This document shows positions 1 through 64,000 of a stretch of 64,000 nt of DNA, piece after piece. The stretch covers positions 808,501 through 872,500 of the forward strand of contig CM040093.1 in NCBI GenBank assembly GCA_022496805.1. The letters run 5' to 3'. The translations under genes and the position numbers were made by a program. The notes beneath the pieces were generated by a model, which had not been told where the DNA came from, did not search any database, and saw only the letters and a program-made list of their open reading frames with translations. The stretch's first letter is position 1. Every line of letters begins with the position of its first letter. This stretch comes from Pohlia nutans (taxonomy: Eukaryota; Streptophyta; Bryopsida; Bryales; Mniaceae).

Positions 1-353
1 CTCTTCCGAATTTTGAAGGGAGTAAACACAGTAGTCAGAGCTCAACTGGAGAGCCTGCTGCGATTAGTAAATCTCATGATATCATTGAGATGCCCTACGG
101 CCCCGCTGGGGCATTCACAAATTTTCATCCTGGATTGCTGTCACCGTTGCGTTTCCCATCCTCGAACAATCGTAATCCTAGACTCCAAAACACAGCATGG
201 AGAAGTGTGCAAAGAGAAGACGAGGAGCGGCAGCCGACGTATTTCCAGCGGCTTCTACAACGAATGAAAAAATATTAAATGGATGATAAATTGGAGCGGG
301 CAGGTCGCAAATTTTCGCTCTCCACAGCATTATCCCGGAGCACAGGCACCCCA

Positions 354-417
354 GGCTCAACCACGGGTGACCCGGCCTCGACCACGGGTGGCCTGGCCTC
401 AACCGCAGGTGGCCTGT
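354..417. repeat. 21-bp tandem repeat, three copies
   Basis: Three imperfect copies of a GC-rich unit of about 21 bp, recognisable by CAACCACGGGTG and its variants GACCACGGGTGG and CAACCGCAGGTGG. It stands out against AT-rich surroundings and has no visible function. Confidence 0.6.
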
Positions 418-506
418 GTTTTTGCACGGCTGTCAATACATGGCCCTTTTGGTACACCCTACATATCCATGCACTGACATACCATTGTTAACCCTTAAAT
501 GTCCGA

Positions 507-526
507 GGGAGGGAGGGAGGGAGGGG
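507..526 (+). other. G-quadruplex-capable GGGA tract
   Basis: Four or more consecutive GGG runs separated by single A residues (GGGAGGGAGGGAGGG). This matches the canonical pattern for an intramolecular G-quadruplex on the plus strand. No adjacent gene gives it a context. Confidence 0.5.
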
Positions 527-947
527 TAAAGGTAAAACTTAGATGTGTTATAAAATTTTACTTCTGCAACTTTGATGAAGTTTGATCCAAAAGAGAGATT
601 GAGAAGCATGGTGTTTAGTAATTATCCGTACGGTCAAACTTTTGATAAATGTTTTAAATACTCATTTAATGAATTTAGAAGCATTTCTCGTTGAATATTC
701 ATCAAAATTACAAGCTTTCTTTTTAGAATTTGAAATTTGGTATGATTGGTTCAAACTAGACATTTATTCTAAAATTAATATAACAACTTTTTCATAGGAG
801 AGAACATCATTATTTTCCCTAAATAGTAAGTTTTATAACACTAGGACAATGTTGAGGTCATTGTCTTTGAAAAATTATCCTTGGAGTGGAGTTTAACTCG
901 GATTGATATGAGTAAAATTGGGTTGAAAAATGGATTTGATTTCTCAT

Positions 948-951
<4 letters not shown>

Positions 952-1026
<75 letters not shown>
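952..1026. repeat. (TA)n microsatellite
   Basis: An uninterrupted TA dinucleotide tract of about 75 bp. A second, less pure tract of TA with GTA interruptions lies at 1344-1404. Confidence 0.95.
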
Positions 1027-1037
<11 letters not shown>

Positions 1038-1340
1038 ATTCATCCCAGACAACCTGTAAAAAAGGGCAGCAATCATAAAATGATCGTTTGGTCACTAGGT
1101 TAAGCAATAGACTTTGCACCCCTATTAAAATTTCTAAGATTCTCTCTGATGCTCTTGGATGCTCTTTGTTTTTACATCTTAAGTTTGTCTTACTTGCTTG
1201 ACTGCTACTAAATTCCTTCATAGAATGGCAATAAAAATCTTTCACTCTAGTTCCAATGAAAGTTATTCTATTAGTAAAATTCAAGCTGGCAAGCAGTAGA
1301 GTACACCCCCTACTATTATAGAATGTAATGAATATTTCTT

Positions 1341-1343
<3 letters not shown>

Positions 1344-1382
<39 letters not shown>

Positions 1383-1404
1383 GTATGTATGTATATACAC
1401 ACAC
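1344..1404. repeat. TA-rich microsatellite with GTA/CA interruptions
   Basis: Alternating AT repeats grading into GTATGTATGTATATACACACAC. Simple-sequence DNA only. Confidence 0.9.
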
Positions 1405-1475
1405 ATAAACTTAAGCTCAATGTCCTTACATAGCATAATAGAGCAATAGGAGCCAACACCCGTTTGCAATGGGAC

Positions 1476-1793
1476 TATTGAAAGTTAGATTAGAATGCCA
1501 AAGCCTCACACAAACACTTGGAATGCATAGGAAAGAGATGATCTTTACTCATGGGCTGCCCCTCATAAGTAACACACCCAAGGGAGTCCCCTTGGCAAAC
1601 CATATGGGACATCAGCCCATACTCCACTCCTAGTACACTAGGATCAGCCCATATCACTTGGGAGACCCAATTCTCATTATTTCTAACTAGTACCACTTCT
1701 CTAGTTGCTAGTCTAGCTCATTCGCATCATCTACTCTAGCTAATGCGCATGGCTATGAGCAACTTCAGCCCACGCAATCATCCTACTTCAACA
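1476..1793 (-). repeat. 3' LTR of the copia element
   Basis: On the minus strand it begins TGTTGAAG and ends CTTTCAATA, so the termini are TG...TA rather than TG...CA. The polyprotein stop codon (1778-1780) lies just inside this LTR, so the last residues of the polyprotein are encoded by the polypurine tract and LTR edge. Confidence 0.93.
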
Positions 1794-4700
1794 CTCCCAC
1801 TTTGCGAATAGCCAAAGCCTTCGAGCCCAAATGCCACCACTAGTCTTTGATGTCGATCTCTCGCAAGAGCCTTTGTCAGCACGTCCGCCACCATGTGCTC
1901 CGTTGGACAATACTTCAACTCTATCACCTTCATCTCTAACTTCTCTCGAATGAAGTGATATTGCACATCAATGTGCTTTGTACGTGAGTGATGCGTTGGA
2001 TTCTTCGCCAATGACATACTCCCTTGGTTGTCACACATGATTGTTGTAGCCTCCTCTTGAGTGCATCTCACATCCGCCATTAGTTGCCTCAACCAAATGG
2101 CCTCCTTCGTACCGTGGCTCGTCGCCATGTACTCCGCCTCAACCGTTGACGTGGCCGTGGTTTGTTGGCGCTTGCTATTCCATGAAACGGCCCCCAATCC
2201 AACTTTGAACATGTACCCCGTGGTGGATCTACGATCATTGGTATCACCCGCATAATCCGCATCACAATACCCACTCAACACAATGTTGTCACCTCCAAGA
2301 CACAACCTCACATTACTTGTGCCTTTTAAGTACCGCATGATCCTCTTGACCGCAACCCAATGACTTGAACCCGGTCTTGCCATGTGTTGACTCACAACGC
2401 TGATTGGATACGCAAGGTCCAGCCTTGTTGCAATCATAGCATACATCAATGACCCTACAGCTTGCTTGTATGGCACATCCACCATAGATTGAGCCTCTAA
2501 TGCATACTCCTCATCGGTGAGTTTCACGAGTTTGGAATTCACATCCAATGGAGTGCCAACCGGTTTGCAATCCTCCATGCCAAAGCGTTTGAGCACATCC
2601 ATAACATACTTGCTTTGATTCATTGTTATGGTGCGTGTTGCTCTATCTCGCACAAACTCAACTCCTAAACAAAAGTGCAACTCACCGAGATCACTCATCT
2701 CGTACTCGTTCTCAAGCATTGCCTTCAATGCCTTCAATGAGCTCATACCACTTGCAAGGATGATCAAATCATCCACATATATGATCACGATGACCACATG
2801 TTGCCCCTTTTGCATAAAATACAAGCTGTGATCAGCGATGCTCCTTGTGAACCCGATATGAACAAGAAACGTGTCAATCTTTTGATACCATGCGCGTGGA
2901 GATTGCTTCAACCCATACAATGACTTGTTCAACTTGCAAACAAGGTTCTCATTACCTCGTTGCACAAATCCTTCGGGTTGCACCATGTAGATGTCCTCGT
3001 CCAACTCGCCGTTCAAGAACGCCGTCTTCACATCCATTTGATGCATTTCCAAATCCATGGCAGCCCCAATGGCCAAAATGCATCGAATAGTGGTGAATTT
3101 CGCCACCGGTGCAAAGGTCTCATGAAAATCAACACCTTCGATTTGTGAAAAGCCCTTTGCCACCAATCTTGCCTTATAACGAACCACATCACCCGTTGCA
3201 TCTCTCTTTGCACGAAATACCCACTTACAACCGATAGCGTTGCGATTCTTGGGGAGGGGAGTCAATTCCCAAGTGCCATTGTCCATCAACGATTTGTACT
3301 CCTCTTGCATGGCTTGCTCCCACTTGTTTGCATCATCACAACTCAACGCTTCACGAATCGTCAATGGAGCATCTAAAAGTGCAACGTTTGCATGCTCCTC
3401 CTCACCTTGAGGGAGAATATGATTCTTCCACCACTTGCCAAGTGGTCTACGATTTCTCTCTGGATAACGACGATCGCTCGAGGATGCATTGTCTTCAACC
3501 GCCGTTGCTTGTGCCTTTTTCTCGCCATTCTTCGTCTTCAAAGGTGGCTCCTCAATATGTTCCTCATCACCACCATCTTCGTCATCTTCGTCTTCATCAA
3601 CAATATCAATAACGGGAGATTTGGAAGATTGGTCCACAATCGCTGGTTTATCGCCACTTCTCCCACTTGGACCATCGTCCAAATTGTCTTCAACCTTGGA
3701 ATTCTCGCAAAATGTCACATCACGAGCTCGAATGATCTTCTTGGTCTCGAGCGACATGAGCCTGTACGCCTTGGTACCTTCACAATATCCAAGAAACACA
3801 CATTTTGTTGCCTTGGCCTCAAGTTTGGTTCTTTGAGAATCGGGTACCTTTGCAAATGCGATGCATCCAAATGTGCGCATGTGCTCCACGCGGGGTGGCC
3901 TCCCACTCCACGCTTGCTCTGGTGTCATGTTTTGAACCGCACTCGTCGGGCATCGGTTGCGTGTGTACACCGCAGTCACCACCGCTTCCGCCCAAAGGTC
4001 CAAACCCAAATTTTGTGCATGCAACATACTCCTTGCCATTTCCACAATTGTTCGATTTGCACGCTCTGCAACTCCGTTTTGTTGTGGTGTATATGGCGTT
4101 GTCGTTTGTCTAGCAATGCCTTCTTTCTTCAATAACTCTCCAAATTGGTTGGACATGAACTCGCCGCCATTATCCGATCGAAACACTTTGATCTTGTGCT
4201 CGGATTGCTTCTCAACCAACGCCTTGAACTCTTTGAACTTCTCAAAACACTCGCTCTTTGCTTTGATCGGATACAACCATATCTTCCTCGAAAAATCATC
4301 AATGAACGTCACAAAATACTTGCAACCCCCCATAGACGTGGTCTTCATTGGACCACACACGTCGGAATGCACAATCTCAAGAACCTTGGTTGCACGAGTT
4401 GCCCCATCAACTGGAAACGGTGAGCGTTGTTGCTTGCCTTCAATACAACCCTCACATGTGAATGAACTAGGTGCGACGTGTGATTGTGCAAGATCCATGC
4501 CACTTACCATTCCACGCAGTGCTTTCACACTCTTGACATTCAAATGCCCGAGACGACGATGCCACAACGCCAACTTGTCTTCGTTTGAACTCGATTGCAC
4601 CAACGTTGCCGATTCCGCTGCGTGCATCTTGGAAAACTTGATTTGGTACAAGCCATTGACTTCGTGTATAATAGCCACCTCCTCACGACTTGGAGACAAC

Positions 4701-5878
4701 ACAAAACACCCTTGGTCGCTAAATTCCACTCGCAAATGCTTCATCACCAAATGTCGCACCGATAAAAGATTTGCCTTCAACTTGGGAACGTGGAGGACAT
4801 CATGGATGGTAATTGTCTTCACACGACCCTTCACCTCCGTGTCTACGACGATGGATCCTTTACCCACGGCTTGAAGAACCGTATCATCACCCAAAATGAC
4901 ATTCTTTGGAGATATGACGTGATATGATTGGAAACAACTCCTAATGGGCGCCATGTGACTCGAGGCTCCCGAATCAACAATCCAATCGATCACACTACCA
5001 TTGCATGACACGTCACTTGCCATCATTGCATACTCGTCCCCGTCATCACTACAAGAAGAGACGCTAGTCATAAATGCGTACTCATCACCTGCATCGTTGA
5101 CCTTTGTATTGTTGGCACTTTCCTCTCTCTTGCGTTTGTAGCAAAATTTTGCCAAGTGGCCCTTCTTACCGCAATAGTAGCATACCTTGTCAGTAGAGCT
5201 CCCACTGGCACCGCTCTTGGATTGCTTCGCCATAAGCGCCGCGCTATCGCCACGAGTCTCGTTCTCTTTGCGCCGCGAGAGTTCATGCAACAACCGTGAT
5301 GTCACATAATCAAGAGTGAGCTCGCTAATGGGCCTACTCTCCATAGCAACGATAAGATACTCGTACGACGGCGGCAAACTCTCGAGGAGCGTCATAACGA
5401 TATCACCGTCGGTAATGTTGACGTCTGCGCCGTTGAGCTGATCCGCAAGAGCCTTGACTTTGTTGATGTGCGCCAACATGTCGTCGTTTTCTTCCATCTT
5501 GATGGTGAAAAACTTGCGCCTCAAAAACAAGATATTGACCAAGCTCTTTGCCTCATGAATATTGCAAAGCTTGGCCCATGCCTCGACGGGAGTCTTGCAC
5601 GACCGAATATGAGAAAGCTGGGAATCAGAAAGATTAAGAGCCAAAATCGCAAAGGCCTTTTTCTCTCGCCGAGTGTACGCAGTTCGTACCCTAGCCTCGG
5701 CGTCGGACGAAGGCGGTTCCTCACTACCCTCAACTATCTCCCACAATTCTTTTTCGGCCATGACCATTTCCATCTTGAATTTCCACAAGTGGAAGTTGAC
5801 GCCATCGAACTTGTCTACAACCTTAGCACCTTCACCCTCAAATGTAGCCATATCCTTGATTGAAGGACGTACGCTCAC
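1778..5878 (-). CDS. Copia gag-pol polyprotein
   Basis: A single 1366-residue frame encodes all proteins needed for copia retrotransposition. In order: a gag region with a CCHC zinc knuckle (CYYCGKKGHLAKFC, about residues 233-246); aspartic protease with DSGAS (about 302-306); integrase with an HHCC start (LWHRRLGH near 438), the D,D(35)E core including RSDNGGEF (about 566) and TPQQNGVAER; reverse transcriptase with WVFRAKRD, KARLVAKGFSQ and the catalytic YVDDL (about 1034); and RNase H with YCDADYAGD (about 1203) and STVEAEYMA. The order protease-integrase-RT-RNase H defines Ty1/copia against Ty3. Length is normal for plant copia. The ATG at 5876-5878 is the first in frame. No frameshift or internal stop is present, so gag and pol appear to be made as one product; how the Gag:Pol ratio is set is not visible. 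Confidence 0.97.
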   Translation of the reverse strand: MSVRPSIKDMATFEGEGAKVVDKFDGVNFHLWKFKMEMVMAEKELWEIVEGSEEPPSSDAEARVRTAYTRREKKAFAILALNLSDSQLSHIRSCKTPVEAWAKLCNIHEAKSLVNILFLRRKFFTIKMEENDDMLAHINKVKALADQLNGADVNITDGDIVMTLLESLPPSYEYLIVAMESRPISELTLDYVTSRLLHELSRRKENETRGDSAALMAKQSKSGASGSSTDKVCYYCGKKGHLAKFCYKRKREESANNTKVNDAGDEYAFMTSVSSCSDDGDEYAMMASDVSCNGSVIDWIVDSGASSHMAPIRSCFQSYHVISPKNVILGDDTVLQAVGKGSIVVDTEVKGRVKTITIHDVLHVPKLKANLLSVRHLVMKHLRVEFSDQGCFVLSPSREEVAIIHEVNGLYQIKFSKMHAAESATLVQSSSNEDKLALWHRRLGHLNVKSVKALRGMVSGMDLAQSHVAPSSFTCEGCIEGKQQRSPFPVDGATRATKVLEIVHSDVCGPMKTTSMGGCKYFVTFIDDFSRKIWLYPIKAKSECFEKFKEFKALVEKQSEHKIKVFRSDNGGEFMSNQFGELLKKEGIARQTTTPYTPQQNGVAERANRTIVEMARSMLHAQNLGLDLWAEAVVTAVYTRNRCPTSAVQNMTPEQAWSGRPPRVEHMRTFGCIAFAKVPDSQRTKLEAKATKCVFLGYCEGTKAYRLMSLETKKIIRARDVTFCENSKVEDNLDDGPSGRSGDKPAIVDQSSKSPVIDIVDEDEDDEDGGDEEHIEEPPLKTKNGEKKAQATAVEDNASSSDRRYPERNRRPLGKWWKNHILPQGEEEHANVALLDAPLTIREALSCDDANKWEQAMQEEYKSLMDNGTWELTPLPKNRNAIGCKWVFRAKRDATGDVVRYKARLVAKGFSQIEGVDFHETFAPVAKFTTIRCILAIGAAMDLEMHQMDVKTAFLNGELDEDIYMVQPEGFVQRGNENLVCKLNKSLYGLKQSPRAWYQKIDTFLVHIGFTRSIADHSLYFMQKGQHVVIVIIYVDDLIILASGMSSLKALKAMLENEYEMSDLGELHFCLGVEFVRDRATRTITMNQSKYVMDVLKRFGMEDCKPVGTPLDVNSKLVKLTDEEYALEAQSMVDVPYKQAVGSLMYAMIATRLDLAYPISVVSQHMARPGSSHWVAVKRIMRYLKGTSNVRLCLGGDNIVLSGYCDADYAGDTNDRRSTTGYMFKVGLGAVSWNSKRQQTTATSTVEAEYMATSHGTKEAIWLRQLMADVRCTQEEATTIMCDNQGSMSLAKNPTHHSRTKHIDVQYHFIREKLEMKVIELKYCPTEHMVADVLTKALARDRHQRLVVAFGLEGFGYSQSGSVEVG
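1794..1803 (-). promoter_or_regulatory. Polypurine tract (plus-strand primer)
   Basis: Read on the minus strand the sequence is AAAGTGGGAG, directly upstream of the 3' LTR. This is the expected position and composition of the RNase H-resistant primer for plus-strand synthesis in LTR retrotransposons. Confidence 0.85.
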
Positions 5879-6819
5879 AAAATTCAGCCCCTAGAAAGCT
5901 AAGAAAAATTGTTTTTATGATTTTTGACAATTTTGTGATTTGTGAAGCAAATTGCACACGTATGTGCTTCTAATGCCTCCAAACTAATTCCAAACACTAA
6001 ATCAGCACCTTTGTGCTACACATCAACCTCACAACACTCAATCGTGATGGTTCTTAGTGAATTTGCACAAGATCATACCACAACACCCTAACTAGGAGAA
6101 TTGCGCACTCGTTGGCTCAAATCCACTCAAATCAGCACCCTTGTGCTTCACAACACGTAATGCACCCTATGGACACCCTTGTGCCTTCCAAGGACTCTCA
6201 ATCAATGCAAATTCAGCCCCTTCAAGTCCTAATTGCATTGAAATTCATCAAATCAGCCCCGTTGTGCATTCACTAACCCAAACTCTAATTTTGAGCACTC
6301 CAAGGGCATAACTCACATTCCAAACCCTTGTGCAAGAATTGCAATACCAAAATCAGATTGTAGACTCACCCCAAGAGCCTCAAAGCATAAAAGTGCCTTG
6401 CAACAACACAAGTGCACAAATTGAGCACAAATTGAGCCAATAAGCTCCAATAAGCTCCAATAAGCTCCAATAAGCTCCAATAAGCTCCAATCAGCTCCAA
6501 TATACTCCAACAAGCACCACTAAGCTCCAAAGCTCCAATTCAGCCCTTGTAGACGTGAATAAACTCCAAAAGTGCTCCAAAGTGCTCCAAAAGCTCCAAA
6601 TCAACAAATGATAGCTCCAAAGTGCGAATTCAGCCCTCCAACACGTAGATCAAAGGTAGGAAGATTGTAATACCTCCCAATGTCGAAATCAGCCCACCAA
6701 AGCTCGAATTCAGCCCTCCAAAGTTCCAAATCAGCGCTCCAATACTCCAAAATCAGCGCTCCAACGCACGACCTCCACACAATGAGCAATCTAATCTTTG
6801 ACTCACGCAAAACACATGA
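5879..6819 (-). other. Copia untranslated leader with tandem repeats
   Basis: About 940 bases between the primer-binding site and the polyprotein start carry no long frame. They contain many short repeats: a 10-bp unit TAAGCTCCAA in about seven copies (6441-6510) and scattered TCAGCCC-type and GTGCTTC-type repeats. Such leaders normally hold packaging and translation signals; none can be singled out here. Confidence 0.7.
6441..6510. repeat. 10-bp tandem repeat in copia leader
   Basis: Five exact copies of TAAGCTCCAA followed by two or three diverged copies (TCAGCTCCAA, TATACTCCAA). Isolated AAGCTCCAA units continue to about 6770. Confidence 0.9.
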
Positions 6820-6833
6820 GTGGGCCCATAACC
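6820..6833 (-). promoter_or_regulatory. Primer-binding site for half initiator tRNA-Met
   Basis: Immediately next to the 5' LTR, with no gap, the minus strand reads GGTTATGGGCCCAC. This is the complement of the anticodon arm of plant initiator tRNA-Met (GTGGGCCCATAACC, containing the CAT anticodon), not of the tRNA 3' end. Drosophila copia is known to prime from a cleaved 5' half of initiator tRNA-Met in this way. The GTGGG start matches the plant tRNA; animal initiator tRNAs have CTGGG here. Confidence 0.88.
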
Positions 6834-7151
6834 TATTGAAAGTTAGATTAGAATGCCAAAGCCTCACACAAACACTTGGAATGCATAGGAAAGAGATGAT
6901 CTTTACTCATGGGCTGCCCCTCTTAAGTAACACACCCAAGGGAGTCCCCTTGGCAAACCATATGGGACATCAGCCCATACTCCACTCCTAGTACACTAGG
7001 ATCAGCCCATATCACTTGGGAGACCCAATTCTCATTATTTCTAACTAGTACCACTTCTCTAGTTGCTAGTCTAGCTCATTCGCATCATCTACTCTAGCTA
7101 ATGCGCATGGCTATGAGCAACTTCAGCCCACGCAATCATCCTACTTCAACT
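6834..7151 (-). repeat. 5' LTR of the copia element
   Basis: The same sequence as the copy at 1476-1793 except for one internal substitution and the outermost base. It should carry the promoter for the polyprotein transcript. Confidence 0.93.
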
Positions 7152-7156
7152 GGGAC

Positions 7157-9230
7157 TACAATCTAATTACAATTAAGAACTAAATTTATGTGGCAGTGGC
7201 ATGATAGTTCTAAAATTCATGGAATACAAATGGCATTCCTTCATTACTTAAAAAAGTGGATCTAAGTGAAAATTCTCTTTCGATTGAATTTTCAAAAGGG
7301 TGCTCAATTGCATTGCTCTATTATGCTATGATAACCCTTAAACATCAAGAGGGCGTGGGCAAGGCAGCCCGGAAGGCATCTAAATTTTTGGAAGAAGAAA
7401 AAAAAACAGCTATGTTGGCCAGTCACTGCTACGACACTGTTGCACTACCGCACTTTTAAAAAAAATGACTTCAAAGCCTGCCCAACGTCAACTCCTATTC
7501 AAATCGATTACTTTGATTGCTTGTGAATGATTCCACAATCTCCCAAATGAGGCGCAAATCACGAATCTAACTTGCTTTTTTAGTAGCTTTCCAACACATC
7601 AACCCTCACTTGTTTTGGTTGAGGAAAACTACTTTTTTCTAGATTGTTCTTTCATAAAAAGTCCATGGGGCTTGCTTTGACATTTAAGGATTAACCCCTA
7701 AAACACCAAGTGTCCTAAATGGGACATTTCAATGTTCGTGTAGGTTCCCATGGTGTCAATTTTTATTTTAAATTTTTTTTAAAAACATTATGTGAATTCG
7801 CTATGTTTGATACAAAAATGGCATCCAATTATTTTTTGATTCCGACTTTGTAAGTGGAAGTTATAAAGAGAAAGCGATTTTTTGGGGAAGAATGGGCAGT
7901 GCGGACAAGGCTTAAAATAATTTTTAGAAATTATTTTTGCATCTCCTAGTGTAGGATCTTGCTTTAAACTACCAAAAAAAGTATTGTAAAACTTTCATAG
8001 AATTGGACCGTACATATTGCAAGTTTATAGCGTTTGCAGTTAAAAGATTCTTTTTTAAGTAGACAAAAATTTCTTTAATATTTTTTAAATGTTCAAATTG
8101 GTATTATCTATCAAATGCCCAAAAATTCACAAGAAAATGAATAGAAAGAGGTGAAAATGATGCTCAAAAACAAGAAAAACCCACGGTCCTTTAGCGTTAA
8201 ACCACCAACTTAAGAATTTTGGGCTATTTATGGTGGTTCTATTTTTGGAATGATTTTTTTCATGTAGGAAATTAAAGTTCATGAGGAATCAATGAATTTT
8301 TTAAAGGATACTTGAAAGTAGCTCAATTGGCAATCAACTTTACTTTGCCAGAGAGGAATATTTCCTATTTTTTGGGAAAAATCTTTAAAACATTATCCTA
8401 AGTAATTTTTTTCAGCCAATGATTTAGCCAAGCTTTGAATTTTTATTTTGAAGATAATTTATCCATGATTTAATTTAATTTTATAATGGTAAAATTTGAT
8501 TAAAAATCAATAAATTCCACACCATAAGTCCAAAAGCCACAAAACTTCATTGCACCCCTTCTTATTGAAAACTTTCAGACGATAACAAGAATGCGGTTGG
8601 CGAGCACACAGTCTGGGAGATCTCAATGTAACATACAAAACAAACAAACAAATAAACAAACCACCTTCTTTAATGTATATATATCATGAGTGTCAATTAA
8701 ATTTATATGGCATTGATGAAATGGAATCTTAAAATAAAATAATATTTTTGTTACATGATTGATGAATAAGACGGGCCTTTATTGTATATTACCTCCTTTC
8801 CATAATAACTGTCCACATTTTTGGTATTTCTTTTCCCTAGATTTTGTCCTATGTTTTATGAGTACTTTGACCGGTTGCCCGGTCAACGCACCATATAGTT
8901 GGGCCAAGGGGTGGGGTAATGCGACACCAAGCAATAGACTCCTTTTAGCTAGGGATGGACTAGATGAGCTAATAAAACATCATGGTGATAAGAATAATGC
9001 AAGAATGGACAATGTAGATGTGTGCAAAAAATGGCAGCATACAATGTGGCACCAAATCGGGTTCCAAAAGTACCATGTACCTTAGAACTTTACTAAAAAC
9101 CTCATACAATCACAATACTACTAATTAGAGTCTAATATAGCACTAATGGAACAATTTGGAGGGAAAAACAACCCTAAATGACAATGGCACAAAAGACCAA
9201 GTAAAAATTGCCCAAAAAACACCACAATAG
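7157..9230. other. AT-rich intergenic DNA
   Basis: No supported gene. The short frame at 7256-7459 (67 codons) has no recognisable motif and no partner exon. Poly-A and poly-T runs are frequent. No terminal repeats or target duplications were noticed here. Confidence 0.5.
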
Positions 9231-10060
9231 TCTCAAATTCACACCAATTGCCCATGGGTACCAAGTACTCAAAGATGGGGTCAATTTTGGTGGTAGAAAT
9301 GGGTAGATAGAGGGAATTTGCACCTCTATCCAAAATGACAGCACAAACATTAGTCTAGGAATTGCTCTAAAAGGGCCAAAATTGTGTCAATTCTCATTAA
9401 TTTCCCATTGGCACTAAGTACTCCAAAATGGGGTTAATTTTGAGAATAAAATTGAGCAAGTGAAGGGAAATGGCACCCTCACTTAAATGGCAGCACAAAC
9501 ACTTATCTAGAAATGAACACAAAAAGTGCTAAATTGTCTCAAATCCATTCCAATTTCCCATGGGTATTAGAGTTAACCGAAAAGAAGCTCCCAAAGAGGA
9601 AACTCAGCTCAAACACATGTTAGACTCGTTTTGAGTTGAAGAAAGCTCCAAAACTGAGACTAAGCCGAGTTTCTAAATTCTCTAAAACAAGCACCTGACA
9701 GTATCTTAGTTGCGGGACCCTCAGTTGCAAACACGTTCCCCCAACCCTCAGTTGCTATTCAATTCGAGACCAAGTTACTATTCACTGAGAATATGTGACA
9801 GTGGATCTTATTTTTAGTGACAAGACTCTTGTTTGACTCCTGTTGCAACCTCTTTTGTTTTCGGTTAACTCAATTATGTACTCCAAAATGGGATTAATTT
9901 TGGCAATAGAATTAAATAAGTGAAGGGAAATTGCTCCTTCACTTAAATGGCAGCACACAATTTTACCTAAAAATTGATCTAAAAGTATTAAAGTTGCCCC
10001 AATTCACCTCAATTTCCCATAGGTACTAAAGTTCTCAAAAATGGGCTTAAATTGGACAAT
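9231..10060. repeat. Diverged tandem repeat, unit about 140 bp
   Basis: At least three units share the same order of phrases: TTTCCCATGGGTACTAAGTACTC, AAAATGGGGTTAATTTTGG, an AGTGAAGGGAAATTGCACC-type segment, and CACTTAAATGGCAGCACA (near 9250-9350, 9400-9520 and 9880-9970). The array is interrupted by the insertion at 9570-9871. It is non-coding and its origin is unknown. Confidence 0.7.
9570..9871. mobile_element. 302-bp MITE-like insertion with 14-bp perfect TIRs
   Basis: The segment starts GAGTTAACCGAAAA and ends with its exact reverse complement TTTTCGGTTAACTC. It falls inside a copy of the surrounding 140-bp repeat, splitting the phrase GGTACTAAGTACTCC seen intact in other units, so it is an insertion by comparison. 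TTA occurs on both sides (9567-9569 and 9874-9876) but two extra bases intervene on the right, so the target duplication is uncertain. It encodes no protein. Confidence 0.65.
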
Positions 10061-10559
10061 TAACACCTCCAAGGGTCAAAAATCCACCCTTGTCTAAAAC
10101 TTACAGCATACTACCATGACCCAAAATGAGCATCAAGGATTCCACAAATGGAATTATCACGAGCAAAGGAATTCTATAGCACTACACTTTCCAATTGTAA
10201 CACAAAGATCATAGAATGCAAGGGAAATTGGAGAATTTTTGGGCAACATTTCCGTGTCGTGCCCAATAAGCCCTAATTTGCAATCTATTTTCCTCCCACT
10301 TATGAATTTGGCCCGGGTAATTTTGGGCAGCGCTTCTGCGCTATGCCACAATCCCAAGCCAAAAATCAACACTACTATCTAATATTTCAAGGAGCAACAC
10401 AACTACACGAGGAAACCAACAAGGAAATCAACCATCAACACTTGAAATAGCTTACAAGATAAGAGCATGATGGAGGCAATTACAATTGTTATTCTAACAT
10501 TGCCAGGTCTCTACTAACTCTACTAAGTATCGAGATTTATCTTGCATTAAGAATTCACG

Positions 10560-11280
10560 AAATTGCAGAAAGGGGGAGGGGATGAAGTCCTCCGTCCATA
10601 TGTCACGCTGTCAATTTCTGTAATATCACGAAGAAGAGCAGGGGCGTCAATCTCCACGGCCTGGCTCCTTACACTACAGCCACACCTTTTACGTCTGGGT
10701 GCTCCTCTTTGACTGTCATCCTGCGTCTTCTAGATCCTTCTAGTTCCATTGTCGGCGTCGTCTTGAACTGCTCACTGCGCTTTCTTGCTTGCTCGCGTGC
10801 TACACGTCCTGGTTACCCACTCGCGCCGCGCCGTGGTCGTTGCTCGATTGCACCATCACTCGCACTGCTGCCGTGTAGGTGGCTTTCATTGCCCCATCGC
10901 GTGGACGCCGCTCTTGCTTGTGCAACCTCGCCATCTTGTCTTGCCGCCGAAGTGGTGCCGCCCTCGTGAGCTCGTCACCACGCAAAAATCGTCGCCAAAA
11001 CTCCCGGAGCGTATTGCTCGTCGCCCTTCCGCTTGCTCATGTCCACCGCGCTCCCGGCTCCCTATCGACGTTGGCTTCGCGATTGTCGCCCCCGACCCCG
11101 TCTTCGTGCTGATTCCACCTCGCCTTGGATGAGCCGCTATCTCGTCGTCACGTCGTCCCTTGGTCTTGCTTGTTCTGGCTCTCTAGATTCCGAAACTCGC
11201 GATCCCCATCGTGTTCCTGGTTTTGCTCGTTCCGCCTCATTTCACCGTAATCCTCCCGCTCGCCACTGGCGCCCCTAGTT
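10560..11280. other. GC-rich block of unknown nature
   Basis: Base composition is markedly richer in G and C than the surroundings, with pyrimidine-rich plus strand and overlapping open frames of 77-115 codons in several frames. None shows a recognisable domain. It may be a decayed gene or transposon promoter region. No splice-consistent coding path was found. Confidence 0.4.
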
Positions 11281-12747
11281 CACCATGATCTTCCCACTAT
11301 TCACTCTCTTGACCTACTTGCCAATCACCCTTGCAATGAGATCCAAAATCTTCCACTAATTTCTCCCTACCCTGATCTAGTTTTTTTTATCCCCAACCCA
11401 ACACGGCAGGGCTTCGTCTAGAGATTCAAACACAACTGCCAACGAGAAGAGAGAGGAGAGGCTAACATCTAGACAGAGAGGTGAGTTTGACACCCACATC
11501 CAACTTCATCCGCTACGACCTCATTCATCCAAAATACTCACACTCACTTAGACTACCCTAAACTCCTAGTTAACAGGGAGCTAATTCTCCCCAAAAAATA
11601 GAACTTGGGCTTTTCTCATAGCGGAGAGTCCAAATTCTACAACAGTTCCTTAAAAATACTCCCTCTAAAATAATAGGCAAAATAATACAAACACTCAAAA
11701 CCCACGATAAAAAGGTCTAAAAACCCTACTCAGCTAAATTTATTCAGAAAATTAGGAACAACGGTAAAAGGCAATCAACACCTCATGGAAAGTGCTCCCA
11801 AAACACCAATAAATCTAATCAGCTAAAATGCTACAATTAATCATCAAAATGGGAGAAAAAGCCACCAACCTTCACGGTAAGGCTTTACTGCGATTTGTAG
11901 ACTGTTTCAACGGTTCACATGTTTATCCTCCAAAATGTAAGCATTGTTCACTTCAAACATGGCAGACAATGAGTCAGAGTGACACAAACACTACATACTA
12001 CTACCGGTATTAACCCCTGAGAGTCAGAGCATCCAAATTATGGATCATGAATGAATTCAAATGCTTCTGTCTCTCACATACACTTACATGTTTCATCCAT
12101 CCAAATTTCTCTTGATTACTGTGTTGGTTGGTTACAACTTGTACGGTATGGATCTTCAAATTAGACTAATGTCATATTTAAAAATAAACACAATAAGTTG
12201 ATGTCAAGGTGGTCTCTTAGTTCAAAAAATGAGGCCTTGACGATGATTTTCTAAACCAGATAGAACATCATCATAAGTATCTTTTCTTTTTAACCAATCA
12301 CAAAAAAATCAAGGAAAAAATGGTTATTTTTTAATTTATTATTGAGTTTCAATGAAAATTCTTTGAAAAAATTATTTAGAAATATTGGTGATGAATATAG
12401 TAAATCCAATCATACATATGCAATCTACACACCAATATCTACAACTTTGATTTGTATTACAACTACATATTTGTGAACTATCAAGGCATTTATAAAATCA
12501 TTTTCAAACTGCGTGCACCCTTTGACTTTTAAGGGTCCATTTTTTGATTATTGAGATGACTTTTTGGCAAAAGAAAAGTCAAGTTGAAACATGCCAAAAA
12601 AATGAACTCTTATAATGAAACAGAGGGAGTATGTTGCATCAAAATAGTACTTTTTTTGCAAAATTAATTCTTTCTTAGCTTAGTTAGCGATGTTTAAAAA
12701 GATACATTTTGAACCATTTTAAAGTTAACAATGTAAAAAAGGTGCTC
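11281..12747. other. Intergenic DNA
   Basis: AT-rich, with no supported gene and no terminal repeats, up to the left target duplication of the large Mutator-like element. Confidence 0.5.
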
Positions 12748-12756
12748 AATAGGAAG

Positions 12757-12833
12757 CAACGACGCTAGCATGTGAGCCTAGAATGGTGAGCCTAAGAGCT
12801 GTGAGCAGGAAGTTTGTGAGCCTAGAGCCTGAA
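12757..12833 (+). repeat. Left TIR and subterminal GTGAGCC repeats of the large MULE
   Basis: It starts CAACGACGCTAGCATGTG and contains four GTGAGC(C) units spaced 10-24 bp apart before a GAATTTTT tract. The order mirrors the right end. Such repeated subterminal motifs are typical transposase-binding arrays. Confidence 0.85.
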
Positions 12834-13300
12834 TTTTTCCAAATTTAGAAAATTTACTATTTATAGTAAAAAATGCGTCTTATTACCGTGGGACCCTATT
12901 ACCGTGCTTTAGTTTTATTATGGATAAATTTCACTATTTTCAAGTTTACTTCCCTGAAGACGCATAAAATTCCTAAAAAAGTGTATCATTTCACTAGGTT
13001 TGCTGATTTAGGGACCCTGCCGAAACTTTTGTTTTTTGATCAAGCTTGAGTGCCATCAATTGGGTCTCGGGCCCGAGACCCATACCCACACCTAATCAGG
13101 TTGATCAAAGTTATATGGCGTATGGACGTTGCTGATCAGAATCTTTTAATAATAAAAGGTTTTTTTTTTTTTTTTCTCCAGAGTCATAGCGTGACTATAG
13201 AATGACGTCATGCATCATTACAAAATCCTACATGGCCCAAGCTCTAGGGTTGCCACGAGTCTACGTAGTAGGCTATAATTCATAGATCAACATTCTAATT

Positions 13301-16300
13301 CTAAACTGTTGTTTTGATGATTTCAGCAGCTTCAAGAATCTTCTTTGTTTCGTCGAAGCTAAGGGTAGGGGCATGCATGAACTTGTCATTATCAAAGTCT
13401 AGTTTGCAAAAGAACCGAAATACGTAATAGATATGCTTGCAGTTGACATAAGCACCACACTTGCCAACACTTGAACCGTTCATGCTAACAAAGTGTGGGC
13501 AAGTGCACGATGGAAAGTTAGACAATGTGACGTTGTAAACTTTCTGATCTGGCTCCACTCTAGACTACATTGTGATGACTGCACCAAGTCCAGGATATGG
13601 AATGATCTTCACCGCTTGGATTATAGCCTTGACGTTCCTTGCACTCTCCCATTGGTTGCGATGGGCCTCACACAGAGCTTTAGGACTGCGTCGAACGGTC
13701 TTGCCGCCTTGAATAGAAGGAACTTTATCTGCGTGAGCGGGTTGAGGATAATTCCAGACCACGGGCTCAAATATATTGGAGGTCGTAAAGAGGCGGCGAG
13801 GTGACATGGCGGTTTTAGCTTGCAATCGAAATCCTGCCTCTTCCAATTCCATAATTTCTGAACGTGTGAGGTCCGTCCCCACTAGAACGGGCCAAATGTC
13901 AGGGATGTTGGGTCGCGTTAGTACGTGTCCACGCTTGGGTCCCATGACACATCGAGCAATCTGATCAGGGCAAAACCAGAAATCTTCGGTTTTGTGTCGA
14001 GCTCCTCTGAACGTTGGAACTTGCCTCTCACCTTTGTACGTGGGAGCAGCGGTGGCCTTACCACCCTTGGCAATGACCATCTTGCACCTGATGTTTGTTT
14101 GGGCTTGAACAGCGTGGCACTTGTTCTTCGTCTTGTGCGAAATTCTAGCAATGTGCCACTCGTGAACGTTGCAATCGGTTTCTTGCACGTGCGTGACGTG
14201 TGGCATTGGAGAAGTAACCTCTGGAATCGGTTGAAGTTGCACTCTTGCAGAAGCGGATCTTGTTTGGACTCGAGGATGTGAGAAGTTAACTTTGTCCGGG
14301 CGATGCGAATCACCCTCGGACCCAATCGGGAGGTCCAGCTTCCTTTTAACAGATCCAAAGAGCTCCTCTCCTTCTAAATGAGGGACTCGTGTACAAACGT
14401 CCTCTGCTCCCGGCATTTCGCTAAGGGCTTGGGCAATCTTTTTTCCATCCAGCGACGCCATTGCCCGCTTAAGCTTGAGGTCATGCTTCGAGGGGCCCTT
14501 CCCAGATGCGCCGCCACAAAGATAGGAGCGGTAGTTGGCCATTTGCATAAAGGCACGGATCCAGTTGTCACAAGTAGCTACAAACAAGTCGGTGCCTCGC
14601 TTTCCGGACGCTTGAAGCCACTTATTGTGAACTGTCTCCGAGAGGTTGCAGGTCGGAATCTCAGCAAGTTCGTCAGGGGTAAGGTCCTGTTTCACATTTC
14701 AACAAGGAAGAATGGTAAGTGAATGGGGTTTAGATATAGAATAGCGATACATAAGTGCAAATGAAATGAGAGTTCAACATTAGTCTCACCGTCTCCATGA
14801 ACCCTCCCCATTGGCGATAACGAAAGTGCCAAAATGCTAACCAATCTTCCAGTTCTCGGATCGAATCTTCATCAGCTGCACCAGACGAATACCACCAGGC
14901 CTTCAATTGCAAGTACATCTAATCTGCTTCTGCCATGGTTGTGGCATCCTTGTATTGCCGACAAAGCCGAATATGTTGTGCTTGGAACACCTTGGCATTG
15001 TGCTTTTCGGTATGCTTGTGCATGGAGGTAGCCCAATGGAAAAGGCAAGTTCGTTCGCGGTCCACCATAGGAACTTTGGGGTCACCCGAACCATATACAG
15101 TTCGTACAGCATTGAAATTGGCTTGTGCGCTATCGCACATGAATCCTTTGAAATCTGGATTGGGCACACCATTGTCTTTCATGACGTTATTCAAGCAATT
15201 CCAAAATATCATCTGGCCTTCTGTACCCTCGGTCTGCATATCACACACTGCAATAGTCATCACTTTGCAATATTTTGAATCATACACATGGCACGCTAGC
15301 GTTGTCCACGACTTCACCCTCTTCACGTGATCAAACATCACGAAACAATGTTCGAGATCGCCTTCGGGTTGCATTCGTCTCACAAGATCAACGCCGCTGC
15401 CAGGACCGTCAACGAGCATTTTGAATAAGTATACTTTGTCTTTGCCTTGTCCAGGGAACACACTGTCGTGAATAAACTCGATCTTTGCATGACTCTTCAT
15501 AGTAAGAATTCGGTCTATCTCGCCAGCACCTTTCAGCTTATCGCGATATGTAGCAACGATGTTGCGAACACTGGGGGAACTGAGGAGTTGGAATTTATCC
15601 ATAACTTTTTCTAGAGCCTCTTCGCGGAGCATCTCCTTGGGTCCGTCCCCATTGTGAATGAGGAACGTCTCCAAAAATTCTTTGCTTGCAGCCAGTGCAA
15701 TCGCAGAATTCTTTGCCGAAGGAGTCTTGGCCACCTCTTGAGCAATCAACTCTGTTACAGTCTCCATAGTCTCCCTGCATTGTCCTTCAGTTACCGGGTG
15801 TTTGTGATTTCCTAAATGGATGCACGCTCGCGACATGTTACCAGCGTTGACCACGTAATAGATACGAGCTGCACAAAAATCAATGCAGGTAGGGGGCTTC
15901 TTGCAAACCTTGCAAACTAGTGAAGAATCTGCAGGGGGGTCTTGACATACACCAAAAGGAAGTGTAGTGGTGCCATACCACTCCGTCTTGTTCACCTTTG
16001 AAGTCCTCGCAAAGTAATCACAATCTTTGTTCTTGCAAACCAAATGTCCCACGCAACTCGACCTTTTGAACTTCAAACCTAGGTTGTTGTGGATATTAGA
16101 CGTCAATGTGCGACACCATGCGTGACCGTCGTAGCGCTTGTCCATTCCCTCCATAGAAGAATAAGCACTTCCACGACAAGGTGGCAATTCAAACACGACG
16201 TTTCCATCGAACTTGGTGGGAAGGAATTTGACTTTGTGATACTCGACAGCATCAAAATCTATTTGAGCTAATTCGTTACGACAACGTGGAACACTGGACA

Positions 16301-16934
16301 GCTTTCTAAGGCACTGCATCACACTCAAACACTCTGAAGATACTGGAAATACTGGAGGAAGAGACCAAGATGACGAGGTAGGAGTATTGGCTGGAGTGCG
16401 AGTTCTAGAGGGAGTATTAGATGAAGAGGGAAAGGAGACTAATTTACTTGGATGTTGACATGCACGTGAGGTCGAGCGAGTATCTCCATCAGACTCAAAA
16501 GTCAAATCAATTAATGGTTCCACTCGCTCCTGCTTGACATTGCAAAGTTTCATCATGATATTAGTCACAGAACGTCCTTGGTCAGAGGACTGATGACTAT
16601 CGGCACGTGAAAGAGGTAGTTGAACAGTAGAACCATCTGACATGGGTGCAAGGATCTCAGTGGACGCAGCTACTGTCTCAGGAGCTAAACCATACGCTCT
16701 ATATTGCCCAGGATGGAGAAGCCAGTAGAATCCTTCCTTATCACTACATTTTGACTGTAAGATTGCCTCTTTGATGACTCCATAGTTGGCTAAGACCTCT
16801 TCCTCCAACATGATGGAAGACTCACAAAAACCAAAACGAATATGCAAGAGATGGGCAGGCACTCGGACAAACCCTTCTTCACCAATCGGCACCTTCAAGG
16901 GGACATCGTGACCTGCAGCAAGGATGTTGGCCAT
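13301..16934 (-). pseudogene. MULE transposase with zinc-finger N-terminus and SWIM domain (two in-frame TAG codons)
   Basis: Exon 1 runs 16934-14790 and exon 2 14686-13301, joined across a 103-bp GT-AG intron; the phase is kept and the structure matches the second copy at 51528-55206. The product would be about 1176 residues. It has a Cys/His-rich region (RYDGHAW at about 267-273, C294, C300, C305, CKVC 341-344, then CIHLGNHKH at 371-379), reminiscent of the WRKY-GCM1 zinc-finger group of MULEs. A MULE-like DDE region follows, with FDHVKRV (D about 535), FMCDSAQANF (D about 601) and CLFHW (C630, H633). At the C-terminus lies a SWIM finger (CTCPHF...CKHIYYVF). Residues 139-145 (EPLIDLT) resemble a SUMO-interacting motif. 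TAG stops at 14919-14921 and 13565-13567 interrupt an otherwise unshifted frame, so the copy is probably inactive. Assignment to MULE rests on motifs, the 9-bp duplication and the SWIM domain. Confidence 0.8.
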
Positions 16935-17502
16935 GGAAAGTAGGCAGTGGGCTAATGTGAATCTAATAGAACTAATATGCGTAATACATAGAGGACAGTA
17001 CTAATGGGGAAGTGAGATGCAAATGAAGCCAAATGCATTGAAGATATATACAATAGTACAGGGGAAATAGGAATCACAATAATTCAAGGTACGACAAGGC
17101 TTCATGGGTCTTGACGGCGCTCTAGTCTAAACTTGACGCACAACGTGGCTGTCAAGAGGAAATGAAAATTGCAAGGTGGAAAGATTGACAAGAGCCTTAT
17201 TAGTGTACAATAAATAATTAGTACGTGATTGATTGGCATTGGTACATGCTGTCCGATTGTATTATTGGATAAGCGCTGATGTTTGCCATCCACGACTAAA
17301 CAAATAATGTGAAGTGTCATATAAAAACTTCATTAAACGAGAATGACCTCATTATGATGGCAGTTCACAATCAATCATCTCGGAAGTAGTATTTATTCCA
17401 TACATCCATTGTTGTACATACATGACTGGATGAAAGCACAAATCGTGCAAATCCACATGAAACAATTCTAACATGGATGCATATGATATTCCTCTGCACG
17501 AC
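16935..17502. other. Region upstream of the MULE transposase
   Basis: About 570 bases between the transposase start and the next minus-strand ORF. It presumably contains the transposase promoter. No long frame or clear motif is seen. Confidence 0.4.
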
Positions 17503-17961
17503 CTAGAACTGTTCCATGGCGTCCCAAAAGGGAGGTTTTGCTTCATCGTCAAAAAAATCTTCTACTGCATCTGCGATCTCTTTTGGCACTATTCTTATGT
17601 CGTCGCACTCAATATTGCATGGGTCAGGAAGGCCGAGCATGTTGCAGACTTCATGACACCACATAAGACGCCATACTAAGGGATGCCTTGGCTTGTCACC
17701 CCATATTCCGCAAGGAACATCGTATTGGTCGAGAATGTCTTTGTCCAGCAGAATGATTGCCTTGTCAATTAACTGATTGTCAGAGCTGGGCAACTCGGAC
17801 ATCCAAAGCTCAATCGCTCCTTGCACGGACTCAATAGGGTATGCCATTTGAATCTTGCGGCCATGCATGAAGTACTCAGGGTAATCCTCGACATCACGAC
17901 ACCATAATGGTCCCCACATCGCCTCGATTGAATCCATGGGTGATCCTTGCCCGTATGTCAA
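17503..17961 (-). CDS. Small accessory ORF of the MULE, possible ParB-like relative
   Basis: A 152-residue frame in the same orientation as the transposase and 570 bases upstream of it. Its residues MWGPLWCRDVEDYPEYF resemble MWGPFWDEENEKFNKYL of the ParB-like exon of the methyltransferase-like gene. After both comes a hydrophobic segment ending in an ILLD or IVLD motif. It lacks the DGNHR motif. The C-terminus is acidic (VEDFFDDEAKPP). Just upstream on the minus strand lies an 18-T tract and a plausible AG acceptor, so this may be the last exon of a longer gene. No domain is recognised with confidence and the function is unknown. Confidence 0.45.
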   Translation of the reverse strand: MTYGQGSPMDSIEAMWGPLWCRDVEDYPEYFMHGRKIQMAYPIESVQGAIELWMSELPSSDNQLIDKAIILLDKDILDQYDVPCGIWGDKPRHPLVWRLMWCHEVCNMLGLPDPCNIECDDIRIVPKEIADAVEDFFDDEAKPPFWDAMEQF

Positions 17962-18641
17962 AAAAAAAAAAAAAAAAACTCAAAAGCATAAAGACACCAT
18001 CAATTCAAGTGGCATGAAATTCCACCACATGGTCTCATGTTATGTAGGCGTTCAGAGGTGCGTAAACCATAATTATAACATCATGCTTTCATCATGTCAG
18101 ATGTCCTAAGTCACATCCATATGGAGAGGGTTAAAGGTCAGAAGCGGCAGTTAGCAATTCGGAATTGGCGTACAGAAGAAAATAGTATGATGAGAGGATT
18201 CGTAAATCGTGTCAGTAAACATTGGAGATATAATAGCTATGATGTCTCACATGAGCATCGTCATGGCTCTGACAATAAGATTGGACTTCATTGTGAAGCG
18301 AAAGACGGCGCTCACAGACTATATTATTGGATATTATCCATCAAAAGCTAAAACATTTAGCATGCCTAGGTGTCAATGTATTATTGTCATGATATTTGGG
18401 CATCTAGTTGTTATTTATATTATAGTCCCGCAAATTTGAATGGGAGAGACTTTCGTCAAATACTTTTAGATGAAGTGTCTGAAAACGTATATAAGAGCAC
18501 AATACCAAGGCCTGGAAAATCATATCAGATGTAGTTTCTCCATGTGATGGATCTTTGTCAGTGTTATTTAGTGTTTGGAGTTTTCCATTGTTTCTAGTAT
18601 TTAAGTTGGCGCTCTAGTAGTGTAGAATACCTTTTAGACAG
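17962..18641. other. Inter-ORF region of the MULE
   Basis: It starts with a homopolymer A run of about 19 bases (17960-17978) and then holds AT-rich sequence with no supported frame. It separates divergent ORFs and may be a shared promoter region. Confidence 0.4.
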
Positions 18642-18989
18642 ATGCTTGACAGAAACTGTCATCTTGAGTTTGAAGGACCTAGTGGACCAAAGAAGAAAAA
18701 GAAAAGGCGTCGTCTAATGTTTTCAAGCAAGCGAGCATTGGAGCGGTCAAAGATGAGACCCCCCAAACTCAAGCCAAAAGTGAGGGATGTTGATTACTGC
18801 TCACCGATGAGTATAGACTTTGGGGACGACGATGTGGCAGATTTGGCGTCCTCTCAAGATATCCTGACATTGAGCGACATGTTAGACCATGCGGAATCAC
18901 AGCAAGACATTATAAGTGACAGTGATGAAGGATGGCAACATGTAAGTGATGACCCCTCCATCTGTATAGGATGTGCAACAATACAATAA
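18642..18989 (+). CDS. Small basic-then-acidic ORF inside the MULE
   Basis: A 115-residue frame with a strongly basic N-terminal third (GPKKKKKRRR, then SSKRALERSK), which looks like a nuclear localisation or nucleic-acid-binding segment. A serine/aspartate-rich acidic part follows (IDFGDDDVADLASS, DIISDSDEGW). It is divergent from the minus-strand ORF at 17503-17961. The second MULE has a comparably placed ORF with a basic N-terminus (56415). A good donor (CAT/GTAAGTGA near 18940) suggests it may continue into another exon. No family is recognised. Confidence 0.4.
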   Translation: MLDRNCHLEFEGPSGPKKKKKRRRLMFSSKRALERSKMRPPKLKPKVRDVDYCSPMSIDFGDDDVADLASSQDILTLSDMLDHAESQQDIISDSDEGWQHVSDDPSICIGCATIQ

Positions 18990-19599
18990 ATTAGATAAAG
19001 TCTGCACGAGGCGTGATTGAATTATTTCCACACGAAGGAAGATAATTCCAATTCTACATGAGGTAGATAGTAAATATACGTGAGGCTAATACACGAACGA
19101 GGGGGTGGCCAATGGATCCCACCGCTGTACATGTGGTAGGATGGCGTGCATTAACTGAGCCTCCATTAGGGTTTTGGTCTCAAGCTCGTACATAATGCGT
19201 TCACTCGTGTTTAGGTTTTCAGTCTCAAGCTCGTACGTGACGGTGAGTGTCTCCACGCTGGAGGTACCAAATTGTAGCTCGTGTATTCTATATGCTTGCC
19301 ATACTCTCAACTTTATTGCTCACTGATGCATCGCGTGGGAAATTTGATGACAGGGGAGATTAAGCGCGGAGGTTGGTGAAGGCGCCACAACTTGCAGTAC
19401 GATGCGGATGACGAGGCAGAAGGCGCACGTCACCACCGATGATGGCAACCCTGGAGCTTCCGCCCCTGGCTCAAGAAATGAGGAGGTGGGTCTGCTCTCA
19501 ATTTCCTCTCGTGCTGAATGATTAGGGTTCGTGCGTTCGTGCGTTCGTGCGTTGGCAGTGCGTTGCTCGAATTCGAGTTGGTCGATCTCGCGTTGGAAA
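18990..19599. other. Transition into the minisatellite
   Basis: Non-coding sequence within the MULE. It includes GTGCGTTC direct repeats near 19530-19550 and an AAACCCTAA telo-box-like motif near 19605. No supported gene. Confidence 0.4.
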
Positions 19600-22270
19600 G
19601 CTTAAACCCTAATCTAGTGCTCGTCATGCTCGTCACGCTACTGCTCGTCACGCTCGTCACGCTCGTCACTGGTATTGCTCGTCACGCTATTGCCTTTACG
19701 CGCTCGTAGTGGTGCTCGTCACGCCCCTATAGGTTCTGGTCATGCTAGTATTGATTGTCATTGAGCTCGCCACGGCAGTGCGTTGGTCGAATTCGCGTTG
19801 GTCGATCTCGCATTGGAAACCCTAAACCCTAAACTGGTGCTCGTCACGCTCGTCACGCTATTGCTCGTCACGCTACTGCTCGTCACGCTCGTCACTGGAA
19901 TTACTCGTCACGCTACTGCCTCACTGGTATTGCTCGTCACGGTGGTCTTCACGGTAGTCTTTATGTTTGTCACGTTGGTTGGGGATCAGACCCTGTCACC
20001 GAGGGTGGAGCATCGGGGCCGACGGTCCAAACTTCCAAGTTTGACTTGATCAAATCCTCACTGGTATTGCTCGTCACGCAATTGTCTCACTGGTATTGCT
20101 CGTCACGCAATTGTCTCACTGGTATTGCTCATCACGCAATTGTCTCACTGGTATTGCTCGTCACGCTATTGCTCGTCACGCTATTGCTCGTCATGCTACT
20201 TCCTTTACTCGCTCGTAGTGGTGCTCGTCACGCCCCTATAGGTTCTGGTCACGCTAGTATTGATTGTTATTGAGCTCGCCTCGGCAGTGCGTTGGTCGAA
20301 TTCGCGTTGGTCGAACTCGCGTTGGAAAGCCTAAACCCTAAACTGGTGCTCGTCACGCTCGTCACGCTATTGCTCGTCACGCTACTGCTCGTCACGCTCG
20401 TCACTGGTATTGCTCGTCATGCTATTGTCTCACTGGTATTGCTCGCCACGGTGGTCTTCACGGTGGTCCTATTGTTTGTCACGCTGGAAGGGGGATCAGA
20501 CCCTGTCACCGAGGGTAGAGCATCGGGGCCGACGGTCCAAACTTCCAAGTTTGACTTGATCAATGCCTCACTGGTATTGCTCGTCACTGGTCACGCAAGT
20601 ATTGATTGTGATTGAGCTCGCAAAGATACTCGTCACACTTGATGCTGATGGTACTCGACCCGCTCCTGTTGGTGGGTCACGTTTTTACTGGTGTTAAGGT
20701 GCTAGTATTGCTAGTCACACTGGTGTTGGTACTCGTGACGGTGGTCGTCACGTTCGTCACACAAGTATGGGATCTCGAATTCGTGTTGGTCGATCTCGCG
20801 TTGGAAAGCCTAAACCCTAGACTGGTGCTCGTCACGCTCGTCACTCTATTGCTCGTCACGCTCGTCACGCTATTGCTCGTCACGGAGTTGCTCGTCACGC
20901 TCGTCACTGGTCTTGCTCGTCACGCTACATGCTCGTCACTAGTCTTGCTCGTCACGCTTCTCACTGGTCTTGCTCGTCACGCTCGTCACTGGTCTTGCTC
21001 GTCACGCCTTTACACGCTCGTAGTGGTGCTCTTATTATTGCTTTTATTATTTCTTGTCAATGGTATTGCTCGTCACGCTCGTCTTATTATTTCTTGTCAC
21101 TGGTATTGCTCGTCACACTCGTCACTGGTATTGCTTGTCAAGCTTGTGGGTGATCAGACCCTATCACCCAGGGTGGAGCATCGGGGCCGACGGTCCAAAC
21201 TGCGAAGGTTGACTTGATCAATGCCGTCACTCAAGTATGGGATCTTGAATTCAAGTTGGTCGATCTCGCGATGGAATGCCTAATCCCTAAATTGGTGCTC
21301 ATCACGCTCGTCACGCTCGTCACGCTATTGCTCGTCACGCTCGTCACACTATTGCTCGTCATGCTCGTCATGCTATTGCTCGTCACGCTCGTCACGCTAC
21401 TGCTCGTCACGCTACTGCTCGTCACGCTATTGCTCGTCACGTTCGTCACGCTACTGCTCGTCACGTTCGTCACGCTACTGCTCGTCACGCAATTGCTCGT
21501 CACGCACTTCACTAGTATTGCTCGTCACGCTCGTCACGCACGTCACTGGTATTGCTCGTCACGCTCGTCACGCTATTGCTCATCACGCTCGTCATTGGTA
21601 TTGCTCGTCACGCTACTGTCTTTGTACGCTCGTAGTGGTGCTCTTATTATTGCTCTTAGTATTGCTCGTCACGCTGGTGGAGGATCAGACCTTGTCACCG
21701 AGGGTGGAGCATCGGGGCCGACGGTCCAAACTGAGAGGTTTGACTTGATCAATGCCGTCACGCTCGCCTAAATTTTCGTCGCGCCCTTGTAGGTTTTGGT
21801 CACGCTGATCTCGCTCGGAATTAGTTCTAGAAGCACTCCTCTCAAGCTCACAGCGCTTCTCATCACGCTAGTCTTAAGTTTCATCATCACTCGTCATCTT
21901 CAAACTGGGCTCCTGTTGTTGCAATTACTCAAATCCTGGACGCTCGTCACGTTGATTCAGTTGGTGCTCGTCACGCTCGTCACTCACTCGTCGAGCATCT
22001 CACGCTGGTGATGCACGTCACGCACCAATAGTGTGTTAGGATCAGACCCTGACTCCGAGGGTGTAGCCACGTCACGCACCAATAGCGTGGGGAGATCAGA
22101 CCCTGACTCTGAGGTTGGCTGAGAGATGAGATGGCCACTTGAGGTACCATGAGATCAACCCCTGCTGCCGAGGGTCAAGGCTCGGCCCCGACAGTCTAAA
22201 TTCAGGAGCCTAGGTTGATCACTGCCTTGCTCCGATGGTAGAGCTTCGGGACCGATGGTCCAGACTGGCA
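19600..22270. repeat. GCTCGTCACG minisatellite, block A
   Basis: Dense tandem 9- to 18-mers built on GCTCGTCAC, with fillers such as GCTATTGCTCGTCACG and GGTATTGCTCGTCAC. Every 450-660 bp the array is broken by a conserved core containing TCGGGGCCGACGGTCCA between a GATCAGACCC start and a TTGATCA end (near 19984, 20493, 21152, 21682 and 22150). Telo-box AAACCCTAAAC motifs recur after GTTGGAAAGC or GTTGGAAACC phrases. Long frames exist on both strands only because the unit lacks stops. Confidence 0.9.
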
Positions 22271-23625
22271 TGTAGACTTTGATAAACTAGAATTGATACT
22301 CGTGATACTCGTGCTCGTGATACTTGTTCTCGTGATACTCGTGATACTAGTGCTCGTGATACTCGTGGTCGTGGTCGTTGTGCTTGTGCTCGTTGTGCTC
22401 GTTGGCAGTACCCAAGATATTTTGGTGATCTAATTGAAGCTCCAAGGGTGAAGCCTCGGGGCCGATGGTCTAGTCTGGCATGTAGACCTTGATCAACTAG
22501 AATTGACGACGGTAGTCTTGGAACTCGTATTGGAACTCGTGTTAAAACTCGTATTGGAACTCGTATTGGAATTCGTATTGGGACTCGAATTGGAACTCGT
22601 ATTGGAACTCGTAATGGTCGTAATGCTCAACTCTCTCAGTAGGTGCTTGTCACTCTCGTCATGGTGGAACTCGCAATTGTGGAACTCGTAATGGTGGATC
22701 TCGTAATGGTGGAACTCGTAATGGAACTCGTAATGGAACTCGTAATGGATCTTGTAGTGCTCGTAATGCTCGTGGTCGTTGTGGCAGTAGTCGTTGTGAT
22801 CGTGTTGCTCGTGTTCAAGGTGCTCGTGATACTCGTGCTCGTGGTCGTTGTGCTCGTGCTCGTTGTGCTCGTTGGCAGTACCTAGGATTTTTGGGTGATC
22901 AAACTGAAACTCCAAGGGTGAAGCCTCGGGGCCGATGGTCCAGTCTCGCATGTAGACCTTGATCAAATAGAATTGATGGTGGTACTCTTGGAACTCGTAA
23001 TGGAACTCATATTGGAACTCATATTGGAACTCGTATTGGAACTCGCATTGGAACTCGTATTGGAACTCGTATTGGAACTCGTAATGGTCGTAATGCTCAA
23101 CTCTCTCAGTAGGTGCTCGTTACTCTCGTCATGGTGGAACTCGCAATTGTAGAACTCGTAATGGTGGATCTCGTAATGGTGGAACTCGTAATGGAACTAG
23201 TAATGGAACTTGTAGTGCATGTAATGCTCGTGGTCGCTGTGGCAGTAGTCGTTGTGGCCGTGTTGCTCGTGTTCATGGTGCTCGTGATACTCGTGCTCGT
23301 GGTCGTTGTGCTCGTGCTCGTTGTCCTCGTTGGCAGTACCCAGGATTCTTGGGTGATCAAACTGAAACTCCAAGGGTGAAGCCTCGGGGCCGATGGACCA
23401 GTCTCGCATGTAGACCTTGATCAAATAGAATTGATGGTGGTACTCTTGGAACTCGTAATGGAACTCGTACTGGATCTCGTAATGGAACTCGTAATGGAAC
23501 TCGTAATGCTCGTGGTCGTTGTGCTCGTGGTCGTGTTGCTCGTGTTCATGGTGCTCTTGATACTCGTGCTCGTGGTCAGTGTGTTCGTGCTCGTTGTGCT
23601 CGTTGTGCTCGTGTTGCTGGTGTCT
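22271..23625. repeat. CTCGTAATGGAA minisatellite, block B
   Basis: A different unit family, (A/G)CTCGTAATGG and CTCGTATTGGAA, with GTGCTCGTGGTCGTTGT-like segments. It forms three homologous higher-order copies of about 460 bp starting near 22440, 22905 and 23365. Each contains a version of the conserved core (CCTCGGGGCCGATGG followed by a TTGATCAA). Confidence 0.9.
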
Positions 23626-25720
23626 TGATCAATGCCGTCACTCAAGTATGGGATCTTGAATTCGCGTTAGTCGATCTCGCGATGGAATGCCTAATCCCTA
23701 AACTGGTGCTCGGCACGCTCGTCACGCTTGTCACGCTATTGCTCGTCACGCTCGTCATGCTATTGCTCGTCACGCTCGCAACGCTACTGCTCGTCACGCT
23801 ATTGCTCGTCACGATCGTCACGCTACTGCTCATCACGCACTTCACTAGTATTGCTCGTCACGCTCGTCACGCTATTGCTCGTCACGCTCGTCACTGGTAT
23901 TGCTCGTCATGCTCGTCACGCTATTGCTCGTCACGGAGTTGCTCGTCACGCTCATCACTGGTCTTGCTCGTCACGCTACATGCTCGTCACTGGTCTTGCT
24001 CGTCACGCTCGTCACGCACGTCACTGGTATTGCTCGTCACGCTCGTCACGCTATTGCTCGTCACGGAGTTGCTCGTCACGCTCGTCACTGGTCTTGCTCG
24101 TCACGCTACATGCTCGTCACTGGTCTTGCTCGTCACGCTCGTCACGCACGTCACTGGTATTGCTTGTCACGCTCGTCACGCTATTGCTCGTCACGGAGTT
24201 GCTCGTCATGCTCGTCACTGGTCTTGCTCGTCACACTACATGCTCGTCACTGGTCTTGCTCGTCACGCTCGTCACGCACGTCACTGGTATTGCTCGTCAC
24301 GCTATTGCTCGTCACGGAGTTGCTCGTCACGCTCGTCACTAGTCTTGCTCGTCACGCTACATGCTCGTCACTGGTCTTGCTCGTCACGCTCGTCACGCAC
24401 GTCACTGGTATTGCTCGTCACGCTCGTCACGCTATTGCTCATCACGGAGTTTCTTGTCACGCTCGTCACTAGTCTTGCTTGTCACGCTACATGCTCGTCA
24501 CTGGTCTTGCTTGTCACGCCTTTACACGCTCGTAGTGGTGCTCTTATTATTGCTCTTATTATTTCTTGTCAATGGTATTGCTCGTCACGCTCATCACTGG
24601 TATTGCTTGTCACGCTTGTGGGCGATCAGACCCTGTCACCCAGGGTGGAGCATCGGGGCCGACGGTCCAAACTACGAAGGTTGACTTGATCAATGCCGTC
24701 ACTCAAGTATGGGATCTTGAATTCAAGTTGGTCGATCTCGCGATGGAATGCCTAATCCCTAAACTGGTGCTCATCACGCTCGTCACGCTCGTCACGCTAT
24801 TGCTCGTCACGCTCGTCATGCTATTGCTCGTCACGCTCGTCACGCTACTGCTCGTCACGCTATTGCTCGTCACGCTCGTCATGCTATTGCTCGTCACGCT
24901 CGTCACGCTACTGCTCGTCACGCTATTGCTTGTCACGTTCGTCACGCTACTTCTCGTCACGCAATTGCTCGTCACGCTATTGGTCGTCACGTTCGTCACG
25001 CTACTGCTCGTCACGCAATTGCTCGTCACGCACTTCACTAGTATTGCTCGTCACGCTCGTCACGCACGTCACTGGTATTGCTCGTCACGCTCGTCACTGG
25101 TATTGCTCGTCACGCTCGTCACGCATTTGCTCGTCACGCTCGTCACTGGTATTGCTCGTCACGCTACTGTCTTTGTATGCTCGTAGTGGTGCTCTTATTA
25201 TTGCTCTTAGTATTGCTCGTCACTAGTATTGCTCGTCACTGGTATTGCTCGTCACGCTGGTGGGGGATCAGACCCTGTCACCGAGGGTGGAGCATCGGGG
25301 CCGACGGTCCAAACTGTGAGGTTTGACTTGATCATTGCCGTCACGCTCGCCTAAATTTTTGTCGCGCCCCTGTAGGTTTTGGTCACGCTTGTCATGATGC
25401 TCGTTGCTGTGGGTACTGCCCTCACTCGCTACGGTGCCCGCGTCGCTCGTAATGGAACTCGTAATGGTACTCGTAATGCTCGTAATGGTACTCGTAATGC
25501 TCGTAATGCACGTAATGGATCTGGTAACTTAGGGTGCTACACTTGCGTTCTTGGTTCTCGTCACCTTTTGTGTTAGTGCAAGTCACGTATGTTGTTTCTT
25601 TGTGCTGATGGTGTTCTAAACAGCGGTGCATGGACTCGTCACGCTCGTCTCGCTTCCACTACTTTAGGTGCGCGTATTGGTCGAGTTAGTGCGGATCTCG
25701 CTCGTTGCTTCTCGTACCAC
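23626..25720. repeat. GCTCGTCACG minisatellite, block C
   Basis: The block A unit returns. Within 23900-24500 a further higher-order unit of about 120 bp, alternating GGTCTTGCTCGTCACG and GGTATTGCTCGTCACG with CTACATGCTCGTCAC, is repeated at least four times with few changes, indicating recent amplification. Conserved cores occur at about 24626 and 25265. The array frays out in GTAATGGTACTCGTAATG repeats near 25450-25520. Confidence 0.9.
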
Positions 25721-26063
25721 GTGACTGAGATTGCTTGACACGGACGTCTGAGTGCTTGTAGTCATCGTTGTTGTGCGCTAGTATGGGTGCTCGTAACTAT
25801 AGTGTTCGTGGTCGTCAATGGCGTTGTTGTGGGTGCCAGACTCACTTGTGTAGTTGCTCCTCAGGCTCGTATTGGTGAACATCATGCTTGATGTGGTTCA
25901 CGTTGCTAATGTTGCTCATCACCGCGGCGTTGGAAATTCTCACGCTCACGATAGACCTCGTCATGTTGTTGGTGCTCGTCTACGTCGTGTTGGAACTCGT
26001 GATGGTGCTCGTTTTTGAGGGTACTATACTCGCTAGTTAGAGCTCGTGTTTTGATATTTTGTC

Positions 26064-26099
26064 ATGTCTATGGATGAATGTGTAATTTGTTTCGTGTGA
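26064..26099 (+). promoter_or_regulatory. Short upstream ORF overlapping the methyltransferase-like gene start
   Basis: An ATG at 26064 opens an 11-codon frame that ends at TGA 26097-26099, overlapping the ATG at 26078 in another frame. If transcription starts upstream of it, it could reduce translation of the main frame. Alternatively the true start lies in an unrecognised upstream exon or at a later Met (residue 91). Confidence 0.4.
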
Positions 26100-29000
26100 A
26101 GGATGATATCTCACAAACGCCTGAGCAGTTGGCGGGTGAGGATAGCCCTGGACCTCAACCCTCTTTAGATGGTGGAGATTTAGACGCCGCAGATCATGAT
26201 GTAGAGGAGGTTGACAATGATGAAGCAGCGTTGGGGGCAAGCGAAGATGTCATACGAAGCCGCCAGAAGTTGAATGCTGTAGCAACAATTGCTAACCTCC
26301 AACTCCAACCGGTGCATATATCCCGGCATCACATCCCATTGTGTAGAATGGTTGTGATGCCGATGGTGAGACCTACTCTCTCATGTGATTTGACAAAACT
26401 CGAGGAAGAGTTTGTACATGGCTATAGAGATGGTGCAGCTGTTTTCTATGTCTCTCTTACCAATGAACAAGGTGATATTCAAGAGGTCAGTGAGGAGGAC
26501 AAGGTGATGTGGGGGCCATTTTGGGATGAAGAGAATGAGAAATTCAACAAATACCTCCGTGGTATTCCAGGGATGCAACAGTATGTTAATCGGATGTTCT
26601 TTGTGTGTGATGGGAACCACCGTAGAATAGTTTGGATGAACCACATTGAGAGGCTGCATAAGAATGAGCCCTCATGGCACTACTCCGTTGATGCCATCGT
26701 TCTTGACACTAAAGGACGGATTGGTCTTGTCATGCAAGTTATGCATGACATCAATAAGTGAGTATTTTCTCACACAGCAATCACTTGGTTTATGCTCTCT
26801 ATATATTGTTTTATGACTTGTGTATATATGATTATATGACGTATTCTTTTACTTAATGCTTCATTGTAATCCTATTCTCTTTAATTGTATAATTTTCTTT
26901 TTCATTGTATTCAAATTCTCTTTCATTGTATTCATTTTCTGTTTCATTGTATTGATATAGACACACAGAGGATTCACACGTGAAGACCAGTTTGGTTCAC
27001 ACGTTGTTCAGGATTAAGAAGTATGGTGTAATGCCATTGGAGATGTTCAATGAACTCCTCTCTCCCGTAGAGATATTGAAGTGTAAAATGAACAATTCAA
27101 AGCGTTCATGGTACCATTTGTCTGTTGAGGTGTTCACGGCCTTCATATTTCGGGTACATGCTTTACTTCTCTTATCAATTTTGTCTTTAACATTTTCACG
27201 AACGTGTGTGAAATGAATAATACTAATTGTGTTGAAATTGATTGTGCATGTTTAGCATGAGATCGTTGTTGCTGCTGATTTTGCTGCTCGACTGCATCGT
27301 GAACAAACCCATCCTGACGATACATCTGCTGGGAGTATTGCTGCCGCTATGCATGCAGCAATTAAAGAGAAGACGGCCAAGCTGAGCATCAAGCTGGGGA
27401 AATTGGCTGCCGTTGCAAACCCTGCAATTGGGGATGACTTTCTCAAGGAGGTATGAATCAATTTAATTTTTTTTTGTTTAAATGATATGGAAATTCAAGC
27501 ATGATTCTAATTGTCATGATAAAACGTTGCAGATTGAGAGACATTGGACGTTGAACTCCACCCCCGAGATAACATTGGAGAAACTTCAACTCATTGCTAC
27601 TTCTAATGTAGCTCCCGTTCATAAGGTTAAATGTATAAAACTGTTCAACTCATCCGTGGCAACCCGTGAAGCATCTCGTTTCCCTCCCAAGCCTTTGAAC
27701 GAAGAGAAGTTGGGAATATTTCTTGTCAAGGCTTGTTGGTGGGCTGGGGTATGATATTCATACACTATTTAATCAACTTGAGTTCATGTGCTCTAATTTT
27801 TGCTCAAGATTTATATTTGAGTTCTAGTTGGGTTTGTGATCAACGGTTTACAAGGTTACTAATTAATATTTATGAATATACTTTACGAAATTGCAGATTG
27901 AAGAGAAGGCAGTAGAGTACTTTGATGATATTGTTCGTGCTGATAACATTACCATCTCCATGGACTCTCCTCTTGAGCCTCTATCGTTGAGCGCTTTCAT
28001 AGAGGAGTGGCGGATTCGACTATGGGACCATGCCTTTCTAACTTACTTCAAGGAGCATGATCATTTCAAGAAATCTGAGGATTTCTCTACATTCAAGGGG
28101 TCTGACATTGCTGTGAAACGTGTGATCTTTAGGTGTGCTCTAAACAGTTACTACATTCTTTTATTATGTTTCTAATTTATGATGTGAACTTTAAAACTCA
28201 TTATTGAGTTGTCTATTGAGTATGAATATGAATTTGTTTTCAAATTGAATGAGTGTTATCAGTTGACACGGATTTTTTTAATGCAATGTGAATTGTATGT
28301 CATTATTATTCTCACATTAAGTCAATGTATGATTGTTCGTTGTATATTTAACTAACATTGAAATGTTGTAGATATTTCAAGTTTGAGCTTCTTCCCAAGA
28401 AGGCCATTACAAAAGAACATCTCCCTGTCTTCCTCAACACTTGGTTGGACCGTTCTTCAGACGCTTGTATGTTATCGCCGGCTCAGCTGCGTACGTGGAC
28501 TACTGCGCATCTGAACTCTGGCGCTTGGTACCTGGATTGCAGCACATCTTTCACGCCAATCCAGGAGATTGAGCTGAAGCGGAATCAGGAGGCAGCGGCA
28601 ATTGCAGCTGAAGACATCATTGAGCTTGCAGATGTGGAGGATGACGAAGCCAAAGAGAAGGCGGTGAAAAAACGGGAGGAGTCCGATCGTAAGAAGGCTC
28701 AGAAGGTGAAGGACGCTGCTGAGAAGGTCGCCTTAAGGGAGAAGGAAAGGATTCAGAAGGCTGCAGAGAAGGCAGCAGAGAAGGCAGCAGAGAAGGAGAA
28801 GGGGAAGAAGAAGACCGTTGAACCTGCGAAGAACGAGAAGGAAGCTGCAGGCGCCTCTTCTACAGTGGACGGTGGTTCTCAGTTACAATCGACCCCCACC
28901 CGAGGTACTAAGCGTGATTCTCCCTATGATTTTCTCTCTCAGGGCCCATTGGCGGTTGACCTTGGACGAGTGGAGGACTTCACCAATGATGAGTTCATAG

Positions 29001-31026
29001 TGAACACATCATTGGGCCAGATTCTTGGAACTGGAACTGGTCCATTGCCCCCGGTTTATGACGACTTGAAGGCATTTATGAAGAAAGTAAGTGTTTTTTT
29101 TATTTAATTTGAGCAATTTTGATTTCAAATGTTTTCTACAATCAATGTAATTAATAATATGAGCTCTTGGAAGTAAATTCATTGATTACTATGTTTGTGT
29201 ATAATTTGTTCCATTATGATTTGAAATGTGTTCATGTATAAATCAATCAAAGTGTTTAAATCCTAAACTGTGCTTTTGAAACTACGATTGATGAGTGATA
29301 TGTTTGTATTTCAATGGTTAAAGTTTGATTTGAAATGTGTTCATGTATAAATCAATCAAAGTGTTTAAATCCTAAACTGTGCTTTAGAAACTACGATTGA
29401 TGAGTGATATGTTTGTACGTCAATTGTTCATGTTTTGTTTGGATTGTGTTAATGCATAAATCAATCAATGTGTTTAAACCCTAAACTGTGCTTTTGAAAC
29501 TAACTTCATTGATTGTCTTCTTTGTCTTCTAGCACAAGAATGACAAGTCCCGGGCGCATAAAGGTGACTTGAATTCCAGGGGATTAGTGGACCTCATGAT
29601 CGTGGATATGCCTGAGGGTCTGGCAGTCCCAGGCGTATCGAATCCTGCCTCCACCGTTCCCAAGTGGAACCAAGAACCTCGGGAATTCTTGCAACCAGTT
29701 TTCGATTCTGCAGATCAACACTTGCAGGATGATGGTGCTCTTATTATTATTTACCCTTTTCGATCAGCTACAAAATCGAAGATCTTGGGTTACTGCAAGA
29801 GCTATGGATTCGAGGTGAAGAAGGACTGGTGGGGAATGAACCGTCTTCACCTGACATCCCCTACCAATCCGTTGTTGACGGTGAGTTTGTTTATAAAACT
29901 AATGTTGACATTGATTTATTTTGAAGTACTTTGTATATGTTTTCCTAAACTTATGTAATTGTTTTTCTTTTGCAGACCAATCGCTTTGGCATTTGTTTGG
30001 CGATCAGGGTTAATGGTAATTGGGATCCATCCTCTTTTGCATTCCAGCCAGTCCCTGCGCTTCTTCGTAACGGAGTAGATGTTGCACGTGACGACATCCT
30101 CCAGAACTACATGGGCAAAGATGACCAGTTGATGAACAGGGAGGTGCCATGGCGAGGACCGCGAGAGAAATCTACCTTGTTCATGCAGATGCTCATCGAG
30201 ACATGTTCTTTTCCAGGCGACGTGGTGTTGGATTGCACTACCGCGAGTGGTTAGTAATTCAATCTCATTCTAAATGATATGTTCCAATTTTTGTCATTGT
30301 ACATTGATTACATTTGTTTACTATCTCTCATGTATTTTGTCTACGTTTGTCTACTATCTTTCAATTTTTGTCCTTGTAGTATGTTTACATTTGTCTACTT
30401 TGTGATTGTTTTTGCAGGCGCCTCTATCCTCGCTTGCCGCAATGTGGACCGCCACATCGCAGCGCTAGAGGAGGACAAGGCTATATTTGATGCGGTCCTT
30501 GCTCCTCTCATTCGACCCGCTGTGACTCGTAGGCCTCACCAACCGAGGGTTGTTATTGGCTTGGATGACATGGACGATGAGGACATTGTAGCGGAGCCGA
30601 TTGTGAAGAAATCCCGATTCAGTAAGTAAGTCGGTTTATGTAATTACTTTGCATTATGATTTGTAGTTCTTTGCTCGTGGTTTATTTTTCAGTATTTCTA
30701 ATACTATGGTTTTTATTGCTTTCAGATGCGGCGGACTAAGTGCTCCAATTCATCGACCTTTCTTCTCTAATCCCGAGTTTTTTCCTAGTCCTCCTAAACC
30801 CTTCGCACTGCCGTCTTATGCAGAAGGAATTGCAAGACAGTTTGTAGAGCAGTGTATTTTTGATCGTAGTCCACGCCCCGTGTTTGTTTCTGCTCGTGTT
30901 TTAGAGTTTGTTGATCAGGAGGCAGCTGAGTCTGATGGTGAGGCATCCGGTAGTGATTGTAGTGACATAGAGGGGTCTATGTCCGGATCTTCTAGTCCCA
31001 CGGCTTCATTTGAGGCTTCGCCATAG
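26078..31026 (+). CDS. ParB-like domain fused to a divergent beta-type DNA methyltransferase domain, ten exons
   Basis: Exons by GT-AG sites and phase: 26078-26757, 26961-27153, 27256-27450, 27533-27748, 27897-28132, 28372-29086, 29533-29880, 29976-30249, 30418-30625, 30726-31026. The frame is open over about 1121 residues. Residues 85-225 resemble the ParB/sulfiredoxin fold, with FVCDGNHRR at 175-183. A helical middle follows, then a charged Lys/Glu/Ala coiled coil in exon 6. Exons 7-9 form a methyltransferase fold in beta order: motif IV equivalent IVDMPEG (768-774, in place of DPPY), a REKS...LI segment (924-934), then the SAM-site equivalent VLDCTTASG (945-953, in place of DPFxGSGTT) with RHIAALEED. 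Both catalytic signatures are altered, so methylation activity is doubtful. It lies in the large MULE, divergent from the transposase. The ATG overlaps an upstream 11-codon ORF at 26064. An alternative donor at 30622 would end the protein at 30739. Confidence 0.78.
29224..29510. repeat. 109-bp tandem repeat in intron 6
   Basis: Units start at about 29224, 29333 and 29442, each carrying ATAAATCAATCAA and CCTAAACTGTGCTTT. The first two are nearly identical and the third is diverged and partial. They lie wholly within the intron between exons 6 and 7 of the methyltransferase-like gene. Confidence 0.9.
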
Positions 31027-31088
31027 CTCTATACTCTTGAGTATTGTGACTATTATGTGTTATTTGACACAGATGTTTCTATTGGATT

Positions 31089-31113
31089 GTAGTGAGACTA
31101 AAAGGGCCACTAC
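31089..31113 (+). promoter_or_regulatory. 25-nt 3' element with GTAGTG/CACTAC stem (methyltransferase-like gene)
   Basis: It lies 62 nt past the stop codon. It opens with GTAGTG, closes with the complementary CACTAC, and has the loop AGACTAAAAGGGC. An identical 25-nt sequence lies at the same relative place after the second MULE transposase (51447-51471, minus strand). Position suggests a role in mRNA 3' end formation or stability; this is inference. Confidence 0.6.
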
Positions 31114-31587
31114 CACTTTATTTGCATTTGTTGTCCATCTTCATATTTGAATGGTTTCACTCTTATTCAATCACTCTAACTCAATTCTATGTGCTGTCAT
31201 AAATTCTTGTACATTGGGTTTCTTGATACAAACTTTGAGAATTGAAAACATAATCTAAAACTACTCACATTTTGGTCTTTAAACCCTAAACCCCTAAACA
31301 CTAAACTCACAAACATCAAATCAATTAAAAGTCTTACTTTTTGCAAAATTCTAACACATTGAACTTCTTTATAAAACTGTTGACTCCACATTAGAATGTT
31401 ACATGCATTTTCATTATCACTACATTTCACACATTTATCAATTTTGCCTAACTAATTTTTTTGACATACAATTTGCCTAAAACCGCACACATGTTTTCTC
31501 TATTCCATTTAAACCGATAGAAAATAATGCCTAAATCCCAAAGCCCACGGTCATAGGTCCACCAAAAAAAATTTGAAAAAAACTGAA

Positions 31588-31657
31588 AAATTCTGTGGGC
31601 TCTCAGGCTCACCGGCTCCCGGGCTCACGCTCCCAGGCTCACATGCTAGCACACCCG
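31588..31657 (-). repeat. Right TIR and subterminal GTGAGCC repeats of the large MULE
   Basis: Read inward on the minus strand it begins CGGGTGTGCTAGCATGTG, followed by GTGAGCC units and a GAATTTTT tract, matching the left end with substitutions. The 9-bp duplication AATAGGAAG follows directly at 31658. Confidence 0.85.
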
Positions 31658-31666
31658 AATAGGAAG

Positions 31667-34600
31667 TGGATTTCGTAAAAAGAAGTGTAAATCGTTGGGT
31701 AATCTATGTCCATTGGATGCAACCAAAAAAATATTGTAATATCATACTTCTCTGTCAACTACAAGATTTTGATCATACTTTGCATCTCCGCACTAAAAAT
31801 CTTGTTTTTTTAGGCCACCTTGCAATTTTGTGTGTTCTGTAGAATCTTTAAAAAATTGTAGTTAAAGAATATTAACTCGATTCTATTAAATTTTAGTGGA
31901 TGAATTTGTCAAATTTCTATTTACAATTAACATAAAGACATAAATGGATTTTCTAGATTTTAAATGTTACACTGATTGATTCTATTATTAAAAAAATAAT
32001 GGGTATAGCTACAAAGGGTGTTAGATTCCCGGGGTACACTTTTTATGCTTGTGAGTAATCGTGTGAGTGCACAAGACATGGATTCTCGGGGGGTGTAGTG
32101 ATATGTTGGAGTAGCAATATACGTGCGAACAAATGATAGGGTATTTAAAAACATAGGAACAAAAAATTATAAATGGACTTAGAGGTAATATAGGGTATCA
32201 AAAATGGCACTGGACATCTTTAAAGTACTATAGGGTATGGAATAATAGGTAATTTGGAATTATAAGTAATGCAAGCCCCTTTTCTATGAACCCAAAGTAG
32301 AAAATTACATAATGATAGCATGTGAAAAAAAAACCAAAAAAACAAGTAATACCCCCCTATAAAATAGTTGTTGTTCGCACCTATATCCTTAACTTTTTAA
32401 CACACTGACCCCCCCGAGCATGGATTAATTGAAACATCAATGTTCAAGATACACATACATTAGTCATATTACAATTTGATTAGAATTAGATATATGTATA
32501 GCCCTTTCAAGATGTTGAACACACGTATTCAACCTTTAGTTGTTTTAAGAGTCCTTTTTTTGAACGATATACATATTTCATCCATGTTTTCTCATCCAAC
32601 ATGCACTTTTTGTAATGTGGATTTTTGCACTTTTATGTTGTAGTGAATCACCAAAAATTTCTAAAATCTTAGTTCAAAATAGTTCAAAACTTCTTTTAAA
32701 AAAAGTCAACTCATAAAATTAAGCAACCAAAAAATCTCCAAAAATCACTACACTTAGGGTATTACATTTCAACTCATCAACAAATTTCATCCACAAACTT
32801 CAATATCTTATTTGTAATATTGGTGATAGCAATCATAAATCTAACCATACGGATAGTATCTAAAATTCATAATGTACAACTTTTATTTATACATCAAGTT
32901 CACAATATCCCTCTTAGTTGCATTCTATAATACATCTTTGCAATTCTCCAAATTCTTGAGAGGGTTGTAGGCATTTAGGGGTTAATATATGGTAGAGTTT
33001 TACAAGTTTAATTGCATTTAAGCTAGAATAGATGAAACATGAACAAAAAATTAGGCATGCCACATAAGTCACCTTTTACAAAGTCTTGGTTTGTTGGCAA
33101 AGTCTACAAAATGTGTAGAGGATTTTGGTATTCATTAGGTAGAATATAGAATTTGATTGATTTGATGGTTCGTTCATCAAATATGGAGGTTGACTTGTGG
33201 TGGTATGAGATTGAGTCTAGTGGGTCAAAGTGGACTTATGATATTAGTGATCATATCATTGTAAGTCTATAAACAATCTTTGCATTAGCTAACATGACTT
33301 ATAATGTTCAATTAGACATGTATGAATTACACACTGAGATGAAAAAGTCTTCAATGACTTTATAAAAGAAAAATAAAATTTGATTGTATTGTACATAATA
33401 GAAGGGGGTTTCTATCAATTTGTTTAATTGTTGTATATTTATGCTCTAGGTTTAGCTTTAAAATAAAATTAGTTTGAACATATTTTTCCATTTTTTATGA
33501 TTGAAATTTGTTTGTATTCTTTCATTTGCACTAGGAAAAGAATTGTATATTAATAGGGGTATTTAAAAGAGAGTCATGAACGCACGTGATACTAAGGCTG
33601 GTTTTAATAAAGAGTGGCTACACCCTCTAGGATTAGAGTTTGTTTGCAAAGAAGTGATTTTATAATCACATTCCAAAATTTTCAAAGAAAGCTTTTAACT
33701 TTGTACATAATTCATTCAAATATGTAATGTGTAAAATCCTAAACAACATGTGGCATGTTGTCAATGACTAAGAGCATTAACAAATTTTTAAACTAAAAAT
33801 TAGATTTAATTCTACAATGTTAAAAATATAAATATTCTACATATGTCCACACTATCCAACTAGTAAGAACACAATATTTGATAAAATACCATGTAAAATA
33901 CAAAAATAACATTCATATTTATTTAAATATCATCATATATAAACACAAATAATTTATATATGTATTTTTTAAATATATTTATGTTGAATTCTTAGTTGAA
34001 TTATGTGCTTGAATAAATAAATAAATTTAATTTATCTCATAACCTCTTTTTTTTACATTATTGATTATGATTTATTTCATTTGATGGTTGCTAATTAGTA
34101 AATAACATGCAATGAACAAGTTGATAAATTAACAAAAATAAAAATAAAAATATTTATGTATATTTATATGTATATAAATTACACATTTTAACTTATGAGC
34201 TGAAAAACTTCAATCTTATACATAAAATCTTGTAAGATTACTAGATTGAGTCTTGCACCCATACTTAATCAAATCATAAAATTTAATCATATTTGATATT
34301 ATTAACACGATCAAGTTAAAATTACATTAATATTGTGCAAAGTAGTCATCCTGTCAATGAGTATTTGGAGAGGGTTTTATTCAAGACAAATTGTAAAGAG
34401 AAATCGTTGTCGGCATTGTGTTCGTCGACATTGGTCTTTTAATAATATCCTTTCAATAGTACTTATTCAATAATACCCTTCAAATATTTGTTTAATAGTG
34501 AACCAAACATAAGTTATGAATATATATATATATATATTTGTGCACATGTTTTTAATATTAATCTCTATTCGAAATATGAAAATTTCATGATTTCATTATT

Positions 34601-34842
34601 ATATCACATCGGATTTTTTCAAGATACAAAAGTTTAGAAATAATAAGTACAGCTGATTTGGAATTATCAACAGGTTAGAACTCTATCTACTGAACTGGAT
34701 TAAGCTGTAGTATCTTGCGATCAAGCTTCTATCAATTACAAACGTACAAGTGTACTCGGGCGTACGAAATTCTAAACAAGAATCGACTGTTGTCAAAAAT
34801 TAACGTCTAGACCGCACGTCACTATTCAAGAGTAAAGACGCA
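31667..34842. other. AT-rich intergenic DNA
   Basis: No supported gene. Very AT-rich with short TA repeats (34518-34540) and poly-A or poly-T runs. The frame at 31960-32154 is short and without motifs. Confidence 0.5.
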
Positions 34843-35011
34843 ATGGACTTAGCCTTTACAAACTGTCGGTGTTCATCATATGACAATTCGTCGTCGAAGA
34901 ATGGATTCCAAGAGGTTTCTGTGACAATGACGTTCTTTATAACACGCCCATTGGCGACATCTGAATGGAGGATTTGGTTCCTCGTCCAATCTTATTCTCT
35001 TTCGACGCTCT

Positions 35012-35215
35012 TTACTTTGTTGACAAGACCTCATGATACGAACATATAGCAAATCCAGCTTCTGCAGGTTGGGAGCACCTCCACCGTTTTCCATCTTCCC
35101 TTATGCATTGAGATACACTTGGATTCACGTTCTGCGACCTGGAGGCGCTTGAGCTAGAATTATAGCTTGTCATCGTTAAGTCTTCGAGAGGTGCACTCCC
35201 TTTTATATTTTTCAT
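35012..35215 (-). CDS. WRC zinc-finger exon or gene remnant
   Basis: This frame contains SQCIREDGKRWRCSQPAEAG followed by FAICSYHEV. The spacing C-X9-C-X10-C-X2-H, with the diagnostic RWRC, is exactly that of the plant-specific WRC domain found in growth-regulating factors and some JmjC proteins, where it binds DNA and carries a nuclear signal. The upstream part is Ser/Asn-rich. No QLQ domain is seen nearby. A minus-strand frame at 35876-36166 may be another exon but has no recognisable domain. The frame ends 30 codons after the WRC region. Because only one small exon is clear, this may be a fragment of a host gene rather than a working gene. Confidence 0.5.
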   Translation of the reverse strand: MKNIKGSAPLEDLTMTSYNSSSSASRSQNVNPSVSQCIREDGKRWRCSQPAEAGFAICSYHEVLSTK

Positions 35216-36283
35216 ACACGTGCGTTCAAGACCTATTTATTGGGGGGCTATTTACCTTGCAGAAAAGATTATAAAGTATGATATTTTTCAAAATAAAGGT
35301 AAATGCTTGTATTTTAATACACCCTATCAATAATTATAATTCTTTTAGGGAACCATTTAAAAATACCCTATTTTACTTATACTGCATTTTTTCCTTATAC
35401 CCTAAGTAACCAATTCTTTTGACTATACTCCATTTTTTTCTCGGATCCCAACTATTGTCTATTTCTTTCTTACACCGCATTTTGTTTCTTATATTCCATT
35501 TTTTCCCTCCTAGCACATAGGTAGAGAACACTAACACCACATTGGGATACGTTGGTTCAGTAACGTTCAAGCCAGTCAGCTTGCGAAGTCATCCATCCAA
35601 GCTTTTTCAATAGAAAATTACTTCTTTTCATCCACTAGCACAGACCCTATCCTAAACCCGCTACCCCTAGTAATTGTTTCCACGCTATTTTACATATACT
35701 GATTAGATAAAAGAGGCCATTATATGTGACGGTATTTTATATGTAAACATGTTTCACTATTTTAAAGACCCCCATATTATATGTACGTTTTTTGCAAAAA
35801 TTATCTATAATGAATATATTAGACCCTATTTTTTATCACACGTTTCTACAATTTTCGACAGTGCTGTCCCCGAGGTTAAGTCTTTGTGAACTCTTGCAAC
35901 TTTGGACTGTCGAATATTCCCTTTCTTCTGGACTGCCTTATGCTTGCCACCGTGGACGGATGGAGTTTCACCATAGGCTCAACGATGCCAGAACCGAGCG
36001 AATTCGAATAGCTCTTTTGCAGATATTGTAACTGCCCCGTAGCTCTTAGTATGTCACTGCTTGAAACCGTCTTCTCGTGATAAAACTCTAAATCTCCTAT
36101 CATCAACAACTTGTTTCTTTTCCTGCTAGGAGATCCCGTAAGTATTATGTTCCACGCTCCTTGCATTCCACAAATTTAGAGCTATACTGAAATGATTTTT
36201 TCACTTGTTTGATCAATCCCTCACCAAGGTAATCTTTGCTATATTATCTGGACAACTTCATCACGAACACTTAGACCAGTTGT
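35216..36283. other. Intergenic DNA, possible exon remnant
   Basis: It contains the minus-strand 96-codon frame 35876-36166 with ordinary amino-acid composition but no recognised motif. It could be a remnant of the gene carrying the WRC exon. The rest is AT-rich. Confidence 0.3.
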
Positions 36284-36915
36284 GGGTGAAAGCACGAAAA
36301 AGTGTACCACCTCTAACTCTTATGACCATTCAACAATGCAGGGTTCAAAAATACATTATAAATTTTAATTTCGTATAAAAAATAAATAACAATAAAATAA
36401 AACACCTATTGTTTTATAAAGTCTACCAAAAAAATTTGAGAAAACAATCTTCAATAAGTAGTTATAAATTTTTTATTGGCGTAGAAGTGGCAAAATTGAA
36501 AAAGTAGTTACGTATAATCAACAAAGTTGATATAAAACAAGCAAAATGTATATAAAACAAGCAAAATGTGTATCAAACATATTTTTTTCTACTTTCTTTT
36601 TGGAAAAGGACCTCAATTCTATCATTATTTCAAAGGTCATAAAAATTATATTTATGTTGAGTGTATTTAAAGCCATCAAATTTGCAACCAAGATTGGATT
36701 TAGGCATTCATTTTCAAACACTATTTTTTGTAAACTTTTTTGAAGATTTTGTTCTGAAAATTTGAGTTCAAGTACCTATAAGAACTCTAGAGGGCTTCAT
36801 GAAATTAAAACCAAAATACAATATATTTTGATATAAACTTATGGCCTTTGACCAAAACAATTATGATTATACTATAGCGAACTAACTTTTTGGTACAATT
36901 TTTGTGCTTTCACCC
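36284..36915. mobile_element. MITE of the GGGTGAAAGC family, copy 1 (632 bp)
   Basis: The segment begins GGGTGAAAGCACGAAAAAGT and ends with the inverted counterpart (GTGCTTTCACCC). It is closely similar, in opposite orientation, to 41958-42571 along its whole length. It encodes no protein. No target duplication is recognisable at this copy (TTGT against TCAT). Confidence 0.75.
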
Positions 36916-37258
36916 TCATGCATGCCTTTGATCAGATATGGCATAACGACTGTGCTATTAAATACGCCTAGTGTTGAATTTCTATAGCAGACATACTGCT
37001 GGAGATTGTCCCAGTTGTGTCGAGTGGCTCGTGCCTGGTGTAGACAGATTTCACTCCCTACGGTGTTTCAATTGGATTCCTCATGGTCGAATCAACGCCT
37101 GCATAAGAACAGGCCCAAATCACTCTCTTTTGCAACCTCAACATTTCACATTTCATAGTCATACTTTATGATCCAACTGCAACCGAGATAATTCACAACA
37201 GGCGTGTCTGTTTGATATACTTGGATGTGATGCGCAGTTGAGACTTCTACATTAAATA
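36916..37258. other. Short intergenic stretch
   Basis: About 340 bases between two MITEs. Only a short motif-free frame (36971-37171) is present. Confidence 0.4.
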
Positions 37259-37590
37259 CACTAGTAGAAAACATGGTAAAAAAAAACCGCAGCCGAAATC
37301 GGCTGCGATTCTTTTGACCACCCTGATCTGCAGTCGCTTAGCGACTGCAGATTTTTCTTTTTCAATTTACGACTGCAATTTTAATAATTTAGGGGCGTGC
37401 AATATACCGTTGGAAAGGTATTTTCAAGACCTTTCCAACGGTATATTACAGGCCTTGAAATTCCTAAAATTGCAGTCGCAAATCCAAAAAAACAAATCTG
37501 CAGTCGTTTAGCGACTGCAGATCAGGGTGGTCAAAAGAACCACAGCCGATTTTTGGCTGCGATTTTTTTTTACCATGTTTTCTACTAGTG
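37259..37590. mobile_element. Palindromic CACTA-like MITE (332 bp)
   Basis: It begins CACTAGTAGAAAACATGG and ends with the reverse complement, flanked by the 3-bp duplication ATA (37256-37258 and 37591-37593), as expected for CACTA elements. The arms continue inward: CAGCCGAAATCGGCTG, GACCACCCTGATCTGCAGTC, GCGACTGCAGAT and a central TTTCCAACGGTATATTA pair. Nearly the whole element can therefore fold into one long hairpin, with nested smaller hairpins. Confidence 0.88.
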
Positions 37591-37593
37591 ATA

Positions 37594-39796
37594 GGTCTCA
37601 TAGGGTAAGGACGCATCAAAAAAAATTAAATAGGCGCAGACTATGGGCATAATCGTATTCCAAATCGCATAAAGGAAAAGAACAGAACGCGCGATGCATG
37701 TGAGGCAATCGGAATATGATATCGATGTAGCCACTTCACTGTAAAACAAAGTTCAAAAAATAGTCATCACAAATATGCGTGCATTCAATCAGAAATCCTC
37801 AAATCCTAAAAATCTCATCTCATATTTATGCTGATGAGACTATGATCCCAAAATTGGCTGCAGTGGCGGCCCGGGAAATGTGGGGCCCTGAAATTACGGA
37901 AATGGGAAATTATGAGGGGGTCCACGTATGAGGAGGGATCCATGTGTTACAAGCTGAAGGAGTCCACGTGAAATCCCTAATTGCAGAGCGTCCATCATCG
38001 TCGTCTTCATTCCGACACAAAGGACACGAAAGCTCTCCTAATGCACACACACGGCAACACACGTCGGGGGAAACAAGCAAGACGGAGAGGCAAGACTAGC
38101 GCAGCAGAATCCAGTCACGCATGGCGTCATCTCTCTTGATCACGGACAGCGGAACGGGCTGGGGGAAAGCCGCAAGGGCGCTCACGTCGACCATGGAGAA
38201 TTTCCCTGTGTCGTCGCTGGTGTCCAATTGCAGAGCGTCTTCTATCGCACTTTGCATTGCGGTAGAAGGGTAGGAGGATTTTTATAGAATTTTTTTGCAG
38301 GGGAATTCAATTTCTGCGAGAAGGAGAAATCATCTTCAAGCGACAGACAATCATGCAGACAATGACAATCGTTGCAAGGATCGTTGAGCAAGGATTGCAA
38401 ATCCGAGTATGTGTACTTCACTACTTTTATTTTTTCTTGTGTTTGATTAGGGTTTTGGATTGGACAATATTGGGTTCTACGATTTTGTGCTCTGAATATA
38501 GAGCTTTGTTGTGAAAATTTTGTGCCAGCAATTGCTAAAAGATAATAGAAGAAACTATGACCCCGTTGTTGTTGCTGCAGGGTTAGAGTTACGGAAAGTG
38601 GGAAGATTCGAGAAGCTTCAGGAGTGAATTGAACTGATCATGAGATGCCGCATGATAACTAAGCCCAAAATTTTGGGCTCATGAGATGCTGGCGCGCCGA
38701 GGGGGTCCTCTGAGATGCATTTCAATGTGAAGGTGGGTCTCCGAGGGCTTTCAGGGATTGAGCCTCGTGAAACGCCGTAGTCTCATCTACGGATTGCTAC
38801 AGGAGGAGCTTCAGAACGGTTTGCACGCTCTCTCCCTCATCACCAAAACCCCCGCTGAGGTTTCTGACAAACTCTAGAATTATTGTAGAATTGGCTTTGT
38901 GAATTGCTTTGGACAAAATTGTCTATTTACTGTCATACAAAACTTTTTCATAGTTTCTGAAATGGGAGAATTCTTCACCCTGCATGAAGTGATGTGCTTG
39001 AGAGTTAATTAATTTCTGGTAGATGAGTTTCGCTGTCAAATATAGTGTTCTGAAATGCAAGAGTTGAATGCATTCTTGTGAATTTTGTGAATTATTGTGC
39101 ATTCTGGTGTATTTTGGTGTATTTTTTGAATTTTTTAGTATTTTAGTATTTTATACGTGGATGTGTCCAGAAGTTGCCGCATGGATCCCTGTAGCACCCA
39201 CCCAACTAATTAATTAATGAAGAAGATACCTCTTCTTCTCTAGCTCATGTTCTAGACTCATCTCTCACCATAGACGTAGCATGTTGCTGCTGCAGAATAG
39301 AGAAGGTAGTCGATGTTAGTGTTACAAACAAACTTTTGACAACCAAGAGAACAAGTTCACAACTTGTAATTAACATTATAGTTCCATTCAAAATTATACT
39401 CTTACTACAAGTAACCAAGTACACAAACCGCCATTGCTACACTCTTTGTTTCACTATTACAATTAACATGCGCTATTACTGCCGACATGACGTCGAGAGA
39501 AATAAATTAATCAAACAGCGTGCACTGCAATTCAATATTTCTAGTCTCGGAGGAAAGTCTCATACAACATGACACACGGCGCTCATGAAGTGATACATTA
39601 AGCTACAAATAAATAATCCGCAAGTGAATGTACATGAGGACTACCAATTAAATTGTCAGCAGCTGCAAGCGTCACCGGGCTCAACAACGCCTCATTTGCG
39701 CCGTTGATGACTTTTCATATGCCAAAGAACGATCGGCAGGCGGGAGCGGCAAGCATTGGTGGCCTTTCTAGATCCTCATAGTGAGGAGATGAAACA
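37594..39796. other. Intergenic DNA with possible decayed gene 5' region
   Basis: A moderately GC-rich part (37860-38420) contains a 50-codon frame starting at ATG 38121 without recognisable motif, followed by sequence resembling plant 5' introns. An 18-bp perfect palindrome AGCCCAAAATTTTGGGCT lies at 38662-38679. No gene can be supported. Confidence 0.35.
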
Positions 39797-39962
<166 letters not shown>

Positions 39963-40839
39963 TACATGAAATTGCAGCTATGGCATGGCGGAAACAACTG
40001 AAAATAAAGCAGGAGAAGAGACGAGATTGTTCAAAACTCTAGAGCGGAGGATGAATCGATGGCTGCAGAAGCAACAACAAGTGAAAGGAAAACAATCTAA
40101 GGGCGAGTGAGACGCGAGCCAACACAAACAAGGAAGGATTGCCTCCCGCGTCACTAGAATGCGAAGACCTTGAATGTTCAGGGGCGACCTGGACCCTCCA
40201 CCTTTCTGGATCGATCGGAGGGCTCGTGGAGGCCGAGCTGGCAGAATGGGGCAGGAGCTGGCGCATGCTGGGGCAGGCAACTCAGGTCGGGCAGGCTGGT
40301 CAATATCGCTTGACAGTTCACCACGCATGTTGGAATTTGCCCCAAGTGCAGAGACTCATTATTTTCAGCAGTTTTGAGCATGTCATATAGACAAACTTTT
40401 TGTTCAAAATTTTATCGGTTTTTGGCCAAACACATACAATGTTCTTCACTGCTTCCGGTTATATAAAATTTGGTCCCATTTGAAATATATTTTTCACAAT
40501 ATGATCGATTGCATTCATCAATTCAAAACAACGAAACATTGGTCCTTTTGGGGGTAAATTTGATTCCAACAATAAATTCTACCTATGGACCCTGTACGAG
40601 GAATACGCTGCATGCAACTCAACATCATTCACATGACAAATTTTTTTGTATGTGATTGCAATCATCGTTCAATATACTTTTCCAAAAGCAGTCCGAAACT
40701 AGATTCTTGCCTCAAACATACACAAGCTTGGAAGAATGGGAATGGGAGAGGGCACGGGAGAGGGAAAACATGGAGCAAAATTGCCTACAGGAAGACCATG
40801 GAAAAATAGTACAACAATGTAGAATTGTCTTATTGGAGC

Positions 40840-41090
40840 TTCAAAATTAATTTGTGTTGAGGTTGCTCTGAGGTAAACGTCAAAGCAACCTCAAGACTTA
40901 GTATTAATTTTAATATGTGTTGAGATTGGTTTGAGGCGGAGCTCAAAGCAACCTCAATACACTTTTATTTTTAATTTCTACAAGTAAAATTTTGTGTAGA
41001 GGTTGCTTTCAACTCAAATGAACCTCAACACTTAGTATTATTTTTCTTCATGTTTACAAATACTCAAAGCAACCTCAACACAATTTTAAT
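40840..41090. repeat. Alternating inverted GAGGTTGCTTTGAG repeats
   Basis: At least four pairs of GTGTTGAGGTTGCT-like and AAAGCAACCTCAACAC-like segments alternate over 250 bp, each pair able to form a short hairpin. Adjacent TTTTAATTTTTAAT spacers recur. Non-coding. Confidence 0.75.
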
Positions 41091-41957
41091 TTTTAATGTC
41101 ATCTTTTTTGGTTACATGTGCGTGGACATAGTACAAGTGATTCCCTAGGTGATTCCGTATGTGTTTTCTTGTGTATTATTGTGTGCTTGTGGATTACTAC
41201 TAAATGTTTCTTGTAGATTCTTGTGTTTCCTTGTAGATCGTTGTTAAATATCTCCACATTCTTAAGCATGTAGCATCTTTATTTTTTTTGACCAATTTGG
41301 CTTACATTGTATTCCAGCCTAGATTCTATGCACTAAACTAATTGCATTCTTTGAAAAATTTAGGCCTATACATGCACATCTTCTAATTATTCTCTAGTGA
41401 CTTTATGATAGATAAGGGATTATTGCTCCTAGAAAAACCATTGGTTTAGGGTTAATTGTTACTCTTGGAAATATTATTGACACCAATAAATGATTTTAGT
41501 GTAGTAGTGTTTGTATTCACAAACAATATTTCGTTGTCTAGTTGCAATCTACACTCTTTATTACTATTTGTTTTTAGTGTCATTTTGAATTTAATGTAAT
41601 ACCAAAATAGTGTAACATAAATAAAGTACTTCTATATCCTTTAAGGGTTAAATCCTTTTCATCATAAAATAATTTACAATAATAGAATAAAGATTACATG
41701 TTTTAATACACGTAATACTTATATTTTTATTAGTTTGATGATTGATTTAAAACTTCATCGAAGTACATAAAATTTATTGAGGTTAACAGACCATCAAAAA
41801 AATGAAACATTCTCATCTGGAAATGTTATGCCTTTGATGAGTACATCACTACACCGATTATTGCCATTGCTTTGAGTTACAGTAATCCAGTATTCTCACA
41901 ATAATTGTGGTATTAGAACATGTGACTCACAATATGTAATTGAGGATTCTTACAGTG
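41091..41957. other. Interior of the 3.9-kb element, no gene
   Basis: AT-rich sequence with no supported frame or motif. Confidence 0.4.
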
Positions 41958-42571
41958 GGGTGAAAGCACAAAAATTGTACCAAAAAGTTAGTTCGCTATA
42001 GTATAATCATAATTGTTTTGGTCAAAGGCCATAAGTTTATATCAAAATATATTGTATTTTGGTTTTAATTTCATGAAGCCCTCTAGAGTTCTTATAGGTA
42101 CTTGAACTCAAATTTTCAGAACAAAATCTTCAAAAAAGTTTACAAAAAATAGTGTTTGAAAATGAATGCCTAAATCCAATCTTGGTTGCAAATTTGATGG
42201 CTTTAAATACACTCAACATAAATATAATTTTTATGACCTTTGAAATAATGATAGAATTGAGGTCCTTTTCCAAAAAGAAAGTAGAAAAAAATATGTTTGA
42301 TATACATTTTGCTTGTTTTATATCAGGCTTTGTTGATTGTACGTAACTACTTTTTCAATTTTGGTCACTTCTACGTCAATAAAAAATTTATAACTACTTA
42401 TTGAAGATTTTTTTCTCAAATTTTTTTGGTAGAATTTATAAAACAATAGGTGTTTTATTTTATTGTTATTTATTTTTTTATGAAATTAAAATTTATAATG
42501 TATTTTTGAACCCTGCATTGTTGAATGGGTCATAAGAGTTAGAGGTGGTACACTTTTTCGTGCTTTCACCC
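41958..42571. mobile_element. MITE of the GGGTGAAAGC family, copy 2 (614 bp)
   Basis: Inverted relative to the copy at 36284-36915 and closely similar throughout. It begins GGGTGAAAGCACAAAAATTG and ends GTGCTTTCACCC. It is flanked by AGTG on both sides (41954-41957 and 42572-42575), a likely 4-bp target duplication. Non-coding. Confidence 0.82.
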
Positions 42572-42575
42572 AGTG

Positions 42576-43331
42576 AGTAGTGGGGATTGTGTGGGAAATC
42601 TCACACTAATTGGCCATTGGTAGGAAATCTCACACCAATTCTATAATGATAATAATCAGTGTATTCATTTGACTCATGGTAATGGCAATAATTAGTGTAC
42701 CTTGTAGCTCTATGTTGAATGATTTATCATTGATACGTTCTACCCTATTATTAAACCTTGATATCATTCCTGTATACCATTTGTTTATGTTTTCTTCAAA
42801 AACCTCCACCATATTTCCAACAAGAGAGCCATCAATGCCAATCGTTCCACATTGTTGTATACCTCTTGTAACTATTGTTCCACAATTTCTAAATTAAGTG
42901 TAGTTTTCACCACTCGAAAGCATATTATAGTCCCCACATACTTGGCATTTTTGCTTGAAAATATTTAGAAGTTGCAATTGCTAACGTTTCCTAGCATATG
43001 TTTCCCGTCATTGTATCTCAACGGTGGTCTTTGACCTTTACATACTTGTACTTGGTCTTGTTAGTGAACAAGAAAATATATTTAAAAAATTCGTCATTTA
43101 AATCGCTTTCAAAAATAAATATATGATTATTTTATGAAGTCATTGTAGAATAATTTTATTAAGTCATACCTAGTGGTTTTTGAATATGTGTATTACTACC
43201 GAACTTGGATTTGGGATATTTGTCTTTCCATGGTTGTCCGTGCCCAAATCCTATTGTGGTAACATGTTTTTCTATTGGTGCCATGCTTGCTCCTTGAATA
43301 CACTTCAAAATAGAAAATAGTCCTTTAGCCA
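42576..43331. other. Interior of the 3.9-kb element, no gene
   Basis: AT-rich. Two short frames (42630-42812 minus and 42676-42897 plus) overlap and have no motif. Confidence 0.4.
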
Positions 43332-43783
43332 CGTATTCCTCATACAGGGTTGATAGGTAGAATTTATTGTTGGAATCAAATTTACCCCCAAAAGGACCAA
43401 GGATTCATTGTTTTAAATTGATGAATGCAATCGATCATATTGTGAAAAAATATAATTCAAATGGGACCAAATTTTATATAACCAGAAGCAGTGAAGAACA
43501 TTGTATGTGTTTGGCCAAAAACCGATAAAATTTTGAACAAAAAGTTTGTCCATATGACATGCTCAAAACTGCTGAAAATAATGAGTCTCTGCACTTGGGG
43601 CAAATTCCAACATGCGTGGTGAACTGTCAAGCGATATTGACCAGCCTGCCCGACCCGAGTTGCCTGCCCCAACATGCACCAGCTCCCGCCCCATTCTGCC
43701 AGCTCGGCCTCCATGAACCCTCCGATCGATCCAGAAAGGTGGAGGGTCCAGGTCGTCCCTGAACATTCAAGGTCTTTGCATTC

Positions 43784-44044
43784 CCCCGTCTCTAAATCCC
43801 CCGGTGGTCTTGAATGCGGGCACTATTCATCCACCCCTCCTTTTTTCTAGAATTTCCATTTTGGGCACCTTCGGTGCTTTTTTGGCAAATTTTTTTGGTA
43901 ATTTGGGGCCTACGGTCCCAAATTTCCCTAGGGGGACCTACTTGGGAATTAAAAACCATTGGAGGAGGGGGTTGTTTTTTAAGGTGGGGCCTGAACCGGA
44001 CAAAAATAGGAGGCACTTTTATCCCCATTCATTCTAGAGAAATC
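43784..44044. mobile_element. 261-bp insertion in the right arm
   Basis: It interrupts the right inverted arm and is bounded by the direct repeat CTTTGCATTC (43774-43783 and 44045-44054). The left arm at 40152 lacks it, which shows it is an insertion. A 9-10-bp duplication would fit a MULE-type event, but terminal inverted repeats are not obvious. It has G-rich and C-rich runs unlike the surrounding DNA. Confidence 0.55.
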
Positions 44045-44244
44045 CTTTGCATTCTAGTGACAAAGGGTTGTCGCCTCCCAAGCAGCTTTCTGAGAGAGAC
44101 AGACATGGCTGTACTTCATCCATCCATCGTCCCTCCTGTTTCGCATCCATTGTCTGTCTGCTTCCGTCATTCCCAGTTTCCCGCTCTCTCATCCGTCATT
44201 GTCCTGATCCTAACTCTTTTCATTTGAATCACGGGTTGACAGAC

Positions 44245-44561
44245 AGGTTTGGTGTACATAGTGACTATTACACAAGCATAACAATCACAAATATATGCCT
44301 ATTTGTAATAACTTAGCCACTGACTATTACTGTAGTACTAGCAACCCCATCACTAAGTACTTTGGTCTTATGAATGCTTGGTCTATTTGTATGAATGGTC
44401 ACAAATTTACCTTAGTGAATCTTTGCATTGTTGTGGTTAGAAATGATGCCATATATTTGTTTAAGTGTAGGAAGATTAATTGTTATCCAAACCTTAGATC
44501 CCACCAATTGAATGTTTATGATTGTTATGCTTGTGTAATAGTCACTATGTACACCAAACCT
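44245..44561. repeat. 47-bp inverted repeat enclosing about 220 bp
   Basis: The left arm (44245-44291, AGGTTTGGTGTACATAGTGA onward) and right arm (44515-44561) are complementary with about one mismatch. It is MITE-like but has no visible target duplication. Confidence 0.7.
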
Positions 44562-44759
44562 CATTCTTGTTTGTTAAATAACTCTAAAAATCACAATATT
44601 CTTCACTATAAAACAACACTTAACCTCTTCTTCTCTAAAATCATACTCCGTACGGCCCCTCAAATTAAGTTGGGGGGAGGAGCAGATTTTGAGGTAAAAA
44701 GAAGAAATCTCTCAATTCAAATCTATAATTTTTTGACAAATTACTCTTGCATTTTCAGA

Positions 44760-46397
44760 ATGTCTCAAAGGCACTCTTCCGCCACGTCCGCTAAAAAATA
44801 CAAGGAAGAACTCTTAGCTCTAAAGGATGTAGAAAATGAGGATGTAGAAATGGCAGTCACTCAAAAACGTGCGTCTAATGTCTCACAAAGAACCACAAGC
44901 CAAAAGAAGGCTAAGGGCAAGTCAAGAGCGGAAGCTTTGAAACGCCCTCCCTTTTGGCTTGGATTCCAAGCTATGAATTGGACTAATAGAGGGAAAGGAT
45001 ATTCCATGGACACAAAAGAACCAGCAGCGGTCCTTATAAAAAATGGTATGTCGGAAGAAGAGGCTTTTCAATGCCAACTTTGCGACTCTTGCTTCCCTTT
45101 TGTGGTGCAAGAGGAATGGCCTAACAGTAGAGAAGATTTAAAAGATGGGCAACATTTCAATCTAACGCAAATCCCTTCCGATGTTGAAGTGGACAAATTT
45201 GGTTTTGCCCTTGACTACCAAATTGCTATCCACTTTGAGATAGGAGAGGTTTTGTGGGAGAAAGAAACCATCATGACTTTAGTAACTCGTAGGCTCAAAG
45301 ACATGAACATTCACCTTGGGAATGAACTTGGAGAGCCCATCGCTCTAATGTGCTATCATAAAAGCACAAATTGGAGCGGAGTTATCAAACTCCACTTGAA
45401 AAAACCCGAAATTGACGGGATTGGACTCCTCCAAGGGCTGCGGCCTTTCATCCTCAAGCTTGATGAAGGAAAACTAAAAAGAGGTAAAGTTTGCAAAACT
45501 TACGATGCTTTGGCCCTCAACAACTTGCTTTCGGTCAAAATCGCTAATGAAGCATTAGAGTTCAAGGAATGGCACGAAATGTATGAAACAATTGTGGTAG
45601 ACGGTTTCAAAAGGGGTCTAGAGTATGAAATCACAAATATTCAAAAGAAAAAGGAAAATACATTTGCTTGGGTGGTTGCTTCTTCACCGGAACAAGCAAA
45701 GAAGATGAAAGAACACAAGATAACTTATAACAACGAAATCTTGGAGGGTAAACTAGCGGATCGAACACGTGCAAGTGCGGACGACATTGCAAAGAAGAAC
45801 GCGGTCATCCTCATCGCCAAGAACCTCAACAAGATCAAGAGCTTTGAAGAATTAAAGGAGAGCATCGGAGAATACATGGGACCCAAGAACGTGGTGAACT
45901 ACTTCTTCAAGTTGGATGACAAATACGGGAAGCATCTTGGATCTTGCAACATCCAATGTTTGAATGCAACAGTGTATAAGCAGCATGTCAAGAAGTCGGC
46001 CAAGATTCTAGGGAAGTATGTAGAATTTACACCTCACCCTAGAAGTCTTGATGGTGCAAATGCTCCGAGTGCATTAGAGCTTACTAGACTAGGGTTTAGT
46101 GATGTTAACACTGCCCTAGCAAACACTATAGAAGCACTCACAAACATCCCACTACAAGAGAAGCCACAAAAAGACTTCTCAAAAGAACTTGCAGTAATAA
46201 GAAAAGAAATGTCAACCCTAAAAGAAGACTTGGGGAGTGAACAAAGGGAAATCGCTGAGAGAGTGGTGGAGAAATCTTCATCTAGCTTGAAAACACAAAT
46301 GACCATTCTCAAAAGACAACTCGCCACAACAATGGCATGTTTGGAGAATGCCACCTCCTCCACAACCAACAATGAACAAATGGACACGTCAAACTAG
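44760..46397 (+). CDS. RRM-like, coiled-coil protein; candidate LINE ORF1
   Basis: A 545-residue frame from the ATG at 44760; the frame is open further upstream, but that part crosses an inverted repeat and is unlikely to be coding. It has a basic N-terminus (SAKKYKEE, SQKKAKGKSR), a Cys-rich CQLCDSCFP near residue 104, and a segment at about 349-425 (AVILIAKNL ... GSCNIQCLNATVYKQ ... GKYVEFTPH) laid out like an RNA-recognition motif. A Lys/Glu-rich coiled coil near 470-530 follows. RRM plus coiled coil is the usual layout of LINE ORF1 RNA-binding proteins, and it sits directly upstream of the LINE ORF2 remnant in the same orientation. Codon composition differs clearly from the A-rich ORF2, so it may be an independent gene. 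It has no internal stop or frameshift. Confidence 0.5.
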   Translation: MSQRHSSATSAKKYKEELLALKDVENEDVEMAVTQKRASNVSQRTTSQKKAKGKSRAEALKRPPFWLGFQAMNWTNRGKGYSMDTKEPAAVLIKNGMSEEEAFQCQLCDSCFPFVVQEEWPNSREDLKDGQHFNLTQIPSDVEVDKFGFALDYQIAIHFEIGEVLWEKETIMTLVTRRLKDMNIHLGNELGEPIALMCYHKSTNWSGVIKLHLKKPEIDGIGLLQGLRPFILKLDEGKLKRGKVCKTYDALALNNLLSVKIANEALEFKEWHEMYETIVVDGFKRGLEYEITNIQKKKENTFAWVVASSPEQAKKMKEHKITYNNEILEGKLADRTRASADDIAKKNAVILIAKNLNKIKSFEELKESIGEYMGPKNVVNYFFKLDDKYGKHLGSCNIQCLNATVYKQHVKKSAKILGKYVEFTPHPRSLDGANAPSALELTRLGFSDVNTALANTIEALTNIPLQEKPQKDFSKELAVIRKEMSTLKEDLGSEQREIAERVVEKSSSSLKTQMTILKRQLATTMACLENATSSTTNNEQMDTSN

Positions 46398-47216
46398 TTT
46401 TGACACCCAACGCAGCGGCAATAGTACCTTTACAAATACTATATATATATACTAAAAAAAGAGAAAAAAGTAATAATAAAAATAAAAATAAAAATAAACA
46501 AAAAACAAACCTAAATAATAAACAAAAAAATACAAAAAAACAAAAACAAAAACAATATCTATATATAATACTCATAAATATAAATAGCACATCATCAAAA
46601 ATATACATATATACTATAAAAACTAGAAAAAAACCAAAAAAATCAACAAACATATACCAAAAAACCAAACAACCTCTAAAAATAATAAAATTATTAAATA
46701 CAACAAAAAATAATTACCATACTATCTCCTTAAAAACCAACAAAAAATATAATATAAATATAGTATATATCTATACTATCTTAAAAATTCAAAAAAGAGA
46801 AGTAAAAAACACACTCAAAACATCTAACAAAAAACAACATGCAAAAACCACTAATCTAAACTACAAAATTCCAAAAAAACTAAAAATCATCCTAAAAAAT
46901 TATCAACATGAAACATTTACTACTATAATAAAACCTAAGTGGCCTCGGCCAAAAAAGACATAAAATAATACTAGTATACATAACTAACAAAACGACATAC
47001 AAAAACACTCCAGCCAAAATACATCTAAACAATACTTGTAAATACAATAGATATCAACACCAAAAATATAAAATTTACGCTACTAAAAAAATTATTATTA
47101 TAGCAACAATAATAATAAAATAAAAGTCTTTAAATCCCTGCAGAAAAAAGAACAAAAAACACCTCCCCAACAAAATCAAAATTACCACCATTCCAATCCA
47201 TAAAAATAACCATATC

Positions 47217-47340
47217 TTAAAAATTCTACTACTCCTTTGTGGTGACGTCGAAATAAACCCGGGACCAATGCCAAACATACTTAAAACACACCCAGCATCA
47301 CATAAAATAAAAGCAAAACATATTTCATTCCATGCACAAT
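47217..47340 (+). CDS. 2A-like ribosome-skipping peptide at the LINE ORF2 N-terminus
   Basis: The frame reads ILKILLLLCGDVEINPGP followed directly by ATG (Met at 47268). D-V/I-E-x-N-P-G-P is the conserved 2A motif that makes the ribosome skip the last Gly-Pro bond. The leucine-rich lead fits 2A sequences known from the ORF2 N-termini of several AP-endonuclease LINE clades. Here the frame ends at a TAA near 47340, and the endonuclease continues in another frame, so one indel has probably occurred. Confidence 0.8.
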
Positions 47341-47344
47341 AAAA

Positions 47345-50300
47345 TTGCACCCAGAATATCAACATTTAGCAAAAAAGTTTGCTCCTTGTTTAAAAATAAC
47401 ACACCCAAATCACCCTGAAACATCCACAGACTACCCACACCTCTCCAGATTCATACATGAAAACCAACACCACCCACCCCCTCGTATGCTATACGCACTC
47501 ATTACTACGATAAGTCCATTATTAGAAACATGTGACCATCAATTAATACAAACACCCGATCCAGACTGGACAACAATACTCCTTGAGAGAATGACACTTC
47601 TTCAAAACCCCCCCGAATGACACATCTTAAACCCACACCCTTACATTGAATTCAAAAACTCCAACCACAATCTAATTAACCCCCCTAATACCATCCATAA
47701 ACAATTATATGATTTTATCAATCAAAACAACAATTCACTAAATCTACAAATACTAACAAACAAATTCCCATTTCTACCCGAAAATTTACTAGTAGAATCT
47801 CTTAAATGCAATGTACCTATAAATGAATACTCACACCCACCCCCACTACCCAACATACCATTACCGCAAACCCAAGAGACTCAAACAACAAACCACAATA
47901 CACACATCATCACATGGAACGCCTCATTTTTAAACACAGCCCTACCAAGCCTACAAAACTTAATTTCAAACACCACAACAAACCCAGCAATTATCACCAT
48001 ACAAGAAACCAAACTAACCGCAACAAAATCAACAAAATATATACAAAATCTATTCCCAGAATACAAACTAATCTTCAACAATACACACGCCTAAACAAGA
48101 TGCATGCAACAAAGAATGCCGTATACCCCTGCAAGAGGCGGACTCCTCACTCTAATAAATAACAAATATGCATACCCAGGAAATATCACCAAAATACCTA
48201 CTCCAGCCGAAATCTCACCATATTTACAAATTATACAAATACAAAATGCACCATTACAACCTTGGCTAATTCTACATATGTACATGCCTTCCCACTTAGA
48301 AGATATTCAATATATTACAATAATACAACAACAAATAACACAACAAATCATAGCACATTCAAACCACACATACATATTATGTGGTGATTTTAATAGAGAC
48401 ATAGCCCTTATTGGAAGACAAAACGAATCCAACATAACACCTCCGCAAATAGAAGACATAGAATGGCGTGCATTTACAGACACTCTAAATCTAACTTACA
48501 TACCAACAAATAGCACATTCACCAGACAAGGAGGTCAAAACTACACTCAAACAAGTTTAATTGATGGATACTACATCAAAACCCCCAATAATACATTGTA
48601 TACTTCAACCACAAACCACGACTACAACCTAAACTCAGACCATTCACCAGTCACCCTACAAATACCACCAAACACACTATTAGCTCGTCCTACACAACCA
48701 AAAACAAATAAACCACCAAGGATTCTTAACCCCATCCCACAAGATAACATTGAAAAATTCAAAACACAATTTTTTGAAGAAAACTCACTCCAAATCAATG
48801 AACTCACTACAATACTGATGAACGAACAATTAACAAGCAACCAATGGCAAACATCTTGTACAAAATTAGACCACTTAATACAACAAATATCAGAAAAAAT
48901 CCAAGAAACCTGCAGTGCTCTACCCCTACCTTCACTAACACGCCGCACAGCTCAACAAGGAGGTTTTTTGCCAAGAAAACTCCAAAAACAATGGAAAAAA
49001 CACCTATCTACCTACCACTTAATCAGAAAAGCAATATACATAACAAAAACCATACCAGATTGGCAAAATCACCCAATAATAGAAGAATTAAAAAACCATA
49101 ATCACATTACCATCCCACCACCCCCTAGCCCAGAATTAAATCCACAAGAGTGGATTAAAACTCTAGCAGAACTCGCTAAAACCGCAAACAAACAAGCACG
49201 GAAAATTACCACTAAATACACCCAAGACTGTGTTAAAAAAGCAATCACAAAATATAGACAACTATATGAAAAAAGCCCCAAGAAAATAAATAAAAAAGTT
49301 TTCAAGAACCAAGAAACACCACCGTTAGATTGCATTATGGATAGAAACAACAACATACTAACTAGCCCAGAAGACATAGCAAATGAAATTTATATTCAAC
49401 AATCAATTAGTAATAGACCTACAGTCCCAACATGTTATTACCAACCAGAACATCCAACTAATTGCACATGTGGAGTTAAACAATACCCATGGCATGATCT
49501 AGATGGATTTATAATAAATACAAGAGGAGACCCTCAAACACCACTGCATAAATACTTTGACCAGATAACATACGATTTATGTTTAAAGCACCTATCCAAT
49601 AACAAAACACCAGGCCCAGATAAAATTCCAAACTCAATTTTAAAAAATATGCCTGATAGCTTTCATAAACTACTATTCCTATTTTTCACCCACTGCTACA
49701 AACAGAAAAAAATCCCAGCATCATGGAAAATAAGTCTAACCATACTTTTGTACAAAAAAGGAGACCCATCACTATTACCAAACCACAGACCTATAGCACT
49801 TGCAAACACAATTTATAAATTATTCACTAGCACACTAACACTAATACTATCATCATATGGTGAAAAATATCAAATACTACATGACAGTCAAGAAGGATTT
49901 AGAGCAGAAAGAAGTACCACTACTAGAGAAATGGGGTTCCTAACCCGCACAAAATCAACAGAAATTCTGTTGGTTCTGTGCGGGTTAGGAACAGTTGATT
50001 CCGGAAAATCAACAGGAACTTGTTGGTTCCAAGAGAAAACTTGTTGGTTCTGTGCAGATGACTAAATGTTTGCTACGTTAAACCCATTCTCTGTTGGTTC
50101 CAACAGATGTGTCTTGGTTTTGTCTTGGTTTTTACGCACTCTCTAGTAGTGTACATCCAGACAACTACAACTACTCATAGCAGCCCTGGAAGACGCTAGA
50201 TTTACCAACCAAAACATATACCTTCTATACATAGACTTTAAAAATGCATTTGGCTCCCTTGACCACGCTAGACTATTAGCTATAATGAAAGACCTTGGAT

Positions 50301-51382
50301 ATCCATTAGATGCAGTAACACTAATTGGAAATATTTACTCACACTCTACCACCATATTTACCGGTGAACACTTCGGCAAAACAAAACCAATACCCATTCA
50401 AAGAGGCACCATCCAAGGAGATACACTAAGCCCATATTTATTTCTGATATTTCTTAAACCACTACTTAGATGGTTACAAAGAGGTAAAAACGGGTACACA
50501 TTTGGTACATCGAAATTAACCATCAGCTCTGCAGCATACGCAGATGACCTAGCGGCTATAACAAATAATCTCCAATCACTACAAACGCAACTAAACAAAC
50601 TAGATAAATTTTGTGAATGGGCTGGAATGGACTTGGGTGTACAAAAATGTGCCATCACTGGATGTCCCAACAAATCCAAACTAAATCCTGAAAAATTTAA
50701 GACCCAAATACAAAACCATAACATATCTTACAGAAATCAACCAATACCCGTTCTACATCAAAATGAACCTTATGTGTACTTAGGCATTCAACTAGTACCA
50801 TCTTTAAAATGGAAACTCCAAACACACATCACCACAAACAAAATAATAGACCAATGCAAACAACTAGCCAAATGCCCCGCCACAATTAAACAAAAAATTA
50901 GCATGGTTGACACGGTCATTAGAGCAGGCATTGCATACAGTTTTTATGCAGTCCCGTACTCACTACCGACCATCAAAAAACTAGATAAAAAAATTATAGG
51001 AATCCAAAAAACAATATGTGGACTACCAAAATGCACAGCAAATGTAATAACCCAATTACCTCACGAACTCTTTGGTCTTGAAGCCTTCTCACTAAAAAAC
51101 GCATATCTACGATGCATTGGTGAACAACTTAGAAACGCACTTAACGACCAAGGGAGACTAGGTATAATATATAAGGGACTTATACACCACATATTAGCCA
51201 AATTTGGAGGTGCGGAAGAAATCCCAAGAATCACACAATATGATTGCATTAATTCACCAACCATACGTACATTATTTCTACTAAAAAATGCTGGAGGAAT
51301 TCACCTCAAAAGTACAAATGAAAATTTCCTACTACATATGACAGAAGTCAAAGACGTACTGTTTCAGTCTAATGAGAATTAA
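47345..51382 (+). pseudogene. LINE ORF2: AP endonuclease plus reverse transcriptase (disrupted)
   Basis: One frame runs from 47345 through the endonuclease (IITWNASF near 47906, IITIQETKL, CGDFNRD, SDHSPVTLQI) into the reverse transcriptase (KTPGPDKIPNSIL, PNHRPIALANTIYK, FRAERST). It is then cut by a 234-bp MITE (49918-50151) and resumes with YIDFKNAFGSLDH, the fingers/palm segment, and YADDLAA. Leaving out the MITE and one copy of its 3-bp duplication keeps the frame through to 51382. In-frame stops at 47618 (TGA) and 48092 (TAA) also break it. The protein nicks target DNA and copies its own RNA there. The endonuclease type and the 2A motif suggest a CR1/L2-like rather than the usual plant L1 grouping, but this needs phylogeny. 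Confidence 0.8.
49918..50151. mobile_element. CACTA-type MITE inside the LINE reverse transcriptase (234 bp)
   Basis: It begins CACTACTAGAGAA and ends TCTCTAGTAGTG, a 12-bp perfect inverted repeat. It is flanked by the 3-bp duplication TAC (49915-49917 and 50152-50154). It carries an inner inverted repeat CCTAACCCGCACA / TGTGCGGGTTAGG and several TGTTGGTTC direct repeats. The CACTA termini and 3-bp duplication fit the En/Spm class. The host reading frame confirms the exact insertion site. Confidence 0.9.
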
Positions 51383-51446
51383 TGGTACTCTAAAAGGGTC
51401 ATGCAACTTTGGAACAGAGAAATACATGTGGTGTGTCAAATGTCTT

Positions 51447-51471
51447 GTAGTGGCCCTTTTAGTCTCACTAC
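51447..51471 (-). promoter_or_regulatory. 25-nt 3' element, copy after the second MULE transposase
   Basis: On the minus strand it is identical to 31089-31113 and starts 56 nt past the transposase stop. A shorter, diverged inverted match (CTAAAAGGGTCA) lies nearby at about 51392 on the plus strand. Confidence 0.65.
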
Positions 51472-51527
51472 ATCATGATTATAACAAATCTTGCATACAT
51501 ATTCTTGGTATTAAGAAACAGAAAACT

Positions 51528-54500
51528 CTAAGAGTCAAGGTACTTCAGTAATCCACCCTCCAAAACTCGCTTCACTTCGTTGAAGCTAAAACTAGCTGCA
51601 TGAATGAACGTGTCTGATTCTGAGTCCAAACCACAGACTACAGTAAACAAATAGTACAAATGCTTACAGTTGGCCCATTGACCCCTTTTTCCAATTGCTT
51701 TAGTCGCCATCTCCTTGAAGTTAGGACCAGTGCATGCTGGCAGATGCGAAATCGTCAAGTAGTATTGCTGAACCTTTGGGGGCGTGCCGGAATCAAGTGA
51801 GACGATGCATCCTAAGGCAGGGGCTGGAAGCATGCACAATTTGTGCACTTTGGCATTCAGTGAGAGGGCTGAGGCACAATTATTGGCGTGTTTTGTTGAC
51901 GGGGTCTTCTTGTTGCGCCTAATCAACTTCCCTGAACGGCGGGTGGGAAACTCATCCGGATATGCAGGAGTCGTGTAGCTTGCTAAGTCCAAAGGTAAAG
52001 GGTGGTCCTGAAAAAGTTTGGAAGGTGTCATCTCCTTCCTCTGGGGCAGTTTAAATCCTGCGTTTTCTAAAGAGAGAATCTCTTTGCAGGTTAAGTTGGT
52101 CCCCAACTTAACCGGCCATACCTCCGGAACGTTCGAGACTGAGACCACCCATCTCCTTTTTGTACCCTTAACGCATCTCTCAATGTCGTCATTGCAGAAA
52201 AAGAAGTCTTGAGGGTCCAATCTCTTCTTCCGATAGTTATCCATGAGGCCTGAGTAGGTAGGTGCAGCGGTGCTCTACCCGTCTTGTACAATCCGAGCGA
52301 CGCACTTCTTCTTGGTGATTGCTTGTAGAGCAAAGCAAGCCTTTGCAGATGTCTTGGGCAGCCGTGCGATGTGCCAGTGGGCAGGGTTTCATAATGTCTC
52401 CTCAATCGTGGTGACGTGGTGCCGATCCAACTGCTGCGGAGCGTCGTGTGTTGGAAGTTGCGGCTGCTCTTCATATGTAGTTGTAGGAGAATGCGGAGTT
52501 GTGGGAGATCTTGGAGTTGTGGGAGAATCTGGAGTTGCCACAGGAGGTGGAGAATCGTTAAGTCGGGCAGATCTGGTTTGGACGCGTGGTCGGGATATAC
52601 TGATCTTGTCTGGCCTGTGAGATTCACATTCGTCACCGAAAGCAATATCTGGTTTACGCTTCAGAGAAACAAATACCTCTTCCCCTTCGAGGTGGGGAGT
52701 CCTGGTGCACCACTCGTCACCGCCAGGCATCTTCAAGATGGCCTCATGCAGCGGTTTTGAGATTCCTATTTTTGCGGCATACCTTTGAGCCCGCCTCAGC
52801 TTTAATTCCTCCTTGGATGGTCCAGTTCCAGGGTTCTCTCCCTTCAGGAATTGGGAGTATGCTGAGCACTGCATGAAAGCACGCACGAAGTCATCGACTG
52901 TTGCCACATAAAGGTCGCTGCCTCGATCGCCAGATTGCTGATTCCACTTGTTATGGATAGATTCAGCAAGGTTACAGGATGGCATTTCTGCTAGTTCAGC
53001 TTCACTTAGATCCTGCAATTCCCATAGAGTCCGAATTAGAATAATGGCAGAATCAATGTAGTTGACCTATAAAGAGTGAACTATACAGGAAATATAGAGG
53101 CAAGTATAGACTTACCAACTCCATAAATCCACCCCATTGGCGGTAACGGAAATGCCAGAAGGCCAGCGAGAGCTCCAGTCGAGGTAGAGCTTGTTCAGTT
53201 GCTGCACCGGATGACATCCACGATGCCCGAATTGCCAGATACTTTGTCTCGGCCTCCGCCATCGATTTCGCATTCTTGTATTGCTGGCATAGTATTCGAT
53301 GCTGAAATTGCAGGTCTTGACGGATATCGGCCTTGGTATGTTTCTCCAAGGACTGCGTCCAATGGAAAAGACAAGTCCTCTCTCTGTCCACCATCTTCTC
53401 AGACGCATCTCCACTTCCGTATATGATTCAAACAGCATTCCAGTTGGCTTGGGCACTGTCGGCCATGAAACCTTTAAAATTTACTTTGTGCACTCCATGT
53501 TGAGCCATGAGAGCGTTCAGGTTTTTCCATACGACTGACTGGACTGCAACATCTTCAGACTTCATGTCACATACTGCGATGGTCATGACACGGCAATATG
53601 TGGAATCGTACACATGGCAAGCCATTGTCGTCCACGACCTGACCCGTTTGACATGGTCAAACATTATCCACGAGTTCTCCAGGTCACCACCGCGCTGCAT
53701 TCGTTTGACGAGGTCGACTCCGCTGCCCGGTCCAACTTCAGACATCTTGAAGACAAAGACCTTGTCCATGTCCGCTCCTTGCCCTGGAAACCTATTCTGC
53801 TGCACGAACTTCCAATTGCTAGCACCGCGTAACTTGGTAATAGTGTCTATGACTCCAAAGCGACGCATAGTCCTGAACGTGGTGACTGCGTTACGAATGT
53901 TGGGCGAGGTGAGGTGCTTACATCGATCGAAAATAACTTGCAGCTCGTCGAGCTGCAAGATCTTCTGTGGTTCACCTTCTTTAGCAAGGAGGAGTGGGCC
54001 CAGTACTTCCTTTGCAGTTTCAAGCACAATAGCTGAGCGAGTGGCTGATGGGGTGCGTTCGACTTACTCCCCAATTAGGCTGTCTGTCAAATCGATGAAG
54101 TCCCGATAATCACCCGACTTGACGGGATGGTCGTGAGATCCCAAATGCACACAAGCCCTCGTCATGTGAGGTGTCGCAGTAACATAGTAGATCTTGGCAG
54201 GGCAGACAGCAACACAAGTGGGAGGGACGTTACAGGATTTGCAAACAACGGTGGAACCAGTGGGAGGCTTGGATCCCACTTCAAACAATTTCTCAGATAA
54301 TCCTTCCCACTCTGTTTCATTCACTTTGGAAGTCTTGTGGTCTCGCTGAAGATACTCACAGGCAGGATTGTCGCAACGGAGGTGGCCCAAACAAGAAGAT
54401 GTACGAAACAAAAGCTTGAGATCATTCTGAATATTGGATGTAATCGTGCGAGACCAAGCATGGCCATCGTACCTTCTATCCATTCCACGAAGCAGCTTGG

Positions 54501-55206
54501 CCTTTGTATTCTGGCCATGGTGACCTAAAGGTGGAAATTCAAAGATAACGTCCCCATCGTAACGAGGGGGAAGGTAATCAACCTGCTGGAGTCTGATGGC
54601 ATCAAAGTTAATTCGAGACAACACACTTTTGGACCGCTTACGAGCTCCAAGGCGCATCAATGAATGAATGATACTGACAACAGGACTTGCCACAACCTTG
54701 GACTGACCAGGATTACGAGACGGACTAACAGGAGGAGTTGTTTCCTTCCGAACTACTTGTGGAGACAGCGAAGCTTGGACTTTACTCTCCGATTTTAGGA
54801 ATTCAACATCGCCGTCGAAATCATCACTCAACTCATGAATTGTATTTAGACCGGGCTCAACTTTGACCCTAGCCAGCACCGGTCTCTCAATGCTAACAGT
54901 GGACGACTCCTTAGGTGTTAGAAGTTCAGTCGAACACTCAAACATAGACTCTGAGACTCCATATACACGATATTTTCCAGGCTTCAGCAACCAGAACGAA
55001 CCGACGTCATTCTCTACTCTAGTCTGACGAACTGCATGTGAAACAAGACCGGTTTGATCGTCAAAAACTTCTTCTTCGACAAAGATAGTGACCTCACGAT
55101 ACTGAAACCTCAAACTCAATGTTGCACAAGTGACTATAGCATGACCGTCTTCACCTAATGGAAAGAGGACCGGAACAGAATGAAGTTCAGCACGAAGCAG
55201 GGCCAT
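51528..55206 (-). pseudogene. Second MULE transposase copy (four in-frame stops)
   Basis: Exon 1 runs 55206-53116 and exon 2 53012-51528, with a 103-bp intron at the same place as in the copy at 13301-16934. The product would be about 1190 residues and aligns along its length with that copy: HAIVTCATLSLRFQYRE, RYDGHAWSRTITSNIQNDL, the Cys/His cluster ending CVHLGSHDHPV, MFDHVKRVRSWTT, FMADSAQANWNAV, TCLFHW and a final SWIM-like region. Stops at 54064 (TAA), 53428 (TGA), 52389 (TGA) and 52275 (TAG) break an otherwise continuous frame. The SWIM finger reads ACTGPNF where the other copy has SCTCPHF, so one zinc ligand is lost. The start at 55206 (MALLRAEL) aligns with the other copy's MANILAAG. 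Identity is low enough that the two belong to different element families. Confidence 0.8.
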
Positions 55207-55571
55207 AGTATACCACAAAATTCTGAACAAAACAAGTACTCTGAACATTGAAATGGCAAGAATATATAACAGGAAAGAAATTACAGTGCAAACTGGCAAT
55301 TTATTTACCAGCAAGCGGAATCTCAGAAGTTAATAGAGAGTCATGCAGAGAAAGCTGAAAGACGGCCGAAAAACCAATTTTAGATGCAAGTCCGAGATAT
55401 GTAAGAAACCGAATAGTAGAATCCAATAACATGCATACATTCTAAACATTGATGATTATAATATATATTGGCAAATAAGGTCATAAGAATGACGGCCGCC
55501 ACGAATAATGTGGAGAGCATGATAGTAGCTCTGCAATAATAAATTCTAAACAATAGAATGCTACATTGTAA

Positions 55572-56000
55572 TTAACGACAAAGACACTTATGGGGCCCTT
55601 TGCCATTTTTGTCACCGTCATGTTTATGACAATGGTCAATCCCTAAACTATGAACTGCAGTGCATCCTACGCAACCGAGTTTCTGACCTTTGGAACGTGG
55701 GGCACTCCTTAATAGAGAGCTAGAGTAAGTGCCCGGTTTAATAACCCCTACTCTAGAATAGGCATGAGTCTGTAAAGTAGACTTGTCCTCTATCAGCGTT
55801 GCATCATCCGCCTGCAAAGATGGAGTCCGTGGATGTGGAGTGTGATCTGTGATCGCCGGAGGAACTGAGCAGTCAGGTGGGTTGGGAATCTTCATGTTGT
55901 TGACGTCTGCAGAACCATCGATGGACAACGTGGTGTGAATTTGAGATGAACTAGGAGCACCTAAAGGAGCAAGGATTGGGAGACTTGAGTCGGTACCCAT
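55572..56000 (-). CDS. Small accessory ORF with Cys/His cluster upstream of the second MULE transposase
   Basis: A 142-residue frame from MGTDSSLPILAP. It has a Pro/Ser/Thr-rich, probably disordered body and a C-terminal cluster CVGCTAVHSLGIDHCHKHD ... CLC that could bind zinc. It lies in the same orientation as the transposase and about 370 bases upstream, the same relative place as 17503-17961 in the first MULE, but the two are not recognisably similar in sequence. Function unknown. Confidence 0.4.
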   Translation of the reverse strand: MGTDSSLPILAPLGAPSSSQIHTTLSIDGSADVNNMKIPNPPDCSVPPAITDHTPHPRTPSLQADDATLIEDKSTLQTHAYSRVGVIKPGTYSSSLLRSAPRSKGQKLGCVGCTAVHSLGIDHCHKHDGDKNGKGPHKCLCR

Positions 56001-56414
56001 TGGAGAAGAATATGATGAGATGACATGAAGGAATGGGTACAAGTAATCGGGTATTATATACACCAAGGGTAGACACCAATACCCAAATATTTGACAACCT
56101 GTTAGATCAATTAATAGTCAATATTTAATCATGTAAATTCTGGACAACCTGTTTCATGTAGGATTAGAATGTACTACAATAATAGTCATTACTTTATCAC
56201 CACCATATAACTGACACCGATTAGGTAGATTAGACTCTAGCGGCGCCTTTTGTAGTGTTTTAATGCAGTGTGGATAAACCGAGGAATAATTAAAGAAACT
56301 GCAGGTTAATTATCTAAATCCAAGATAATGGGAACATAATGATGGCGCATAGATGTGAATTATGACAGACTTGACAATGATATATAACATTTGTTTGCTT
56401 CAATATGGTTAGAG
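56001..56414. other. Divergent inter-ORF region of the second MULE
   Basis: About 410 bases between a minus-strand and a plus-strand ORF, presumably promoter sequence. No specific motif is assigned. Confidence 0.35.
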
Positions 56415-56819
56415 ATGAACACTCGGTCGAGAGCGAGAGCAGATCGAGAAGTGAGGAGGACTATTGAAAAACAGAGGCGTATTGAGAGAAGGCAAAGGTT
56501 AGAATCAAGAGAGAGCTCAGGGACGCCGTACAACTTGCGGACAACAATGGGTAGACGAGGGGTTAATTCTTCTAGGGGAACAGGTAGAGGTTCCAAAGGG
56601 GAAAAGACATTTGATGTCTCAGAAGTAGCTCCGATCGTTTTATTTCCTGTATCGGAGGAAGAGAACCCAGTTGACAAAGGGGGTAGTGAGGTGATCTTTA
56701 TGTGCATTACTAAAGATATTTTTTTAATTGAAATCGCAATGTTCAATTCTATCATGGAAAGTGGAGACACATTAAATTCCCTTGTCGTTTGGGCAATGTT
56801 ATCGGCTCCTTTATGTTGA
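56415..56819 (+). CDS. Small basic ORF divergent from the second MULE accessory ORF
   Basis: A frame of 134 residues from ATG 56415. The N-terminal half is very Arg-rich (NTRSRARADREVRR, KQRRIERRQRLESR), then GRGSKGEKTFDVSE and an acidic bend. It looks like a nucleic-acid-binding or nuclear segment. Its place and orientation match the basic ORF at 18642 in the first MULE. The last third (after about residue 95) is hydrophobic and may be intron read-through. An overlapping minus-strand frame (56360-56953) is Ser/Leu-rich and less convincing. No family recognised. Confidence 0.35.
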   Translation: MNTRSRARADREVRRTIEKQRRIERRQRLESRESSGTPYNLRTTMGRRGVNSSRGTGRGSKGEKTFDVSEVAPIVLFPVSEEENPVDKGGSEVIFMCITKDIFLIEIAMFNSIMESGDTLNSLVVWAMLSAPLC

Positions 56820-56956
56820 TTGTTATCTGTGGTGTAGGAATGTGAATTGGTTTCGGTTTCTGGAACAGGGAATGACGCAGACAGAGCTTCAACTTGGGGC
56901 AGCGTCGAGTGCCTCAACATCAGTCCGAGTTTGATAATGTTTTCTTGATCCACTTA

Positions 56957-57475
56957 TGCCCCCTTCCCACCTGACTTTAGCTAAGACCCAAAGTATTTCC
57001 TAAAAACCGGGTAAAGCTTCCTTGGTATAGCAAAGGCATCTAGCTATTCCAATGCACTTACAAGAACTTGCTCCGGGCATTTTCAAGTAAGTTTTAGTTA
57101 AGTAGCTTTCACACATGTTCATTGTTTTAGTTACCAAGCAATGAATGTTGGGTAGTTTTTGTCCCATCCCCAAATGCCTTACTTCTCACCTATCTTACCA
57201 CCAATTTTTGTTAATGAAGCTCCTCGTGCTCTCATAGCTAAGACTAAAAAGCAACCTATCACAAGGGCGGGAGGTGACACTTCAAAAGTCCTATATTCTT
57301 GCCTCATGTTTAGGTACCGATGGGAGGGTTGGTGCTCGAAGCTTAAAACCTCTATTTTTAAGCCATGCAACATCATTTGCTAACTAGGCTCGGCACTAGA
57401 TAATGTCGATGGTGTGAAGGCCGGGTTGTTAGAACCAACTTTTAGTCTCAGCTAAAGTTAGGTGGGAAGGGGGCA
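56957..57475. mobile_element. 519-bp MITE with about 32-bp TIRs
   Basis: It starts TGCCCCCTTCCCACCTGACT and ends with the inverted counterpart (AGTTAGGTGGGAAGGGGGCA), with the arms continuing through TTTAGCTAAGAC / GTCTCAGCTAAA. The flanks are TTA on the left and TTG on the right, so a 3-bp duplication is possible but not exact. No coding sequence is supported. Confidence 0.75.
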
Positions 57476-60400
57476 TTGATGTTGTTTTTATTGTAAAATT
57501 ATGCTACCTACCAAACTTTCTATATGGCCTTTGAAGTGCGTAAACACCAAAAATGGTCTTTTCTTAATCAAAAATATTATTTGAAAGCTAACATGTTTAT
57601 TGATATGATAGTGAAGTTTGCCATCTCCAACATACTCTAGGATGCAAGCTTTATCAAACCGTATCTCAAGAGATTTTGAACAAATGTGAGTATTTGGTAT
57701 CTGAGCTTTTGGACCGGATTGTTTTTGTTCTAGTTACAATTAGGTGAAGATTGTGGGTCAAATTGCCCAACAACCGCTAGCTAGGTTGGAAGAGTTTGTT
57801 TTAAGGTTTGACATGTGGTGCTTGCAAAGAATATGATCCCCACTTCATAGGTTGTTCTTACTAAAGTAGTCGAATTTGTCATAGTTTCTTCCATAAGGTT
57901 TAGCCTCCTATGATTAGCAATAAATGTAGAAAATGAACATGGTTGATGAACAAATGTTGCACAAATCAAATGCCATTAGAATGAGATTTTAGGGTGACTA
58001 AACCTCAACTTGTGACACTTTTTCAAAGAGCATATATGCAATCTTCTAATGTAGCTATAGAGTTAGGTGTAGCTAAAGTGGTTAGTGTTGAACAGGTGTT
58101 GAGCATCATATTTTTGGCTATCCCAACTAATGGACCGTTGTATTAAAGTTTAGAATAATACAACAAATGTTACTTTTAGAAGAATATTGAACCTTTTTGC
58201 ACCCTAAATTAGGTGTTTGAATAAGACATATTTATCTTACAGTCATTTGAACTTCACAAAATTGATGAGTTTGAGAACCTTAAATGCACCAATAAGAAAT
58301 CTTGGGGTAACACTTCTAGCAACCCAACATATAATTTATGAAGGCATGTTATGCCATACCATGAGTAGGGACACCACATCAGTGCCCGGGAAGTTTTTGG
58401 AGCATAGTCGATCAAGACCCTAGTGTTTCTAATTCCAACCGGTTACATGTTGACATCTTCCAAGTCTACTTTATTCATTTGAAATATATTCTATAGATTC
58501 CTCTAGAATAATCGGTAATCCTCTTGAAGTCTAGAACTTCAACCAGTTATTTCTCAAACTCAACCAGAGTCATCTGTAATTAACCGCTGGTTCTCCCTGA
58601 GCCCTGCACCATACCTAGTTCCGAGTAGGCTTGAGATGATGGGCAATCAAGTTGAGTGGAGGCTGCATGCAAATTCTAAAAGAAGAGCACATATCTGGAG
58701 GTTGATGCAGGCCTTGCTTTTGGAACCTTTGGCCCGTGAAAAGGAGCTACACTCGTTTGTGCAATTAGGTTATCCCAGGATAATTTATCGACATTGCACA
58801 CTATAATTTTGAATATTTATCATTGCTGTAACAAAATACACTAATTATTTCTTATTGGGATTGCTCATGGATGAAGAAACAATGATATAAGTTGTTATTT
58901 GCATGGGTAAAAGGGGAACCTATTTGTGAAGGCAACCTAATCACATATATCCATGTAGAGTTCATCCACTCCTCTCCTTGGTGGGTGCCAGGAGATAAAC
59001 CAACAAAGGAGACGAGTCTCTCTTTTGTATATGACAAGTCTAGAACTTTGATTATTTTCACCTCAAGGACCTTCTCAACTATGAATGTGACATGTACATG
59101 ACGTCACCACTAACACCATCCCAACACAAAATTATTGTTGCTTAGTAACCGCGGCTCAAATCATAAACTCGCCATTGAAGGTGATTATAGGTCAACTATC
59201 CCAGTCTCAATAGATTATGTCACTTCTGCTCTTACAATGTAGTTAAAAGTGAGACACAATTTTGTTAGAGATAGGGTTCATTCCCTATTTCAGAATGCAA
59301 TACTAAACAGTCTCAAATCTTCCTTCCAATTCCGCCATCAAGTTGTTATTGGCCTTTAGCTTGCGGAGGCTACTACACTCCGTTACTCTAGAAAACGGTC
59401 CTCTGTAATACCATCTTCATGTACTTCCACGAGTTTCATGGGCCTTTAGCCTTCACGGACTGGGAATCAATTTCACTTCATTTCACAATAATGAAAGCTG
59501 TATTCTGTCCATTGCCTGCCATTTGTAGACTGAATTCCCAACCAATTGGTACTAGGACAGAAGAATTTGGAAAACCCTTTGCCAAATTTGCAACAATATC
59601 TTCGGCAACATACGTTTCCAAAGCCAGATCCACATGAAATAAACCATGGCCAGAAAAAAACCTATGAACACCAGATTCATAGTTGAACAAATTGAACAAT
59701 CGAAAACACATTAACAATTAGTCTGGAGTGGACAACTCGAATGATATTGACTTTACCTGAAATCTCAAAGTTACATGAATTAGAAACTGCTAGCTTTGAG
59801 CAGCTTTTGCTGCCACTTTGTCGTGGTAGACTAGTTGCGGTGATTACAAACTGCCAACAAAGAATCTGATTAGCCGTAGCTTTGATGAAAGGATTAAAAA
59901 TTGCTCTCTCCTAACAACTTGATGCTGTCTATCTCTCTTCTCCATGCCTTAGTCCTTCCAGATAATACTACATGTGCCATGAAAAAGAAACGCACGTGCA
60001 ATTTGCTGCTTCTCATCCTTTCCCTTTCCTAAGCATCTAAACTAATCTTCACTCCTCCTGCCAGAAACGGTGAACTAATTGGCAGTTGCACAGGCAGTTG
60101 TTCCTCAAGTTGTGTCTGGTCCGTCTGAGATGCTTGTATTGCTACAAAGTTTGCAAGGAGAGCTAGAGATGTGTTGAATTCCCCTCTTAGACCTCCTCGG
60201 TGGCCATGACCTCCTTTGATTGCCAGAACTCCTTTCGGCAAATGGACAGACCATTAGAATCGTCTGGACCAAGCTCAGTGTCGTATCGTGTGCACGTGCC
60301 ATTAAGTTCCTTGTGCATTTGCATGGATAGTAGAATATTATGGATGCTCAAATTGGGGAGACTCTATTATACAATTAGGGGGTTTGACTTCCTTGCCTCT

Positions 60401-60640
60401 TTGGAAAAATGTAACTAATTATTTACATAGAATAAATTTTTGAAACAACTTGCAAATTATAAATGAATTTTGATAATCCTACGTCGTAGATTTGCTAATG
60501 CAACAAAGACTTTTTGTGTAATCTACTATGTAGAAGTTCGAGAAGATGAAAAACAAATCAAAGAACAAATAGTCAATTTAAGTAACACTTGTTTTGTGCC
60601 AACTCAAATAGGTTGGGCCATATAATGAATTTGAATATAG
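57476..60640. other. Intergenic DNA
   Basis: No supported gene. Minus-strand frames at 59478-59717 and 60029-60241 have balanced amino-acid composition (for example KGFPNSSVLVPIGWEF and LLANFVAIQASQTDQ) and might be exon remnants, but no domain is recognised and no splice path joins them. Confidence 0.4.
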
Positions 60641-61254
60641 GGGTGCAAGCACGGTAAAGTGGACAACTCTTGATCCTTGCTCAAGTTTAAGTGAAAGTGA
60701 TCCAAAACTATATACTAACTTTGAATTTTATGAAATAAAAATTCATAAACATTTAGAAAACATATGAATCTACAAAGCCACGCGGTTTATGTTCACAAAA
60801 AACAATTTCAAACAACGTATGTGTATTTTAGAAGATGGTGCAAGTGATGAACAAGTGGGTGACATTGAAAAGATAATTGTCAAAAACTTGTTTAAAATAT
60901 AATTACATTACATTAAATTAATGAATCTTTGCAAAAAAAATTATGATGACCTCAAATTTAAAATGAATTCAAGGAATATGAAAAAAAATCCGAGTTCAAA
61001 ATATTTAAGGTCATGAAATTTACGTTCAAAACTATATTTAGTCAGTTGTTTTTACGCATCACTTTTGATGATAGGTTTTGAAGATCTCATATTGATATTT
61101 TGTATTTGTGTACCTAACTTAACAATAGAGGTCACCATGAAAAAATATATATTTTAAACAACATTTTGCTACTACTTATAGGCGTTTGACGAAGAAAATC
61201 ATGGCTTTCGTATACCGGAGCACTTTCTTGGTCCACTTTACTATGCTTGCACCC
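60641..61254. mobile_element. MITE of the GGGTG(A/C)AAGC family, copy 3 (614 bp)
   Basis: It begins GGGTGCAAGCACGGTAAAGT and ends with the inverted ACTTTACTATGCTTGCACCC. It is flanked by ATAG on both sides (60637-60640 and 61255-61258). Its length equals that of copy 2, and short interior phrases near the ends (CTTATAGGCGTTTGACGAA against CTTATGGCCTTTGACCAAA) match, so it is a diverged member of the same family. Confidence 0.8.
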
Positions 61255-61258
61255 ATAG

Positions 61259-64000
61259 CATGTATAATTTAGATTCTTTTAAGAGTTTATTTGGCCCAAA
61301 AAATAATAAAAAAGACCTTGAATTAGTCTAAGAAGACCCCTTGAGATGAATTAACTACAAACTTATGGGGATCATATTTCTACTAAACTCCTTATACCTT
61401 GGTAATATTGCTAGGGCCCATCTCAAATTGGTGGGCTTCTAGCCTTGGCCTTAGCACATAGGACATGTCAAATGAAGTCATAAAAAGTAAAGAGTAACTT
61501 GTAAGAAGGTATGTAGCAAGGGAGTGAGACACGGATTATATAAGCCTACTCTTTCCAATAGAGTTTCCATTGAAAAGTGGCAGTAGCACGAGCACTAAAA
61601 GACTCTTCACGTATGCTTGTTTCTTCATGAATCTGGCATCTATGATATCTTACTCTTTTAAACAATATCTTTAGAACAATTTATATTGTGTTCCTTTGGC
61701 TAATTTGACATCCATCTTGGTTAAGTGATGAAGATTGATGGGTTTTCTAACAATTTCTCAAGTACTTAGAGCAACTCTTGTGTTTAAATGCGGTTGCCGA
61801 GAAATTAATTTGGCCGCATAGACCTTCAATATAAATATCGATTGAGGGGTTGATCACACCGGTCACTTCTGGCACCATCCATCAGCATGTCCAGTTGTAA
61901 TAGTCTAAAAAGTGATGGGCCAACATCTATTTCTCAACATAATCCCCATCAAATTCATGGCTAGAACTAGACGGAAAGTTTGGTGTGATCAGGGCCCGAG
62001 AACCTACTAATATGGTCAAGGAAAGAAATCCACATGCATTTCTATGAGTTAATTTCAATTGTTATAACCTCTAACATTGAGGACCGGTTCATACAGCCCC
62101 CCAAGTCCTAAGTCCCAACTTGAAGTCACTTGAGGTCAATCCGTGCAATCTTAGACGTTGAGAGCAAGGAAGTTAGGACTTACCATTTCACACGGGTCCC
62201 AAGTCCCAAGTCCCAAGTATGACATGGATGACCACGTAGCAATACTTTTTGGAGGCGAGGCTTGGGACTAGTGTTAAGAGTTGGGTCAAGCAAAAGGATG
62301 GACCCAACTCTCAACACAAGTACCACAAATATATTTATCCATAAATAATCAAGATCTGATTTTTAATGATAGCTAACCATATTTTAATGGTTTCTTGAGA
62401 TTCAAAGGTTAGTACTTTGCTTCCAAGTTGGAATTTGCTAACATGAGTGGGACTTAGGACTAGGACCCCATGTGAACCTAGCCCCGAGTATGTTCAATCA
62501 CTATAGTTGATTATCATAGCATTCTTCAACAAGATCACCTAGCTCGTTTATTGGAGAATCAAATTAGGTTGATGCTAGAATCAACAAGGGGAGGGGGATA
62601 TTAAACTAATGAGGGTTTTGTAATATTTTTGATATTAAACTAATGAGGGTTTTGTAATATTCAAGTCAATTACATGCTTTATTGACGGTTTCACTTCAAA
62701 AATGAAATCCCAAAATATTGCTTATTTACTCAATGAAAGTGAACGTATATATTGGGTTTTGGACCTTGAAGGTGAAGTGCACTCAATATGGAATTTTGTG
62801 GATAAGTGGCCTTCAAAAATGCAAGGGCAATGTTTTTTCGAAGTCAGGCGAGGCGGGCGGAAGTTTTTGTTCAGGTCCAAATATTTCGATTTCATTCTGG
62901 GGGTTGCCCCTGCCCGTGTCTACCTCCCAAAAAAAACTCGTAGGGGGAGATTTAACGTCCCTCAACAAGGGTAGGTCACCCTAGATGATAGGCAATAGGG
63001 TCTAAATTGCAATCTACAACGAGGGAGTGACCAAGTTTATTCTAGAAATAGAAACTGAACAAAGAGCATTATGATAAGGGTCGTTTTACACACGTGATCA
63101 ATAATTGCGTGAAATAATGGTTTAATGATATATCATGGTCATAGTTGGCGGTTTGTAGATCATGACCTTGAAAAGAATCCATCCATGTCACATTTAAAAC
63201 TCTTGGTCACACGTCGTAGTGTAAAGCGAACTTCGGCTAGGATGTAGTGGTTTTAATGAAAAGAATTAACAAACAACATATAATAGATAAACCTTATTAA
63301 AATCTATTTTTTATTTTTAGATATAACTATGTCTAACATGGTCACCTTATTTTCCTCTGAGACAACGTATTTGAGTTCTCTCACTTTGAATGAACATCAA
63401 ACGTTATCCATTCTTGAACATGTAGGATTCCATGTCACTTTTTTATCCGTTTTTTGACATGTTCACCCATGGTCACTTTTATTTAGGTGACCTTGTGTAA
63501 AACTATGTGGGACCACCACTCATTTCTCTATTAATAAAAGATTTTTTAAAGCGTGGTTCTGGACATTGGTCACTAGTGTGAACTATTGCATTTAAAAATT
63601 CATGACAATTTTCCATAACAAATTCCCACGAACTATGAATTGGTATTAAATCTTGCTATCTCCTCCACACAAACTTGCAAGTGCCTCAAAACTTGAGTGT
63701 TCAAAATCTCCCACAAGAAACTTCAATCTCGTAAAAGTGTCCAATTAAGACACCTCTAGTTTGATAATGTTATACAAACTAGCTAGCTACAGAAGACAAA
63801 TACCCAAGTAAGCCACAAATACATGCACATACCTTACACTCTTATATACCTAAGATAGGCGTGCCTAATTTAGTTACTTATCATAATTTTGACGCCTATA
63901 TTTGGGTGGTATGTGGTTAGGGTTGGTTCTGAGAATAATATCAAAAAGTCATGTGCATAAAAGAGGTTGGACTACATGCTCAAAATATGATCAAAATTTT
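61259..64000. other. Intergenic DNA
   Basis: No supported gene. A CCCAAGT direct repeat lies at about 62199-62220 and a 34-bp tandem duplication at 62597-62664. The plus-strand frame 62702-62974 (90 codons, ending in basic KKTRRGRFN) has no recognised motif. Confidence 0.4.
62597..62664. repeat. 34-bp tandem duplication
   Basis: Two nearly exact copies of a unit starting GATATTAAACTAATGAGGGT, beginning at 62597 and 62631. Confidence 0.9.

What the first reader, a model, noticed from the sequence alone, without database searches (positions are those of the whole stretch)
26078..31026. Transposon-carried ParB-like/methyltransferase-like fusion protein
Ten exons join in phase over about 1121 codons. 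A DGNHR-containing ParB-like region comes first, and a beta-order N4/N6 DNA methyltransferase fold (IVDMPEG ... VLDCTTASG) comes last. ParB-like plus methyltransferase fusions are known mainly from bacteria and phages; a spliced plant version on a MULE is unusual. The open frame inside an element with a broken transposase suggests selection or recent mobilisation. A role in modifying, binding or unsilencing element DNA is inference.
Basis: partly seen in the sequence, partly recalled or inferred. Interest (0 to 1): 0.88.

Follow-up and report, generated by a model that had tools for sequence, protein, structure and literature searches.

The report
Moss transposon's ParB–methyltransferase-like accessory gene
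A large jumping-DNA family in what is likely a moss genome carries, in many copies and under purifying selection, a gene whose protein is predicted to join a ParB-like fold to a DNA-methyltransferase-like domain and would likely act on the fast-changing repeat arrays in the gene's own predicted first intron, a possible self-recognition or anti-silencing system.

Summary
The ten exons join in phase, but the first ATG is not the start: a missed first exon (18642-18941, with a basic NLS-like run) is predicted to splice over a 7,160-base intron to 26102, giving 11 exons and 1,213 codons. The gene sits in an 18,901-base element (12757-31657) with inverted ends and a 9-base target duplication, head-to-head with a transposase that has an in-frame stop here. 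The genome search scored 150 copies of the ParB exon. Against divergent copies dN/dS is about 0.12. An AlphaFold model of that exon best resembles ParB/sulfiredoxin (weak scores; GxxR box kept). The C-terminal half matches N6_N4 methyltransferases, but the catalytic DPPY position reads D-M-P-E-G or close variants. The first intron holds tandem arrays whose units differ between copies 89-94% identical to the window in the ParB exon, as in Arabidopsis VANDAL/VANC. Transposon-borne ParB-methyltransferase proteins are already in print from algae (Ectocarpus Sola1). This is a new multi-copy variant on a MULE-like element in a probable moss, with a non-canonical active site and an intronic array. 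Array binding and anti-silencing are inferred.

The parts
12748..12756 (.). left target site duplication AATAGGAAG
   Evidence: one of only two occurrences in the window
12757..31657 (.). whole MULE-like element, 18,901 bases
   Evidence: terminal inverted repeats and TSD; the left end at 12757 is where homology with another copy begins and homology of 14 of 20 gene bodies stops at 31651-31658
12757..12892 (+). left terminal inverted repeat with GTGAGCCTA sub-repeats
   Evidence: local alignment score 77 against maximum 49 in 492 random pairs
13565..14698 (-). transposase, 3' part (open frame after a predicted intron)
   Evidence: 42% identical over 414 columns to a second family at 51795-53015
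14919..17000 (-). transposase, main open frame; in-frame TAG at 14919-14921 in this copy
   Evidence: 26 other copies are stop-free over this stretch with open frames longer than 693 codons
   Evidence: donor GTAAGT at 18942; blastn homology with two copies ends 6 and 9 bases past the exon; 150 copies scored of 484 candidates, 87 of the 150 with the ParB exon downstream on the same strand; dN/dS 0.14-0.17 against two copies
18942..26101 (+). predicted intron 1 (7,160 bases), 48.5% tandem repeat
19600..25260 (+). tandem arrays; 129 of the window's 130 GCTCGTCAC lie in the element, here, all on the + strand
26102..26757 (+). exon 2, ParB/Srx-like domain with DGNHR (GxxR Box II)
   Evidence: acceptor
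26961..27153 (+). exon 3
   Evidence: GT-AG, phase; copies compared
27256..27450 (+). exon 4
27533..27748 (+). exon 5
27897..28132 (+). exon 6
28372..29086 (+). exon 7, including a charged Glu/Lys/Ala-rich linker
29533..29880 (+). exon 8, methyltransferase-like motif IV position (DMPEG)
   Evidence: junction to exon 9 seen joined in Ceratodon P0001 and P0002
29976..30249 (+). exon 9, start of motif I (DCTTASG)
30418..30625 (+). exon 10, rest of motif I and motif II (HIAALEED)
   Evidence: junction 9-10 joined in Ceratodon P0002 and read through as intron in P0006 and P0016
30726..31026 (+). exon 11, acidic C-terminal tail and stop
31543..31657 (-). right terminal inverted repeat
31658..31666 (.). 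right target site duplication AATAGGAAG

Best explanation
It is the accessory gene of a large multi-copy MULE-like transposon, and its protein likely recognises the element's own DNA, probably the tandem arrays in the gene's predicted first intron, and would thereby counter host silencing or help the family spread. Shown by sequence: element borders, head-to-head transposase, an 11-exon open frame, many copies, purifying selection on exon 1, the ParB-like part and the methyltransferase-like part, and arrays before the ParB exon whose units change completely between close copies. Predicted: splicing (no transcripts seen here), nuclear import by the basic run, the ParB/Srx fold with an NTP pocket at GxxR, the methyltransferase-like fold. 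Inferred: the ParB-like part loads on the array like a clamp and spreads over the element; the methyltransferase-like half, which lacks the canonical catalytic tetrapeptide, grips DNA or binds SAM rather than methylating in the usual way; the outcome is relief of silencing in trans for related copies, the role that VANC plays for VANDAL elements.
For: Borders with a 9-base and, in a second copy, a 10-base duplication. 60 of 65 transposase rows are head-to-head with exon 1 at 0.56-3.27 kb, 0 in either of two other arrangements. 150 ParB-exon copies scored of 1,501 candidates. dN/dS 0.11-0.12 against L047-L049: ParB/Srx stretch 0.03-0.06, methyltransferase-like stretch 0.16-0.20. Foldseek ranks 1-15 are Srx, ParB or Noc and 22 of 23 VIA rows are ParB, Noc, KorB, PadC, Srx or ParB-like serine kinases; Box II Arg in 81 of 81 aligned proteins. 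Arrays: tandem repeats cover at least 20% of the 1.5 kb before the ParB exon in 20 of 30 copies against 0 of 30 for the 1.5 kb after it, with four unit classes, by my grouping, among copies 89-100% identical to the window in that exon. VANC precedent: a nine-base motif, tandem repeats that vary between related elements (PMC5735166 passages; PMC10398659 abstract).
Confidence: 0.45

Rival explanations
1. The protein is an active amino-methyltransferase that writes N6-methyladenine or N4-methylcytosine on element DNA, guided by the ParB-like part, as suggested for the Ectocarpus protein.
For: PF01555 above its cut-off on the C-terminal piece (27.6 against 26.7 bits, E 3.4e-6) and phage methyltransferase families, phrog_498 aligned from motif IV to motif I (E 1.3e-4); selection on the domain; published proposal for algal relatives (PMC12477816 passages).
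Against: The motif IV position reads DMPEG in 12 of 17 gene bodies and a close variant in the other 5, in none D/N/S-P-P-aromatic; the six relatives that cover it read DIPEG (2), DMPEG, DQPKG, DQPEG and NLPKN. The full-length PF01555 score is below the cut-off (22.2 bits).
Confidence: 0.2
2. The protein is a transposition helper like mudrB: it works with the transposase at the ends or in excision/integration, and the intron arrays are incidental.
For: Divergent pairing with the transposase in 60 of 65 rows; the inverted ends carry GTGAGCCTA sub-repeats and the class II array unit AGTGAGCAAGGC resembles them.
Against: Array enrichment next to the ParB exon and change of unit between close copies is unexplained, while the ends are conserved between copies.
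Confidence: 0.22
3. The gene is a captured passenger (Pack-MULE type) or a host gene domesticated from the element, not part of the element's own machinery.
For: MULEs often carry additional open reading frames, often assumed to come from the host (PMC6446971 passages); 14 of 16 gene bodies carry stops or frame-changing indels.
Against: 150 scored dispersed copies, regular pairing with the transposase, whole-gene dN/dS near 0.12 across divergent copies, L048 open over 1,117 codons at dS 0.66.
Confidence: 0.05

Closest known systems
Sola1-1_Ec32 accessory protein of Ectocarpus (and green and red algal transposon proteins cited there)
   Same: ParB-like plus N4/N6 methyltransferase domains, about 1,100 aa, on the strand opposite the transposase of a giant (21.5 kb) DNA transposon (PMC12477816, passages)
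VANC of Arabidopsis VANDAL (MULE) elements
   Same: Non-transposase protein of a MULE; short-motif tandem arrays in non-coding element DNA that differ between related elements (PMC5735166 passages)
   Different: Unrelated protein: VANC has DUF1985/DUF287, this one shows neither by Pfam; binding and hypomethylation are unknown here
Phage and prophage ParB-CTPase-fold plus N6_N4 methyltransferase fusions
   Same: Same two kinds of domain in one protein; such fusions are enriched in phages and prophages, and the Box II GxxR arginine is needed for NTP binding (PMC12704722 section 7 and passages); a mycobacteriophage DNA methylase is among the weak structure hits (rank 21, E 0.52)
   Different: This protein is split by introns, about 1,213 aa with long middle and linker regions; scans of viral and prokaryotic contigs with it found no relative
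mudrB of maize MuDR
   Same: Second gene of a MULE, function unknown though apparently required for integration (PMC6446971 passages)
   Different: Not compared by sequence here; no resemblance known to me

Membership tests
MULE (Mutator-like element) | Target site duplication of 8-11 bases | tested here: met
   9 bases in the window copy, 10 bases in a second copy
MULE (Mutator-like element) | Long terminal inverted repeats | tested here: met
   about 115-136 bases, diverged but above all 492 random pairs; ends shared by copies
MULE (Mutator-like element) | MULE/DDE transposase domain | tested here: inconclusive
   No Pfam or NCBIfam hit; a D...CDSAQAN...CLFHW pattern read by eye resembles MULE transposases (recalled)
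Transposon-borne ParB-methyltransferase accessory proteins | Both domains in one protein encoded inside a DNA transposon, opposite the transposase | tested here: met
   the ParB-like half rests on weak fold scores and the GxxR box
Transposon-borne ParB-methyltransferase accessory proteins | Common descent with the algal proteins | not testable with these tools
   algal sequences not at hand; the two papers cited for them are not held
ParB/sulfiredoxin fold | Box II GxxR with conserved Arg | tested here: met
   GNHR; Arg182 in 81 of 81 aligned proteins, Gly in 80
ParB/sulfiredoxin fold | Three-dimensional fold | tested here: inconclusive
Beta-class N6/N4 DNA methyltransferase (PF01555) | Motif order IV to I and profile match | tested here: met
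   PF01555 above cut-off on the C-terminal piece, below it full length; the PF01555 match covers only the motif I end, phrog_498 aligns from IV to I
Beta-class N6/N4 DNA methyltransferase (PF01555) | Catalytic [DNS]PP[YFW] (motif recalled) | tested here: not met
   DMPEG or a close variant in 17 of 17 gene bodies, and not met in the six relatives covering it; so filed as methyltransferase-like only
VANC | DUF1985 / DUF287 | tested here: not met
   no such Pfam hit
VANC | Element carries tandem motif arrays that vary between related copies | tested here: met
   10 of 30 copies have little or none within 1.5 kb
VANC | Sequence-specific binding and loss of silencing | not testable with these tools
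   needs experiments

The most novel reading that the evidence does not exclude
Early land plants evolved, independently of VANC, a transposon anti-silencing system built from a bacterial-type ParB clamp and a catalytically re-tuned methyltransferase-like domain: the gene carries its own parS-like landing array in its giant first intron, the clamp loads there and spreads over the element, and array and protein co-evolve in a race so that each subfamily frees only itself.
Probability: 0.25. Interest if true: 0.9.

Novelty: new variant of a known kind. Interest (0 to 1): 0.74.

Why it matters
It would place ParB-methyltransferase transposon proteins in a land plant genome in large numbers and under measurable selection, where they can be tested. 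The self-contained layout (binding-protein candidate, candidate target array in its own intron, many subfamilies with different arrays) makes the question of how transposons escape silencing directly testable by swapping arrays and proteins, and would offer a second, unrelated answer beside VANC. It also gives a eukaryotic setting for asking what the ParB-CTPase fold does outside chromosome segregation.

Tried and rejected
Start at ATG 26078: rejected. 'No array' in minus-strand copies: an artefact of my reading, where ten minus-strand loci had not been turned; corrected. Counting copies with any tandem array of score 80 or more does not separate upstream from downstream (29 of 30 each), because a short repeat in a later intron scores too; the share of bases covered does. 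Single-sequence AlphaFold of the ParB exon failed (mean pLDDT 36); with 81 aligned proteins (of 121 at hand, window included) it rose to 58.4, with block means of 75-90 over residues 121-190. A full-length search of 5.8 billion proteins found nothing (the 7,997 candidates sharing most words scored); pieces found 16 of 1,405 and 365 of 503 candidates. PF01555 gave 0 hits in the own genome by six-frame search (150 of 230 candidates scored); I put this down to the introns that split the domain. Viral and prokaryotic contig scans gave no relative. A weak second ParB-like fragment at 40594-40674 (E 0.014, 0.0099) was not pursued. CpG: the array has the highest observed/expected CpG of the 11 stretches compared (1.27 against 0.40-0.95), but the motif itself contains CG and another array class is CpG-poor (0.29-0.56), so I draw nothing from it. 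In one search, four of 20 gene bodies were dropped as incomplete (L032, L039, L045, L050); of the 16 kept, 12 keep all nine GT-AG pairs of introns 2-10 and 14 carry 1-5 stops, frame-changing indels, or both; L042 has neither but a changed donor; L048 is clean. Box II Arg or the Asp before its Gly is changed in six of these copies (L034-L037, L042, L043), read as decay. My first head-to-head count used only part of the 150 exon-1 rows; one search repeats it with all 150 and gives the same 60 of 65 (two of the 65 rows are halves of one copy).
Full report
What is there. The window is a stretch of a 697.8-Mb genome assembly in 332 contigs (C9:808501-872500). The host is probably a moss: among the 16 relatives found for the methyltransferase-like half, the only two with an organism name are Ceratodon purpureus proteins, at 53% and 59% identity, one with the tag M758_UG251900 on a 112-Mb contig; that this is the U sex chromosome is recalled, not tested.

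The element. A 9-base direct repeat, AATAGGAAG, occurs exactly twice in the 64 kb and lies directly outside inverted ends of about 115-136 bases. The element therefore runs from 12757 to 31657, 18,901 bases. Other copies agree: homology with 14 of 20 fetched gene bodies stops at 31651-31658, 10 of the 19 gene bodies scanned show the same terminal motif followed by differing flank, and homology with another copy begins at 12757; that copy is 12,143 bases long and has a 10-base duplication. Inside, a transposase-like gene runs leftward; its main frame ends at an in-frame TAG after 693 codons. Of the 65 rows found for it in the genome (64 candidates scored of 2,817), 52 cover nearly the whole stretch; 26 of these, the window aside, have no stop in it and an open frame longer than 693 codons. 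It has no Pfam or NCBIfam match, so 'MULE-like' rests on the duplication length, the ends, and a motif read by eye.

The gene. The ten exons of the finding are right, all GT-AG and in phase. The first ATG is not: it, or the codon after it, is lost in many copies. Upstream, an open stretch of 100 codons at 18642-18941 ends in CAT|GTAAGT; blastn homology to two other copies ends 6 and 9 bases past that border; the acceptor at 26100-26101 is kept in 38 of 39 aligned copies; the phase fits, giving 11 exons and 1,213 codons. In the genome, 87 of 150 scored copies of this exon have the ParB exon downstream on the same strand within 12 kb (2.0-11.4 kb away, median 5.0 kb), against 0 with the strand flipped, 1 in the wrong order, and 0.32 expected from random placement. 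Its dN/dS against two copies is 0.14-0.17. It carries PKKKKKRRR, which looks like a nuclear localisation signal. Splicing further on is supported by Ceratodon proteins that join exons 8-9 (P0001, P0002) and 9-10 (P0002) and by frames that read through the intron at the 9-10 position (P0006, P0016). No transcript was available.

Selection. Sixteen of 20 gene bodies were complete enough to align. Against the divergent copies L047-L049 dS is 0.65-0.77 and dN/dS 0.11-0.12 over the whole protein; by part it is 0.03-0.06 for the ParB/Srx stretch and 0.16-0.20 for the methyltransferase-like stretch. Twelve close copies give 0.26-0.43 and L046 0.17. L048 has no stop, no frameshift, and all nine GT-AG pairs at dS 0.66; 14 of the 16 carry stops or frame-changing indels, as decaying transposon copies do. 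The genome search scored 150 copies of the ParB exon out of 1,501 candidates, and 60 of 65 transposase rows stand head-to-head with exon 1 at 0.56-3.27 kb, with none in the two other arrangements tested, so the gene is a regular part of the element.

The arrays. Intron 1 of the window copy is 48.5% tandem repeat, and 129 of the window's 130 GCTCGTCAC lie in the element, all on one strand. Over 30 copies, tandem repeats cover on average 36.8% of the 1.5 kb before the ParB exon and 6.1% of the 1.5 kb after it; at least 20% is covered in 20 of 30 against 0 of 30. The units fall, by my own grouping, into a CTCGT class (9 copies), an AGTGAGCAAGGC class (14, of which L003 and L007 are placed on inverted and, for L003, weak traces), a GCGTCGTG/GGTCGCCATGGTG class (5), one CGTGTTGCTCGTG copy, and one copy without an array; classes mostly follow clades of the exon tree, with exceptions such as L007 and L018. 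Two more distant elements have other units again: 181-182, 35 and 30 bases in L055, 331 bases in L056. So a noncoding array before the same exon is a recurring feature while its sequence turns over.

Mechanism. VANC of Arabidopsis VANDAL elements binds a nine-base motif that forms tandem repeats in noncoding parts of its own element, and the repeats vary between related elements (PMC5735166 passages). The parallel with a predicted DNA-handling protein and an array in its own first intron suggests a self-recognition, anti-silencing role; this is inference. Binding, spreading, effect on methylation and transcription are untested. The rivals are an active methyltransferase and a transposition helper.

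What is known. [quoted passage not shown] the two works it cites for that were not held. In the listings of my seven searches with related terms (titles and starts of abstracts, capped lists) I saw no land-plant case, which does not exclude one. ParB plus N6_N4 methyltransferase fusions are common in phages and prophages (PMC12704722 section 7). Hence a new variant of a known kind: a different transposon type, a probable land plant, an NLS-like first exon, a non-canonical catalytic site, and an intronic array.

Noticed in passing
window 51795-55269 (-): A second, related transposase (43% identity over 702 columns) broken into several frames; no ParB- or methyltransferase-profile hit beside it in the window.
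   Followed up: partly
window 40594-40674 (+): Weak fragment resembling the ParB-like Box II stretch (FFVCDCNHRS), possibly a decayed copy.
   Followed up: no
window 17503-17979 (-): Open frame of 158 codons upstream of the transposase, no family match; may be a further transposase exon or a third gene.
   Followed up: partly
window 12757-12892 and class II loci such as L009, L015: The inverted ends carry GTGAGCCTA sub-repeats that resemble the class II array unit AGTGAGCAAGGC, hinting that arrays may be seeded from the ends.
   Followed up: no
window 36283-36915 and 41958-42572; 40157-40607 and 43332-43783: Two pairs of 95-96% inverted repeats right of the element.
   Followed up: no
window 1778-5890 (-): Open 1,370-codon frame that looks like a Copia-type retrotransposon polyprotein (by eye), with a 318-base near-identical direct repeat at 1475 and 6833 (LTR-like, 99.7%).
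   Followed up: no
window 47600-51382 (+): LINE-like reverse transcriptase frames (by eye), in several pieces.
   Followed up: no
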